Positions 1 to 64,000 of a stretch of 64,000 nucleotides of DNA are shown here, in pieces. A program made the position numbers and the translations under genes. Every line of letters begins with the position of its first letter. Position 1 is the stretch's first letter. The notes under the pieces are model-generated. The model was given only the letters and a program-made list of their open reading frames with translations. It did no database searches and was not told the DNA's origin. The DNA is from Liolophura sinensis (Eukaryota > Mollusca > Polyplacophora > Chitonida > Chitonidae): assembly GCF_032854445.1 (NCBI RefSeq), contig NC_088301.1:7114044-7178043 (forward strand), in the 5' to 3' direction.

Positions 1-169
1 AAAAAAATGAAAGAAGTCAAACCACCACGGTATGTGAGTCTCATAGTCTCTTGTTTTAATTTTATTCCACACTGTATGGCGTAACAGGTCAAACAGGGAA
101 AACAAGGACGTGGAATGCATAACACATCGAACTGGGAAGAAAGAATGTTATTTGATGTATGTTTTACAG

Positions 170-704
170 TCCATGCGTGTGGAAAAAAAACGAGGGATGA
201 ATCCCAAACTGGCGATCCACCCAATCGAACACCCGTAAGTCATTATCGTAGGTCGTGCACGCTGTGTCCAACGTGTGTACAATAGCATCCATGGGACGAC
301 CTCGAGCTCACTGGGTTAAGTAATACACACAATATTGACCGCACACGGTCGTGTCCAGACTCTGCAGCCGCCGATCGTTCCACGTCCAGTGATGTGTTCC
401 CCGGTTAAGCCAAGCGGTGATATCGGGGTAGAGGGGTGGGAGTCCGTAGGAATCAAAGTATTCGCCCCGGAGATGGAGTGGGTTGGACCACCGGTCTATG
501 AAGACGGCGACCCAATGTCGTCCTGGGCGAAGGCACGTGTCTGTGTTAATGATGCAGGCCCAGGGGTGTCCAAGGCATCCTAGGGGCGGGACGTGAGGGG
601 AGTGAGGGGAGATGATCCCGAGGGTAGACACCATCCCCTGCTTCCACCACAGCCCGCGTAAACACGTCTGTTTGTAGCACACGTCGCAATTGTACCGTGT
701 CCAT
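170..704 (-). pseudogene. Adenain/Ulp1-like maturation protease (PRO), P1
   Basis: This is the cysteine protease that, in related viruses, cleaves capsid precursors. The ATG at 704 opens MDTVQLRRVL, the usual start of this Polinton protein. A frameshift around 560-620 moves the rest to the frame read at 308-600. Visible motifs are GRHWVAVFID with the catalytic His, GEYFDSYG with the acidic residue, and CGQYCVYYL with the catalytic Cys. A TGA at 308-310 replaces an Arg codon (CGA in P2) and cuts off about 40 C-terminal residues that remain recognisable down to about 170. It lies just downstream of the capsid gene. Family assignment is firm; the gene is non-functional. Confidence 0.85.
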
Positions 705-732
705 GTTGTTGTTTGTTTGTTTTTTTGGCTGT

Positions 733-2040
733 TCAACTGGCGAAGTCACAGAGCACGTTTCGGCTTTGGTCTATTTCTATGATATTGCTGAATTCAGCGT
801 AGCACACCACGTTAATGTTTCCGGCAGTGGTTTGGCAAACCGCATCTCCAGGCGCAAATCCCCTTTTTGTACCAGGTTCAGTTGGTGGTCATCGTGGAGA
901 CTAGGGGTCAAGTCGAAACAAAACAGCGTGTGGCCTTCGGCGAATGTGGTGCGCTTGATATTATTTTCCTCGTCGTGAAACGCTTTCCCCGTGTGGGTAA
1001 AGAGGTCATGTACGTGCGGATGAAATTCTCGTTCTCAAAGTCGGGTGTCAGGGGCTTGGTTGGAATCTGACGACCGCCGACGTACAAGGCGACGAAGTTT
1101 GTGTAGTAGTGTCGGAAACGAAACGGGTTTTTAGTGTAGTCCCCGTCAAAAGCCGTGCTGCTCACACACCCCACCACTAAACGTGTCGGTAAGTTGCCCA
1201 GAAATAGGTTTTGTTCATTGATGAGGGTGTGACCTCTGGGTACAGAGAAATACTTGGTCAGCACGCGGCGGATCGGGTACTTGGCAGGAGCTTTGGTCAA
1301 GGCTTTCAAATGCCCCAGTTGCACACCGCTGGTGATTTTCACTTTACGCGAAAAGATCAATACCTCCTCCAAGCTGGTCTTGTAGCCGGGAGAGGCTTCA
1401 TCGGACATCAAAGCAAACGAATCCTTAGCTGGGGTGAGACGGATGCGGACAGTGACGTTGTTGAGCAGGTGTCGGTGTTGCAGGAACATGTCACAATGCA
1501 GGCGACCCAGCATGTCAACCGACCGACTTTCAGCCGTGCAGGTCAGCCGATCGACAAACCCGGCGTTGGTGTCGGTCATCGTGTCAAACTTTCCTAGGGT
1601 ATCCGCATACCACAAGGCAGCAGACAGCTGGCTCTTTTTAGCCTCTTTACCGTAAGACAACAATGTCTCCAAGTAAGCCCGGTATGGGTACATGTTGGTG
1701 GACGGCGTGATGAGTTTATCGTTCAGGGAGACGTCGACCTGTCGCCACATGGATTGTATCCACAGGTTAGTCGGAGCCACCTTCTTGTCAGCCGCCACAG
1801 CCGTCCCGTCCCCGTTGAGGATTTTTGCCTTCACGTACAGCACGGTGTTGGCCAAGTCCAGGTAAGTGTCTGCGTCAGCGTTGGTGATGACAAATTCTAC
1901 AGGTCCCACATCACTCAGGCTGGCGATGGGGCTGTAAGCATCCCAGCGGCCTTCTCGAACGCTAGTGTCGGTCGGGGGTAAGGTCCACAAATCAAACTCA
2001 CTGCTGACGGACGGGCAGCACTCGGGGTGGGGAAGAGTGT
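733..2040 (-). pseudogene. Polinton major capsid protein (MCP), P1
   Basis: This is the double-jelly-roll hexon-like capsid protein; homologues in animal genomes are often annotated as 'uncharacterized protein F54H12.2'. Family marks include PYRAYLETLLSYGKEAKKSQ, VDMLGRLHCDMF, LPTRLVVGCV and a C-terminal YAEFSNIIEID segment at about 760-815. The frame is open from about 2040 to 1007. A one-base deletion near 1007 (P2 keeps the base) and a second near 813 break the last quarter. The stop is at 733-735, about 30 bases before the protease ATG. The N-terminus is uncertain: the open frame runs upstream of 1990 through FDLWTLPPTDTS, and no clear ATG is seen, so a short upstream exon is possible. 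Confidence 0.9.
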
Positions 2041-2060
2041 GTATGTGCGCGTGTGCGTGT

Positions 2061-2526
2061 TTAGCTGAAAATATCCGGTGGATTCAGGGCATTCGATGTG
2101 GCTCGAGCTTTGATGTGTCTTCTTCTGGGCTTGACGGCACGTCTTTTAAGTCCCACGTGTCGGTGACGAGTGGGCGTGACGCGTGGTGTCTTCCGTTTTA
2201 TAGGCTCACCCAGTAACCGCTGTCGGGCGTAGCGACTAGCTTTGACCAGCAGCGGTTTTCCAGTCGCCAAACCGCGTCGTTTCAAAGCCTGTTGTGGTGA
2301 CATGCCCCCACTCAGCACGTCCCCCACGACTTGCAGTCCGGTTCGTAACGACGTTTTGCCCAGTGCTTTCACAGCCGGCGAGGTTAACAAGGGTTGTGGT
2401 AGCAGTTTGCTGAGACCGCCCAGCAAACCATGACCGCGCTGGACAGCCACACCCCGAAACACAGGTAACCCACCTCCGCCGGCTTGTTTTGGTGTAATAG
2501 TCGATGTAAGCCTGCTGTGATGTCAT
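2061..2526 (-). pseudogene. Small basic core/pX-like protein, P1
   Basis: This is a roughly 150-residue basic protein found beside the penton gene in Polintons. It starts MTSQQAYIDYYTK at 2526, then has RGVAVQRGHGLLGGLSK and a C-terminal tail dense in Arg/Lys/His (for example KRRAVKPRRRHIK) that suits DNA binding. It resembles adenovirus core or minor capsid proteins in size, position and charge, but I cannot assign a precise homologue. One extra T in a run near 2485 (P2 lacks it) causes a frameshift after about 13 codons. Its ATG overlaps the penton stop in a TAATG arrangement. Confidence 0.7.
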
Positions 2527-3298
2527 TATTGCAAGGGTAAAGCACGCCGCTGTCGAAAGTGAAGTGTCAGCACCACTTTACCGCGTTCAAATGCGACGGA
2601 TTGACCCGTGTCGTCCCTAATATCAATGTCCACCGTCGAGAAATGTTTGGACTGCACGGGGATGTATTCCACGTGTTGGAAAGTCTTGGAGACGTGCTCC
2701 CCATACTGCCCTTCCGTGGTAACCGTCCGCAACAGCGGGGCCAACGTGTCTCCCACCACACGCGGTTCGATAATGTCTGTGTACACGTACAGGGTGGGTG
2801 TGCTGATCGTTAAATCCTCGGCACCGACATACATGAGGTCTGCCGGTCCCATGAGCCATCCGTACGGTAAATTCATGAGCTGCATTAGCCGTGCGCTAAA
2901 ACCAAGCCCCAGTGGTTTCTTAACCGCACGCTATATTTCCGCTGCATATCGTCGAACTGAAACGTTAAGTCCCCGGCGTGCTCCTGGAGATCACGGATCT
3001 CTGTCTCGCTTAACAATTTGGTCAGCCCCCAGGCCAGGTCTTCGGGTGTCGGGTAGTAGCCGGCTGGTAATATGAGCTTATGCGTAGCGTGGTGTGAGTC
3101 CTTTGGGGAGTCTATGGTATATCACACTTCACCCGCCCGCACGTTAAACCAGGTCCGGGGATACTGTATTTCGACCACCCCACATTCCCAGTCACCTGTC
3201 AAATGGATGGGGCAGGGTAATTGGGGTGGTGAAACGCGTCAAGGTATTGTTGGGGAAGTAGTCCAGCGAGCTGTTACTGGGTAGCGTCACGTAAACAT
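2526..3298 (-). pseudogene. Penton/minor capsid protein, P1
   Basis: This is the single-jelly-roll vertex protein of Polinton/adintovirus capsids, recognised by its C-terminal half (2526-2885; VVGDTLAPLLRTV, YIPVQSKHFSTVDIDIRDD) and by comparison with the longer frame in P2. In P1 a one-base deletion directly after the ATG at 3298 (CACGTAAACATGG against CACGTAAAACATGG in P2, plus strand) stops translation after three codons, and further shifts lie before 2885. The stop codon overlaps the next gene's ATG. Confidence 0.85.
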
Positions 3299-3362
3299 GG
3301 TGTTGGTGAGATGATCTCCCTCAGGTGGACTGATCGTTTTGTCCTCTGGCGCCTGTATTTAA

Positions 3363-3991
3363 TTAATAGGGACTCCACCTTAGCGGGCGTATGATAGATG
3401 AAGCGGGCCGAAGTTCGGGTCGCTGGCCTCGTCGGGTCTTCTTGGGTCGCTTTGGTTTGGTGTGTGTGGTGTGTGTGGAACTAGAGGTGGCAGTGGTGGA
3501 GGGCCTGGTTTTTTTTTTTGCTCTGTGGCTGGTTGGGTTTCTGGCGATCGGGGGATTCCCCAGCTCGGTGGGTGTGTTCATTTTTTCCCGCACCCAAGCC
3601 CGGTAGTGATCCCGGGGTGATGAGCGCTCGTGTGAGGGGACAGGGGTGGTAGGGGTGGTAGGGGATGGTAGACTGGAGGGTCTGGGTCGGGGTGTCTAGC
3701 ATCGCCTTGTTCCCCTCGCTCAAAAAACGACTGGCCGTGGGTTTGGCATGAGGTGGGATCGAACTCGGTCGCTGCCCGATTTGGTATTGATCTTGAAACG
3801 TTCGGTACCGTTGAAGGGTGTGGTGATATCGCGGCCATCTCTTGATCGAGCGTGTTGAGGGCTTTCACCGTATTGGGGACGGGGTATGGGGAGCTGGGGT
3901 AGACTGGGGGTGGTTGGACTGGAGGTGAAGGTCGTGTGAGCGTCTCTAAGAGCCGTGGCTCGACCAAGGCCATTTTCTTGGCGTGCTGCAT
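3363..3991 (-). pseudogene. Conserved Polinton protein (VEPRLLE family), P1
   Basis: The N-terminus, with KKMALVEPRLLETLTRP and a LNTLDQEM segment, is a pattern I associate with a protein conserved in the Polinton capsid gene block; its role is unknown to me. The middle is Pro/Ser/Thr-rich. The C-terminus (3363-3590) has the basic stretch KPKRPKKTRRGQ and ends IIRPLRWSPY, also seen in P2. Relative to P2 there is a deletion and frameshift around 3800-3840, so the gene is broken. The ATG at 3991 overlaps the stop of the gene upstream (TAATG). Confidence 0.6.
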
Positions 3992-4378
3992 TACCTGCCA
4001 CCAGCTATAGCCTGACTAGTGACACCCTTAACGACACCGCCGACAACACCCCCGAGAACGACTGGTACAATGGCTTTGGCGAGGAGGGGGGCGAGTAGCA
4101 GTGGAAGGAATCCACCACGTTGAACAATCCGGCCTTTCTTATGCAGGGGAACACTTGTCTTCACCAAAGTGCGAAGACCCGTCTTGTGTCGCTGTAACTT
4201 CACCTTCTGAGCCGGCGAGAGTGGAACGTTTCCATTTAACACATTCTTAGCACATTCACACAAGCACCGGAGTAATCCTGGATCGTTACCCCGCAGCACA
4301 GCCTGACGAATAGAGGGGCTGGCTCGTGCGAGCAGGGTTAATAAGGGGACCGTAACGTTGGAGACGGCGTGACCTCAT
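3991..4378 (-). pseudogene. Conserved hydrophobic Polinton late-region protein, P1
   Basis: The start MRSRRLQRYG is at 4378. A frameshift near 4340 separates it from the main frame (3991-4299), which holds LLRCLCECAKNVLNGNVPLS, PAQKVKLQRHK and a C-terminal hydrophobic stretch (LLLAPLLAKAIVPVVLGGVVG). The family is conserved in Polintons and the hydrophobic end suggests membrane contact, perhaps like adenovirus pVI, but that is inference. It ends TAATG into the next gene. Confidence 0.6.
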
Positions 4379-4440
4379 CACGGGTAGTCGTCGTGAGAGC
4401 AACTGAGGTGATAGACTGTGTGTTCAAAGTTTTATGATGA

Positions 4441-4830
4441 CACACTGACCTAGTGACCACTTGACGCAATAATACACTGTTTTACCAGTCCGTCAGCTGA
4501 CACGTCAGCCAGCCCACCCACCAACCAGCCCACCAACCAGCCAGCCAGCCAGCCAACCAAAAACAAACTGATGTGATAGATTATAGGTTCAAAGTTGGTA
4601 TTATGACTTGGGGAGATAGGCGTGTTATGTTTATGATAACACACACACTGACACACTGATCTAGTCCCCGCTCACCACAATAATACACTGTTTTACCAGT
4701 CCGTCAGCTGACACGTCAGCCAGCCCACTCACCAGCCAGCCCACCAGCCAGCCAGCCAAAACAAACTGATGTGACAGATTGTAGGTTCAAAGTTGGTGTT
4801 ATGACTTGGGGAGATAGGCGTGTTGAATCT
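4441..4830. repeat. Local tandem duplication of a CCAG-rich spacer, P1
   Basis: Two copies of a spacer of about 190 bp (about 4441-4630 and 4645-4830) each contain an AATACACTGTTTTACCAG segment, a (CCAGCCAGCC)n tract, ACAAACTGATGTGA and GACTTGGGGAGATAGGCGTG. P2 has a single version at about 18,800-18,965. No gene is seen. The Gly/Trp/Leu-rich minus-strand frame here is a by-product of the CCAG repeat. Confidence 0.7.
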
Positions 4831-5025
4831 CCCCGGGGAAAATGTGGATGCGAAGTCGCAGGTGATCGGGTGTGGTTTGCTTGAAATCCACCAGCAAATA
4901 CCCGTGAGGTTCAGCCGTGGCATCTTCAAAGGCCTCGCGCACGTACTGTGTCCGCCCTGGAGCCATTTGTTTAGCGATCGTGGTAATTTGGGATATATCT
5001 CGCAGGTTTTTAAACAGCACAATTG
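4799..5025 (-). pseudogene. Packaging ATPase C-terminal remnant, P1
   Basis: This is the last 70 or so residues of the FtsK/HerA-type ATPase (ISQITTIAKQMAPGRTQYVR, YLLVDFKQTTPDHLRLR, ending YLPKS). The part with the Walker A and B motifs, present in P2, is missing: the sequence jumps at about 5030 straight into the next gene region, a deletion of several hundred bases relative to P2. Confidence 0.85.
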
Positions 5026-5034
5026 GAAATGATG

Positions 5035-5430
5035 CTAGGTATTGGTGTGGTGGGGTGAAGGGGGTGAGGAGTTTGAGGAGAGTGGGTGTCGTCGGTGTAG
5101 TGTGGTTGTGGTGGGTGTGGTGGGTTGTGACGTGGGAGTTCGATCCCAGCTCGGGGTAATGGCGCTAGTGGCAGTGACGGCGTTCTCGGTATTGTCAGAC
5201 CGACGGGCAATTGACGGTGGTTGGGGTGGTGATACAGGTGTCCCAATCCAGCGGAAACGCGTCTTGTTCAATTGTCCTCGTAGATATTGCAGGGTTGACT
5301 GGTCTTGGAGCAGTTGTAGGCTGAGTTCCGTCGCCAATCCACCCACTAAAGCACCGATGTACAAGAGAACGCCCAGTACGGCTGCTACGGTCCCTTTATT
5401 CTCGCGCAAGCCTTGTATACACCGATCCAT
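5035..5430 (-). CDS. Small single-pass membrane protein of Polinton, P1
   Basis: The 131-residue open frame starts MDRCIQGLRENKG at 5430. One hydrophobic segment (about residues 14-35, TVAAVLGVLLYIGALVGGLA) follows, then a short coiled stretch (LQLLQDQSTLQYLRGQL) and a long Thr/Pro/Ser-rich tail. It begins 50 bases after the integrase stop. Function is unknown. The C-terminal low-complexity tail may be an artefact of frame decay, because P2 diverges after the membrane segment. Confidence 0.6.
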   Translation of the reverse strand: MDRCIQGLRENKGTVAAVLGVLLYIGALVGGLATELSLQLLQDQSTLQYLRGQLNKTRFRWIGTPVSPPQPPSIARRSDNTENAVTATSAITPSWDRTPTSQPTTPTTTTLHRRHPLSSNSSPPSPHHTNT

Positions 5431-5480
5431 CCCTTAAGGCAGGTCAGTCGGAAGTGGTAGCGACCCCGTTAGCCTCGGGT

Positions 5481-6540
5481 TTAAATACGTTTCACGCCCG
5501 TGGCCGGCACCCAAGAATTAAAGCTGGGTGGATAACCGACCCACTTCACCCAATAGTACAGTTTCCCTCGCCGCCGCTCCCTTTTTAAGATGTTCTCCAC
5601 CTGATAAAACTTATCCACCGCGGCTGTCACCGGTTGGAGTTCGGTTTCGTAAAACGTCCCTAGCAATTGGTCCCCGTTCAAATCCTCCAATGTGTACACA
5701 GCAGGCTGTCGAGCTTGGGATCGGACCGTGCGGAACATTTCCGTGCTCCACGTCGGCAGGTATGATTTTTCAAATTTCCCTTTCACTTTTCTGATACGCA
5801 CGAGATCACCGGCCCGATACCAGTGGAACGAACGTTTGGCTGTGGGTGGACCGTACAAGACTTGCCGGACTTCCTTCTGGTTCTGGGGGGTGACGTCGAT
5901 AGGGGCTCGTCGTATGCTTCGGTGGTAGGCTTGATTGTAACCCGCGAAACAGCGCCGGTAAGGCGTCCAGGTATCGCCGAGTGTTGTGAGCGGTGAAATA
6001 TTTGTACATGCGACCTTTCAAAGTGCGGTTGAACCGTTCTACCACGGAGGCTTTGGTTTCGTTAAACGTGTGAAAGAAAAACACCCCTTTGTCCTTTAAA
6101 AAGGGTTGAAACGGTCTGTTCAGAAACTCTTTCCCCTCGTCCGTTTGCAGGTACAACGGTCGGCGACCCATCTTGAAAATCTGTTGAAACGCCTCGATCA
6201 AACGAGCCCCGGTTTTGGCCCGGAGTGGCATCACCCAGGCATACTTGGAGAGCACATCGATGCAGGTCAGTAGGTAACGGTTGTTGTCATTCTCTTTGGC
6301 GAACGCTGTCATGTCGACCAGGTTCGCCTGTCACTGACTGTCCATACCCCCAACCACCACTCGGTTACGCGGGTAATGGCGGCGTGCAGGCCGGTGGAGT
6401 GTGTACGTGTCCTGCTGAGCCAGCCAAGCCGACACGTGGGTTCGACTCACTTTGAGTCCCTGTTGTCGAGCTGCCTTGAGCAGGGTTTGAACCCCGCTGT
6501 AAGCCGCTGGACTGTCCGAGTTATAATACAAGGCATGGAG
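5481..6540 (-). pseudogene. Retroviral-type integrase with chromodomain, P1
   Basis: This is the homologue of the intact P2 integrase. The C-terminal half with chromodomain is open at 5481-5858, and the catalytic core at 5806-6312. Lesions are a frameshift near 5940, a Trp-to-stop change just before the core (6335-6345), and replacement of the first catalytic Asp by Asn (QANLVDM against QADLVDM in P2). The second Asp (LQTDEGKEF) and the Glu (VVERFNRTLKGR) remain. The copy cannot encode an active enzyme. Confidence 0.9.
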
Positions 6541-6905
6541 AGCGGTATAGATCGGGTTTGAACCACGACCTGGCGTGACTGGTTTTTTTTTTCCGCCGTG
6601 GGTTGGTACGAGTGAGGCGAGGCATAGTCCACCACGTCGTCCTTGCTGCTTGGTGTCTGTTGTGTGTAATGAGTGAACCTACCTCAGACCGCCTATATAT
6701 AGTATAGAGTGTGCCTTGTATACATTGTATACATTGTTGCCAGCCAGCCAGCTGGTGCGTCCATACATAATACATAGGAGCTATCGGGATAGATACCAGC
6801 CCTAGCATGACACACTGACACACTGACCCAGTCCATATAAAAAAAAAGAAAACACAAAAACCGGGGATTGATTCCATAGTAAGGTAACAGTATTATTATT
6901 ATTAT
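6541..6905. other. Non-coding spacer between integrase and PC4-gene 3' exon, P1
   Basis: The spacer holds a TATATATAG motif (about 6690), an alternating GTATACATTGTATACATTG palindromic tract (about 6717-6735), CCAGCCAGCCAGC repeats, ACACTGACACACTGACC and a (TTA)n run. P2 has the same spacer with an extra segment of about 350 bp. No open frame of interest. Confidence 0.6.
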
Positions 6906-7203
6906 TTACAGCAATGTACAGGTATGTAACACGGAGCGTTGATGGACCTCTGTGTGGTTGGGAGGGAGTCGCACTTCGTACATTAACATGGGACGAACAA
7001 TCTCTACGTAATACGCTTGAATAGGTCGGGAATCCTCGACATGCTGACAGACGTCTTCAGTGTACGCTCGCAGCACCTGCAGTCGGCTCTCGTTCACCCT
7101 ACCATCCGCAAACATACTACGAAGTACCCTTGTGTAGCTCTGCAGGTCGGTGACGACAGCTACCCAGTCTTTCCATTGCGGCGTTGTACGGAGCTTCGCC
7201 AGG
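6906..7203 (-). CDS. Terminal exon 2b of the PC4-like gene, P1
   Basis: The open stretch encodes about 99 residues (LRTTPQWKDWV, then RSMFADGRVNESRLQVLRAY), ending in TAA at 6906-6908. A TTTTCTAG acceptor precedes it at 7204-7207. It is conserved in all three element copies, and its phase (one base before the first full codon) fits the donor of the upstream PC4-like exon. The family is unknown. A (GATA)n microsatellite sits in the intron just upstream in all copies. Confidence 0.6.
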
Positions 7204-7462
7204 CTAGAAAAGACATAAAGAAGACACCGTCGTCATTCTAATGCCGTCACCGACCGAACCCTAGCCACATCAATCAAAACGATAGATAGATAGATAGATA
7301 GATAGACTATCCCTGAACAAACAGGTAAAGACAATATCCAACACAAAAGACCAGGGTCGTCAACCTGAAAACTTTTTTTTATTTATATTTTGGAACTCGA
7401 ACAGTGAACACATCAACGAATGAACAAATAAATACATGCTGTAAGTGTCCGTTATTTTGTTG

Positions 7463-7559
7463 TCACGGTGAGATATGTCTCGTTATGACGATTGTATCGC
7501 CAATATGAAAGTCCCGACACTGGTCAATGTTTATAACGCGCACCACCCTAGTCATCTTC
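7463..7559 (-). CDS. Alternative terminal exon 2a of the PC4-like gene, P1
   Basis: A short conserved exon after a TTTTTTACAG acceptor encodes about 32 residues (TRVVRVINIDQCRDFHIGD) and ends in TGA at 7463-7465. The acceptor phase fits the same donor as exon 2b. An AAATAAATA polyadenylation-like motif follows. The same arrangement is seen in P2 and in the 28-47 kb element. Confidence 0.5.
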
Positions 7560-7652
7560 CTGTAAAAAACACACATAGGTAAAAACAAAACGAGAATGCA
7601 CGAAGGGAAAAAAAAAGCGGGTAAGGGTGGTGCGGTTAAAACAAAAACACAA

Positions 7653-8962
7653 TCACTCAGTCATCGTCTGGGTGGCCTGGTTGGGCTGAGTGGCTTGGTT
7701 GTTAGGTCGGATTGTCGGCTGCTCGTCAGGTGTGGAGAGGTTGTTGGCTGTCATCAAATACTCCACGTACATCTGGGCAATTGCTGGGTTCGATTTGTTG
7801 ATCGGCGTCTCATTTAAAAACTGCCGCAGTTGGTCTTTCACACTCTTCTCCACAGCCCACGGGAGGGAGGCTGCCTTACGGGCCTGGCGCATGAACTTGA
7901 CCAACACAGATCCCTCTCTCAGGTAATGCATACGGGCCTCGTCCACGATACTCAGGGCCAGCTCTCGGTTCTCCAGCAAGGGAGGTCGGGGAGGAGATGG
8001 TGTTGGTGGATTGTTGACCGTACACATCGCGCTGTAACTTGAGGAGGTGAGGTTGAAGACCTACATTGTAAGCTTGCCACAGCAAGGCTGTTAGCGCCGT
8101 CTCAAGTTCAGGGTTTAACGGGTCCGCCTTTTCTACCTTTTCCACCTTTTCCACTGGGATGTCGGGGATGCTGGGGGATGCTGAGGGTTGCAGTAGCAGC
8201 GGTAGTCGCATTATCGGCAGTCTCCTCATCAGCAGCCGTCACAGCAGCGGTCAAAGCAGCACTCATAGCAGCATTCACCTCACATCCAGTCCCTCCAGTC
8301 TCTCCAGTCCCTCCAGTCTCTTCAGTCCTCCCCTCCTCCGTCTCCATCATCATCTCCATCTCCATCCCCGGCTCTTGGGGTTCTTGGGGCTCTTGGATGT
8401 CGTCGTTATCGCCAGCCTCGATCACCACCAGCACCAAGGCGTCGATGTCGGGGATGGCCTGGACTAGTTTTTGCCAGTAAGTCCAGTACTTGAGCGTGAT
8501 ACCCTCACTCGTCGGGTAGAGTCGACCGTTCAACTGGTAGGTTCGCCATTTCTTGACATGAACGTACAGGACACCCTCCGAGTTCGTCAGCGTGGACAGA
8601 AAGTACCCGTTGGATAGTGGCTCCCGCACTGGTAAACCCGCCTCAGGTAGATCAGCAGCCAGGGTCTTGAGCCGAGTCCACCCCACCCCGTCAAGCCTGA
8701 CGCGTTTGGGTGGAGCGTTCGGGTCTGTAGACGATTGGCAAATCTCAATCGTCTCGTCTCTACACACCCCCACCCACAGCCAGGAGGCAAGCTGTAATTT
8801 GGCAAGGACCTCGCTGGGTAAGGGCAGGCACACCTTCCTCGTCTTCTCGGGAGGCTGTTGTTGTTGTTGTTCGGCTATGGTGGATAGCTGGGCAGGTACA
8901 GACGCTGAGCGTTTCATCCTGATGGCAGCATGCAGGGGGTTCACGGTTGTGGAGCGTTTCAT
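7653..8962 (-). pseudogene. PC4-like ssDNA-binding domain protein, exon 1, P1
   Basis: This is the same gene as the intact copy at 29282-30582. ATG at 8962 (MKRSTTVNPLHAAIRMKRSA). The N-terminal region, PC4-like domain (about 8450-8620) and acidic Glu/Gly/Thr linker are open in 8108-8962; the C-terminal helical domain continues in another frame at 7653-8027, so there is a frameshift near 8030-8110. The donor after the last codons is GTGATT, weaker than GTGAGT in the third copy. Confidence 0.75.
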
Positions 8963-9099
8963 CTCGGCAGGGAAGTAGGTAGGTAGGTACAGGTACAGGT
9001 AGGTAGGTAGTGCAGTAGTCTCTTCTCTTCTCTTCTCTTCTCTCGACAGGTCAGTAGGTCGGGTCGTCAGCAGGCTGGCAGGCAGGCAGGCAGGCGGGC

Positions 9100-9241
9100 A
9101 ATTTATCCTATCCACGCGGAAATTAACCACACGCTGATTGGGCCGGCGGCAGGTGTGACGTCACCCACAAAAAAAACGAATCCTCAAACCGCAAAAAAAA
9201 TGAATCCTCAAAACGACACCAAAGCCACATTCTCAACTACT
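9100..9241. repeat. Right terminal inverted repeat of P1 (internally deleted)
   Basis: The segment keeps one CCAAT box (CTGATTGG), then AGGTGTGACGTCACCC, two TCCTCAAA-type repeats and the terminus CTCAACTACT. Compared with P2 and the third element it has lost about 300 bp containing the remaining CCAAT boxes. The six bases after the end are TCCATA, the expected target duplication, whose partner lies outside the window. Confidence 0.75.
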
Positions 9242-10438
9242 TCCATAATTTCATCAACCTCTTCTTTCACAACCATGGATGTTGTAGTGGCTGATGGGCG
9301 TGAAGGTTCCAAATCAGGGTTCATGGGTGCAGGGCTGGTTGCTTCTTTGGACACTACTCCTCTGGTTTCCCAGGGACCCACAACTGTGATGCGCAAACAT
9401 TCCCCACTTCCAGTCTGACAGCATAGGCAGGCACAGCTTAAGCCTCTGGTCCGTATAGTTTTTGTGTTGTACAGACTGAACACAATGTATTTGTCTTGTC
9501 CCTTTAACTGTCATTGCTCCTGCTCTATCAGGTCTGTCATGTATAATGTCCTTCTTTTAAACAAAGTGAAAGAACCGATTGAAGTCTTCAGTATCCCTTG
9601 CCAGGTGTTGACTGCAGTGAGAGAAAACTCTTCAGCATCACGCACAACTGTTTGTCCAGTCTTGACTGCTCTTGTCACTGCTGATTTGATGACCCCACTG
9701 CAACCATCTTTAGGTCCTTTGCCATGTCCCGAGCCTCACATGCCAGTGACCCCAGCCATCTCTCTTGTTGTTTTATAATCCGGGGAACCTAACACTTTTA
9801 AGCAGGTGCAGCTTCCCCGAGTTTTTTTGTTTTCCATCTCCATGTAGTTCACCATACGCTACCACCATCACCACCAACAACACCATACATGTCAGAGATC
9901 CCAGCCATCTCTCTTGTTTTTTTTCCCCGGGGAACATAACACTTTTAGGCAGGTGCAGCTTCCCCGAGTTTTTTCACGACATTCACCGATCATAGGTTGG
10001 GAGTTTACCGTCTCCAGGCATATGCGCCAATCACCACGCCATACTCCCATCTCTCACTAGCGTGAGAGTCTACCGAACTCAATGCCTGGCCCGTGAAGGC
10101 GCCAACTCAAGCCTCGGGCTGTAATATATCCTTGCAACACTGACCTGGGCGAAAGCACTGAAAAGGAATTATCAGCTCAGTGATTGGGTGACTAGTGTGA
10201 GCGGGCTTTGTGCTTTCTCGCTTGTTTCATACATGATCGTCTGCCTGGCTGATCCGCGGTAAGCCACGTGACGCTACCCTGTTGCCAGGCGTGGTTATTT
10301 TCAGCTAGCGTGCTATGTATAATACTGACATGCCTGCCCGTACCGACTGACCTCCCAACCTGCCTGCCTGCCTGACAGCCGACCTACTTGCCTGCCGACC
10401 TGCCTGCATGTATACCATCACACTAGCATACACCCTTC
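9242..10438. other. Intergenic DNA right of P1, with a local repeat pair
   Basis: No convincing gene was found. Two similar blocks (about 9776-9833 and 9924-9977) share CCGGGGAAC, ACACTTTTA and GCAGGTGCAGCTTCCCCGAG. From about 10,250 on, (CCTG)n-rich sequence resembles the leader upstream of the PC4-like gene, so the left edge of P2 may lie here, but no TIR could be recognised. Confidence 0.4.
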
Positions 10439-10708
10439 TCACTCTAGAATCCAACGAAATGTAAATGACTCCTCGGTGATGCCTCCGTCTTGTGCGGACA
10501 CATCACCTGAAAAGGTCTGGGGAGAGCCATTTTTTTTTGGCTTTCTTTTTTTTCTTTTGGGTGTTGTTTTTTCAACCAATACACGAATACATGAATACAA
10601 GAATACATTATAAATGAACACAGGAAAAAGTTATAAATATATATACAGGAAAAAGGTATAAATATATATACACAAGAAATAGAACAATAATTGGTAAAAA
10701 CTATTAAT

Positions 10709-11723
10709 AATACAATCGAACGACACGAGAATAGAAGTCGTTACAAAACGGGCACTTGCGTCGGGTCAATCGTTCAACGCAGTCCATACAAACGGCCGTG
10801 TGCCCGCAGGGGAGGAGACAGGCATCCGACGGAATGCCTGGAATATTCATTGTCTGCCCGGCATCATTGAAAACTGATGACCGCTTCTCTCTTGTGTGTT
10901 ACCGGCTTTATTTTTCTTATTTGTATAATTCCTTACATACCTTTGTCTTTGGGAGTTAGTGTTAAACGTTGTTTTGGAAATGGATCTTGCGATTATCGAC
11001 TTGGAACGCCCTTTACGGACTACGAATGGTATAGGAATGTCGGACTTGACGCTTATATTTACGTAACAGATACGACACTCACGTGTGGGTAGACCGCCGG
11101 CGTTAACTCCCCAGGGGGACGCGGAGTTCACATTCTCGGTTGGTGCTAGTGCTGGCACTGGTGCTGCTGGTCCTCGATCCTCCGTGATGGGGATGGGTGT
11201 CACCACAGCCGGGATTAAAAACCACTGGAGAGTGGTTGGGAGGTCGAGCCCGAATCTCCTTCTCCACATGCTGGACCAGCCGCTGTCTGATCTCATGGGG
11301 GACCAACTGGTCCAGTGTCGCCTGGCGGCGTGCCGCGTCAGCGACGGCGATCTCATTCGCCGCCGGCTGTCGGGCTCGAACCTCCCACTCCCGACCTTCT
11401 ACATCACTCAGCTCCCCCCGAGGCTGGGGTGACACCTGGGCAAGGGGTTGCCCCCGCCCCACCACGGTCCGCCGTTGTGGTGTTGTGACTTGGCTGTTTG
11501 GGCCAGCTGGTTCCGGCCCTGCACCTGTCGCCGCTTGTGATGTTGTACTGGGGCTTCCACCAGACGTCGGGGGTTTAATTCCCCAACGCCTCTCCCCACC
11601 CCGCGGCCTACACCTCGTCCCCGCCGCTCCCTCCTCGCTGTCATCCACTCCCCCGGAATTACCTCCCTCAGGTGTAGTGTATTCCTTGGGGTGGTGCCGA
11701 CTCCGCACCTGCCACATACACAC
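10709..11723 (-). CDS. RING-finger protein, IAP-like C-terminal RING, probably two exons
   Basis: Minus strand. A Pro/Ser/Thr/Arg-rich region (11,092-11,723) leads to CRIC near 11,070. After a 218-bp block (10,844-11,061) the second half of a RING follows: CLLPCGHTAVCMDC then RKCPFC, ending at about 10,709. Cysteine and histidine spacing suits the C3HC4 RING that ends IAP proteins, which would make it an E3 ubiquitin ligase. The 218-bp block starts GTAAAT and ends CCAG, as an intron would, but the join I read is one base out of frame, and frames also change in the N-terminal part. It lies head-to-head with the polymerase relic. Viral or captured origin is inferred from position only. Confidence 0.5.
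10844..11061. repeat. 218-bp block shared with 26,672-26,899 (intron-like)
   Basis: This block is nearly identical to 26,672-26,899 in the same orientation, including GTCTGCCCGGCATCATTGAA and ACGTTGTTTTGGAAATGG. Here it splits a RING domain and has GT-AG ends on the minus strand. It is either an intron copied elsewhere with DNA fragments of this gene, or a small mobile insertion. Confidence 0.65.
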
Positions 11724-12137
11724 CTCCTCCTTATGCCCCCACCTTGGATCGGTCTTGCGGTGGTTTCACTCCGGTGGGGGGCTAAAAGGAGGGGAGACGT
11801 CTCGCTCGCACTGTTCTCTGGGTTTCGGGGACAACCCCCGGGGTAGCCAGCCTCTCACTACTCTCTCTGTGTAGCACCTGGGTGCTGATGTTACTAACAC
11901 CCGGGGAAGGAGTCCAGGCCAACTCCAAATCATCGCTGGTGGTCCGACCCTCTCTCCTCCTCCTCCCCGGCACTCCCAGGCCCTCGTCTGATTTGGTTAA
12001 GTAATACGCACAATAAGTTATCCCTGACAAGGGCTGTTGGGAAAATAGATATTTTTTTTGGACAGACACACTTGTGATCGAGCTTGCAACAATCAACAGT
12101 AGGGAATATATCGAGTTTGCAACAGGCACGTTGTATA
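11724..12137. other. Spacer upstream of the polymerase relic, with a protease-end fragment
   Basis: No intact gene. At 11,995-12,017 the sequence TTGGTTAAGTAATACGCACA closely matches the protease 3' region at 309-333 and 15,185-15,205. The segment 12,000-12,150 (CTGACAAGGGCTGTTGGGAA, ATAGATATTTTTTTTG, TATCTGTTAGGGGTCT) recurs at 33,150-33,345. Confidence 0.45.
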
Positions 12138-14513
12138 TCTGTTAGGGGTCTAATATGCAATCAGCCTACCATTTTCGAAACGTTGGCAGACGTGGGGATT
12201 GAACTCCAGGACAGTGACGCCGGGATCTTTCCGTACCGAGCGTGTTACGACTTCCAGCTTACTTAGCCCCGGTGAACGCGGTGAACGAAGCGGCGACTGG
12301 CTCGACGGAATGGGCGGCCCAACACATCCCCATGAGTGTCAGCGTGAACTCTAATATACCGGACTACGACCAGCCCGTGTGTTTCATCTCTACCGGCGAT
12401 CCCCAGGCACTCGTCGAGCGGATGATGGCTTACCTCAACGAAATCAGCTAAATCAGTAACGCCTATCTCCACGAGCGTTATGCTTACATCCTGGACACAT
12501 TAAACGAGCGGATGATGGTTTACCTCAACGAAATCAGCGAGATCAGTAATGCCTATCTCCATGAGCGTTATGCTTACATCCTGGACACATTAAACGAGCG
12601 GATCGATCCCAACGAGACGAAACCGTCTTATACTCCGCGGGTACGGGACAGATCCGTCAAATATATGAACCAGCTCCCCGTCCTCGGCTTTAACTCGGGC
12701 AACTACGACCTGAACATGATCAAACAACAGCTTTACCCCAACCTGGTCCAGAGTGGTGATTTGGAGTATGTGATTAAGCGGAACAATAATCACATGGCCC
12801 TCACCACACCGCAGCTGAAATTTCTGGACATTCCGAATTACCTGGGCCCGAATTACAGTTACGACAAGTGGGTGAAAGCTTACGACTGCCGCTTGACCAA
12901 AGGGAAATTTTGTTACAGCTACATAGACTCCCTCACCCGGCTAGAGGAAACGGTACTGCCACCTCAGCACGCTTTCAATAACGATCTCACTCACCAGCCG
13001 TGCACGGACGCAGAGTACAAGACCCTGCAGGCGGTGTGGCGAGAGCTCGGCATGCGGACCGTCAAAGACTTGCTGGGGTGGTATAATAACCTAGACGTCA
13101 TTCCCTTCCTGCAGGCTGCGGAGAAGATGTCGGTGTTCTACCAAACCATGCATGTCGATGTCTTCAAAGACTGTATTACAATACCAGGGCTTACCCTCCG
13201 CTACTTGTTTCACGATTTACGATCGATGTTAACCCTTGTGAGAAAGACATGCACGACTGCCTCAAGAAAAACATCGTGGGTGGGCCGAGCATCATTTTTC
13301 ATCGCTACCACGAACGAGGCGTGACCGGTATACGGGGAGTAAAGCTTTGTCAGCGGATCGTGGGGTTCGATGCCAACGCGTTGTACCTGTACTGCCTTGC
13401 CTCATCTATGCCGGCGGGTCACTGTATCCGATGGCGACGACAGGACGGGGGGAAGTTCGTCCCCTCCGGCACAAAATCACCCAGCCAGCCCCAGCTAAAT
13501 GTCCACCCATCTTTAAAAACACCGAGGTGAGTCGGGATGATATAGGACCCACCATGGCAGAGTTCGCGGGTGTGAATGACATCATGCCCACACCCAGGCG
13601 TATGCTAATTGGAAGCATGTTCGGTAAGCAAATTCTGCTAGCCACACCTTTGCTCAAGTTGTATATCGGTCGGGGATTGGTCGTGACGCACGTCTAACAA
13701 GCGATGGAATACACACCCGAGCAAGCGTTCGAATCGTTCGCAGACGCCGTCACCCAAGCCCGGCGCGAGGGAGATGTCGACCCGACCAAAGCGCTGATCG
13801 GGCTGAACTGTCACCAACCAAGACCGGCATGTGGCTGTCGAAATCTGCGGTCTGACAAAAACACGGAAGTTATTTGAGAGTGTCCGGTGTCGACCCCATG
13901 GATGAGGAAACGTTTGAAGTGACGAGTAGCAAGAAGACCATTCGGTACAATCTCCCCTTGCAAATAGGGTGTAAGGTCTATCAGTATGCCAAACTCCGTA
14001 TGTTGGAATTTTACTATAATTTCATGACTGGTTTTTTTGACAAGGCGGATTGACAGTACTGCGAGATGGACACAGACTCCGCGTACATGGCTTGGTCTGA
14101 CCCGAACTGGGAATCCCTCGTCAAACCCGAGCTGCGAGCCGTGTACAAGGCAGAGCGGGATACGTGGTTACCCCGTCGCGACCATTACGACCACGACAAG
14201 CGTACACCGGGGTTCTTCAAAGTCGAATGGATCGGTGACGCAATCGTGAGTTTATGCTCAAAGACCTATTACTGTTACGGCGGGGAATCCAACACCAAAG
14301 ATAAACTCTCCTGCAAAGGTGTGAGTGCTCGGGGTGTGGACAAGGACGTGTACCTCTCTGTGCTGCGTGATCACCAAAGCGCGAGTGGGGGTGAATCGTG
14401 GGATGCGGATGCGGAGAAATACGATGTACTCGTATACCCAACATAAAGATGCTTTCACGTACTTTTACGGGAAGCGGAAAGTGCTCCCAGACGGGGTGGG
14501 CACCACCTACTAA
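12138..14513 (+). pseudogene. Protein-primed-type DNA polymerase B relic (Polinton PolB)
   Basis: The N-terminal part is missing. Exo I is recognisable as FPYRACYDFQ, with Gln where Glu is expected, followed by a stop. Exo II reads LGFNSGNYDLN and Exo III YNNLDVIPF. Motif A (VGFDANALYLY) lies in a new frame near 13,365. Motif B is lost to a deletion near 13,815. Motif C (MDTDSAYMAW) is near 14,070, and the conserved C-terminus (DAFTYFYGKRKVLPDG) is in yet another frame near 14,445-14,510. A 90-bp in-frame duplication lies at 12,416-12,595. The gene converges on the P2 protease, as in Polintons. Confidence 0.9.
12416..12595 (+). repeat. 90-bp direct tandem duplication inside PolB
   Basis: Units 12,416-12,505 and 12,506-12,595 both begin GAGCGGATGATGG and end CTGGACACATTAAAC. 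The first unit carries a TAA stop (AGCTAAATC), the second reads through (AGCGAGATC). The unit is a multiple of three. Confidence 0.9.
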
Positions 14514-15032
14514 GATCTGTAGAAGCATGCTATGTATACCATACACACCGTGCCCCTGTTTTTTTATGTGTTTGTCGTTAACAGTGATTCAAACGTTAAA
14601 AAATTAAAGCCACCTAGCAGGGGGAGGCAGGCAAGCAGCCGTAATAGCCTGACACACTAACCTACTCGCCGTGTCTACTACATCGTAAAACATTGTTGCC
14701 GAGCCGCGCCTTGCGGTTTACCGCAGACGGACTGGCAACAATGTATTATGATGTATGACAGGCGACTGGGTCAATGTGTCAGTGTGCTATAGCCGGCCTG
14801 GCTGGCTGGGTGAATTTGTTTATTCTTGTTATGTTATCTTGTTGTGTTAGCGTCAAAAAAGTTCATACTCATAATAAAAAAAAGAAAACGAAAAAAAATG
14901 TCAAACCAAGGTTTGTGAGTGTCATGGTCTCTTTTTTTTATTCCATAATGTATGTCATAACAAGTCGAACAGGGAAACAAGAACGTGGAATGCATAACAG
15001 ATCGAAGTGGGAAAAAAAGAACGTTATTTTAT
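14514..15032. other. Spacer between convergent PolB and protease genes, with hairpin
   Basis: No gene. The inverted repeat ACATTGTTGCC/GGCAACAATGT (about 14,693-14,745) encloses a second one, TGCGGT/ACCGCA. It could act as a shared 3' signal of the two convergent genes. The A/T-rich stretch 14,860-15,030 matches the start of the window (1-180), marking the equivalent point of P1. Confidence 0.6.
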
Positions 15033-15400
15033 TTATTTTTTACAGTCCACGGGTGTTGAAAAAAACGGGGGACGGATCCCAAGCTGGCGATCCACCCAAT
15101 CGAACACCCGTAAGTCGTTATCGTAGGTCGTGCACGATGTGCCCAACGTATGTACAATAGCATCCATGGGACAACCTCGAGCTCGTTGGGTTAAGTAATA
15201 CACAAGATATTGACCGCACACGGCCGTGTCCAGACTCTGCAGCCGGCGATCGTTCCACGTCCAGTGGTGTGTTCCCCGGTTAAGCCAAGCGGTGATACCC
15301 GGGTAGAGGGGTGGGAGTCCGTAGGATTAGAAGTATTCACCCTGGAGATGGGGCGGGTTGGACCACCGGTCTATGAAGACGGCGACCCAATGAGGCTGGG
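15033..15400 (-). pseudogene. Adenain-like protease, P2 (N-terminus deleted, fused to MCP)
   Basis: The segment runs from HWVAVFIDRW to the C-terminus (GIRPPFFSTPVDCKK, stop at 15,033). The catalytic His and Cys (CGQYLVYYL) remain, but the acidic residue codon after GEYF is a TAA. The N-terminal third of the protease and the C-terminal part of MCP are lost in one deletion of roughly 400 bp relative to P1, so MCP sequence (HTLFSFD) runs straight into the protease. Confidence 0.85.
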
Positions 15401-16475
15401 GGTCGAAAGAAAACAGCGTGTGGCCTTCGTCTAACGTGGTGCGCTTGATATTGTTTCCCTCGTCGTGAAACGCTTTCCCCATGTGAGTAAAGAGGTTCAT
15501 GTACGCTCGGATGAAATTCTCGTTCTCAAGGTCGGGTGTCAGGATCTTGGTCGGAATCTGAGGTCCAACGATATGCAAGGTGACGAAGCTTGTGTAGTAG
15601 TGTAGTAGAAACGGAACGGGTTTTTAGTGTAGTCCCCGTCGAAAGCCGTGTTGCTCACACATCCCACCACTAAACGTGTCGGTAAGTTGCCCAGAAATAG
15701 GTTTTGTTCGTTGATGAGGGTGTGACCTCTGGGGACGGAGAAATACTTGTTCAGCATGCGGTGGATCGGGTACTTGGCAGGGACTTTGGCCAACGCTTTC
15801 AAATGCCCCAGTTGCACACCGCTGGTGATTTTCACTTTACGCACAAAGATCAATACCTCCTCTCAGCGGGTCTTGTAGTCGGGAGCTGCCTCACCGGACA
15901 TCAAAGCAAACGAATCCTTAGCCGGGGTGAGACGGATTCAGGAACATGTCACAATGCAGGCGACCCAGCATGTCAACCGACCGACTTTCAGCCGCGCAGT
16001 TCATCCCATCGTCAAACCCGGCGTTGGTGTCATCCGTCGTGTCAAACCTCCCTGGGGTGTCTGCGTACCACAAGGCAACGGACAGCTGGCTCTTTTTAGC
16101 CTCTTTACCGTAAGACAACAATGTCTCCCAGTAAGCGCGGTATGGGTACATGTTGGTGGACGGAGTGATGAGTTTATCGTTCAGGGAGACGTCGACTTGC
16201 CGCTACATGGATTGCATCCACAGGTTAGTCGGAGCCACTTTCTTGTCAGCCACTACATTCGTACCGTCCCCGTTTAGGATTTTTGCCTTCACGTACAACA
16301 TGGTGTTGTCCAAGTAAGTGTCACCGTCTGCGTTAGTGATGACAAATTCCACGGGACACGCATCACTCAGGCTGGCGATGGGGCTGTAAGCATCCCAGCG
16401 GCCTTCTCGAACGCTGGTTTCGGTCGGGGGTAGGTCCACAAATCAAACTCACTGCTGACGGACGGACAGCACTGT
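15401..16475 (-). pseudogene. Polinton major capsid protein, P2
   Basis: The same family as the P1 capsid protein. Pieces of it are open at 15,539-15,853, 15,918-16,151 and 16,203-16,439. A 31-bp deletion near 15,937, frameshifts near 15,605 and 15,865, a stop near 16,205 and the fusion deletion at about 15,400 destroy it. In P2 the base deleted from P1 near 1007 is present, so the two copies carry different lesions. Confidence 0.9.
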
Positions 16476-16482
16476 GTGTGGT

Positions 16483-16935
16483 TTAGCTGAAAATATCCGA
16501 TGCGGCTCGAACTTTGGTGTGTCTTCTTCTGGGCTTGACGGTACGTCTTTTAAGTCCCACGTGTCGTTGACGAGTGGGAGCGGTGCGTCGAACCTTCCAT
16601 TTTATAGGCGACGGCTCACTCAGCAACCTCCGCCGGGCGTACCGACTAGCTTTGACCAGCAGCTGTTTTCCGGTCGCCAGAGCGCGTCGTTTTAAAGCCT
16701 GGTCCGGCTGCATGCCCCCGCTCAGCACGTCCCCCACGACTTGCAGTCCGGTTCGTAACGACGTTTTACCCAGTGCTTTCACAGCCGGCGACGTTAACAA
16801 GGGTTGTGGCAGCAGTTTGCTAAGAGCGCCCAGCAAACCATGACCGCGCTGGACAGCCACACCCCGAAACACAGGTAACCCACCTCCGCCGGCTTGTTTG
16901 GTGTAATAGTCGATGTAAGCCTGCTGTGATGCCAT
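16483..16935 (-). CDS. Small basic core/pX-like protein, P2
   Basis: The 150-residue open frame from ATG 16935 (MASQQAYIDYYTKQAGGGG) has RGVAVQRGHGLLGALSKLLP, ALGKTSLRTGLQVVGDVLSG and an Arg/Lys-rich tail (LKRRTVKPRRRHTK). It is the unbroken counterpart of 2061-2526. The Gly-rich hinge followed by a basic tail fits a nucleic-acid-condensing minor virion protein; this is inferred from charge and position. Its ATG overlaps the penton stop (TAATG). Confidence 0.7.
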   Translation of the reverse strand: MASQQAYIDYYTKQAGGGGLPVFRGVAVQRGHGLLGALSKLLPQPLLTSPAVKALGKTSLRTGLQVVGDVLSGGMQPDQALKRRALATGKQLLVKASRYARRRLLSEPSPIKWKVRRTAPTRQRHVGLKRRTVKPRRRHTKVRAASDIFS

Positions 16936-17708
16936 TATTGCAAGGGTAAAGCACGACGATGGCAAAAGTGAAGTGTCAGCACCACTTTACCGCGTTCAAA
17001 TGCGACGGATTGACCCGTGTCGTCCCTAATATCAATGTCCACCGTCGAGAAATGTTTGGACTGCACGGGGATGTATTCCACGTGTTGGAAAGTCTTGGAG
17101 ACGTGCTTCCCATACTTCCCTTCCGTGGTGACCGTCCGCAACAGCGGGGCCAACGTGTTTCCCACCACACGCGGTTCGATAATGTCCGCGTACACGTACA
17201 GCGTGGGTGTGCTGATCTTTAAATCCTCGGCACCGACATACATTAGATCTGCCGGTCCCATGATCTACTCGTACGGTAAATTCATGAGCTGCTGCAGACG
17301 CGGGTTGAAACCAAGCCCCAGTTGTTTCCTAAACCGCACGCTGTATTTCCGCTGAATGTCATCGAACTCGAACGTTAAGTCACCGGCGTGCTCTTTGAGA
17401 TCACGGATCTCTGTCTTGCTTAAGAATTTGGTCAGCCCCCAGGCCAGGTCTTCGGGTGTCAGGTAGTAGCCGGCTGGTAATATTAGCTTATGCGTACCGT
17501 GGTGCGAGTCCTTTGGGGAGTCTATGGTATACCACACTTCACCTGCCCGCACGTTAAACCAGGTCCGGGAATACGGTATTTCGACCAGTCCACATTCCCA
17601 GTCACCTATCAAATGGATGGGGCGGGGTAATTGGGTGGTGAAACGCGTCAAGGTATTGCTGGGGAAGTAGTCCAGCGAGCTGTTACTGGGTAGCGTCACG
17701 TAAAACAT
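16935..17708 (-). pseudogene. Penton/minor capsid protein, P2 (one nonsense codon)
   Basis: ATG at 17708 opens MFYVTLPSNSSLDYFPSNTL, the characteristic start of Polinton pentons, followed by GDWECGLVEIPYSRTWFNV. The frame is open to a single TAG at about 17,265, then continues in the same frame to the stop at 16935-16937 with VYADIIEPRVVGNTLAPLLR. P1 has Gly-Trp at this site, so the stop is private to P2. At about 257 codons it has the normal family length. Confidence 0.9.
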
Positions 17709-17800
17709 GGTGTTGGTGAGGTGATCTCCCTCAGGTGGACTGATCGTTTTTCCATCTGGCGCCTGTATTTAATTAATACGGACTCCACTTTAGCGGGCGT

Positions 17801-18371
17801 ATGATAGATGAAGCGGGCCGAAGTTCAGGTCGCCGTCCTCGTCGTGTCTTCTTGGGTCCCTGTGGTGATGGTGGGGCGCGTGCTTTTTTGTCTGTTTGCT
17901 GGCTGGGGTTCTGTCATCTCGGACGGGTAGAGAGCATGGTCAGGGGATTCCCCGTCTCGGCTGGTGTGCTCATTTTTTCCCGCACCCAATCCCAGTAGCG
18001 ATCACGGGGTGAGCGCTCGTGTGAGGGGACAGGGGTGATGGGGTGGGTGGGGCTGTCTATAATCGTCTGCTCCGCCTCACTCAAACGACGACTGGGAGTC
18101 GGTTTGGGACTAGGTGGGATCGAACTCGGCTGCTGCCCGATTTGGTATTGATCTTGAAACGTTCGGTACCGTTGAAGGGTGTGGTGATATCGCTGTATTT
18201 TCTCCTTGTCCGAGAAAGTCCTGTCGTGGAGGATCGAGGCTGTCTCTTGATCGAGCGTGTTGAGGGCTTTCACCGTACTGGGCACGGGATACGGGGAGAT
18301 GGGTGTGAAGGTCGTGTGGGCGTCTCCAAGAGCCGTGGCTCGACCAAGGCCATTTTCTTAGCGTGCTGCAT
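17801..18371 (-). pseudogene. Conserved Polinton protein (VEPRLLE family), P2
   Basis: The ATG at 18371 opens MQHAKKMALVEPRLLE. After a frameshift near 18,295 the frame 17,914-18,285 holds VKALNTLDQE, a helical SDKEKIQRYHHTLQRYRTFQ stretch, a Pro/Ser linker and SEAEQTIIDSP. The tail IIRPLKWSPY at 17,801-17,830 is in another frame. Function is unknown to me. The start overlaps the upstream stop as TAATG. Confidence 0.6.
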
Positions 18372-18748
18372 TACCTACCACCAGCTATAGCCTTACTAGT
18401 GACACCCTTAACGACACCACCGACAACACCCCCGAGAACGGCTGTTGCAATGGCTTTGGCGATAAGGGGGCGAGCAGCAGTGGGAGGAATCCACCAAGTT
18501 GAACAATCCGTCCTTTCTTATGCAGGGGAACACTTTTCTTCACCAAGGTACGAACACCCGTGTCGCTGTAACTTCACCTTCTGAGCCGGCGAGAGTGGAA
18601 CGTTTCCATTTAACACATTCTTAGCACATTTACACAAACACCGAAGTAACCCTGGATCGTTACCCCGTAGAACAGCCTGACGAATAGTGGGGGTGGCTGG
18701 AGCTAGCAAGGCTAATAAGGGACCGTAACGTTGAAGACGGCGTGACAT
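18371..18748 (-). pseudogene. Conserved hydrophobic Polinton late-region protein, P2
   Basis: The ATG at 18748 (MSRRLQRYGPLLALLAPATP) leads into QAVLRGNDPGLLRCLCKCAK and NGNVPLSPAQKVKLQRH. A deletion near 18,555 shifts the frame before the hydrophobic C-terminus, which is still visible to 18,371. It has the same organisation as the P1 copy. Confidence 0.6.
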
Positions 18749-18940
18749 CGCGGGTAGTCGTCGTAGGAACAACTGATGCCACAGATTGTGTGTACAAAGT
18801 TTTATTATGACACACTGACCTAGTCACATTTCATAATAATACATTGTTACCAGTCAGTCAGCTGGCACGTCAGCCAGCCCACCAGCCAGCCACCCACCCA
18901 GCCAGCTAAAACAAACTGATGTAACAGATTGTAAGTTGTA

Positions 18941-19557
18941 TTATGACTTGGGGAGATAGGTGTGTTGAATCTCCCGGGAGAAAATGTGGGTGCGAAGTCG
19001 CAGGTGATCAGGCGTGGTTTGATTGAAATCCACCAGCAAATACCCGTGAGTTTCGGCAGTGGCACCTTCAAAGGCCTCGCGCACGTACTGTGTCCGCCCT
19101 GAAGCCATTTGTTTAGCGATCGTGGTAATTTGAGATACATCTCGCGGGTTTTTGAACAATACCAAGTAGTGTGCGTTCAGACTGATAGTTCGATGGTCTT
19201 TGGTGTTGTTAAACAAATTCTGCCCGATGTACACCACGCTGATATTGCGGTGGTGACTGCCTTTGGTAAAGAGTTTTGTTACGCGATCGTCGGCTTTAGC
19301 CATCAAATCATCCACGACGACTAACGTCCGCTCTCCCGCGTCGAAAGTGGACGGGCTGGGCACACCTTCTTCAAACTGAACGTGAGGTAACGTGGTGTAC
19401 AACGGCTGCCATTCCACGTAACACCAGACGATGCGTTGTGGGGGTGGGTGAATGAGAGCTTGAGGGTGCTCCATAACCGTTTCACAAACACGGACTTTCC
19501 ATACCCCGTCGATCCGCTGACAATGCAGGTTAAGGGATGCTCCCATCGCGTATCCAT
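18941..19557 (-). pseudogene. FtsK/HerA-type DNA-packaging ATPase, P2
   Basis: The ATG at 19557 is followed by HPLTCIVSGSTGYGKSVFVK, which contains the Walker A P-loop GSTGYGKS. A frameshift near 19,490 moves the rest to the frame 18,941-19,546, with Walker B ERTLVVVDDLM, the QN sensor region (YIGQNLFNN) and the C-terminus shared with the P1 remnant. This ATPase pumps DNA into capsids in related viruses. One frameshift is the only clear lesion. Confidence 0.85.
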
Positions 19558-19741
19558 GGGTAGAACTAGGTCAATCAGCGGTTTGGGTCGTCGTACGGGT
19601 GGGGGTGAGGGTTAGTGGGTGCAGTTACGGCTGGTGTCGCTGTAGGGGGACTACTGTTGTGACTGCTGCTGTGACTGTTGTTATCCCGTGTTATCCGTGT
19701 AGTCCGTGTTGTCCGTAGTTGCCTGTGTTGCCTCTGCTGTG

Positions 19742-20167
19742 TTATGGGCTGGATAGACAGGTGTGGAAACGGTGTTCGGTATTGACGTGGTGGTGTGAGT
19801 AGGGGGTGAGGGGTTTGAGGAGGGTGAGTGCCGTCGATAAAGTATGTCTGTGGTGGATGTGGTGGGTGTGGTCGGTCGCGGAGTGGGAGTTCGATCCCAG
19901 CTCGGGTAGTGATGATAGTGGTGGTGGTGGTGTTCTCGGTGTTGTCAAACCGACGTGCGATTGACGATGGCTGGGGTGGGGATAAAGGCCTCCCGATCCA
20001 ACGCAGACGCGTCTTGTTCGATTGTCCTCGTAGATATTGAAGGGTTGACTGGTTTTGGAGAGTTCCGTGGCCAATCCACCCACTAAAGCACCGATGTACA
20101 AGAGATCGCCCAGTACGGCTGCTACGGTCCCTTTATTCTCGCGCAAGCCTTGTATACACCGATCCAT
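19742..20167 (-). CDS. Small single-pass membrane protein of Polinton, P2
   Basis: From ATG 20167 (MDRCIQGLRENKG) the protein has the same hydrophobic segment as P1 (AAVLGDLLYIGALVGGLA, now with one Asp inside). After LATELS the sequence diverges from P1 because of an indel, giving a His/Thr/Pro-rich tail. Probably already degraded downstream of the membrane helix. Confidence 0.5.
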   Translation of the reverse strand: MDRCIQGLRENKGTVAAVLGDLLYIGALVGGLATELSKTSQPFNIYEDNRTRRVCVGSGGLYPHPSHRQSHVGLTTPRTPPPPLSSLPELGSNSHSATDHTHHIHHRHTLSTALTLLKPLTPYSHHHVNTEHRFHTCLSSP

Positions 20168-20217
20168 CCCTTGAGGCAGGTCAGTCGGAAGTGGTAGCGA
20201 CCCCGTTATCCTCGGGG

Positions 20218-21267
20218 TTAAATACGTTTCACGTCCGTGGCCGGCACCCAAGAATTAAAGCTGGGTGGATAACCGACCCACTTCACCCAATAGTACAGTT
20301 TCCCTCGCCGCCGCTCCCTTTTTAAGATGTTCTCCACCTGATAAAACTTATCCACCGCGGCTGTCACCGGTTGGAGTTCGGTTTCGTAAAACGTCCCTAG
20401 CAATTGGTCCCCGTTCAAATCCTCCAGTGTGTACACAGCAGGCGGTCGAGGTTGGGACCGGACCGTGCGGAACATTTCCGTGCTCCACGTCGGCAGGTAT
20501 GATTTTTCGAATTTAACTTTCACTTTTCTGATACGCACGAGATCACCGGCCCGATACCAGTGGAACGAACGTTTGGCTGTGGGTGGACCGTACAAGACTT
20601 GCCGGACTTCCTTCTGGTTCTGGGGGGTGACGTCGACAGGGGCTCGTCGTATGCTTCGGTGGTAGGCTTGATTGTAACCGCGGACAAGCGCCGGTAAGGT
20701 GTCCAGGTATCGCCGAGTGTTGTGAGCGGTGAAATATTTGTACATGCGACCTTTCAAAGTGCGGTTGAACCGTTCTACCACGGAGGCTTTGGTTTCGTTA
20801 AACGTGTGAAAGAAAAACACCTCTTTGTCCTTTAAAAAGGCTTGAAACTGTCTGTTCAGAAACTCTTTCCCCTCGTCCGTTTGCAGGTACAACGGTCGGC
20901 GACCCATCTTGAAAATCTGTTGAAACGGCTCGATCAAACGAGCCCCGGTTTTAGCCCGGAGTGGCATCACCCAAGCGTACTTGGAGAGGACATCGATGCC
21001 GGTGGGTAGGTAACGGTTGTTGTCATTCTCTTTGGCGAACGCTGTCATGTCGACCAGGTCCGCCTGCCACTGACTGTCAATACCCCCAACCATCACTCGG
21101 TTACGCGGGTAATGGTGGCGTGCAGGCCGGTGGAGTGTGTACGTGTCCTGCTGAGCCAGCCAAGCCGACACGTGGGTTCGACTCACTTTGAGTCCCCGTT
21201 GTCGAGCTGCCTTGAGAAAGGGTTGGACCCCGCTGTAAGCCGCTGGACTGTCCGGGTTATAATACAA
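20218..21267 (-). CDS. Polinton integrase with C-terminal chromodomain, P2
   Basis: The frame is open for about 349 codons. The retroviral-type integrase core has the D,D,E triad in QWQADLVDM (near residue 70), LYLQTDEGKEF (near 154) and VVERFNRTLKGR (near 191). A C-terminal chromodomain reads YQVENILKRERRRGKLYYWV, KWVGYPPSFNSWVP. The codon at the upstream limit is TTG, and no in-frame ATG is seen, so the first residues (usually YYDPKHPASYSG-like here) may be spliced or lost. This enzyme would cut and join the AGTAGT-type ends and give the 6-bp target duplication. It is the only P1/P2 catalytic gene that is still open, so it might act in trans on other copies. Confidence 0.9.
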   Translation of the reverse strand: MYYNPDSPAAYSGVQPFLKAARQRGLKVSRTHVSAWLAQQDTYTLHRPARHHYPRNRVMVGGIDSQWQADLVDMTAFAKENDNNRYLPTGIDVLSKYAWVMPLRAKTGARLIEPFQQIFKMGRRPLYLQTDEGKEFLNRQFQAFLKDKEVFFFHTFNETKASVVERFNRTLKGRMYKYFTAHNTRRYLDTLPALVRGYNQAYHRSIRRAPVDVTPQNQKEVRQVLYGPPTAKRSFHWYRAGDLVRIRKVKVKFEKSYLPTWSTEMFRTVRSQPRPPAVYTLEDLNGDQLLGTFYETELQPVTAAVDKFYQVENILKRERRRGKLYYWVKWVGYPPSFNSWVPATDVKRI

Positions 21268-21973
21268 AGCATGGAGAGCGGTATCGATCGGGTTTGAACC
21301 ATGGCCCGGGGTGACTGATTTTTTTTTTCACCATCGGTTGAAGCGAATGAGGCGAGTGAGGCAAGGCATAGTCCGACACGTCGTCCTTGCTGCTTGGTGT
21401 CTGTTGTGAGTAATGAGTGAACCTGCCTCAGACCGCCTATATATAGTATAGAGTAGAGTAGAGTAGAGTGTACTAGAGTATAGTATAGTCTCCAGTGTGC
21501 ATGCATGTTTGGGTGTGGTGTCGATCCATCCATCCCTACCACAACCAGCAGGTAGACAGACAGGCAGATCACCCAAAAAAAATCCCACCGACAGGCTCTA
21601 TGGTTCATAACACCGACCCTCTGCCTGCAGCAGTGAGCCTTCCTGGGCAAACAGTGTTGCAAAGACACGCTGAGCGATCCTACCCGCCAGCCGGCCCGCA
21701 GTCAGGCCAACAATGTTGTCAGCTGTGCTTTGTTTTGACACGTGGTTTTTGTTTGGACACGTGGTTTTTGCTCGGCTGCGCATTGTATACATTGTATACA
21801 TTGTTGCCAGCCAGCCAGCTGGTGCGTCCATACATAATACATAGGAGCTATCGGGATAGATATCAACCCTAGCATGACACACTGACACACTGACCCAGTC
21901 CATATAAAAAAAAAAGAAAACACAAAAACCGGGGATTGATTCCATAGTAAGGTAACAGTATTATTATTATTAT

Positions 21974-22271
21974 TTACAGCAATGTACAGGTATGTAACAC
22001 GGAGCGTTGATAGACCTCTGTGTGGTTGGGAGGGAGTCGCACTTCGTACATTAACGTGGGACGAACAATCTCTACGTAATACGCTTGAATAGGTCGGGAA
22101 TCCTCGACATGCTGACAGACGTCCTCAGTGTACGCTCGCAGCAACTGCAGTCGGCCCTCGTTCACCCTACCATCCGCAAACATACTACGAAGTACCCTTG
22201 TGTAGCTTTGCAGGTCGGTGACGACAGCTACCCAGTCTTTCCATTGCGGCGTTGTACGGAGCTTCGCCAGG
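21974..22271 (-). CDS. Terminal exon 2b of the PC4-like gene, P2
   Basis: Same exon as 6906-7203 and 31,048-31,345, open with a TTTTCTAG acceptor and TAA stop at 21,974. It differs from P1 by a few substitutions (VNEGRLQLLRAY against VNESRLQVLRAY). A (GATA)n microsatellite follows in the intron at about 22,348-22,372. Confidence 0.6.
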
Positions 22272-22530
22272 CTAGAAAAGACATAAAGAAGACACCGTCG
22301 TCATTCTAATGCCGTCACCGACCGAACCCTATCCACAACAATCAAAACGATAGATAGATAGATAGATAGATAGACTATCCCTTAACAAACAGGTAAAGAC
22401 AATAACAAACACAAAAGATCATGGTAGTTAACCTGAAACCTTTTTTATTTTTATTTTTTCGAACTCGAACAGTGAACACATCAACGAATGAACGAATAAA
22501 TACATGCTGTAAGTGTCCGTTATTTTGTTG

Positions 22531-22627
22531 TCACGGTGAGATATGTCTCGTTATGACGATTGTATCGCCAATATGAAAGTCCCGACACTGGTCAATGTTT
22601 ATAACGCGCACCACACTAGTCATCTCC
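22531..22627 (-). CDS. Alternative terminal exon 2a of the PC4-like gene, P2
   Basis: Conserved short exon with a CTACAG acceptor and a TGA stop at 22,531-22,533, equivalent to 7463-7559 and 30,696-30,792. Confidence 0.5.
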
Positions 22628-22744
22628 CTGTAGAAAACACACATAGGTAAAAAAAAAAAACGAGAATGAATGAAGGGAAAAACAAAAAAAAAAAAAACAA
22701 AAAAAAAAGCGGGTAAGGGTGGTGCGGTTAAAACAAAAACACAA

Positions 22745-23614
22745 TCACTCGGTCATCGTCTGGGTGGCCTGGGTAGCCTGGTTGGTCTGGGTGGCTTGGT
22801 TGTTAGGTAGGATTGTAGGCTGCTCGTCAGGTGCGGAGAGGTTGTTGGCTGTCATCAAATACTCCACGTACATCTGGGCGAATGCCGGGTTCGATTTGTT
22901 GATCGGCGTCTCATTTAAAAACTGCCGCAGTTGGTCTTTCACACTCTTCTCCACAGCCCACAGGAGGGAGGCTGCCTTACGGGCCTGGCGCATGAACTTG
23001 ACCAACACAGTTCCCTCTTTCAGGTAACGCATACGGGCCTCGTCCACGATACTCAGGGCCAGCTCTCGGTTCTCCAGCAAGGCGTCGATGTCGGGGATGG
23101 CCTGGACTAGTTTTTGCCAGTAAGTCCAGTACTTGAGCGTGATACCCTCACTCGTCGGGTAGAGTCGACCGTTCAACTGGTTGGTTCGCCATTTCTTCAC
23201 ATGAACGTACAGGACACCCTCCGAGTTCGACAGCGTGGACAGAAAGTACCCGTTGGATAGTGGCTCCCGCACAGGTAAACCCGCCTCAGGTAGATCAGCA
23301 GCCAGGGTCTTGAGCCGTCCATCCCACCCCGTCAAGCCTGACGCGTTTGGGTGGAGCGTTAGGTGGAGCGTCTCGTGTAGAGACGAGAAAAATGGCAAAT
23401 CTCAATCGTCTCGTCTCTACACACCCCCACCCACAGCCAGGAGGCGAGTTGTAATTTGGCAAGAGCCAAAGGGTAAGGGGAGGCACACCTTCCTCTTCTT
23501 CTCGGGAGGCTGTTGTTGTTGTTCGGCTATGGTGGATAGCCGGGCAGGTACAGACGCTGAGCGTTTCATCCTGATGGCAGCATGCAGGGGGTTCACGGTT
23601 GTGGAGCGTTTCAT
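22745..23614 (-). pseudogene. PC4-like protein exon 1, P2 (linker deleted)
   Basis: ATG at 23614. The N-terminal region is broken by frameshifts and a duplicated GTAGAGACGAGA stretch near 23,370-23,420. The PC4-like domain (SEGVLYVHVKKWR, TSEGITLKYWTYWQKLV) is intact. Then IPDIDAL joins directly to LENRELALSIVDEA, removing about 150 codons of the acidic linker present in P1 and the third copy. Confidence 0.8.
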
Positions 23615-23782
23615 CTCGGCAGGCAGGTAGGCAGGCAGGTACAGGTACAGGTAGGTAGGTAGTGTAGCAGTCTCTTCTCTTCTCTTCTCTTCTCTCGGCA
23701 GGTCAGTAGGTCGGGTCGTCAGCAGGCTGGCAGGCAGGCAGGCAGGCCGGTAGAGCGTCAGGTGAGTCTGAGGCTGCCGGTC

Positions 23783-24230
23783 TGTTTATTTACAGGTTTT
23801 AGGGCCACTTTCCTGGCGGATATCGTGGCCCATCAAATCAGTGTTTTATTTATTTTTTTTTTTTAACACATGAATATTTTGGTTACATAACAGCACTGCG
23901 TTGGTATACTATTTACATATGTACATGAGTCAATTGGTGGGATTAACCTCTTTGTGGTAGCATATTACAGCTTATTGTATAGGTTCAAATGCTGCCATGG
24001 TCATTTAACAGAAAGGGGATAAATAGTAAGCTATTTACAGAGATTAACGTTATCTTTACATTAGAAATACATAGATCTGCATTAAAGAATTACAATGAGT
24101 TGCCTATACAGAAATTTACACAGAGAGAAAACAACAGTAGTGCCTTTATTTATTGGTTAACAGTTTTGTTCTCTTGCTTCCTCCTCAGTGGCGTGGAGTT
24201 AAGGAGCTCCCGCCACTTATACCGGTTAAG
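23783..24230 (-). mobile_element. 448-bp insertion in P2 with 11-bp target duplication
   Basis: GGCTGCCGGTC occurs at 23,772-23,782 and again at 24,231-24,241, while the third element copy has the site once, uninterrupted. On the minus strand the insert ends with AATAAATAAAACAC-like sequence, typical of a transcript 3' end. It is probably a truncated retroelement or processed transcript integrated in minus orientation. No coding frame was recognised. Confidence 0.7.
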
Positions 24231-24237
24231 GGCTGCC

Positions 24238-24669
24238 GGTCGCTGTCTTCACCGGCTTTTATCCTATCCGCGCGGAAATTAACCACACGCTGATTGGTTC
24301 GTTTTTTCTTACGTAACCCCTTTTCGCACGCCGATTGGTCCGTTTTGCGGGCTCCCCATTGGGGCGTTTTGGGGCAAATCCGGCTCACCCATTGGTCCGT
24401 TTTGGCGCCAGGGAGCTCTTTTCGAGCTGTCCCTGTCTTTTTTTTTTGCCCTATACTGTTATACTATACACTAGTCTACTACACACATCACTACTTATCA
24501 CATATGCCCCGCGGCGTGGAAAAAAACCACCAAACTGCGGGCTGGCAGGTGTGACGCACCACCAACCTGCCCAGCCTGCCCCAGCCGGGGCATCACGACA
24601 AAAAACGCCGCCTCAAAACCACAAAAATCGCCGCCTCAAAACGACACCAAACGTACATTCCCAACTACT
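24238..24669. repeat. Right terminal inverted repeat / CCAAT module of P2
   Basis: From the gene outwards: a TATCC region, three ATTGG boxes (about 24,290-24,390), TTACGTAA, CGCCAGGGAGCTCTTTTCGA, a CTATACTGTTATACTATAC tract, a CCCCGCGGCGTGG box, then short CCTCAAAA repeats and the terminus CCCAACTACT. It matches the inverted repeats of the 28.4-47.0 kb element. Confidence 0.85.
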
Positions 24670-24955
24670 GTCGGCAATAGCAATTGTGACGTCATGACGT
24701 CAAGAGACAGGCTAAACATTTGTAAATAATGGATGGATCCTAGTTGTGAGATCGGTTAGCCATGTTCAAATCTTAGCTTCCACGTTAACCGCTCTAAATC
24801 GCCACATTCAACAACCTGGAACTCGGTCCTATCATCGGCGCTGTCTCCGAAGTGCAAAAGCTATACGCCAGGAAAAGAAGCGCAATTCTGAGTTGATATC
24901 ACCTTATTATGTGGGAATAATAAAGGTCATAAAATCGAAAATAGCACAAATGTAT
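24670..24955. repeat. Dispersed repeat with double CRE (copy 1)
   Basis: This stretch is similar to 52,004-52,276 and to 60,846-61,070 plus 57,661-57,713 (split by a transposon). It holds TGACGTCATGACGTCA, ATGGATGGATCCTAGTTGTG and GAATAATAAAGG. It begins exactly where P2 ends, so P2 inserted at the edge of this sequence. Confidence 0.8.
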
Positions 24956-24994
24956 GTGCATAAGCGAATAGCGGTGGGTGATTAACTAGCGAAG

Positions 24995-25345
24995 ATTATG
25001 GCAAGTGGGCTTACATGAGCCCTACATCGCCATCTATGATGTCCAGTGATTATTATTTTATTCAGTTTTGCATAGAAAAGGTACCAAAACCATAGAATAT
25101 GACCACAGAAACGTGTTAGCCAACATTCAGGTAAAAAAAATAAGCTGATAACTTGGAAGCACACGGTTATGTAACACTAATTCTGGATTGTCCTATAGAA
25201 TAGCTTATCACGTCACACAATTATCTGTTGCTATCGGCAGTTATATCTTTTCACGTATGTACAGAAGCCTGCGATGACCTAGCACGCATTATGGCAAGTG
25301 GGCATGGATTAGCCCTACAGCGCCATCTATGATGTCCAATGTGGA
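24995..25345. repeat. SINE/MITE-like dispersed repeat (copy 1)
   Basis: The repeat contains CGCCATCTATGATGTCCA, TTATTATTTTATTCA, ACAGAAACGTGTTAG and CACACGGTTATGTAACAC, and is repeated at 26,898-27,230 and, inverted, twice at 36,500-36,970. The CCATCTATGATGTCCAAT motif occurs at both edges of this copy. No protein is encoded. Confidence 0.7.
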
Positions 25346-26205
25346 ATCGTAACAACTCCAAACGTCTTACAGAAGAACTTGATGCTCATATGCATATACC
25401 GTACAAAGACGTATCCATATGGGATTTCTCTACTCTCTATACTACAATTCCTTACAAAGATCTTACTGAAAGAATATCGTCGTTAATTGTCTTTGTATTT
25501 ACTAAAACAGGTCACCGTTACATTGTCAGAAGCAATAAGGCTTTCTTTAGTTCTACTCTTACCACTCATGGGATGTTACATTATTTATTGAATTACTTGA
25601 ATTTCTCATTAATAACCTCTATATAAAATTCGGAGATACCATTTACCAACAGTGCATAGGTATTCCAATGGGTACCAATTGTGCGCCTCTTTTGGCAGAC
25701 CTATACCTGTTTTTATATGAATACGACTATTTGCAGAAATTACTTAAAAGTAATATCTTTAAAGCTCGATTCTTTTCATTTACCCAGTGGCATGTTGATG
25801 ATCTACTGGCGTTAAATAATCCCCATATTGCTGAAGCGGTGAAGAAAATCTATCCGCCTTCATTGGATTTTAAGGAGACAACAGATAGTCGTGATGGTAC
25901 ATCTCATTTGGATCTATATCTGTACAAAGACGAACAAGGTCTCCTTTCACGCCACCTTTACGACAAAAGGGATAATTTCAATTTTGATATTGTGAATTAT
26001 CCTTATTTAGATAGCAATATACCAAAGGGTCCACATATGGCGTATACATATCTCGCCTTGTAGCATTTGTCAGATCTTGCGTTAATTGTGATGACTTTAA
26101 TCTGCGTCACAAGATGCTAATTCAAAAGCTAGTTTGTTAAGGATACTCCATCAAACGCCTTCATTCTTAGTTTCTCAAATTTTACAATGAGTATAACACT
26201 CTCGT
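25330..26205 (+). pseudogene. Reverse transcriptase relic (Penelope-like type suspected)
   Basis: Two frames are open (25,339-25,626 and 25,668-26,063) with WDFSTLYTTIPYKDL, GIPMGTNCAPLLADLYLF, VDDLLALNNP and TSHLDLYLYKDEQG then LYDKRDNFNFDIVNYPYLDS. These are motifs of a reverse transcriptase group common in marine invertebrates that I associate with Penelope-like elements. A frameshift near 25,605, another near 26,050 and stops near 26,140 and 26,165 inactivate it. The catalytic box reads HVDD where an aromatic-x-DD is usual. No endonuclease domain or element ends were found. Confidence 0.7.
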
Positions 26206-26671
26206 TGGGAGGTATTGGCAGAGCGTTCAGAATCTCTGGCTATCTGCATTTTGATCAACCATATAGACGGCGCTGTTATCCCTATGTACATATCTATCAC
26301 GTACAGGGTATTTAACAACATAGATGGCGCTGGTTGCGCAGTGTATCTGTCTGTCTTGTATGTCATGTGTAACATCATAGATGGCGCCTCTTGTAGCATG
26401 AGATCTTAACATATTAACGGGAAAGACGTAATCGTCCGTTACTTTTGAATCACAATCTGATCAGAGAAGGTCTGTAACGCTCGTCATTTTCGAACTGTAT
26501 CTAATACCGCTTAACCTGGGGCTAGTGGTCGTAAACGTAGCCATGCTCATTACGTCAGTATGATGTCTTTATGAACAGTTGCAATTAAAGCGCGACTGAG
26601 ATACTTGTTTAATTGTTATTTGACATGGAACTCATTCACGGACAACAAATTTGAACTTTGATATGGAATTC
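26206..26671. other. Host spacer with three ATAGATGGCGC-type motifs
   Basis: Three short repeats about 60 bp apart (about 26,262, 26,321 and 26,378) share ACATAGATGGCGC-like sequence, also present in the repeat copies at 25,3 and 36,7-36,97 kb. No gene was seen. Confidence 0.5.
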
Positions 26672-26899
26672 ATGCCTGCAATATTCATTGTCTGCCCGGC
26701 ATCATTGAAAACTGATGGCCACCTCTCTCTTGTGTGTTACCGGCTTTATTTCTTATTTGTATAATTTCTTACATACCTTTGTCTTTGGGAGTTAGTGTTA
26801 AACGTTGTTTTGGAAATGGATCTTGCGATTATCGACTTGGAACGCCTTTCACGGACTACGAATGGTATATGAATGTCGGACTTGACGCTTGTATTTAGC
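26672..26899. repeat. Second copy of the 218-bp intron-like block
   Basis: It matches 10,844-11,061 with few differences. Here it sits outside any RING sequence and runs directly into the SINE-like repeat (TATTTAGCCCTACATCGCC). Confidence 0.7.
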
Positions 26900-27230
26900 C
26901 CTACATCGCCATCTATGATGTCCAATGATTATTATTTTATTCAATTTTACATAGAAAAGTCACCAAATCCAGAGAATATGACCGCAGAAACGTGTTAGGC
27001 AACGTGCAGGTAAAAAAATAAGCTTATAACTTGGAAGCATACGGTTATGTAACACTAATTCTGGATTGTCTTATAGAATAACTTATCACGTCACACAATT
27101 ACCTGTTGGTATCGGCAGTCATACCTTTTCATGTATGTGCAGAAGCGAATAGCGACCGGCGATGACCTATCAAGCATTATGGCAAGTGGGCTTAGATTAG
27201 CCATACAGTGCTATCAGTGACGTCCCAATA
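26898..27230. repeat. SINE/MITE-like dispersed repeat (copy 2)
   Basis: Same family as 24,995-25,345: AGCCCTACATCGCCATCTAT, ACGGTTATGTAACAC and CATTATGGCAAGTGGGCTTA are shared in the same order. Confidence 0.7.
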
Positions 27231-28381
27231 ATTATTATTTTATTTATTTTTACATAAATCCGTTTAAACAGGTGGGCTTTGATTAGCCATACAGCGTCAA
27301 AGGCTGTTCCCCGTCTATAGCCGTGTCAGCAAGTGGCCCAGAGTTCTTCCCAATGAAATTCTCTGTACGAAATACGGCATGTGTTTATACTGATGGACAT
27401 GCACGCTCTACGTTTTTTAAACTTTTTGTCCATCTCAGACTCATCGCTGTCTGGAAACACGGCTTTGCCTTAATGTTTAAATTATGCAAAAAGAGTTTTT
27501 ATCAGGAAATCAAAGCCCAGACCAGTCAAAGCTTTGAAGAACACTTGATCACAAATGTGCCGGTCACACAGTTGATTCCGTGTTTCTAACTTTAGCCACA
27601 TTCAGCACCGTGTTTTCACTCTCTCTACGGCATACCCCTATAGCCTCATGATTTCAGGTTTTGTGGAATGTAAGGTTATGGCCTCATTGTAAGGAGAGTG
27701 CGCGTTTTTAAACACTCTCTTCTCGGCGTGTTTGGAATGAATACGTCAATATTATAGTCAAAAATGTCAACTCTTGACGTACCAATATTTCCAAGAAATT
27801 CCCGCTCAAATCTGTTCCACATTGTTTCTTTATCAGATGTAGTTTGTAATGATGTCTCTTGATGTTTGTAAGGGCATTATCAATCTGTAATATTTTAGTT
27901 CGGAAACAGACACCAGCCATGTCACCGGACGACTCAATGGCAACCACTGAGAGGGGTGGTGAGGTCGTTGAGAAAAGATGATTCACGATACTTTTTTAGT
28001 CTGTCTTGAGATTAAAGCCCAGTAAACGATACATGGGGTTTCTGGTGAAAAAGTGATCGTAGAGAAACTGGGGGATTACGGGTTTGCCTTCCTCTGTCAC
28101 TTGCAGGTATAACATTTCGCTACAATGGCGTTTAGTGCAAAAACGTTCTTTATTAAATAAATGAAACGTATTCATAACCTGTGTGAGGAGACTCAATGAG
28201 AAATTTTAGTCATCTTTTCCGATCAATTATCGCATGAAAAATGTCGGTCACAAAAGTCACCTTTCTTACTCGCTATACATAGTCGAGGTTGGAATTTGGA
28301 ATATCGTTACTTTACCAGTCAGGCCAAAAACTTTCATTGACTACATGACTCGCCCGGATAAGATATTATGTTGCCTGAATG
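27231..28381. other. Host DNA left of the large element; no gene recognised
   Basis: Short open frames occur on both strands (for example minus 27,996-28,196 with FLYDHFFTRNPMYRLLGFN), but none carries a motif I recognise or a supporting splice pattern. Confidence 0.4.
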
Positions 28382-28387
28382 AAGGAT
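28382..28387. repeat. Left target-site duplication of E3 (AAGGAT)
   Basis: Direct copy of 46,979-46,984, immediately outside the inverted repeat. Six bases is the length known for Polintons. Confidence 0.85.
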
Positions 28388-28826
28388 AGTAGTATAGAAT
28401 GTGACTTAGGTGTCGCATTGAGGATTCATTTTTTGTGGTTTTGAGGATTTGTTTTTTGTGGTGATGTGGTGGTGACGTCACACCTGCCAGCCCGAAGGGC
28501 TGGGAGGTGTGACGTCACCCCTCAGTTGTGGGTTTTTTCCACGCCGCGGGGTGTATGTGTGTATAGACGAGTGTGATATAGTATAACCGTATAACAGTAT
28601 AGGGAAAAAAGAGAGAAAAAAAAAGAGGCAAAACGTCGGCTTGTAAAGTCGAGTGGGACAGCTCGAAAAGAGCTCCCGGGCGCCAAAACGGACCAATGGG
28701 TGAGCCGGATTTGCCCCCAAACTGCCCAATGGGAGGCCCGCAAAACGGACCAATCAGCGTGCGAGAAGAGGTTACGTAAGAAAAAACGAACCAATCAGCG
28801 TGTGGTGAATTTCCGCGTGGATAGGT
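28388..28826. repeat. Left terminal inverted repeat of E3
   Basis: It contains the AGTAGT terminus, two GAGGATT-type repeats, a 47-bp CRE palindrome (28,472-28,518), CCACGCCGCGGGG, a purine-rich tract, GGCTTGTAAAGTCGAGTGGG, GACAGCTCGAAAAGAGCTCC and ATTGG/CCAAT boxes. The first 360 bp match 46,978 back to about 46,620 in inverted orientation. Confidence 0.9.
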
Positions 28827-29095
28827 AGTATAACCGTATAACAGTATAGGGAAAAAAGAGAGAAAAAAAGAGGCAAAACGTCGGCTTGTAAAGTCGAGTG
28901 AGACAGCTCGAAAAGAGCTCCCTGGCGCCAAAACGGACCAATGGGTGAGCCGGATTTGCCCCAAAACGGCCCAATGGGAGGCCCGCAAAACGGACCAATC
29001 AGCGTGCGAGAAGAGGTTACGTAAGAAAAAACGAACCAATCAGCGCGTGGTGAATTTCCGCGTGGATAGGATAAAAGCCGGTGAAGACAGCGACC
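28574..29095 (+). promoter_or_regulatory. Duplicated CCAAT-box promoter module upstream of the PC4-like gene
   Basis: Two tandem units (about 28,574-28,826 and 28,827-29,067) each hold GACCAATGGG, GCCCAATGGG and GACCAATCAGC boxes spaced about 40-50 bp apart, plus TTACGTAA and a further AACCAATCAGC. GGATAAAAG at 29,067-29,075 may serve as TATA element. CCAAT boxes are NF-Y sites and TTACGTAA is a bZIP-type site; occupancy is inferred. Confidence 0.65.
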
Positions 29096-29281
29096 GACAG
29101 CCTCAGACGCACCTGACGCTCTACCGGCCTGACTGCCTGCCGACCTGCTTGCTGACGACCCGACCTACTGACCTGCCGAGAGACGAGAAGAGAAGAGAAG
29201 AGACTGCTACACGACCTACCTACCTGTACCTACCGGCCTACCTACCTACCTACCTGCCTACCTACCTACCTACCTGGCGAG

Positions 29282-30582
29282 ATGAAACGCTCCACCACCG
29301 TGAACCCCCTCCATGCTGCCATCAGGATGAAACGCTCAGCGTCTGTACCTGCCCGGCTATCCACCATAGCCGAACAACAACAACCTCCCGAGAAGAAGAG
29401 GAAGGTGTGCCTGCCCTTACCCAGCGAGGTTCTTGCCAAATTACAGCTGGCCTCCTGGCTGTGGGTGGGGGTGTGTAGAGACGAGACGATTGAGATTTGC
29501 CAATCACCGACAGACCCGAACGCTCCACCCAAACGCGTCAGGCTTGACGGGGTGGGGTGGACTCGGCTCAAGACCCTAGCTGCTGATCTACCTGAGGTCG
29601 GGTTACCTGTGCGGGAGCCACTCTCCAACGGGTACTTTCTGTCCACGCTGACGAACTCGGAGGGTGTCCTGTACGTTCATGTGAAGAAATGGCGAGCCTA
29701 CCAGCCGAACGGTCGACTCTACCCGACGAGTGAGGGTATCACGCTCAAGTACTGGACTTACTGGCAAAAACTAGTCCAGGCCATCCCCGACATCGACGCC
29801 TTGGTGCTGGTGGTGATCGAGGCTGGCGATAACGACGACATCCAAGAGCCCCAAGACCCCCAAGACTCCCAAAAGCCGGGGATGGAGATGGAGATGATGG
29901 AAACGGAGGAGGGGAAGACTGAAGAGACTGGAGAGACTGGAGAAACTGGAGGGACTGGAGGTGGGGTGAATGCTGCTATGAGTGCTGTTTTGACCGCTGC
30001 TGTGACGGCTGCTGTGACGGTTGCTGATGAGGAGACTGCTACTGCAACCCCCAGCATCCCCGACATCCCAGTGGAAAAGGTGGAAAAGGCGGACCCGTTA
30101 AACCCTGAGCTTGAGACGGCGCTAACAGCCTTGCTGTGGCAAGCTTACGATGTAGCTCTCCAACCCCACCTCCTCAAGTTACAGCGCGATGTGTACGGTC
30201 GACAATCCACCAACACCGCGAGTGATTCATCTCCTCCCCGGCCTCCCTTGCTGGAGAACCGAGAGCTGGCCCTGAGTATCGTGGACGAGGCCCGTATGCG
30301 TTACCTGAAAGAGGGACCTGTGTTGGTCAAGTTCATGCGCCAGGCCCGTAAGGCAGCCTCCCTCCCGTGGGCTGTGGAGAAGAGTGTGAAAGACCAACTG
30401 CGGCAGTTTTTAAATGAGACGCCGATCAACAAATCGAACCCAGCATTCGCCCAGATGTACGTGGAGTATTTGATGACAGCCAACAACCTCTCCGCACCTG
30501 ACGAGCAGCCTACAATCCGGCCTAACAACCAAACCAACCAGCCTACCCAGGCTACCCAGACCACCCAGGCTACGATGACCGA
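29282..30582 (+). CDS. PC4-like ssDNA-binding domain protein, exon 1 (best-preserved copy)
   Basis: The 433 codons are open from ATG 29282. The N-terminus has repeated MKRS motifs and a PPEKKRKV nuclear-localisation-like signal (about residues 35-42). Residues 115-175 (GYFLSTLTNSEGVLYVHVKK, TSEGITLKYWTYWQKLVQAI) match the PC4/SUB1 coactivator fold pattern, which binds single-stranded DNA in transcription and replication. A Glu/Met/Gly/Thr acidic linker, an Ala/Val-rich region and a C-terminal helical domain (LALSIVDEARMRYLKEGP, VKFMRQARKAASLPWAVEK) follow. The frame would end GAGTGA, but that is also a consensus donor (GA|GTGAGT at 30,583). A (CCTA)n leader precedes the ATG. It is the only Polinton gene retained in E3. 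Confidence 0.7.
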
Positions 30583-30695
30583 GTGAGTGTGTTTTTGTTT
30601 TAACTGCACCACCCTTACCCAGCTTTTTTTTTGTTTGTTTTTTTTTTCCCTTCATACATTCTCGTTTTGTGTTTACCTATGTGTGTTTTTTACAG

Positions 30696-30792
30696 GGAGA
30701 TGACTAGGGTGGTGCACGTTATAAACATTGACCAGTGTCAGGACTTTCATATTGGCGATACAATCGTCATCACGAGACATTTCTCACCGTGA
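30696..30792 (+). CDS. Alternative terminal exon 2a of the PC4-like gene, E3
   Basis: The TTTTTTACAG acceptor ends at 30,695. Joined to the donor at 30,583 the frame reads EEMTRVVHVINIDQCQDF and stops at TGA 30,790-30,792. AATAAATAAA near 30,863 could be its poly(A) signal. Conserved in P1 and P2. Confidence 0.5.
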
Positions 30793-31047
30793 CACCAAAA
30801 TAATGGACACTTACAGCATGTATTTATTCGTTCATTCGTTTGTTCACTGTTCGAGTTCGAAAAAATAAATAAAAAAAAGTTTTCAGGTTGACGACCCTGG
30901 TCTTTGGTGTTGGTTATTGTCTTTACCTGTTGGTGAAGGGATAGTCTATCTATCTATCTATCTATCTATCGTTTTGATTGATGTGGCTAGGGTTCGGTCG
31001 GTGACGGCATTAGAATGACGACGGTGTCTTCTTTATGTCTTTTCTAG

Positions 31048-31345
31048 CCTGGCGAAGCTCCGTACAACACCGCAATGGAAAGACTGGGTAGCTGTCGTCA
31101 CCGACCTGCAAAGTTACACAAGGCTACTTCGTAGTATGTTTGCGGATGGTAGGGTGAACGAGGGACGACTGCAGGTGCTGCAAGCGTACACTGAAGACGT
31201 CTGTCAGCATGTCGAGGATTCCCGACCTATTCAAGCGTATTACGTAGAGATTGTTCGTCCCACGTTAATGTACGAAGTGCGACTCCCTCCCAACCACACA
31301 GAGGTCTATCAACGCTCCGTGTTACAGACCTGTACATTGCTGTAA
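31048..31345 (+). CDS. Alternative terminal exon 2b of the PC4-like gene, E3
   Basis: The TTTTCTAG acceptor ends at 31,047. Joined to the 30,583 donor (GA + C) the frame continues LAKLRTTPQWKDWVAVV and on to TAA at 31,343-31,345, about 99 residues without known motif. All three element copies keep this exon open, which argues for a real protein part. A (CTAT)n microsatellite lies upstream at 30,944-30,969. Confidence 0.6.
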
Positions 31346-31417
31346 AGAATAATACTAATACTGTTACCTTACTATGGAATCCATCCCCGGTGTTTTTGTG
31401 TTTTCTTTTAATCATGG

Positions 31418-31925
31418 TTATAAGGAATTGCCTGATTACAAGGATTGTAACCGCCGCCAAGAAGATCTGCGTCATCATGCGGGTTATAACCATGATCAGG
31501 AAGATTTATGTGATGACAAGGATTAAAACTGCGGGTATAACGAACTGCCTGATCGCAATGGTTATGATCACCGCCAAGAATGGTTATGATACCAGGCAAA
31601 AAGAATTGCCTGACCACAAGGTTTATAACCACCGCCAAGAAGAGTTGTCTGATCAGAAGGGTTATGAAAGCAGGCAGAAAGAATTACCTGACCACAAGGG
31701 TTATAACCCCACGCCAAGAAGAATTGTCTAATCACATGAGTTATGAAAGCAGGCAGAAAGAATTGCCTGACCACAAGGGTTATAACTCCCGTCAAGAAAA
31801 GTTGTCTGATCAGAAGGGTTATGACCGTGACAATAAGGAAGTAACTGGAAACAAGGGTTATAGCCGTGACAATGAAGAAGTGACTGACAACCGTGGCAAT
31901 GAAGAAGTGACTGACAACAAGTTTG
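31418..31925 (+). repeat. 39-bp coding-type tandem repeat (13-residue GYxxRQxELPDxK units)
   Basis: About 13 diverged units of 39 bp. In the best frame they read GYESRQKELPDHK, GYNSRQEKLSDQK, GYDRDNKEVTGNK and GYSRDNEEVTDNR. Several upstream units contain stops or small indels. It is an eroded repeat-protein exon or a minisatellite that happens to stay in frame; the 13-residue hydrophilic pattern favours a former coding exon. Confidence 0.65.
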
Positions 31926-32727
31926 GGCGTAATTCAACTTTTCACATGTATCTCAATTCGGTTTTATTAGAGTAGATACCTTATTTTGTTCAGGGTCATT
32001 TTCTGCCATGAAAATGTTTAACAACAGGACAAAAAGGCACAGTTTATCCCACATTTCCACTCTTTTCAGTCACACAAAGAGTGTTAACGGTTATTAGACT
32101 CTTAAGTCTTTAAACTGGCTTTTGAATGATGCATGCAGATAAGTCGCATTAGTAAAATTCTTCATATGAATTCCATTTGTTTTAATATCAGGTTATGAGT
32201 GTGCAGATTTTACTGTAGTAGTATATTATTAAAGTGAATTTATTATTTCGAAACTTATTTTATAATGATATGTCTTGTATAGCTAACTGCAACCAGGTGA
32301 AGGGGCATATTTACACGTAAAATTTCGAATAGTTTTCTACTTATGACTTGTGTTCTTCAAATGATGTATGACCGTATGGATCACTAGCCTTTTACCAATA
32401 TCCGCCGGTCGTGTGCGGGAAAGCCTGTGGGTGACTTAACGAACGCCGGTGGTTTACTTCCAACCCAACATCGTACATATGTACAGTATTGTTGCGTTCG
32501 GCATTAAATCTGAAACAAAAAAAAAAGCAAATGGACTATCTAACACAATTGTCACGTGAAAATAAAACAATACAGAAAACATTTGTTAAATAGATATCGA
32601 ATGCAATCACTGAGAGTTCAAGTCCAGCTCATGCTTCCTTCCTGTCCGGGCCGCGGTCGAAATCTAAACAAGTTTTGTGTTATATCAGCACACTGTCAGA
32701 CATCATATGTTTGGCTCGCACACTAAA
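31926..32727. other. AT-rich spacer inside E3
   Basis: No gene or recognisable repeat. It contains several short runs of A and T and nothing with Polinton or host gene similarity that I can see. Confidence 0.4.
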
Positions 32728-32890
32728 TAGGCTTGTAAAGTTGAGTGGGCCAGCTCTTGGTCGCCAAAAACGGACCAATGGGTGAACGGGATTTACCCCA
32801 AAACGAACCAATGGAGAGCCCGCAAAACAGACCAATCGGCGCGAGAAGGGGGTTACGTAAGAAAAAATGGACCAATCGGTTATGTAAGGG
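32728..32890. repeat. Fragment of the TIR/CCAAT module inside E3 (1)
   Basis: GGCTTGTAAAGTTGAGTGGG, GACCAATGGGTGAACGGGAT, ATGGAGAGCCCGCAAAACAG and GGTTACGTAAG occur in the same order and orientation as in the left TIR. Confidence 0.8.
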
Positions 32891-33149
32891 GACTATTTTC
32901 GCTTTTGTAAGGGGACTATGTCGCGTGCGCGGATGGAGATGGGCGTGGTGAGGTCACGTATCACTACGCGTGTCTCAGGTACAAAAAAAAAATGGCGCGT
33001 CGTATTTTTTGAGAACCATATAGGTTGGTGCATTTTTTTTTTTTATTAGCCATAGACGACAAGCTGCTCCAAACTTCACCACAGACATTCACACCACATT
33101 CCCAGGCCCCCGCCTACTCCGATACATGGTGGTAAATGATAGGTAAATG

Positions 33150-33560
33150 ATTAGCCCTGACAAGAGCTGTTGGGTTTTAGCCTTGATAAGGGTTGCTGGG
33201 AAATAGATATTTTTTTTGACAGATATACTTACACTTTTGCTTGCAACAAGCCACAGTAGGAGTATATCCTATATCAAAGCAGTGATATGGATTTTAATGG
33301 ATAAGGATTCAGTGTAACGCACACGTTGTAGTGTATCTGTTAGGGGTCTCCCCCGACCAGAGAATCCGGCAAACGTGCCACCTGGCCTGTGGCGGAGCGC
33401 GGACGTCAACGAAATCGGTCCGGCGAGCCGCACGGTTGTTGAGCGACGACCAGCCTGCCAGCCTGCCTAAACATTGTTGGCAGCCAGGCAGGCATAGCAT
33501 CCAACCGACCGTGCTGTTCACCGTAGACGGTCTTGTATACAGTGTTACCAACCAGTCGGG
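33150..33560. repeat. Relic shared with the 12.0-12.15 kb and 14.7 kb Polinton spacers
   Basis: CTGACAAGAGCTGTTGGG, ATAGATATTTTTTTTGACAG and TATCTGTTAGGGGTCT match the sequence upstream of PolB (12,025-12,150). ACATTGTTGGCAGCC and a partly matching GTATACAGTGTTACCAACC arm resemble the hairpin at 14,693. This is evidence that Polinton interior once lay here. Confidence 0.6.
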
Positions 33561-34204
33561 CTGTGATTAACCACGCATGATCAACCACAGCTGACAAGCC
33601 ACGGCTACCTACCTATCTGGATGGTTCCTATGTATTATGTATAAAAAATGTTTAGGTTATAGACGACTCGTTGAAGTGATATGGTCTACTGCGTGTAATT
33701 ATGTAGGTGACATGTGGATGTGTTTTTTTTCTACTCCATGTAGATAAGTGCGCGAGAACGAGTTATGTAAGGGGGACTATTTAGCGTGGGCGGATGGTGA
33801 TGGGAGTGGTTAGGTCATGTATCACTACGCGTGTCTCAGGTAAAAAAGACAACGTAATGATGCTTGTTTTATTTTTGCATATGTATACTTTTTAATTCAA
33901 GCATTAAGTCATTTGAAAACCTGTAGCTGGAAGGTGGGTTATTTCACATTCTTGTTAACATTTGGCAGTGAAGTGGAAGTACAGATTTATTGTTGTTGTC
34001 CCCTATATCACATATGGTCCAATCGCTACATGTACGACTCAACATTATTCAAGAATTTATGAGACATGCGCATAAATGGTTATTCATTCTTGAATTGCCT
34101 TCGTCATTCAAAGGTTAATCAGGAGCTTTTCGGTAATTTGGGCTGTCCTTCCCAAGATGCAGTCATTTTAATCTGCTCTGCTGTGTTTGCCTTATTTGCG
34201 CATG
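33561..34204. other. Spacer inside E3
   Basis: No gene. GGACTATTTAGCGTGGGCGG and TCACGTATCACTACGCGTGT-like sequences occur here and at 32,885-32,980, showing a further local duplication. Confidence 0.4.
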
Positions 34205-34503
34205 GCTGGGAGTGACGTCACACCTGTGACGTGTCAGGTGTGTGTCAGGTAGTGGTGGTGGTGGTGGGTTTTTTCCACGACGGGGTGTGTATACTAGAGT
34301 GGAGTGTAGTATAATAGAGTATAGTATAGGGGCAGTGGTGGTAGTGGGAGTGAAAAAAAGAGGCAAAACGTCGGCTTGTAAAGTTGAGTGGGACAGCTCG
34401 AAAAGAGCTCTTTGTCGCCCAAAACGAACCAATGGGTGAGCGGGATTTGCCCCCAAAACGGACCAATGGACGGCCCCCAAAACGGACCTATCCGCGCGCG
34501 AGA
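34205..34503. repeat. Fragment of the TIR/CCAAT module inside E3 (2)
   Basis: GTGACGTCACACCTGTGACG, GGGTTTTTTCCACGACGGGG, AGGCAAAACGTCGGCTTGTA, AAGAGCTC and three CCAAT/CCTAT boxes follow the left-TIR order and orientation; the outer tip is missing. It directly precedes a zinc-finger exon, so it may act as that exon's promoter. Confidence 0.8.
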
Positions 34504-34836
34504 ATGGTTGGAGATGGAGATGGAAAGCATGCAGGTGAAGGGAAGAAGAAGAAGCCGTTTACCTGCATGATGTGCGCCAGGGACTTCAGTCGGTGGGACG
34601 ACTGGCTGCGTCACCAGCAGACGCACCACCACCCCTCACCACCATGCACACCACCAACCCCAGAAAAAAGGGTTCACCTGCCCAACCTGCGGGCGGGCGT
34701 TTTCCCGACGGGAGCATTTGGTGCGCTGCCAGCGGGAGCGTGGAAAAAAACAACGAGCGTGTGTGCGATTGCCTGTGGTAAAACTTTTTACCGATTGTGG
34801 GACTGGCGTGTCCATCAACGTGGGGAACAGGGCCAG
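34504..34836 (+). CDS. C2H2-type zinc-finger exon
   Basis: The ATG at 34,504 starts a Lys-rich leader and a classical finger, FTCMMCARDFSRWDDWLRHQ followed by QTHH (C-x2-C-x12-H-x3-H). A second finger-like unit (FTCPTCGRAFSRREHLVRC) lies in another frame near 34,668-34,725, implying a frameshift, and a third Cys-x3-Cys unit (CAIACGKTFYRLWDW, then RVH) returns to the first frame. The exon ends in a strong donor CCAG|GTAAGT at 34,837; no matching downstream exon was found. It could be a DNA-binding regulator gene of the element or a captured host exon. Confidence 0.6.
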
Positions 34837-36111
34837 GTAAGTGCTTTTTTTATTTTTTATTTTATTATTATGAACACTTTTTTAACACCAACACAACATT
34901 ACAGGAATGAACAAATTATCTTTGGAAGTTTAAACATGGTCGTGGTATGGACATCCCTGCCTTGCTTACTATTCATTTATTGATTTGATTGGGCAATGGT
35001 GGTGTACGTCACACTCAAGAAATGTTTACTTATACAAAGGCGACCAACATTTTGGTGGGAGGAATTTGTGCATAGCCCAGAGGACACCCACAACCATGGG
35101 CAGGTTGCTGGCAGACCTTCCCATGTACGGCACGAAAGGAAGCCAGCATGAACTGGACTCACAGCGACCCCAGTGTGGAGAGGTTCCTGGGTCACATGTC
35201 ATATACATGTAGTAGATTAACATATAGATTATAGTTCTAAAAACTTGTTTTCTTAACTCAGAAACTGGATAATTTGTACCAGGAATTATCAAAGAGTTCA
35301 AGTGAGTTCAATCTGGGATTAAGATAGACTGCCTTAATCCGAGACTTAATAAACACCCAAACAAGTACACTTTTATATGTGCTCTATGGGTGAAACAAAC
35401 GTTATCAGAAGTCCAGAAATCAGTATTTCTTTAGCTCTGTTTTCAGTAATGGTTTTCATTTCCCATGTATATGTATTTGTTCACGTGTGGATGCAGTGGG
35501 CCTCTGCGGACGCTTTACTCTATCAGTATAATATGGAATACGGGAGGTAACTGCTCCGTCTGTTGTTGATGTACTTCCGGTCGTATCATGAACGTCTGCT
35601 GTTCGGTACTGTTGCCATCTTGCAGAAGCCGCTTTCATCGCTACAACAACACCAGTCAGAAAAGCAGAAATTGTAAGTGCATCTCCTGAAGAGTAAGCCC
35701 AAACGCGGCGTCTTCAGATAGCGTTCGGATTTGTCACTGATTCCTTACAGCCATGGTCGATCCCAGAATCAAGCCTATAGTAATCCAGGCGGGTGTGGTC
35801 ACCAGGTAAGTCTGACTTTTACTCAGACGTGTCATGTAGGCCTATACTTAACAGGTTCTGTATATTAAACCAGCAGTATAATTGATCGATACAGATGATA
35901 GAAAATTAAACTGAAATTTCAAAATGAAAAAAGAAAAAAAATTAACTCTATTTGTCAAAATATACGGTCTTTATTATAACACATTATAATACAAACCTTT
36001 CTCATGCGAGCCATGTTTAGGCAGGTGTTTAGTTTCCAGGCCCTAATCTAAGTTATACGTGTATATCCATGTCTGAAAGATTGAAATGCCGGATCAATAT
36101 AAATGTACCGT
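34837..36111. other. Spacer inside E3; no gene recognised
   Basis: Short frames only. A CAGGTAAGTCTGAC donor-like site stands at 35,803 after a short open stretch (ATGGTCGATCCCAGAATC at 35,753), which could be a small upstream exon, but I cannot support it further. Confidence 0.35.
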
Positions 36112-36182
36112 AGGTCATCCATGGCTGATCACATGATCTGTTGGAAGCGTTCCACAGGTGGGTCGGGGTGGTTGGCATAGCT
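36112..36182 (-). pseudogene. Inverted fragment of the last exon of the A1CF/RBM46-like gene
   Basis: On the minus strand this stretch repeats 45,59x-45,66x: it encodes [16 protein letters not shown] and continues through the stop region into CCATGGATGACC of the 3' UTR. About 47 bp are identical. It lies about 900 bp upstream of the gene and in opposite orientation. Confidence 0.9.
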
Positions 36183-36204
36183 GGCATAGCATGGAGCTGT
36201 TGGA

Positions 36205-36290
36205 GCTGCTCCACTCGACTTTACAATCCGACGTTTTACTCCTTGTCGCGCTCATTGGTCTGTCTTGGACGTCGCAGTGCGAAAGTTTGC
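36205..36290. repeat. Fragment of the TIR/CCAAT module (right-TIR orientation)
   Basis: GAGCTGCTCCACTCGACTTT, ACAATCCGACGTTTT and CATTGGTCTGTCTTGG match the right TIR at about 46,690-46,735. It directly adjoins the inverted last-exon fragment. Confidence 0.75.
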
Positions 36291-36499
36291 CTGGAACATG
36301 ATAAGCTGTTCTAGAAGACAATGCAGAAGCTAGAACCACGCGAAAACAAAATTTGTTTTTTCTATTTTTGAATATTACACAGGACAATGCCTGTTGTCAA
36401 ATCGATGTCAGCGATAGTAGATTGGATTCGGGTCATTTTCAATCACCCAGATAGTTGGTATAGCCGAACACTCACTGAAGTATAAACACATGCCATATT

Positions 36500-36975
36500 T
36501 CGTACTATGAATGGTTCAATTTTCGATACTTGAGACTCGCAGGTGAACTGCTTTTCGCAGTGGCACAGCGAGTGCTACATAACCGTATGCCTCCAAGTTA
36601 TCAGCTTATTTTTTCACCTATATGTTGCCTTACACGTTTCTGTGATCATATTCTTTGGATTTGGTGTCTTTTCTATGTACATTGGAATAAAACAATAATT
36701 GTTGGACATCGTAGATGGCGCTGTAGGGCTCTTCTCACATTTCGTACTATGAACGGTTCAATTTTCGATACTTGAGACTCACGGGTGAACTGCTTTCGCA
36801 GTGGCACAGCGAGTGCTACATAACCGTGTCCCTCCAAGTTATCAGCTTATTTTTTTACCTATATGTTGCCTTACACGTTTCTGTGGTCATATTCTCTGGA
36901 TTTGATGCCTTTTCTATGTAAATTTGAATAAAACAGTAATTATTGGACATCATAGATGGCGCTGTAGGGCTCTTC
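36500..36975. repeat. Two tandem inverted copies of the SINE/MITE-like repeat
   Basis: Units at about 36,500-36,735 and 36,736-36,970 share TTTCGTACTATGAA, GGTTCAATTTTCGATACTTG, CAGTGGCACAGCGAGTGCTA and GACATCRTAGATGGCGCTGT. They are the reverse orientation of 24,995-25,345 and stand directly upstream of the first coding exon. Confidence 0.75.
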
Positions 36976-37063
36976 TAAGTCCACGCACGTGCGTGGCAAA
37001 GTCCAGTTTGCCTACTTCTAGTTCGTCAGCAGTGAGACCAGCAGGGTGCAGCAGGGTGTAGGT

Positions 37064-40000
37064 ATGGCGTCCGCGGAGGAGGCTTTGCCACGTCGTGTGA
37101 CCCGGGAGCCAAACGAAACCTTGCTGAAACTTACGGCGAGAACAGGATACACCATACGGCAAGAAAAATGGCAAAGAAAGTACGGCGGTCCACCTCCCGA
37201 CTGGGAAAGCCGGGCTCCTTTAAAGGGTTGTGAAATTTTCGTCGGAGGTATTCCAAAAGACTGTTACGAAGACGAGCTCGTTCCAGTATTTGAGAAGATA
37301 GGAAAGATTTACGAACTGAAACTCGTAATGAACCGTCGCTCTGGATCTGGACCCCATAGAGGATATGGATTCGTTAAATACACTAACAAAGAACACGCGA
37401 ATCAAGCGGTAAAGGAGCTTCACAACTACGAAATTCGTAAAGGCCAGCTCTTGTGTGTTCGCAACTCTTCTGTAAGTCATGTAATTTCCACTATAGAAAC
37501 TTTTTTGGTTGTCTCTTCGTTGCAAATTAAAACACATTTAATTGCCAATGTAGACGGCACCAGACGTCGGAAATATCGGTTGGTTAGTTGTAAAATTCAC
37601 GAGTAGGTACCACAGTCCAAACAAATTTGACCTTTATGTAAGCCGTTATTTGAAAAGTTATAATTGAACTAAAATTTTTTGTATCAGAGGGGCATTTTGT
37701 GTGGGTGGATATGTGTAAAATGTCGCGTAACTTCTTGCAATTTCTTATCGTCTGCTCTTTCATTTTCCGTCACGAGAAGGTGGTGTGCGCGCGTGCAGCA
37801 TTTGTTGCATTTTCTGTCATGAGAGGGTGGTGTGCGCGCGCGCGCGCAACATTTCTTGCAACAAGTGATTTCTTTTGTATGGGAGGCTGTGGTGATAATT
37901 AATATAGTCACTTATGGCTGAAAAGCACTGATGCGTCGTCATCTTTTACATTAATATTGTGCATATTTGTATGACTGGAATAATATTTATGTTGTGCATA
38001 TTTGTATTACAGAAGGTGGTTTTGCACGTGGGGAACCTTATGTCGACAACTACAGAAGACAAAATTAGAAAGCTGTGCAGTCAAGTTGTGGGAAGAGATA
38101 ACGCTGTGGAAAGAGTAAAGAAGATAAGAGATTATGCATTCATTCGTTTTAGCGACAAAGATGCTGCTATCAAGGCCATGGCTAAACTTAATGGTGAGAA
38201 AAATTATTTATTTTGGAGTTGTGTTGATTGGTTTTGGATAAATACAAATGCATTAACGGAAGTATATTTTTTCTATCGGTAGGCGAATGTAGTTTTTGTG
38301 TGCATTTATAGAGTGTGATATATTTCCATTCGGATAGTTCTGTTTCTGATAAGTAAAAGTTCATTTTCGTTTGTCAGTCGCGTGTGGCACATTAGTATGT
38401 TTTAACTAGTTTTTCCACTTGATTGATGTTTACAGAAAATTACATGATAGAATATCCACCAACATCTAAGGGAGAATATTTGGAAAACATGCTAACTCAA
38501 GTAATTAAGATGAAACAGTGAATAACTGACGCATCGCTTGCCTATAGGATGTTTGATACTCCAACTACGTACAGGAAATGGCTCACATTTATGGGACAGA
38601 CTTACATATATTTACAGAAGAGCACATACAGTATAAATTCACACTTCAAAACATAAGGTGTGGGCATTCTCTAGAATATTTGTTTGGATAAATTTCTGTA
38701 TAAATTGGCTTTTATGGTAGCTTATTATTAACTTAATATCACCCCTCATTCAACATGGATGGGAAGGTCTGCCAGCAACCTGTGAATGGTTGTGGGTTTC
38801 CACCAGGCTCTGCCTGGTTTACTCATGCTATAATGCTGATCACCGTCGTATAAGTGAAATATTCTTGAGTACAGCGTAAAAACGGGCCAATCAATAAATC
38901 ATTCAGCATGAAAAGAAGCTGTTGAACATTAAATGATCAAATGTTTAAAAGAGGGAAGTTGTTTCAACAGTTACATGTAATAGGCTGAATATTGAACCCA
39001 AGATCCCGGGACCATTTTGCCGGGAATTTTTTGAGAAAATAAGAAGTTTTCTTTGGGAGAAACTCTAGGTAGACTGTATCTGGAACACTTTTTTAACTGA
39101 TGTGTAGCATTTGTACTACGTCCTCATTCTTTCAAGAAATAAAATTAAAGGAAGATCAAGGTGAGAAGGCGTTATATAATAAGTCATGTATATTTCTCTC
39201 TAGGAATGAATGTTGAAGGTGCTTACATTGAGGTTGCATGGGCAAAAGGAAGAGAGCGGGTAAGAAATCATTTGGTCAATGTTGCTGCCACATCGTGAAA
39301 ATCGTCTCAAATGTGTAATTCAGGACAGCCCAGCGATCATCCTCTTCCATAGGTTAAGTTTGTTTGCAACATAGTATGTGGAGTAAACTGTGTTAAGTTG
39401 GAAGAGTTCAAATGTTTTCAAATTGAGAGTTTGTGGAAGGTATTTGGTCGGAAACCGGGACCTGTCCACATTTTTCCCCCATCAGCTTTCTTTCACCATT
39501 GTAAACTCATCTGTCGTGTATGTGTGAAGTAAGCTTTGCATATAAAAACCAAATTATTTATATATATTTATATCAGGTAAATAATTGAATTTTACTACTG
39601 ATGAAAATTCTTTATGGCGGGTTAATCAGGACCGACACTTGGGTGAGGTTGATAGAGCATACAACAGAGGCTCAGAAGCGTTGAAATCTTGGAAGCAGAA
39701 AGAAGTATCACCTGTCAGGGTAAGAGTTCCTCATGTGGTAGGATAACATTATTTGTTGTGTCAACCATTGAAGGTATATTCCCCTTCACAATGAAGAGAA
39801 ACTAACTATTAGGGAGACAATCCACTCAGAACTACACATGTAATTATACTCACCTGGGCCACGAGTGGAAGGGTAAGGGGTTCTCATATGTCAGCATAAG
39901 AGTTTCTGGTATGTAAGCATAGGGGTTTCAGATCCGGTATGCAAGGGTAGGGAATGCCACTGATGGCTTATGATGTTGAAATTTTCCAGTGTGTAGAAAT

Positions 40001-43000
40001 ATTGAAGGCCTTGGACTGCCACTTGGGTGAGGTTGATAGAGCATACAACAGAGGCCAGGAAGCGTTGGAATCTTGGAAGCAGAAAGAAGTATCATATGTT
40101 AAGGTAAGAGTTCCTCGTGTGGTAGGCTAGGGGGTTCTGTTATGTCAAGGTAAGAGTTCCTCGTATGTTAAGGTAGGGGGTTCTCATATATCTGGGTAGG
40201 AGGTTCTCATATGTCAGGGTAAGAGTTCCTCATATGTCGGGGTAGTGGGCTCTGTTATGTCAGGGTAAGAGTTCCTCGCATGTTAGGGTAGTGGGCTCTG
40301 TTACGTCAGGGTAAGAGTTCCTCATATGTTAAGGTAGGGGGTTCTCATATATCTGGGTAGGAGGTTCTCATATATCTGTAGGGGGTTCTCATATATCTGG
40401 GTAGGAGGTTCTCATATGTCAGGGTAAGAGTTCCTCATATGTCGGGGTAGTGGGCTCTGTTATGTCAGGGTAAGAGTTCCTCGCATGTTAGGGTAGTGGG
40501 CTCTGTTACGTCAGGGTAAGAGTTCCTCATATGTTAAGGTAGGGGGTTCTCATATATCTGGGTAGGAGGTTCTCATATGTCAGGTGTGTGTGAAGTAAGC
40601 TTTGCATATAAAAACCAAATTATTTATATATATTTATATCAGGTAAATAATTGAATTTTACTACTGATGAAAATTCTTTATTGCAGGCTAATCAGGACTG
40701 CCACTTGGGTGAGGTTGATAGAGCATACAACAGAGGTCAGGAAGCATTGGAATCTTGGAAGCAGAAAGAAGTATCATATGTCAGGGTAAGAGTTCCTCAT
40801 GTGGTAGGATAGGTGTGAAGTAAGCTTTGCATATAAAAACCAAATTATTTATATATATTTATATCAGGTAAATAATTGAATTTTACTACTGATGAAAATT
40901 CTTTATTGCAGGCTAATCAGGACTGCCACTTGGGTGAGGTTGATAGAGCATACAACAGAGGCCCGGAAGCGTTGGAATCTTGGGAGCAGAAAGAAGTATC
41001 ATATGTCAGGGTAAGAGTTCCTCATGTGGTAGGATAACATTATTTGTTGTGTCAACCATTGAAGGTATATTCCCCTTCACAATGAAGAGAAACTAACTAT
41101 TAGGGAGACAATCCACTCAGAACTACACAAGTAATTATACTCACCTGGGCCACGAGTGGAAGGGTAAGGGGTTCTCATATGTCAGCATAAGAGTTTCTGG
41201 TATGTAAGCATAGGGGTTTCAGATCCGGTATGCAAGGGTAGGGAATGCCACTGATGGCTTATGATGTTGAAATTTTCCAGTGTGTAGAAATATTGAAGGC
41301 CTCATATGTGTAGTATAATGCCTTAGCCTTTCAGGTCGTTGATTAAAAAATGATTAGAACTACATGCTAAAAATCTTTAATAATAACTTTTTTTTAATCA
41401 GTGTATAATACTATATTCAAGAATTGTCACATTATTCCACCACGATCAGGTTTATGGATGGAGGAAATTGGAGTAAGACCTGGATTTGTACATGAATTTA
41501 TAGGTCAAGTACCTACAGTGGAAGCAAGTCAGCTGTTCAACCCTTTGAGCGAATCTGCTTTCATGCATGCTTTGGTTGTATGACAAGTGTACTTGATACT
41601 GTGACAAATTTTTCAGGGCTATGGCTATGATTTTGATCCTAGTTAAATTATTTATATATATTTATATCAGGTAAATAATTGAATTTTGATGATGAAAATT
41701 CTTTATGGCAGGTTAATCAGGACTGTCACTTGGGTGAGGTTGATAGAGCATACAACAGAGGCCAGGAAGCGTTGGGATCTTGGAAGCAGAAAGAAGTATC
41801 ATCTGTCAGGGTAAGAGTTCCTCATGTGGTAGGATAGGGGGTTCTGTTATGTCAGGGTAAGAGTTCCTCATATGTCAGGGTAGTGGGCTCTGTTATGTCA
41901 GGGTAAGAGTTCCTCGTATGTTAGGGTTGTGGGCTCTGTTACGTCAGGGTAAGAGTTCCTCATATGTTAAGGTAGGGGGTTCTCATATATCTGGGTAGGA
42001 GGTTCTCATATGTCAGGTATGTGTGAAGTAAGCTTTGCATATAAAAACCAAGTTATTTATATATATTTATATCAGGTAAATAATTGAATTTTACTACTGA
42101 CGAAAATTCTTTATTGCAGGCTTATCAGGACTGCCACTTGGGTGAGGTTGATAGAGCATACAACAGAGGCCAGGAAGCGTTGGAATCTTGGAAGCAGAAA
42201 GAAGGATCATATGTCAGGGTAAGAGTTCCTCATGTGGTAGGATAGGGGGTTCTGTTATGTCAGGGTTAGAGTTCCTCGTATGTTAAGGTAGGGGGTTCTC
42301 ATATATCTGTAGGGAGTTCTCATATATCTGGGTAGGAGGTTCTCATATGTCAGGGTAAGAGTTCCTCATATGTCAGGGTAGTGGGATCTGTTATGCCCGG
42401 GTAAGAGTTCCTCGTATGTTAGGGTAGTGGGCTCTGTTACGTCAGGGTAAGAGTCATGTGTCAGGGTAAGAGTTCCTCATATGTCAGGGTAGTGGGCTCT
42501 GTTATGTTAGGGTAAGAGTTCCTCGTATGTTAAGGTAGGGGGTTCTCATATATCTGTAGGGAGTTCTCATATATCTGGGTAGGAGGTTCTCATATGTCAG
42601 GGTAAGAGTTCCTCATATGTCAGGGTAGTGGGATCTGTTATGTCCGGGTAAGAGTTCCTCGTATGTTAGGGTAGTGGGCTCTGTTACGTCAGGGTAAGAG
42701 TCATGTGTCAGGGTAAGAGTTCCTCATATGTCAGGGTAGTGGGCTCTGTTATGTTAGGGTAAGAGTTCCTCGTATGTTAAGGTAGGGGGGTTATGCATGC
42801 TTTGGTTGTATGACAAGTGTACTTGATACTGTGACAAATTTTTCAGGGCTATGGCTATGATCCTAGTTACTCGCCTCCATTGTATTACAACCCGATGTCT
42901 CCACCACCCGCAAGGTAAGAACTATTTTGGCCTGAAATCCACAACTCTGTTCACCCGATATAAGAATACAGATGAGAATCCAGCACAGCAGATGATCTGA

Positions 43001-45644
43001 CAGTCAGAATAGAGTTGTATTCTTGGAATTTTTATAAAAATCAGTTAGCTTAGAACAATATTTGCGGAATTAAGAGCATAGGTTGTCATATTCCACCGTG
43101 TGTGTCCAGTTTGTCTGTTTAATATCAGGGTTCTCAGAAGTATCAGATGCTCTGTCATTTGTGTGCTTCAGACCAGGAACAGGATATTTGTCTTTGGTTT
43201 TAAATCATTTCAGTTGTGATCATCTAAGATGAAATTTTACCTTATGATTTGTCTGTAATAACTGTAACTGTAAATAAGCATATGTAAGTGGTTTTTACAA
43301 AGTACAGTATTGTAGCTCTCCTGCTGATATGCTAATGGATACAGAGTACAGAGTGAGAACTAGAAAAATGACATGGGTAAGTCTACTTTGGCAACTGAAA
43401 TCCAAAATGAGGTAATGACGGATTTCAGTTGGAAGGTGCTTCACACGGAGCAGAAATATTTGCAAGACTGTGCAAGGCATAGCTTTATTGAAAACAGGCG
43501 ATTTTATTGAATGGTAGGGGCTTGCTTTTTGCCAAGAATTAATGTGAACTTCGTACCACCTGTGACCTATATTCTTTAATTGTCACTCTGTAGCTTTCCA
43601 TTCAACAGCATACATGTAGGAAAGGTACACTACCATATTTAGTGGTTTTGCCATTGTGGTTGATAGAGTCATTTGACGTGAAAGAAGTTGCATTTATGTG
43701 TTATCCATGCAATGTCCTCAAAAAAACGTATTATGAGCTTCTTACATGTAAGTATACAAAGAAGCATTAAGTTTCATCAACCAAACCTGAATAGCTCAAT
43801 ATATTTGATTTTATGTGAACATCTCAGGAGGAAAAGCAGGAAGAAGAAACTTTAAGAAGGCTCAGTCACATAATTTTTACCATGAAATAGCTTGAATATT
43901 TGTGCTTTTTGTACTGTTAGCAGGGCGTTGGCAGGGCGAGGTCCCATGGGCATCAGAAGCCCTGTGCGAGGCCGAGGGATGATGCTGAGGGGGTGTGGCT
44001 TTAGGAAACATCCAGCGGAGGTGTGTATCGTTGTCAATGCAGAAGGTTTCCGGTCCCATATCCCATTAAAAAGTTGCGCATTGCAACTTATTCTGAAGCA
44101 TGCTTAAAGGATTACGCAGTCTTAAAATCTATAATCTGCCTACGCCGTACTAAAAGACATGAACCGATTGTGCAATTAACCAGAAGGTGAGTTAGTTCAG
44201 TTTCGTTGAAGATGGGTGTTTGTTTAAACTTTGAAGTAACAGGGAACATACTTAGAAACTAATTCTTATCTAATATTTCCTATACATGTAATGAGTTTTG
44301 AATTAAATTTCGTTAATCAGGTGTGTTAATAGCTAAAAAATTGGCTGTTTTGTTATCATTGAAAGTTGTCATAATGCAAGGCTCTGTGTTGAACCTTTGA
44401 CCATGATTTTGTTTTGTGGAAGAATTTTTTGTTTTACTAATTACCTTTAATTTATAGCCCGATTGCCCTAGTGAGGCTTCAGTAAATCAAGAATGTCATG
44501 CATGTAACGATGTTCACTATAGGTGCTCGATGACCTTTGTCAGAAGAATGGATGGGGAAGTCCTGTATACCAGCTTCATTCTCTCATGGGAAGGGGTGGA
44601 AGTGGTGCCCAACAGCTCTTAGAGCTCTTTTTGTACAAGGTACTACCATAGGTTTCAACAAAATGTTGATAAGAAACTTGTTTGAAGAGATAAGAATCAA
44701 GTTCTTTTGCTGGAATGTAACTTTTTTTTTATTATTTATTTATACAATTAATCATGTCCATGTGTACCTGAAAGAATAAGAAGTAAATTATCTTATAAAA
44801 ATAATTGATCTGAAGTAAATCGAAAAAAGAATGTCGTGGTTGGGGTTTATACATGTATAAGTATATGTAGAAGTTGATGTTAGGCATTTACATTGTTAAT
44901 CTATGGTAAAGTACATTTGTCTTTCAGATCACCATACCAGCTCTCGGTACTCAGTTTCCAAATCGTAACCCATTTACCCCAAATAAACTGTGTCCTACTG
45001 TTGAGGGGGCAAAGGTTTTTGCAGCAGAGTACACTTTGATGCAGTTAGGTGTGCCTCTTGAAGGTAAAGTTAGTGTCCAGATAAAAAAGGAAAGACAAAC
45101 AAATGCTTCACCGCCCAAGCTCTACCCTTTTTCACTTATGATACCTCATTGAAAAAGTGGCCATTGTATGCTTTGATGTCTTCTTTCTTTCCTGAACCAG
45201 CTTTGCTTCTTGATTTAAGAAAGTAAGAGCTATCTCATGTTACATGTTTGTAACAGTATATGAAAAGTATAAAAAAAACTTCTTTACTGGATCATATGTA
45301 ATAAGACATGCTGCAAAAAACTTAATTGCTGGAAATTACTATTCGTAGCTGAGCTGTTTGCCGTTATGTAAGCACTTGTGACATGCATCAGGTATTCTGT
45401 GTGTTAGCAACTCGTTTGAGGAATGAATGGTTAAATACTCACATACATACACGCATGCGGTTACCCAAGTATATTTTGAATGAATATTAGCCAGGAAAGT
45501 AACTATTTGCATAACTAGAATTGTCAGAGTTTATTGTTTTGTGCTGCAGCCCTAGAGTGCATTAGCCCACCATGTCCTTACACCCAGCCGAGCTATGCCA
45601 ACCACCCCGACCCACCTGTGGAACGCTTCCAACAGATCCTGTGA
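37064..45644 (+). CDS. A1CF/RBM46/RBM47-like RNA-binding protein, multi-exon, cargo of E3
   Basis: Exons as read: 37,064-37,471; 38,013-38,193; 39,204-39,259; a 99-nt exon in six copies (39,621-42,218); 42,847-42,914; 43,924-44,020; 44,523-44,639; 44,928-45,063; 45,550-45,644. All junctions keep frame. Exon 1 holds the family signature [12 protein letters not shown] and RRM1 ([38 protein letters not shown]). Exons 2-3 hold RRM3 ([29 protein letters not shown]). RRM2, present in family members, is not found. Exon 5 is Tyr/Pro-rich, exon 6 has RGRG repeats, and exons 7-8 form the DND1/A1CF-type double-stranded RNA-binding domain ([32 protein letters not shown]). Family members edit or bind mRNA, several in the germline. 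No lesion was seen, so it may be expressed. Confidence 0.85.
38740..38915 (+). repeat. SINE copy in intron 2 of the RNA-binding gene
   Basis: GGAAGGTCTGCCAGCAACCT, GGTTGTGGGTTTCCACC and CCGTCGTATAAGTGAAATAT, then TTCTTGAGTACAGCGTAAAA form the 3' half of a SINE that I recall as widespread in molluscs. A related copy lies at 63,298-63,484. Confidence 0.65.
40104..40585 (+). repeat. Intronic minisatellite built from the exon-4 5' splice site (block 1)
   Basis: Units of about 20-46 bp alternate GTCAGGGTAAGAGTTCCTC, GGGTAGTGGGCTCTGTTA and GGGTAGGAGGTTCTCATAT. The first is the last bases of exon 4 plus its donor, so each such unit carries an extra CAGG|GTAAGA site. Confidence 0.85.
41617..41646 (+). 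pseudogene. Partial duplicate of exon 5 with a stop
   Basis: After TTTTTCAG the sequence GGCTATGGCTATGATTTTGA repeats the start of exon 5, then reads CCTAGTTAA, a stop. The flanking 55 bp (TGCATGCTTTGGTTGTATGA) also occur before the real exon at 42,793. If spliced in, it would end the protein. Confidence 0.75.
41811..42019 (+). repeat. Intronic 5'-splice-site minisatellite (block 2)
   Basis: Same unit types as 40,104-40,585, lying between exon-4 copies 5 and 6. Confidence 0.8.
42219..42790 (+). repeat. Intronic 5'-splice-site minisatellite (block 3)
   Basis: The longest block, after exon-4 copy 6. It includes a higher-order repeat of about 240 bp (two near-identical halves starting near 42,290 and 42,530). 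Confidence 0.8.
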
Positions 45645-45789
45645 AAAGCCATGGATGACCTTTTATCATTTATTTTCAATATCATTTTTATCATTTACAC
45701 GTATGGGCTTTGTTAGGTTCCCCCATAGCAAGTACTGCAAGTTTATGTTTCGGTATATCCTTTTGTATTTCAGATTTTTGATAGAAAAG

Positions 45790-45795
45790 AATAAA
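45790..45795 (+). promoter_or_regulatory. Polyadenylation signal AATAAA of the RNA-binding gene
   Basis: AATAAA lies about 150 bases after the TGA at 45,642-45,644 and is followed by A-rich then T-rich sequence. It is inside E3, so the gene has its own 3' end within the element. Confidence 0.55.
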
Positions 45796-46069
45796 ACATT
45801 GAAAAAAGAATTTTTTTTAATATAACCTGGTAGTTGTTTTCTCCTTCATGGTCATTTGGTTGTCTTGTGTATATGTGTGTTAAGATTAGTGGATAAAGAA
45901 TAATTGAATTTAACCGTTTAAGAAATGGCTGTTACATATCTTGCTTAAATATGTGGATGTTGGTGAAAATATAGATGCTGAAAATATGTGTGAAATACCA
46001 TCACATTGATCTCCTCCAAGTTTCTTATAAGCTTCGAGATTTTCTGATCCAAGTTTTTTTCTCTTTTTT

Positions 46070-46500
46070 TTTCCCCTATACTCTACTGTGCTCTATTCCA
46101 CTACACCGCCTATATATAGTATAGAGTAGAGTAGAGTATAGTATAGTAGAGTCTCCAGTGTACGTGCATGTTTGGGTGTGGTGTCGATCCATCCATCCCT
46201 ACCACAACCAGCAGGTAGACAGACAGGCAGATCACCCAAAAAAAACCCCACCGACAGGGTCTACGGTTCATAACACCGACCCTCTGCCTGCAGCAGTGAG
46301 CCTTCCTGGGCGAACAGTGTTGCAAAGACACGCTGAGCGATCCTACCCACCAGTCAGCCTGCAGTCAGGCCAACACTGTTGTCAGCTGTGCTTTGTTTTG
46401 ACACGTGGTTTTTGTTTGGACACGTGGTTTTTGATCGGCTGCGCCTTGTATACATTGTATACATTGTCGCCAGCCAGCCGGTGCGTCAATACATAACGCT
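46070..46500. repeat. Fragment of Polinton interior (integrase/PC4 spacer) in E3
   Basis: The segment matches 21,437-21,845 of P2 in the same orientation: TATATATAGTATAGAGTAG, GTTTGGGTGTGGTGTCGATC, CTGCCTGCAGCAGTGAGCCT, and TGTATACATTGTATACATTG. It is evidence that the right arm of E3 descends from the same Polinton family after loss of the gene block. Confidence 0.85.
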
Positions 46501-46978
46501 AGTATACACACATACGCCCCGCGGCGTGGAAAAAACCCACCAAACTCCCCATCGAAGGGGTGACGTCACACCCTTTGGGCTGGGTTCATTTTTTCCCCGT
46601 CTCCCCACGGAAAGGTCCGTTTTGCGGGCCCCCCATTGGGCAGTTTGGGGGCAAATCCGGCTCACCCATTGGCCCGTTTTTGCGCCCGGGAGCTCTTTTC
46701 GAGCTGTCCCACTCGACTTTACAAGCCGACGTTTTGCTCTTTTTTTTCTCTCTTTTTGCCCTATACTGTTATACGGTTATACTATATCACACTCGTCTAT
46801 ACACACATACACCCCCGCGGCGTGGAAAAAACCCACAATCTGAGGGGTGACGTCACACCTACCAGCCCTTCGGGCTGGCATGGTGTGACGTCACCACCAC
46901 ATCACCCACAAAAAACAAATCCTCAAACCACAAAAAATGAATCCTCAATGCGACACCTAAGTCACATTCTATACTACT
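46500..46978. repeat. Right terminal inverted repeat of E3, with an extra partial copy
   Basis: About 46,620-46,978 is the complement of the left TIR, ending CTATACTACT. Before it, 46,500-46,600 holds another partial piece (CCCCGCGGCGTGGAAAAAAC, GTGACGTCACACC), showing repeated recombination between TIR copies. Confidence 0.9.
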
Positions 46979-46984
46979 AAGGAT
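46979..46984. repeat. Right target-site duplication of E3 (AAGGAT)
   Basis: Direct copy of 28,382-28,387 directly outside the right inverted repeat. Confidence 0.85.
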
Positions 46985-47667
46985 GTATCATAACTCGTGC
47001 GGACGAGATAACTAGTATATACCATTAAGATCCTTTAAAAAAAACAACAGGTCTTTGGTAAAACGCTAAACAGTTAAGCAAACGGTGAATTAAGTTTGGC
47101 CTATGTAACTCGCCATACTCTGAAGAAAACTAGACCAGCATAGTTATATATGCACTGTATAGTTCCTTTAAAGGTCGTACCTGCTATGATTGTGTAAAGT
47201 TAGGATTCGCCTGGTCCGTCACACACTACATCCTGCAAGCCCTGAATCATTCGTCTGGATGCCGTCAAGATCATTGACATTACATACCGGTATTATGACA
47301 CAGTGTCCTATACTGTGTTTGAACCATATTACTGTTCTTACATACATAATACCGCTAAAGGTAGGGCGATGCGCTCGATACGATTATATAGGCTATGCAG
47401 TATAAGAACCACGTAAGGCGGTGCGAGTGCGTTCATCGTTCATTGTGTCTATACATTTTCACCTTTGCATGCAAGCTTACACATTAAAAACAGTGCTTCG
47501 ATTTTAATAAACACATATCCGTTACAGTATGGAAAACGCGTCCTGGCGTTTCTTCATAGAAAAACAAGTCACGTTTACATGTTTATCCACATTTTACACT
47601 TAATATAAACAAATAATATTAATATCCACAACATTAATGTGCCAACATTTCACATGAATACTATAAT
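46985..47667. other. Host DNA right of E3; no gene recognised
   Basis: AT-rich unique sequence. I see no coding pattern or repeat shared with the rest of the window. Confidence 0.4.
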
Positions 47668-49284
47668 AACCACATCTGTTTAGATAATAAACATAGGGTT
47701 TTTATGAATAAACACAAGGGCGCGTTTCTAAACTGTAACAAAAATGTGCTTTAAAGCGAAACACCTATTTTTAGTGTGTAGTTGGTTGTATTTTTGTGTT
47801 TCCTGAAATGAATGTACCCTAATACTAGTTCGAACACTGTGAATTAGTACATAAAATTGTTGTTTCTCGCAATGATTTAATAAGCCACTGTTGTGAGATT
47901 TGCTTAAAGACCTGTACTGTCACTGACCGTTCCACTTCAGTTATATATATGAGTTCTGAAAACGCCGAAATTATAACTTAATGGTAGCCGACCTGGCTCT
48001 TAAGCTATGGATATGGGATATGCCTTGCTTGACGACCTACCTGCCTCATGAAGGTCACAACTGGACGTCCACATTGCACGTAAAGAAAATATGCATATAT
48101 GCTTTTTCCAATTCATCATGTTAATCTCCATAAGCTTGTTTTCGAGACAAATGGTTCACTTCATATCCTACACTATACACCTTCCTCGTGCATGCGTAGT
48201 CTCGATTACAGCATTGTTGTCTGTAGGCTACACGTATGTATTTGGTGATAAACGTGGGTCAGCGATTGTTCTGAAATGACACTACCTGCAGGCGGCGAAC
48301 GTTTTTATGCTCGTTATATTCGATCTAAATGAATGTATTTATGGAATCTAAATGAGTGTGTGATAGACAATTGGCAGACTTTTTCAGTTGGCCGCAGTAA
48401 TAAAAATGTAGCCTAACAATGCGGTTTTCTTTAATTTTACACAAGTTTACCGAAGCTGTCCTCAATGAGAATGGTTAGGGTTTAACGCCACATTGGCAAT
48501 ACTTCAGCCATATCGTTTCCAAAATGGGTAATTTGGAACTGTACGAAGTATACAAGATGTTCTCTAGGATCTTGTTTCTTTGGCTACAAATTTCCGCCAT
48601 AAGGTTTGCTAAGTACAAGCCGAAAGGCTGTGGTTTTCTTCTCAAACCTGATCGCCGCCATAATGAGTGGGAAATTCCACAGTATATAGCGTTAAACACA
48701 AATCTATTAAACTAAATCAAATTCAACAGCATGGCATATCAACTAACAATCTAGATTGAGATTTGCAAAGTGAATGTCGTCAAAAAGTCATAATACACTC
48801 GTGTGTCTTTGAATACACAAAAAGTAAAGAGAAACCATCTCTTTTGTGTGATCAGTTTTTAATTTTATAAAACATACATCGCAGGGTGATAAAAATGTGG
48901 TAATAAACTGATGTATTATTTATTATAGTAATCAAACTGGATTGAATATCAGGTTCATGGTGGCAGAGTTTCTAGGGGTCAACACCAGAGGGAGTCACAT
49001 AAGGGGTATTAAGGTCAAGGCCGGGAATCACCTGTACAAAGTCGTCAGAAACTGGCATGACCAATAACCAATCGTATGAATAAAATAAAGTTTTATTCCT
49101 TTTGTAGTACCTAAACTGACTCTAAAAGTTGAGTGAATTAGAAATTGAAATTTAGACAAAAGTCACAAACTTGTATAGCTGACAGTTGTTCAGCAGGAAG
49201 GGTTAACAAGGGAAGTGTCTGGACGAAAAAACTCACATTTGGATGTTAATATATGATATTCCCTGCTGAAGAACTGGTGAATTG

Positions 49285-49739
49285 TCAAACCTTCTTAGTA
49301 CCATATATAAGAATTGTACCCTCATCTCTGAGGGCAAACCCATTAAAAGTTGTATGGTAGATCTCATACGTCACCTCCTGTACCAAACCTTTAACTGGCC
49401 CCAGACGCTGGACATGTACGTTTATGCCCTCGTCTGGGACCAGGACCACAGCAAATCTCTTCCTCCCACTCCCCCCCCCCCCCCCCCCCACTCCCCCACG
49501 TTTATGCCCTCGTCTGGGACCAGGACCACAGCAAATCTCACTCCCCCCCCCCTTCCATAGCAGACCCCTAGAAACTTGGGAGTACCACATTCGTTTGCCG
49601 CGAAAGTCCATTTGAGAGCTTTTGCTGAAACATTCATCATTTTAAAGTACGTCTCCAGTACGCATTGGATAGCAGCGAAAGTCCTGGCTACTGGACCGAG
49701 CAATATCTCCCCATATCTTGCTTGGCCCTTTGGTGCAGC
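49285..49739 (-). pseudogene. Terminal exon d of an unrecognised gene, copy A
   Basis: After acceptor CTTGCAG the frame reads GQARYGEILLGPVARTFAAI, KALKWTFAANECGTPKFLG and CYGR, then hits long G runs. Beyond them another frame gives FAVVLVPDEGINVHVQRLGP and ends GTILIYGTKKV with a stop at 49,285. In copy A the VLVPDEGIN segment is present twice, separated by G runs, so the reading frame is uncertain. Family not recognised. Confidence 0.5.
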
Positions 49740-50185
49740 CTGCAAGTAGAGAAAGAAAACAGTAGTGCATTATATGATGAGTAATAAAATACAATCAAAA
49801 AAATCCGTGGTGTGAGATTAATTCTGTATTTTACCGCAATGTGCCGATTGGTTGATTTATTTCTTAAACAATAGTGCGTAAGGCAGAGGCGAAATGACAC
49901 GCATATTTATGGGCTATATGTTTCAAATCAAATCAACAGATTCTAAACAAAACACACGGATTATGGCATGCTAAGGTTATCGTAAATCTAAATCTTTATT
50001 GCTTTCATTAAACGTTTACAACAAATACAATCTTTAAACACATGGATTAGATATTTATATTCATCAAAATATTCGTTGTGATTGTTAAATAAATATTAAC
50101 AAATAAACAAAACTCTTTATTATGTGTGAATGAAATGCGTTAGATGGCACAGGTTTGCTGACATACATATTTTATAGAAACTTAC

Positions 50186-50259
50186 GTGTTTTGTGTGTAT
50201 TCCTCCATCAAAGAGTTGAAATGTGTGATGCTTGTCAACACGACAAACTGTGGGATTCC
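50186..50259 (-). CDS. Internal exon c of the unrecognised gene, copy A
   Basis: 74 nt between CTCAG and CAC|GTAAG. In the phase that joins both neighbours it reads NPTVCRVDKHHTFQLFDGGI then HTKH. An identical-length exon is in copy B, and phases agree from exon b to c to d. Confidence 0.5.
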
Positions 50260-50657
50260 CTGAGAAAAGATATAGTATTCCTAATGAAGGCTGTACATAT
50301 ATGTTGATATTTTAGATATCATCCTCTTCCAATAAAGCCGTTTTCTTAATGCAAATGTACGATTATAGGGTTATTTGGATCTACAGTAATCCAAGGTCGG
50401 AATTGAACCCCAACCGATCACGGACGACTTGAAATTAACACAATCATCATCGGACAGACCAGGGAAAATTTTGCCACAAAAGACTTATTTATTTTTTTGG
50501 TTAAAACTTTTCCACTGAATGAAATACGCCTAACTGTTCGATTTCTATGACAGCCTTTGTGGATTATATTCTCAGTATAAAGCGTATGGCCTCACTCTCC
50601 AAGTCTGAGGATCTTATGTTAATTATTTGTAGCGGTTTCGTATATGTATGTACTTAC

Positions 50658-50745
50658 CTAGGTGAATGGTCCGTTTCTGGATATCCCTTTTCGGTTTCTG
50701 GATAACCGTTGGCCGTCCCCGTCTGGACAGCTTCCCTACTGAACA
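50658..50745 (-). CDS. Internal exon b of the unrecognised gene, copy A
   Basis: Ends at CACCTAG|GTAAGT. The frame reads GKLSRRGRPTVIQKPKRDIQ then KRTIHL and leaves one base that joins exon c in frame. The 5' limit is uncertain. The Arg/Lys-rich content suggests a nucleic-acid-binding or nuclear segment. Confidence 0.4.
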
Positions 50746-51794
50746 GTTATAATCGTCATGTGAGGATTTAAAACTTAACATAGAACGGTAAATGTTTGTC
50801 AAAATGAATGTAAAATGAACTTTTCTTTCTTGGTATAATTCTACATTTAAAAAAAAAACATTTTTATGTCTTCTTTCATTACAGACATCTTAAAATCTCG
50901 GCAGCGGAAAATTAGAACAATAATTCTGATGAAGTGATTCATCAATTATTTAGCGCACATGTACATTACTTACTGGTCGTTTTTTTCCGCTTCGACGCTA
51001 TTCTCGTCAGAAGATACAAAGCCGGAACCATGTTTATCGCTTCGATATAACCTGTATATATGTAATAGGAAAACAGATATACAGGAAGTAACAATGAGCT
51101 TTTTCTTTTGCGGTACTGGTATTTTGAGAGAAGAGAATGAAATATTGGACATAAAATTTTAGCGCAAAGAGGGAATGTGTAGGACGGTTACTGACAAAAA
51201 AAGGAAGTACTAATTTAAGATTATTGCAATCCAACTGATACTCTATGCTTTGAAAACCTGCATGCTTGGCTTTATAGAAAGGCTATGTTAATCATTTGAG
51301 ACCAAAACTATATGCTTGTGTAAATGTAGCACAATCATCTTTGTGCTTTGCAGGGCTTTGACATAACGAGAACAGATCACTAGAAAATATCGAGTTCAAG
51401 TTTAGCGAATGGAAGAGTACAGATATGTATTACCAAAAACTAAGCTGAGAAGAACGAAACAGATCTCAAGTCCAGTTCATCTTATTGCAATACAGGGGAA
51501 AAGAAGCGGTAAATGTTTACATTTAAACAAGCAGCCCAGTTCCTAAATATATTCATCAAAACTATAAATTTCTAAAAGCCGCATGCTGTGGAAGAACAAT
51601 TTCAATCAAATTTGGACATCTAGCTTCAAGTAAATAGTTTTGTAAAGAAGATTAAAGTTTTGGACTTTAGTATCTATGTAAAATAGGCCTCTGTAGTATG
51701 TTACAAAAAGCTAAATCTGCCAGACAACATGCTGTTTAACATTTTATTGCCATAATGGCCATTAAAACAGCCATAGAAAGGTAAAGCAACTTAC

Positions 51795-51974
51795 TCTTCC
51801 CTCAGACCATCCAAGGACATGACTGCGACCCATTTGACGCAAAAAGCAAAGCACATCAAGACCTTCATCTTTCGAGAACAAGAGAGTTAATAGAAATGGT
51901 TTCCATGAGCCCGTGTCCTTGTCAACGACTGTGACATCATCAGCTGACATAACAATTCCGGTAGGATTCCACAA
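51795..51974 (-). CDS. Exon a of the unrecognised gene, copy A
   Basis: Open frame with GLWNPTGIVMSADDVTVVDK, SWKPFLLTLLFSKDEGLDVL and VLGWSEGR before a GTAAGT donor. The 5' limit merges with the CRE repeat. The connection to exon b is not phase-proven. Confidence 0.45.
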
Positions 51975-52003
51975 GCCTTGCGTATCACCATCCCCGGCCT
52001 TCT

Positions 52004-52276
52004 GTCGGCGATAGCAATTGTGACGTCATGACGTCAGAGACAGGCTAAACATTTGTAAATAATGGATGGATCCTAGTTGTGAGATCGGTTAGCCATTTTT
52101 AGATCTTAGCTTCCACGTTAACCGCTCTGAATCGCTACATTCACTAACCTGGAACTCGGTTCTCTCTCCGAAGTGTCAACGCTACACGCCAGGAAAAGAA
52201 GTGTAATTCTGAGTTGATATCACCTCATTATGTGGGAATAATAAAGGCCATGAAATCGAAAATAGCACAAATGTAA
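52004..52276. repeat. Dispersed repeat with double CRE (copy 2, intact)
   Basis: Contains TGACGTCATGACGTCA near 52,021 and ACATTTGTAAATAATGGATG at 52,049, the empty target of the transposon in copy B. It is related to 24,670-24,955. Next to it lies GCCGCCATTTTAAAATCACG, a YY1-like/E-box cluster that resembles a promoter. Confidence 0.75.
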
Positions 52277-54988
52277 CCGACGCACCCACTCGGACCGCCA
52301 TTTTAAAATCACGTGACTCGGTTGCTAGGGTGGACTCGGCTGCTCTTCCCAAAATTAAGACCATATTTTTTCATAACATAATTTATTATAGATCATTTCT
52401 GTTCAATATTAACACACAAATTAAATTTAAGACTCCCAACAGTTTGTCAATCGCCTTTTAGATGGTGTACGTTTCATCGCTTTCAATCAGATCATTCCCA
52501 GAGTTCATCTTTTTCAAGACGATGCCGAATGCGGCCGACTCAAATTGAAAATGGCGGTTAGCGAAGTTTGGCATTACGCCGATGTAACAAATACATTTGT
52601 TTTATTTGTGACGTTATGATCTTATTATTCACGAATAACTAGGTTATAGGAAGTAAAAATTAATGAAGGATTACAGGAAACATGTTTTTGAAGCGTACAA
52701 GTTTAATATATTCTGGACAGCACACGTGGATGAACCGAGTTCAAGGTCAGTAAATGGAAAAGTGCAGGTCTGTATTTCTGAAAGCTAAGCTGGAAAGAAT
52801 GAAACAGATCTCAGATCAAAATGGATCCAGAACGTCCAATGTCCCACCACCCCATTACGAGAGGTTGCTACTTTTGATTCCATTCCCATTCTGACCCCAT
52901 GATGTCACAAACAATTGGACATTTGTAACCAATCCGGTTGACCTACTTGCAACAGTATTGAATATGATTGGTCAGATGTGTGTTCTTGATTGACAGTTGG
53001 GAAATAGCAGTACGGTGCGAGAGATTGTAACCGTTTGTAACCGGTGTGAGGGATGTCTATGACTGCCTTACTCGATGTCACGTCTGCTTGACTCATCGTC
53101 ACATAAGGAATATTCTCACGTCTCCTCAGGAAAATTTTACGGAAACTGCCGCAGATTTTCTTTTTGAGGACTCTTCACTTACACAAGTTAAATAGTGTTA
53201 TTTGTCGTAAATCTTCTTGAATCCTGTTGTTGGCTCTGTTTCCTAGGGTATCCATCATATGATTTTAATATTTCCGCGTGGATTCTCTTAGGACTGAAGT
53301 AGCACTTTAGCGCTATATTTAGTACAGTTTCTGCCGAACGTGCATTCCGGTTTCGACATTCACAAAACTAACCGACGGTATTGTAAACATGAAAACCTGT
53401 TTTGTATGGTCTTAAATATCAGTCAGTTTAAATAAATCTCTGCTCAGGGACTTTCTAAACCAAACCACATCTGTTTAGATAGTAAACATAGGTTTTTATG
53501 AATAATCACAAGGGCACCTTTCGAAACTGTAACAGAAATGTGCTTTAAAGCGAAACACTTATTTTTAGTGTGTAGCTGGTTGTATTTTTGTGTTTCCTGA
53601 AAATGAATATACCTTAATACAAGTTCAAAAACTGTGAAGTAGTACGTAAGATTGTTGTTTCTCGCAATGATTTAATAAGCCACTATTGTGGGATTTGCCT
53701 GTACTGTCACTGACCGTTCCACTTCAGTTATGTATATGAGTTCTAAAAACGCCGAAATTATAACCTAATGGTAGCCGGCCTGGCTCTTAAGCTATGGATA
53801 TGGGATATACCTTGTTTGACTACCTACCTGCCTCATGAAGGTCACAGCTGGACGTTCACATTGTACATAAAGAAAATATGCATATATGCTTTTTCCAATT
53901 CATCATGTTAATCTCCATATAAGCTTGTTTTCGAGACGAATGGTTCACGGCATATCCTACACTATACAGCTTCCTCGTGCATTGTTGTCAGTATGCTACA
54001 CGTATGTATTTGGTGATAAACGTGGATCAGCGATTGTTCTGAAATGACGCTACCTGCAGGCGGCCACATTGCAGCAATAAAAATGCAGCCTAACAATGGG
54101 ATTTTCTTTTACACAATTTTACACAAGTTTACCGAAGTTGTCCTCAATGAGAATGGTTAGGGTTTAACGCCACATTGGCAATACTTCAGCCATATCGTTT
54201 CCAAAATAGGTAAATTGGAACTATAGGAATTATACAAGATCTACTCTAGGATCTTGCTTCTTTGGCTACAGATTTGTGCCATAAGGTTTGCTAAGTACAA
54301 ACCGAACGGCTGTGGTTTTTTACAAGTACTTCAGTTTTCTTCTCTCACAAACCTGATCGCCGCCATAATGAGTGGGAAATTCCGCAGTATATAGCGTTAA
54401 ACACAAATCTATTAAACTAAATCAAATTCAACAGCATGGCATATCAACTAACAATCTAGATTGAGATTGGCAAAGTGAATGTCGTCAAAAAATCATAATA
54501 CACTCGTGTGTCTTTGAATACACAAAAAGTAAAGAGAAACCATCTCTGTTGTGTGATCAGTTTTTAATTATATAAAACATACATCGCAGGGTGATAAAAT
54601 GTGGTAATAAACTGATGTATTATTTATTATAGTAATCAAACTGGATTGAATATCAGGTTCATGGTGGCAGAGTTTCTAGGGGTCAACACCAGAGGGAGTC
54701 ACATAAGGGGTATTACGGTCAAGGCCGGGAATCACCTGTACAAAGTCGTCAGAAACTGGCATGACCAATAACCAATCGTATGAATAAAATAAAGTTTTAT
54801 TCCTTTTGTAGTACCTAAACTGACTCTAAAAGTTGAGTGAATTAGAAATTGAAATTTAGACAAAAGTCACAAACTTGTATAGCTGAGAGTTGTTCAGCAG
54901 GGAGGGTTAACAAGGGAAGTGTCTGGACGAAAAAACTCACATTTGGATGTTAATATATGATCTTCCCTACTGAAGAACTGGTGAATTA

Positions 54989-55364
54989 TCAAACCTTCTT
55001 AGTACCATATATAAGAATTGTACCCTCATCTCTGAGGGCAAACCCATTAAAAGTTGTATGGTAGATCTCATACGTCACCTCCTGTACCAAACCTTTAACT
55101 GGCCCCAGACGCTGGACATGTACGTTTATGCCCTCGTCTGGGACCAGGACCACAGCAAATCTCTCCCCCCACCCCCCTTCCATAGCAGACCCCTAGAAAC
55201 TTGGGAGTACCACATTCGTTTGCCGCGAAAGTCCATTTGAGAGCTTTTGCTGAAACATTCATCATTTTAAAGTACGTCTCCAGTACGCATTGGATAGCAG
55301 CGAAAGTCCTGGCTACTGGACCGAGCAATATCTCCCCATATCTTGCTTGGCCCTTTGGTGCAGC
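54989..55364 (-). pseudogene. Terminal exon d of the unrecognised gene, copy B
   Basis: Same as 49,285-49,739 but with a single VLVPDEGIN segment and a short G run (GGGGGGTGGGGGGAG on the minus strand). The frame before and after the run still differs, unless a spliced or shifted reading joins CYGR to FAVVLVPDEG. Confidence 0.5.
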
Positions 55365-55831
55365 CTGCAAGTAGAGAAAGAAAACAGTAGTGCATTATAT
55401 GATGAGTAATAAAATACAATCAAAAAAATCCGTGGTGTGAGATTAATTCTGTATTTTACCGCAATGCGCTGATTGGTTGATTTATTTCTTAAACAATAGT
55501 GCGTAAGGCAGAGGCGAAATGACAAGCATATTTATGGGCTATATGTTTCTAAACATTCTAAACAAAACACACGGATTATGGCATGCTAAGGTTATCGTAA
55601 ATAACTAAATCTTTATTGCTTTCATTAAACGTTTACAACAAATACAATCTTTAAACACATGGATTAGATATTTATATTCATCAAAATATTCGTTGTGATT
55701 GTTGTAAACGTAAACGTTGTAAATATTAACAAATAAACAAAACTCTTTATTATGTGTGAATAAAATGCGTTAGATGGCACAGGTTTACTGACATACATAA
55801 TACAAAGTGTACATATTTTACAGCAACTTAC

Positions 55832-55905
55832 GTGTTTTATGTGTATTCCTCCATCAAAGAGTTGAAATGTGTGATGGGTGTCAACACGACAAACTGTGGG
55901 ATTCC
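55832..55905 (-). CDS. Internal exon c of the unrecognised gene, copy B
   Basis: 74-nt exon equivalent to 50,186-50,259, with the same splice sites; one or two amino acid changes. Confidence 0.5.
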
Positions 55906-56303
55906 CTGAGAAAAGATACAGTATTCCTAATGAAGGCTGTACATATATGTTGATATTTTAGATATCATCCTCTTCCAATAAAGCCGTTTTCTTAATGCAA
56001 ATGTACGATTATAGGGTTATTTGGATCTACAGTAATCCAAGGTCGGAATTGAACCCCAACCGATCACGGACGACTTGAAATTAACACAATCATCATCGGA
56101 CAGACCAGGGAAAATTTTGCCACAAAAGACTCATTTATTTTTTTGGTTAAAACTTTTCCACTGAATGAAATACGCCTAACTGTTCGATTTCTATGACAGC
56201 CTTTGCGGATTATATTCTCAGTATAAAGCGTATGGCCTCACTCTCCAAGCCTGAGGATTTTATGTTAATTATTTGTAGCGGTTTCGTATATGTATGTACT
56301 TAC

Positions 56304-56391
56304 CTAGGTGAATGGTCCGTTTCTGGATATCCCTTTTCGGTTTCTGGATAACCGTTGGCCGTCTCCGTCTGGACAGCTTCCCTACTGAACA
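56304..56391 (-). CDS. Internal exon b of the unrecognised gene, copy B
   Basis: Equivalent to 50,658-50,745 with the same donor CTAG|GTAAGT; the coding frame is unchanged. Confidence 0.4.
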
Positions 56392-57454
56392 GTTATAATC
56401 GTCATGTGAGGATTTAAAACTTAACATAGAACGGTAAATGTTTGTCAAAATGAATGTAAAATGAACTTTTCTTTCTTGATATAATTCTACATTTTAAAAA
56501 ACATTTTTATGTCTTCTTTCATTACAGACATCTTAAAATCTGGCAGCGGAAAATTAGAACAATAATTCTGATGAGGTGATGCATCAATTATTTAGCGCAC
56601 ATGTACATTACTTACTGGTTGTTTTTTCCGCTTCGACGCTATTCTCGTCAGAAGATACAAAGCCGGAACCATGTTTATCGCTTCGATATAACCTGTATAT
56701 ATGTAATAGGAAAACAGATATACAGGAAGTAACAATGAGTTTTTTCTTTTGCGCCATAGGTACTGGTATTTTGAGAGAAGAGAATGAAATATTGGACATA
56801 AAATTTTAGCGCAAAGAGGGAATGTGCAGGACGGTTACTGACAAAAAAAAAGAAAGAAAAAAGGAAGTACTAATTTAAGATTATCGCAATCCAACTGATA
56901 CTCTATGCTTTGAAAACCTGCATGCTTGGCTTTATAGAAAGCCTATGTTAATCATTTGAGACCAAAACCATATGCTTGTGTAAATGTAGCACAATCATCT
57001 TTGTGCTTAGCAGGGCTTTGACATAACGAGGATAGATCACTAGAAAATATCGAGTTCAAGTTTAGCGAATGGAAGAGTACAGATATGTATTACCAAAAAC
57101 TAAGCTGAGAAGAACGAAACAGATCTCAAGTCCAGTTCATCCTATTGCAATACAGGGGAAAAGAAGCGGTAAATGTTTACATTTAAACAAGCCGCCCAGT
57201 TCCTAAATATATTCATCAAAACTATAAATTTCTAAAAGCTGCATGCTGCGGAAGAACAATTTCAATCAAATTTGGACATCTAGCTTCAAGTAAATAGTTT
57301 TGTAAAGAAGATTAAAGTTTTGGACTTTAGTATCTATGTGAAACAGGCCTCTGTAGTATGTTACAAAAAGCTAAATCTGCCAGACAACATGCTGTTTAAC
57401 ATTTTATTGCCATAATGGCCATTAAAACAGCCATAGAAAGGTAAAGCAACTTAC

Positions 57455-57688
57455 TCTTCCCTCAGACCATCCAAGGACACGACTGTGACCCATTTGACGC
57501 AAAAAGCAAAGCACATCAAGACCTTCATCTTTCGAGAACAAGAGAGTTAATAGAAATGGTTTCCATGAGCCCGTGTCCTTGTCAACGACTGTGACATCAT
57601 CAGCTGACATAACAATTCCGGTAGGATTCCACAAGCCTTGCGTATCACCATCCCCGGCCTTCTGTCGCGATTGCAATTGTGACGTCAT
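57455..57688 (-). CDS. Exon a of the unrecognised gene, copy B
   Basis: Equivalent to 51,795-51,974. The open frame extends further upstream here (SRQKAGDGDTQGLWNPTG) because of small differences in the CRE repeat. One change, GRSHVLG to GHSRVLG, distinguishes the copies. Confidence 0.45.
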
Positions 57689-57713
57689 GACGTCAGAGAC
57701 AGACTAAACATTT

Positions 57714-60700
57714 CGCGACCTGAGAATAACAGGGTTCTAACTAACATTGAGGTCATTTCGATGAAATGACTTGTAAAGTACAAGTGCTCACCGTCCACTG
57801 AGTCATAAATGAACGATTTAAGTATGAGCCTATATTGTTTCATTGTAGTGTGTACTTTTTCACGCCCGATGATCTCCGGGTTTTCTGTAAAACTTAGGAA
57901 GTTAGCAATTCAAATGCTACAAATAGAACCTTGTTACTTTAAAAGCCAAAGTACCACTAAAAGTTACAAGGTTCTATCTGATGTCACGAAATTTTTAAAA
58001 AAGCAGTAACTGAACAACATTTTACGAAACAAATCGGCTTTACTTGTAATTATTGAGAACATTCACTGTGTGATAGTGTCATTAAGAAACAGACTCCCAG
58101 AACAAACAAAATACATGCAAATGGCAATTGCGTAACCACGCAAGTTCACCAGTTCAGTATTAAAGTTCCATATTACATATCAGATACGGAATGTTGCTCT
58201 GTAATATTCTCTGTCTACCAGGGGCATGAATTTCATCATTTCCTTGAGATCAGATTCTTTGGCTTGGGGGATTTTATGAAACTGCCCACTATCCAGAGCT
58301 TTTGGCCGCAGATTATCAAAACTCATTACCCGGTTTTGCCTTCCCCTGCTTAAATGATTTAGATCCCCAACTTCAAATCTTTCAGATTGCTCGGAGGTTT
58401 TGTACTGGACCTGAAATGGTGTTTCACACGACAGCTTCAATGAGGTTACTTTCGAGAAAGGGATCTTAGTGTAGGAAAGAGATTTGGCACAAGTTTGGTT
58501 GTCCTTAAAGTGGTCACCCCTCATCTGAATGACAGTGTATGGACATTTTCTCCTAGCCTTTAGCATGATTCGAATAGCTGACACTGGTGAGTAAAATTCA
58601 GCTACAGACATCGCCTTTTCCAAGACACTATGGATGTTGTCAATCTCTTGCACTGCAGAATGCCGGGTGTGCAATATTTCATGGTCACTGTTTCAATATC
58701 TGGATGTCTGTTGAGAAACTCTGCAACAGCAAACGCAATCACACTGTTTCTGTTCTGCGGCACACAGCTTTCACTCCATGTGGTGATGTGTTTGACCATC
58801 CCTTTGTGGTTAACAACGACTCTTTCAAGTATTTGAATCAGCGCACTCGCTATGTCATTGGCAGAACGCCCACTTACTGTCTCACACCAAACAGCACAGT
58901 AACCAGTTTTAGAAATGGAATCATATCCTGTTAAGTTGTACATGTTTAACTTTCTCCTGTAGAAGAACGAGCTTATTTCAGCCTTTGGGCATGTGATCAC
59001 ATTTTGCAGGTCAAAGGAAACAACGAGCTTATCTTTGTTGTTGCGATCAGTTCACCTTTCTTCACGCATGGCTTCCTTTTCGTTCACATGGGATTGGTGA
59101 GATTGCTGTAGCGTGTCAGTTAAGAGGTTGTTGTTTTTGGCAGTGTCATATATCTCACATTTGTCGCATCTGTCAGACTTAGGCTTATGGAAATCAAGAG
59201 CTGGAATCATTGAATTGAAAGTATGACGATAGAAAGAGAGCTTTACAGCAGCCGTTTTGTCTACATTACACTTTTCCACATAGAGGTCGTACATTTTTGT
59301 TACATTCAAGTTCGATTCCAAGTAGCGTTTTTCTGTTTTTGCACGACAATAGTGCGACTCAACAGCCGGAAAAGACAGGATATGATTTTTTACTCCCTGA
59401 ACAACCTCTTCATGTGTGACTTTCTTGGCATGCTTGCCTCTTCCGTCTGCTTTTGGTGTACCAGTTTTGTCTTTTTTCTCATGGACATTGTATATGACCT
59501 TTTGACTAATACATAATGTGCCCAGATAGTATGGCTTGCAAACACGCATTTTCTTCTCGGAAAGGAAGAAGAAATATCTAATTGATTTCTTCCTCCGGGA
59601 GGGGCCCTTTCCAGTGGGCCTGTCTGTCTTACCGTAACTTGTAGTTGTAGCAATGAAATCATATTTACGGTTTTGATTCAACTGGTAATAAGCATCATGA
59701 ATCTGAACCCTGTCTTCCTGGCTAATGTTTTCCATGCATTTAAACCTGCAAGACGTATGACAGTTTTTCAAATTCTTTATTTCTCTCCCTGTTACCATCT
59801 TTTTCCTAACAGAAAGGTAGGGTTTCCCTTCCTGGCATAGCCTCTTCCGTACATTAGCTTTCCATTGACTTGGATCTCGTGCTCGTTTACGAGACCGTCC
59901 CTTTTTAAGATGTTCACCCAGGGACGCAGATTCATCAGTGGAGGAGTCATCGTCCACGCAGGAGTCTGCAACATCTGGATCTTTCTGAGAGTCGTCAGCA
60001 ATCGTAGAGGCCTCCATCGGATCTGGACGAGCAATATCTTAATCTGTGGTATTGTTACTGGAACATCCTTCCCCAAGAGATTCTGTTGTTGCAGAGGAAG
60101 GGTCTCCATCAAAGGTTATAACAGGGTCAACCGTCACGTATTCAGCAGAATCACTGTAACAAAAAAAAACCAAAAAAAACATTTTTTACGGAAATCGATT
60201 GCTTCAGCTTGGAAATAATTATATACATATTTCAATATATATTTACATTTTTAACACAGTTCATGTTTATTTTTAATTTAATTTTTTATAATTTTTGCAT
60301 CGTAAAATTGGTATTTTTTATTTACATGACTTTCATGCATTATATACACATCAACTAAGCAGGAAGCTCTTGAAACTTACATTAAGTAATATATCACGAG
60401 AGATTAAGTTACTTTACATGTGCAAATCCACCCCAAAACACTTCCTTACCTGTCCTGCATACTACTTGTGTCTGTGTCACCATGTTCTTCGTCACTGGGA
60501 CGATCAAGTTGGGCTAAAAGACGAGCCAAATCCATGCGTTCAGCCATTCTGCTAGATGGAGGTTCACCTACTGTGAATGTAACCTGGAATCTGGTTGGTT
60601 GTCGATTCAGGAAGATAAGACACCCACTCTTACTGGACAAAGGCGACAGATAGAACCATGTTATTCTGACCAGAGTGTCCAATCGTGAATTAGAACTCTG

Positions 60701-60845
60701 TAATTGTGTTGTAGACAGCATTACTATTAGGTTTCAGGTCATCAAGTTCTTTCAGTAGTTAGAACTTTGTTACACAAACAACACCCACCATAAAACTCAT
60801 TTTTCACAAAAATGTCAGTTAGAACCCTGTTATTCTCAGGTCGCG
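57714..60845 (-). mobile_element. DDE transposon with 29-bp TIRs and 4-bp TSD (Sola-like)
   Basis: The ends are CGCGACCTGAGAATAACAGG at 57,714 and its complement at 60,845; the match runs 29 bp. ATTT flanks both sides (57,710-57,713 and 60,846-60,849). Copy A of the duplication has the site once (52,051-52,054), so both boundaries are exact. It encodes one spliced transposase on the minus strand. A 4-bp duplication is a known feature of Sola elements; assignment to that superfamily is inferred, not proven. Confidence 0.9.
58180..60547 (-). pseudogene. DDE-type transposase, two exons, broken
   Basis: Exon 1: 60,450-60,547 (MAERMDLARLLAQLDRPSDE) with donor AG|GTAAGG. Exon 2 starts at 60,153 after GTTACAG and joins in frame. 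It holds an acidic N-terminus, a basic GRSRKRARDPSQWK segment, a Cys-rich motif (HTSCRFKC), a KPKSDRCDKCEIY zinc-knuckle-like motif near 59,180, then the RNase-H-like core SFDLQNV, ESCVPQNRNS and HSAVQEIDNIHSVLEK. Lesions: TAA near 60,041, TGA near 59,043, frameshift near 58,665. The second core motif has Glu where Asp is common in the families I recall. Confidence 0.75.
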
Positions 60846-61070
60846 ATTTGTAAATAATGGATGGATCCTAGTTGTGAGATCGGTTAGCCATTTTTAGATC
60901 TTAGCTTCCACGTTAACCGCTCTGAATCGCTACATTCACTAACCTGGAACTCGGTTCTCTCTCCGAAGTGTCAACGCTATACGCCAGGAAAAGAAGTGTA
61001 ATTCTGAGTTGATATCACCTCATTATGTGAGAATAATAAAGGCCATGAAATCGAAAACAGCACAAATGTA
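60846..61070. repeat. Dispersed repeat with double CRE (copy 3, right part)
   Basis: Continues the repeat interrupted at 57,713; TTTGTAAATAATGGATGG and ATGGATCCTAGTTGTG are shared with copies 1 and 2. Confidence 0.8.
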
Positions 61071-62259
61071 ACCGACGCACCCACTCGGACCGCCATTTTA
61101 AAATCACGTGACTCGGTTGCTAGGGTGGACTCGGCTGCTCTTCCCAAAATTAAGACCATATTTTTTCATAACATAATTTATTATAGATCATTTCTGTTCA
61201 ATATTAACACACAAATTAAATTTAAGACTCCCAACAGTTTGTCAATCGCCTTTTAGATGGTGTACGTTTCATCGCTTTCAATCAGATCATTCCCAGAGTT
61301 CATCTTTTTCAAGACGATGCCGAATGCGGCCGACTCAAATTGAAAATGGCGGTTAGCGAAGTTTGGCATTACGCCGATGTAACAAATACATTTGTTTTAT
61401 TTGTGACGTTATGATCTTATTATTCACGAATAACTAGGTTATAGGAAGTAAAAATTAATGAAGGATTACAGGAAACATGTTTTTGAAGCGTACAAGTTTA
61501 ATATATTCTGGACAGCACACGTGGATGAACCGAGTTCAAGGTCAGTAAATGGAAAAGTGCAGGTCTGTATTTCTGAAAGCTAAGCTGGAAAGAATGAAAC
61601 AGATCTCAGATCAAAATGGATCCAGAACGTCCAATGTCCCACCACCCCATTACGAGAGGTTGCTACTTTTGATTCCATTCCCATTCTGACCCCATGATGT
61701 CACAAACAATTGGACATTTGTAACCAATCCGGTTGACCTACTTGCAACAGTATTGAATATGATTGGTCAGATGTGTGTTCTTGATTGACAGTTGGGAAAT
61801 AGCAGTACGGTGCGAGAGATTGTAACCGTTTGTAACCGGTGTGAGGGATGTCTATGACTGCCTTACTCGATGTCACGTCTACTTGACTCATCGTCACATA
61901 AGGAATATTCTCACGTCTCCTCAGGAAAATTTTACGGAAACTGCCGCAGATTTTCTTTTTGAGGACTCTTCACTTACACAAGTTAAATAGTGTTATTTGT
62001 CGTAAATCTTTTTGAACCCTGTTGTTGGCTCTGTTTCCTAGGGTATCCATCATATGATTTTAATATTTCCGCGTGGATTCTCTTAGGACTAAAGTAGCAC
62101 TTCAGCGCTATATTTAGTACAATTTCTGCCGAACGTGCATTCCGGTTTCGACATTCACAAAACTAACCGACGGTATTGTAAACATGAAAACCTGTTTTGT
62201 ATGGTCTTAAATATCAGTCAGTTTAAATAAATTTCTGCTCAGGGACTTTCTAAACCAAA

Positions 62260-63290
62260 GATTGTGATCTGCAACACTTGTGCAGTTCGCTGTTGCCAAA
62301 ATGGAAGAAAATGACCTTTCGTTCCATTCGTCTCCATTAAAAAATGTGTGAGATATAAGGCGGGTATTTGATCGACATCAAATTCATTAAAATTGGTAAA
62401 TATACATTTTCATACTATTTTATTTTCACAGTTTTGAAACATTGAACATGTGAGTGTACATGTGTTTGTAACGTACGAATTTTATCATCATTATAAATGT
62501 TATATTCCTCTGAAAATACCCTATTGTTCATTTCATGAATCCTAACGTAACAGTCACCGCTTAGACACGATACCGGACTGTATATTCTGTTGACAGTGTT
62601 ATACTCTAAGCTCTCACTGCATGTGTCTGGATGGGGTACAAACCAAACACACTTTCTGGTGTTTTTCAATGTTGTGGTTATTTGTATAGTGTCCACAATG
62701 AACGTGTATACGCTGTTACTCAAGTAGAACCCACTCTCCTGAAATGCAAGACTGTATTTTTAATTACAAGTCTTGTAATGTTCAAATCTTCATTATGACC
62801 AAACACCCTCCTTGGCATCCTTGGTCTGAATATTAAAACTGTATATTATGTATGATGCATGTCAACTATGCTTCCGGTCTCCTGCTCATATAGTGAACGT
62901 ATCCCGTACAACTGCGATTCGTATTTATCTATGCTTCAAAGCAGACATTCGCATACCAGTCGTCTGCCATGTTTGACGCTTCTGGTCACTAAACACAAAA
63001 CCCATTTCCATAACAACGATCAACCATAAACCATCAAGGAACTAAGAAAGAATATAAAGTAAAATATAAGGGTAAAATATTCAAGTAAAGAAAATAGTCA
63101 ACAATTGCCACTGATGCCAGAAAGGTGCAAGGAATGTTCTAAGCACAAGAAATAAATCGATATATCCAATTCGTGTATAATGCTCCTTTGAAAGTCAATC
63201 AAACCATGTATCTCAAGCCGTTGCGCTTTGATTGCAACTATACCATATCCAGCCTGGTGATCTTGTTCAATGCAATGTGCAACTTGACTT
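62260..63290. other. Host DNA right of the duplication; no gene recognised
   Basis: Only short open frames; none with known motifs. No repeat shared with the rest of the window apart from AT-rich simple sequence. Confidence 0.4.
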
Positions 63291-63297
63291 TTATTAA

Positions 63298-63484
63298 CGG
63301 GGGGGGGGGGGGGCTTAGCACGCCGGGGCGGCGTAATGCCCCAGAAGCCTCCTGCAAATGCGGTCGTGGTGTTCCCCCAAGCTGTACCCAGTTTCCTCCC
63401 ACTATAATGCTGGCCACCGTCGTATAAGTGAAATATTCTTCAGTACGGTGTAAAACACAAATCAAACAAACAAACAAACAAATC
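63298..63484 (+). repeat. SINE copy with G-run start and (CAAA)n tail
   Basis: After a run of about 15 G, GCCTCCTGCAAATGCGGTCG, CCCAGTTTCCTCCCACTATA and CCGTCGTATAAGTGAAATAT match the element at 38,740-38,915, ending in (CAAA)n. A truncated retroposed copy. Confidence 0.65.
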
Positions 63485-64000
63485 AAACTTTCATGAGCGT
63501 ATGCTAGAATTGATAAATGTATGCTTTGAACTATTTGCTCATGAAGACAATGGATTTTTCGTCATTGTGGCTGACAACATTTACTGCCACGGACAAGCAC
63601 AAATAACCGAATTCCCAAGAATCTATGCGTCGAAGGTCTTCCCAAGAAGGTGCTCGAGAACATGCAATCAGCGTAAATGATCTTTGACCTACTTTCTTAT
63701 TTTGGGGCCCATATTTCATTTGTTATTCTGTGTGTCCAAAAATAATGAGCACTATACGGTGAAATTTTACTCAAGAAATTACTTATTGGTCTCCTAGACC
63801 GTATTTTGGCTAACACGATCTACTTTCTCGGGTCAGAGTTCATATGTGGTTTGTTGCCATTAGGCCTATATCTTCAAATATATTGGATCAGATTTTTTTT
63901 AATGAAACTTCGTACGTGGATTCACTATTGCGGGTTCCCTGGTCATGCAGATTGGGATCAGGGCCAATGACCTTTGATCGACTTTCCCAGGTCTTAAGTT
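63485..64000. other. Host DNA at the window end; no gene recognised
   Basis: No open frame longer than about 60 codons and no recognisable repeat. Confidence 0.4.

What the first reader, a model, noticed from the sequence alone, without database searches (positions are those of the whole stretch)
28382..46984. A Polinton-type element with perfect TSD and long TIRs carries a complete intron-containing host gene
Seen: AGTAGT-type inverted repeats of about 360 bp at 28,388 and 46,978, AAGGAT directly outside both, a PC4-like Polinton gene at the left, a piece of Polinton interior at the right, and between them an A1CF/RBM46-like gene with all its introns and its own poly(A) signal. All Polinton replication and capsid genes are missing. 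Known: Polintons make 6-bp duplications and have AG-starting TIRs. Inferred: DNA-level capture produced a transducing, non-autonomous Polinton, perhaps mobilised by integrase from copies such as P2. A chance 6-bp match has probability of about 1 in 4,096.
Basis: partly seen in the sequence, partly recalled or inferred. Interest (0 to 1): 0.95.

Follow-up and report, generated by a model that had tools for sequence, protein, structure and literature searches.

The report
Virus-like transposon spreading a captured gene
In a chiton (a marine mollusc), a crippled virus-like transposon has swallowed a copy of one of the animal's own RNA-binding genes, introns included, and has pasted that gene into several chromosomes, one copy very recently.

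Summary
28388-46978 has ~364-bp AGTAGT inverted repeats (96.7%) between perfect AAGGAT repeats. The window lies on contig C7 of a 609-Mb assembly matching the chiton Liolophura japonica/sinensis. Of 18 TIR pairs examined in that genome, 18 have perfect 6-bp target duplications and 6 carry the same composite (PC4-like arm, A1CF-like gene, TIRs) with different flanks: C7, C437, C4, C8, C13, C9. C437 differs from the window by about 0.05% but has other flanks and duplication TTCACA, so it moved recently. The C8 insertion interrupts a dispersed repeat whose uninterrupted copies show the empty site. The other 12 show ordinary Polinton ends; the one scanned (C1) encodes polymerase B, rve-chromo integrase and an ATPase-like frame. 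So this is a non-autonomous, gene-transducing Polinton family. Corrections: the gene is a derived A1CF copy without RRM2 (an RRM2-bearing relative, P0007, exists), and both cargo flanks look like the same Polinton end. Six of six copies read in full are open; amino-acid change exceeds intron divergence. Untested, because the genome search answered once in 48 requests: full inventory, parent locus, the window's own empty site.

The parts
28382..28387 (.). left target-site duplication AAGGAT
28388..28751 (+). left terminal inverted repeat, begins AGTAGT
   Evidence: genomic copies (40 of 211 candidates scored)
28579..29070 (+). tandem duplication of inner TIR (28579-28825 / 28826-29070, 97%)
29071..31409 (+). 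Polinton PC4-type arm, homologous to P1, P2 and ordinary genomic Polintons
29282..30583 (+).
   Evidence: name not confirmed by Pfam
31422..31865 (.). minisatellite with a period of about 39 bp at the inner end of the arm
32730..32877 (+). internal relic of a Polinton TIR
34261..34990 (+). internal relic of the opposite (C2H2 zinc-finger) end of a Polinton: inner TIR plus diverged zinc-finger frame
36112..36244 (-). relic joining a TIR fragment (36197-36244) to an inverted fragment of the gene's last exon (36112-36182, 96%)
37064..37471 (+). exon 1 of A1CF-like gene, RRM1
38013..38193 (+). exon 2, RRM3-equivalent; RRM2 missing between exons 1 and 2
39204..39259 (+). exon 3
39501..42790 (.). 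intron-3 repeat array; similar repeat peptides appear in annotated relatives
42847..42914 (+). exon 4
43921..44020 (+). exon 5
44523..44639 (+). exon 6, DND1-type dsRBD
44928..45063 (+). exon 7, DND1-type dsRBD
45550..45644 (+). exon 8 with stop codon
45790..45795 (+). AATAAA poly(A) signal
   Evidence: read directly
46105..46496 (+). Polinton spacer that in P2 and C406 adjoins the PC4 arm
46503..46572 (-). partial TIR repeat at the right end
46614..46978 (-). right terminal inverted repeat
46979..46984 (.). right target-site duplication AAGGAT

Best explanation
It is a non-autonomous Polinton/Maverick that carries a host-derived, intron-containing A1CF-like gene (derived copy without RRM2) and moves as one ~17-21 kb unit, making a 6-bp target duplication at each insertion. 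Shown: composite structure, six insertions with own duplications and different flanks, an empty site for one, and a near-identical recent pair. Inferred: replication and integration are supplied in trans by intact Polintons with the same ends (such as C1). Also inferred: the gene was taken up as DNA when a duplicated A1CF copy became enclosed between two outward-facing PC4-type Polinton ends, by two neighbouring insertions acting as a composite or by recombination during replication.
For: 18 of 18 TIR pairs with perfect 6-bp duplications, 6 of them RBM elements. Same order of parts in C437, C4, C8 and C13, read nearly throughout, and in the 7.6 kb read at the two ends of C9. C437 versus window: 8 of 18,540 aligned bases differ in one count, 2 of 9,613 and 7 of 5,352 in separate alignments, eight exons identical, but TTCACA instead of AAGGAT and no flank similarity. 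Flanks of the six share nothing except a dispersed-repeat copy near C8 and C13, in opposite orientation. C8 empty site: joined flanks with one GACCGG align without a gap at the junction to uninterrupted repeat copies, best 85.6% over 180. Ordinary relative C1 encodes DNA_pol_B_2, rve+Chromo and an ATPase-like frame. Introns kept in C437, C4, C8, C13 and C406. P0007 with RRM2 is sister to 13 RRM2-less rows, window included (100/100). C406 joins the gene's 3' side to a PC4 arm, and the window's left arm is the same kind of end.
Against: No transposition was observed. Helper action and the capture route are inferred. C13 fits only with its outer right TIR; its inner right TIR end is followed by CCCCAT. 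The right arm of the window also resembles the zinc-finger end of ordinary Polintons over ~65-100 bp, so the claim that both ends are PC4 ends rests mainly on P2 and C406. C406's second end runs off its contig. Of 18 joined flanks only 4 matched anything across the junction in the sequence held, 2 of them (C10:21.9M, C3) only within their own tandem-repeat flanks. The window's own empty allele was not tested.
Confidence: 0.94

Rival explanations
1. An ordinary Polinton inserted at C7, and a segmental duplication carrying the gene later landed inside it; the gene never moved with the TIRs.
For: Interior relics of other Polintons and a dispersed repeat at 31.4-37 kb look like a graveyard.
Against: The same internal order, relics included, recurs between TIRs with different 6-bp duplications at C437, C4, C8 and C13, and the ends of the same composite at C9.
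Confidence: 0.02
2. The six copies spread by segmental duplication of a larger region, or are duplicate contigs of one locus (haplotigs), not by transposition.
For: C437 is a 34-kb unplaced contig about 99.9% identical to the window inside the element; the assembly was purged of haplotypic duplicates (passage), which can be incomplete.
Against: No similarity between C437 flanks (400 and 388 bp) and the window, and different duplications; six different duplications; no shared flanks among the six apart from one dispersed repeat; empty site at C8.
Confidence: 0.03
3. The gene was captured by template switching or fold-back during protein-primed replication (like the symmetric adenovirus-cell recombinants, recalled), rather than by two Polintons flanking it. 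This differs from the best explanation only in the capture step.
For: Both flanks look like the same terminus in inverted order. One ordinary element, C80, has zinc-finger ends on both sides, so one Polinton end can replace the other. TIRs and arms of RBM elements are mosaic with ordinary subfamilies: C13 TIRs group with ordinary C10:21.9M at 90/85, and arms are 94-97% against about 98.5% in the cargo.
Against: A composite of two neighbouring insertions gives the same end structure; internal relics of a zinc-finger end at 34261 fit either.
Confidence: 0.4

Closest known systems
Polinton/Maverick (polintovirus)
   Same: TIRs starting AGTAGT, 6-bp target duplication, 17-21 kb; the ordinary member C1 encodes PolB, rve-chromo integrase and an ATPase-like frame
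   Different: This element lacks those genes and carries a cellular gene with introns.
Nematode Mavericks with wosp protease and krma kinase cargo (Widen and colleagues; seen only as a passage in meeting report PMC10680173)
   Same: Host gene families carried as Maverick cargo.
   Different: There the Mavericks are described as coding for integrase, polymerase, capsid proteins and a fusogen; here nearly all Polinton genes are replaced. Gene, host phylum and structure differ, and no transfer between species is shown.
Pack-MULEs and gene-capturing Helitrons (passages in PMC6431247)
   Same: DNA elements that enclose host DNA; Pack-MULEs are mobilised in trans.
   Different: Those capture mostly fragments (full-length genes called exceptionally rare); here an open eight-exon gene, different ends, 6-bp duplication.
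Starship cargo transposons of fungi (start of abstract of PMC11623301 in the listing)
   Same: Giant elements carrying host genes.
   Different: Fungi; unrelated machinery with a captain gene (recalled).

Membership tests
Polinton/Maverick | long TIRs starting with AG | tested here: met
Polinton/Maverick | 6-bp target-site duplication (recalled as family mark) | tested here: met
   18 of 18 pairs
Polinton/Maverick | protein-primed polymerase B in the element itself | tested here: not met
   no such hit among ten P3 frames; present in C1: hence filed as non-autonomous member
Polinton/Maverick | retrovirus-like integrase in the element itself | tested here: not met
   absent in the P3 frames scanned; present in P2 and C1
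Polinton/Maverick | shared ends with autonomous members | tested here: met
   TIR 90-96% and PC4 arm about 88-96% identical to ordinary pairs, some over part of the length
Polinton/Maverick | capsid proteins in autonomous relatives | tested here: inconclusive
   C1 has unassigned 602-, 277- and 235-aa frames without Pfam hits
Pack-MULE | MuDR-type TIR and 9-bp duplication (recalled) | tested here: not met
   6-bp duplications, Polinton TIRs
Helitron | no TIR and no target duplication (recalled) | tested here: not met
A1CF/RBM46/RBM47 proteins | three RRMs plus DND1-type dsRBD (as in P0007; family rule recalled) | tested here: not met
   two RRMs plus dsRBD; RRM2 missing: a derived relative

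The most novel reading that the evidence does not exclude
The captured gene is no longer passenger DNA: the element has kept only its ends, one PC4-like gene and an RNA-binding gene that evolves faster at amino-acid positions than its own introns, so the gene may serve the element (for example by steering or shielding its transcripts, or countering host silencing), making it a satellite of Polintons armed with a stolen host gene.
Probability: 0.3. Interest if true: 0.93.

Novelty: new variant of a known kind. Interest (0 to 1): 0.86.

Why it matters
Here the vehicle, its ends, the target duplications, an empty site, an intact-looking helper candidate, an RRM2-bearing relative of the cargo and a transposition perhaps recent enough to be polymorphic all sit in one genome. 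It shows that a virus-like transposon can move a whole intron-bearing gene, and it makes helper dependence, capture route and cargo function directly testable. It also explains at least part of an apparent expansion of 'A1CF-like' genes in the annotation of this chiton.

Tried and rejected
Rejected: local chance match of the 6-mer (18 of 18 pairs). Rejected: C437 as an allele of the window (different flanks and duplication). Set aside: TIR divergence as a clock; in the TIR tree the C437 copies group with the matching sides of the window element, so left-right TIR differences are inherited. Set aside: i7 (45202-45378) and part of the right arm as proof of a zinc-finger end; the pieces are short and not colinear. 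Purifying selection was looked for and not found (pN/pS 1.3-3.3). Rfam and tRNA scans were empty. Homolog search with the PC4-like protein gave 2 hits (one Liolophura, one unnamed) and no linkage proof. Paper search for adenovirus symmetric recombinants: 0 papers held all three terms; 123 held at least three of four related terms, and none of the 10 titles listed was about it; the parallel is recalled only.

Not done because the genome search answered only of 48 requests: full inventory of gene copies, position of the RRM2-bearing relative P0007, position of P0004 (its contig length equals C11; the C11 TIR pair examined has ordinary ends), empty allele of the window site. One search scored 40 of 211 TIR candidates, so counts of elements are lower bounds. 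The full-length matches made 17 pairs (C13 with a third TIR) and five single TIRs. The five singles were sampled by 2-kb pieces: C9 proved an RBM element (its partner TIR found, the 18th pair), C406 a truncated one; C8:46.6M, C2 and C4:14.7k showed only ordinary Polinton parts in those pieces. Six of the 12 pairs called ordinary (C11, C8:51M, C12, C7:21M, C4:1.1M, C4:17.8M) were classed from 1.5-2 kb near each end only; the other six were read nearly throughout. On the second check I raised the fold-back capture rival from 0.35 to 0.4 because C80 proved to have zinc-finger ends on both sides.
Full report
What was checked. The ends are real. The left repeat 28388-28751 and the right repeat 46614-46978 are 96.7% alike over 369 columns, and AAGGAT lies directly outside both. 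The left arm (to 31409) matches two other Polintons in the same window, P1 and P2, and P2 carries an integrase frame with rve and chromo domains. The gene between the ends can be read as eight exons with GT-AG borders in one frame, giving 386 aa with two RRMs and a DND1-type dsRNA-binding domain.

Where it is. The 14 best protein matches (of 2,247; 120 listed) are all from the chiton Liolophura sinensis. The window is G000:C7:7114044-7178043 of a 609,464,459-bp assembly, which fits the published ~609-Mb, N50 37.34-Mb L. japonica assembly (abstract and one passage of PMC11068029 seen). That the two species names stand for this one assembly is my inference. Of the contig lengths given,178 recur exactly in this assembly (C8, C3, C11, C9, C406); 30,102,928 and 82,493,220 differ by a few kb from C13 and C6.

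Other copies. One genome search with the left TIR scored 40 of 211 candidates. I examined 18 paired ends: the window, ten pairs, six, and C9. In 18 of 18 the six bases outside both ends are identical (for C13 the outer right end is used). Six of 18 hold the RBM composite: C7 (AAGGAT), C437 (TTCACA), C4:19.4M (GACGTT), C8:7.8M (GACCGG), C13:9.1M (AACTTA) and C9:20.2M (CATAGC); C9 was read only in 7.6 kb at its ends. Their flanks share nothing with each other except a dispersed repeat near C8 and C13 in opposite orientation (C9 right flank only 25 bp). The other 12 showed no exon of the gene: six were read nearly throughout and six in 1.5-2 kb near each end. Ten of these 12 have the PC4 arm at one end and a zinc-finger frame at the other; C80 has the zinc-finger end on both sides; C6 has it on one side and neither on the other. 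A seventh composite, on the 37,178-bp contig C406, encodes exactly the annotated protein P0001 but runs off the contig.

Transposition. C437 and the window differ at 8 of 18,540 aligned bases in one count and at 2 of 9,613 and 7 of 5,352 in separate alignments; the repeat array makes the exact figure uncertain. No exon base differs, but flanks and duplications do. The C8 copy interrupts a dispersed repeat: its two flanks joined with one GACCGG align without a gap at the junction to uninterrupted copies, best 85.6% over 180 columns; the flanks of an ordinary Polinton at C7:21.0M do the same against the window's own repeat at 54865-55162 (82.9% over 298, single TACCCT). Two further joined flanks (C10:21.9M, C3) matched only their own tandem repeats, and the remaining 14 of 18 matched nothing across the junction in the sequence held.

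Who moves it. The ordinary element C1 has the same ends, duplication GACCGC, a 1,378-aa frame with DNA_pol_B_2, a 477-aa frame with rve and chromo, an ATPase-like frame and a C2H2 frame. The RBM composite shows no polymerase, integrase or ATPase among the ten frames scanned; only 1,207 of 14,695 interior bases match the chunks of six ordinary elements. Mobilisation in trans is therefore the natural inference; it was not shown. The 434-aa PC4-like frame is open in five of five RBM elements checked (window, C437, C4, C8, C13).

Origin of the cargo. P0007 (600 aa) has all three RRMs. Twelve other annotated Liolophura proteins and the window product lack RRM2 and form one clade next to it (100/100), with a stem of 0.17 against 0.01 for P0007 (three of these rows fill under half of the columns, and P0012, an isoform of P0011, was left out). 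tblastn of P0007 finds no RRM2 in the window apart from a 30% cross-match to RRM1. The simplest reading is that one derived DNA-level copy (introns kept) was amplified. P0002 and P0003 match the C8 and C13 copies exactly outside the repeat insert. P0005, P0006, P0010, P0013 and P0014 were not located, so whether the older copies also ride in Polintons is open.

Capture. In P2 the order inward from the end is TIR, PC4 arm, a spacer, integrase. In C406 the gene's 3' side is joined to a PC4 arm and that spacer (matching P2 21540-23082 and 23100-24225 at 88-89%). In the window the 3' side keeps the spacer (46105-46496) but has lost the PC4 arm, while the 5' side carries a PC4 arm of its own. So the two flanks of the cargo appear to be the same Polinton terminus in inverted order. 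Against this, ~65-100 bp of the window's right arm also match the zinc-finger end. A composite of two neighbouring Polintons, or fold-back recombination in replication, would both give such ends; C80, with two zinc-finger ends, shows that one end can replace the other. I do not decide. The elements stay in exchange with ordinary ones: arms are 94-97% alike where cargo is about 98.5%, and the C13 TIRs (inner right one used) group with an ordinary subfamily at 90/85 in a tree of 22 TIRs of 11 elements whose deep forks are weak.

Selection. Coding sequences of C7, C437, C8, C13 and C406 are open throughout, and C4 is open in two overlapping pieces: six of six. C7-C8: 13 nonsynonymous and 3 synonymous; C7-C406: 28 and 4; C8-C406: 34 and 3; C13-C406: 35 and 3; C7-C13: 14 and 3; C8-C13: 1 and 0. 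pN/pS is 1.3 (C7-C8), 2.0 (C7-C406) and 3.3 (C8-C406); the excess by binomial test has p = 0.49, 0.13 and 0.021. Against introns 1, 2 and 4-7 the nonsynonymous rate is higher: 3.13% v 1.62% (C7-C406, p = 0.006), 1.46% v 0.44% (C7-C8, p = 0.0017) and 1.57% v 0.44% (C7-C13, p = 0.0007). The comparisons share copies, no correction was made, and gene conversion in exon 1, where 11 of 16 C7-C8 substitutions fall, is an alternative. I read this as: no sign of purifying selection, and a hint of positive selection.

Against the literature. Maverick cargo is known from nematodes (wosp, krma; passage in PMC10680173); a review calls full-gene capture by Helitrons, as in Pack-MULEs, exceptionally rare (passages in PMC6431247). 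In the open-access library, no title or abstract start listed (6 of 6; 6 of 6; 15 of 54; 15 of 45; 12 of 319; 15 of 93) reports a gene-carrying, polymerase- and integrase-less Polinton family; 'non-autonomous Polinton' occurs in none of the 15 papers listed. Subscription papers were not searched. Hence: new variant of a known kind.

Noticed in passing
window 39501-42790 and proteins P0002-P0006, P0008-P0011, P0013, P0014: Repeat peptides ([16 protein letters not shown] units) sit in these annotated relatives where the window has its intron-3 repeat array: either exonised repeat or a gene-prediction artefact.
   Followed up: partly
C80:77806-96289 (L019, L020): An otherwise ordinary Polinton with the zinc-finger end on both sides and a piece of PC4 arm inside, so one terminus can be copied onto the other.
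   Followed up: partly
C13:9097334-9099638 (L054, L029): The C13 element has a second, outer right end: about 700 bp of other sequence, then a partial PC4 arm and TIR; only this outer end matches the left duplication.
   Followed up: partly
L064 3323-4976 (C9): The PC4-side end of the C9 element carries several tandem copies of the inner TIR; tandem inner-TIR copies also occur in other elements.
   Followed up: no
window 36112-36244: TIR fragment fused to an inverted fragment of the gene's last exon, present also in the C437, C4, C8, C13 and C406 copies, hence an older rearranged derivative inside the composite.
   Followed up: partly
window 47668-62259: Large tandem arrangement: 47668-52054 repeats at 53463-57713 (89-96%) and 52051-53464 repeats at 60846-62259 (99.3%); P2 is bordered by the same repeat at 24665-24954.
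   Followed up: no
exon 1 of C7 versus C8: Eleven substitutions in exon 1 but one in the adjoining 541-bp intron 1 (comparison chosen after seeing the data), so conversion from another copy or selection acted on exon 1.
   Followed up: partly
window 21454-21867 (P2): Spacer between integrase and PC4 arm present in P2, partly absent in P1 and absent in ordinary C1, C3 and C10:4.8M; parts resemble the zinc-finger end.
   Followed up: partly
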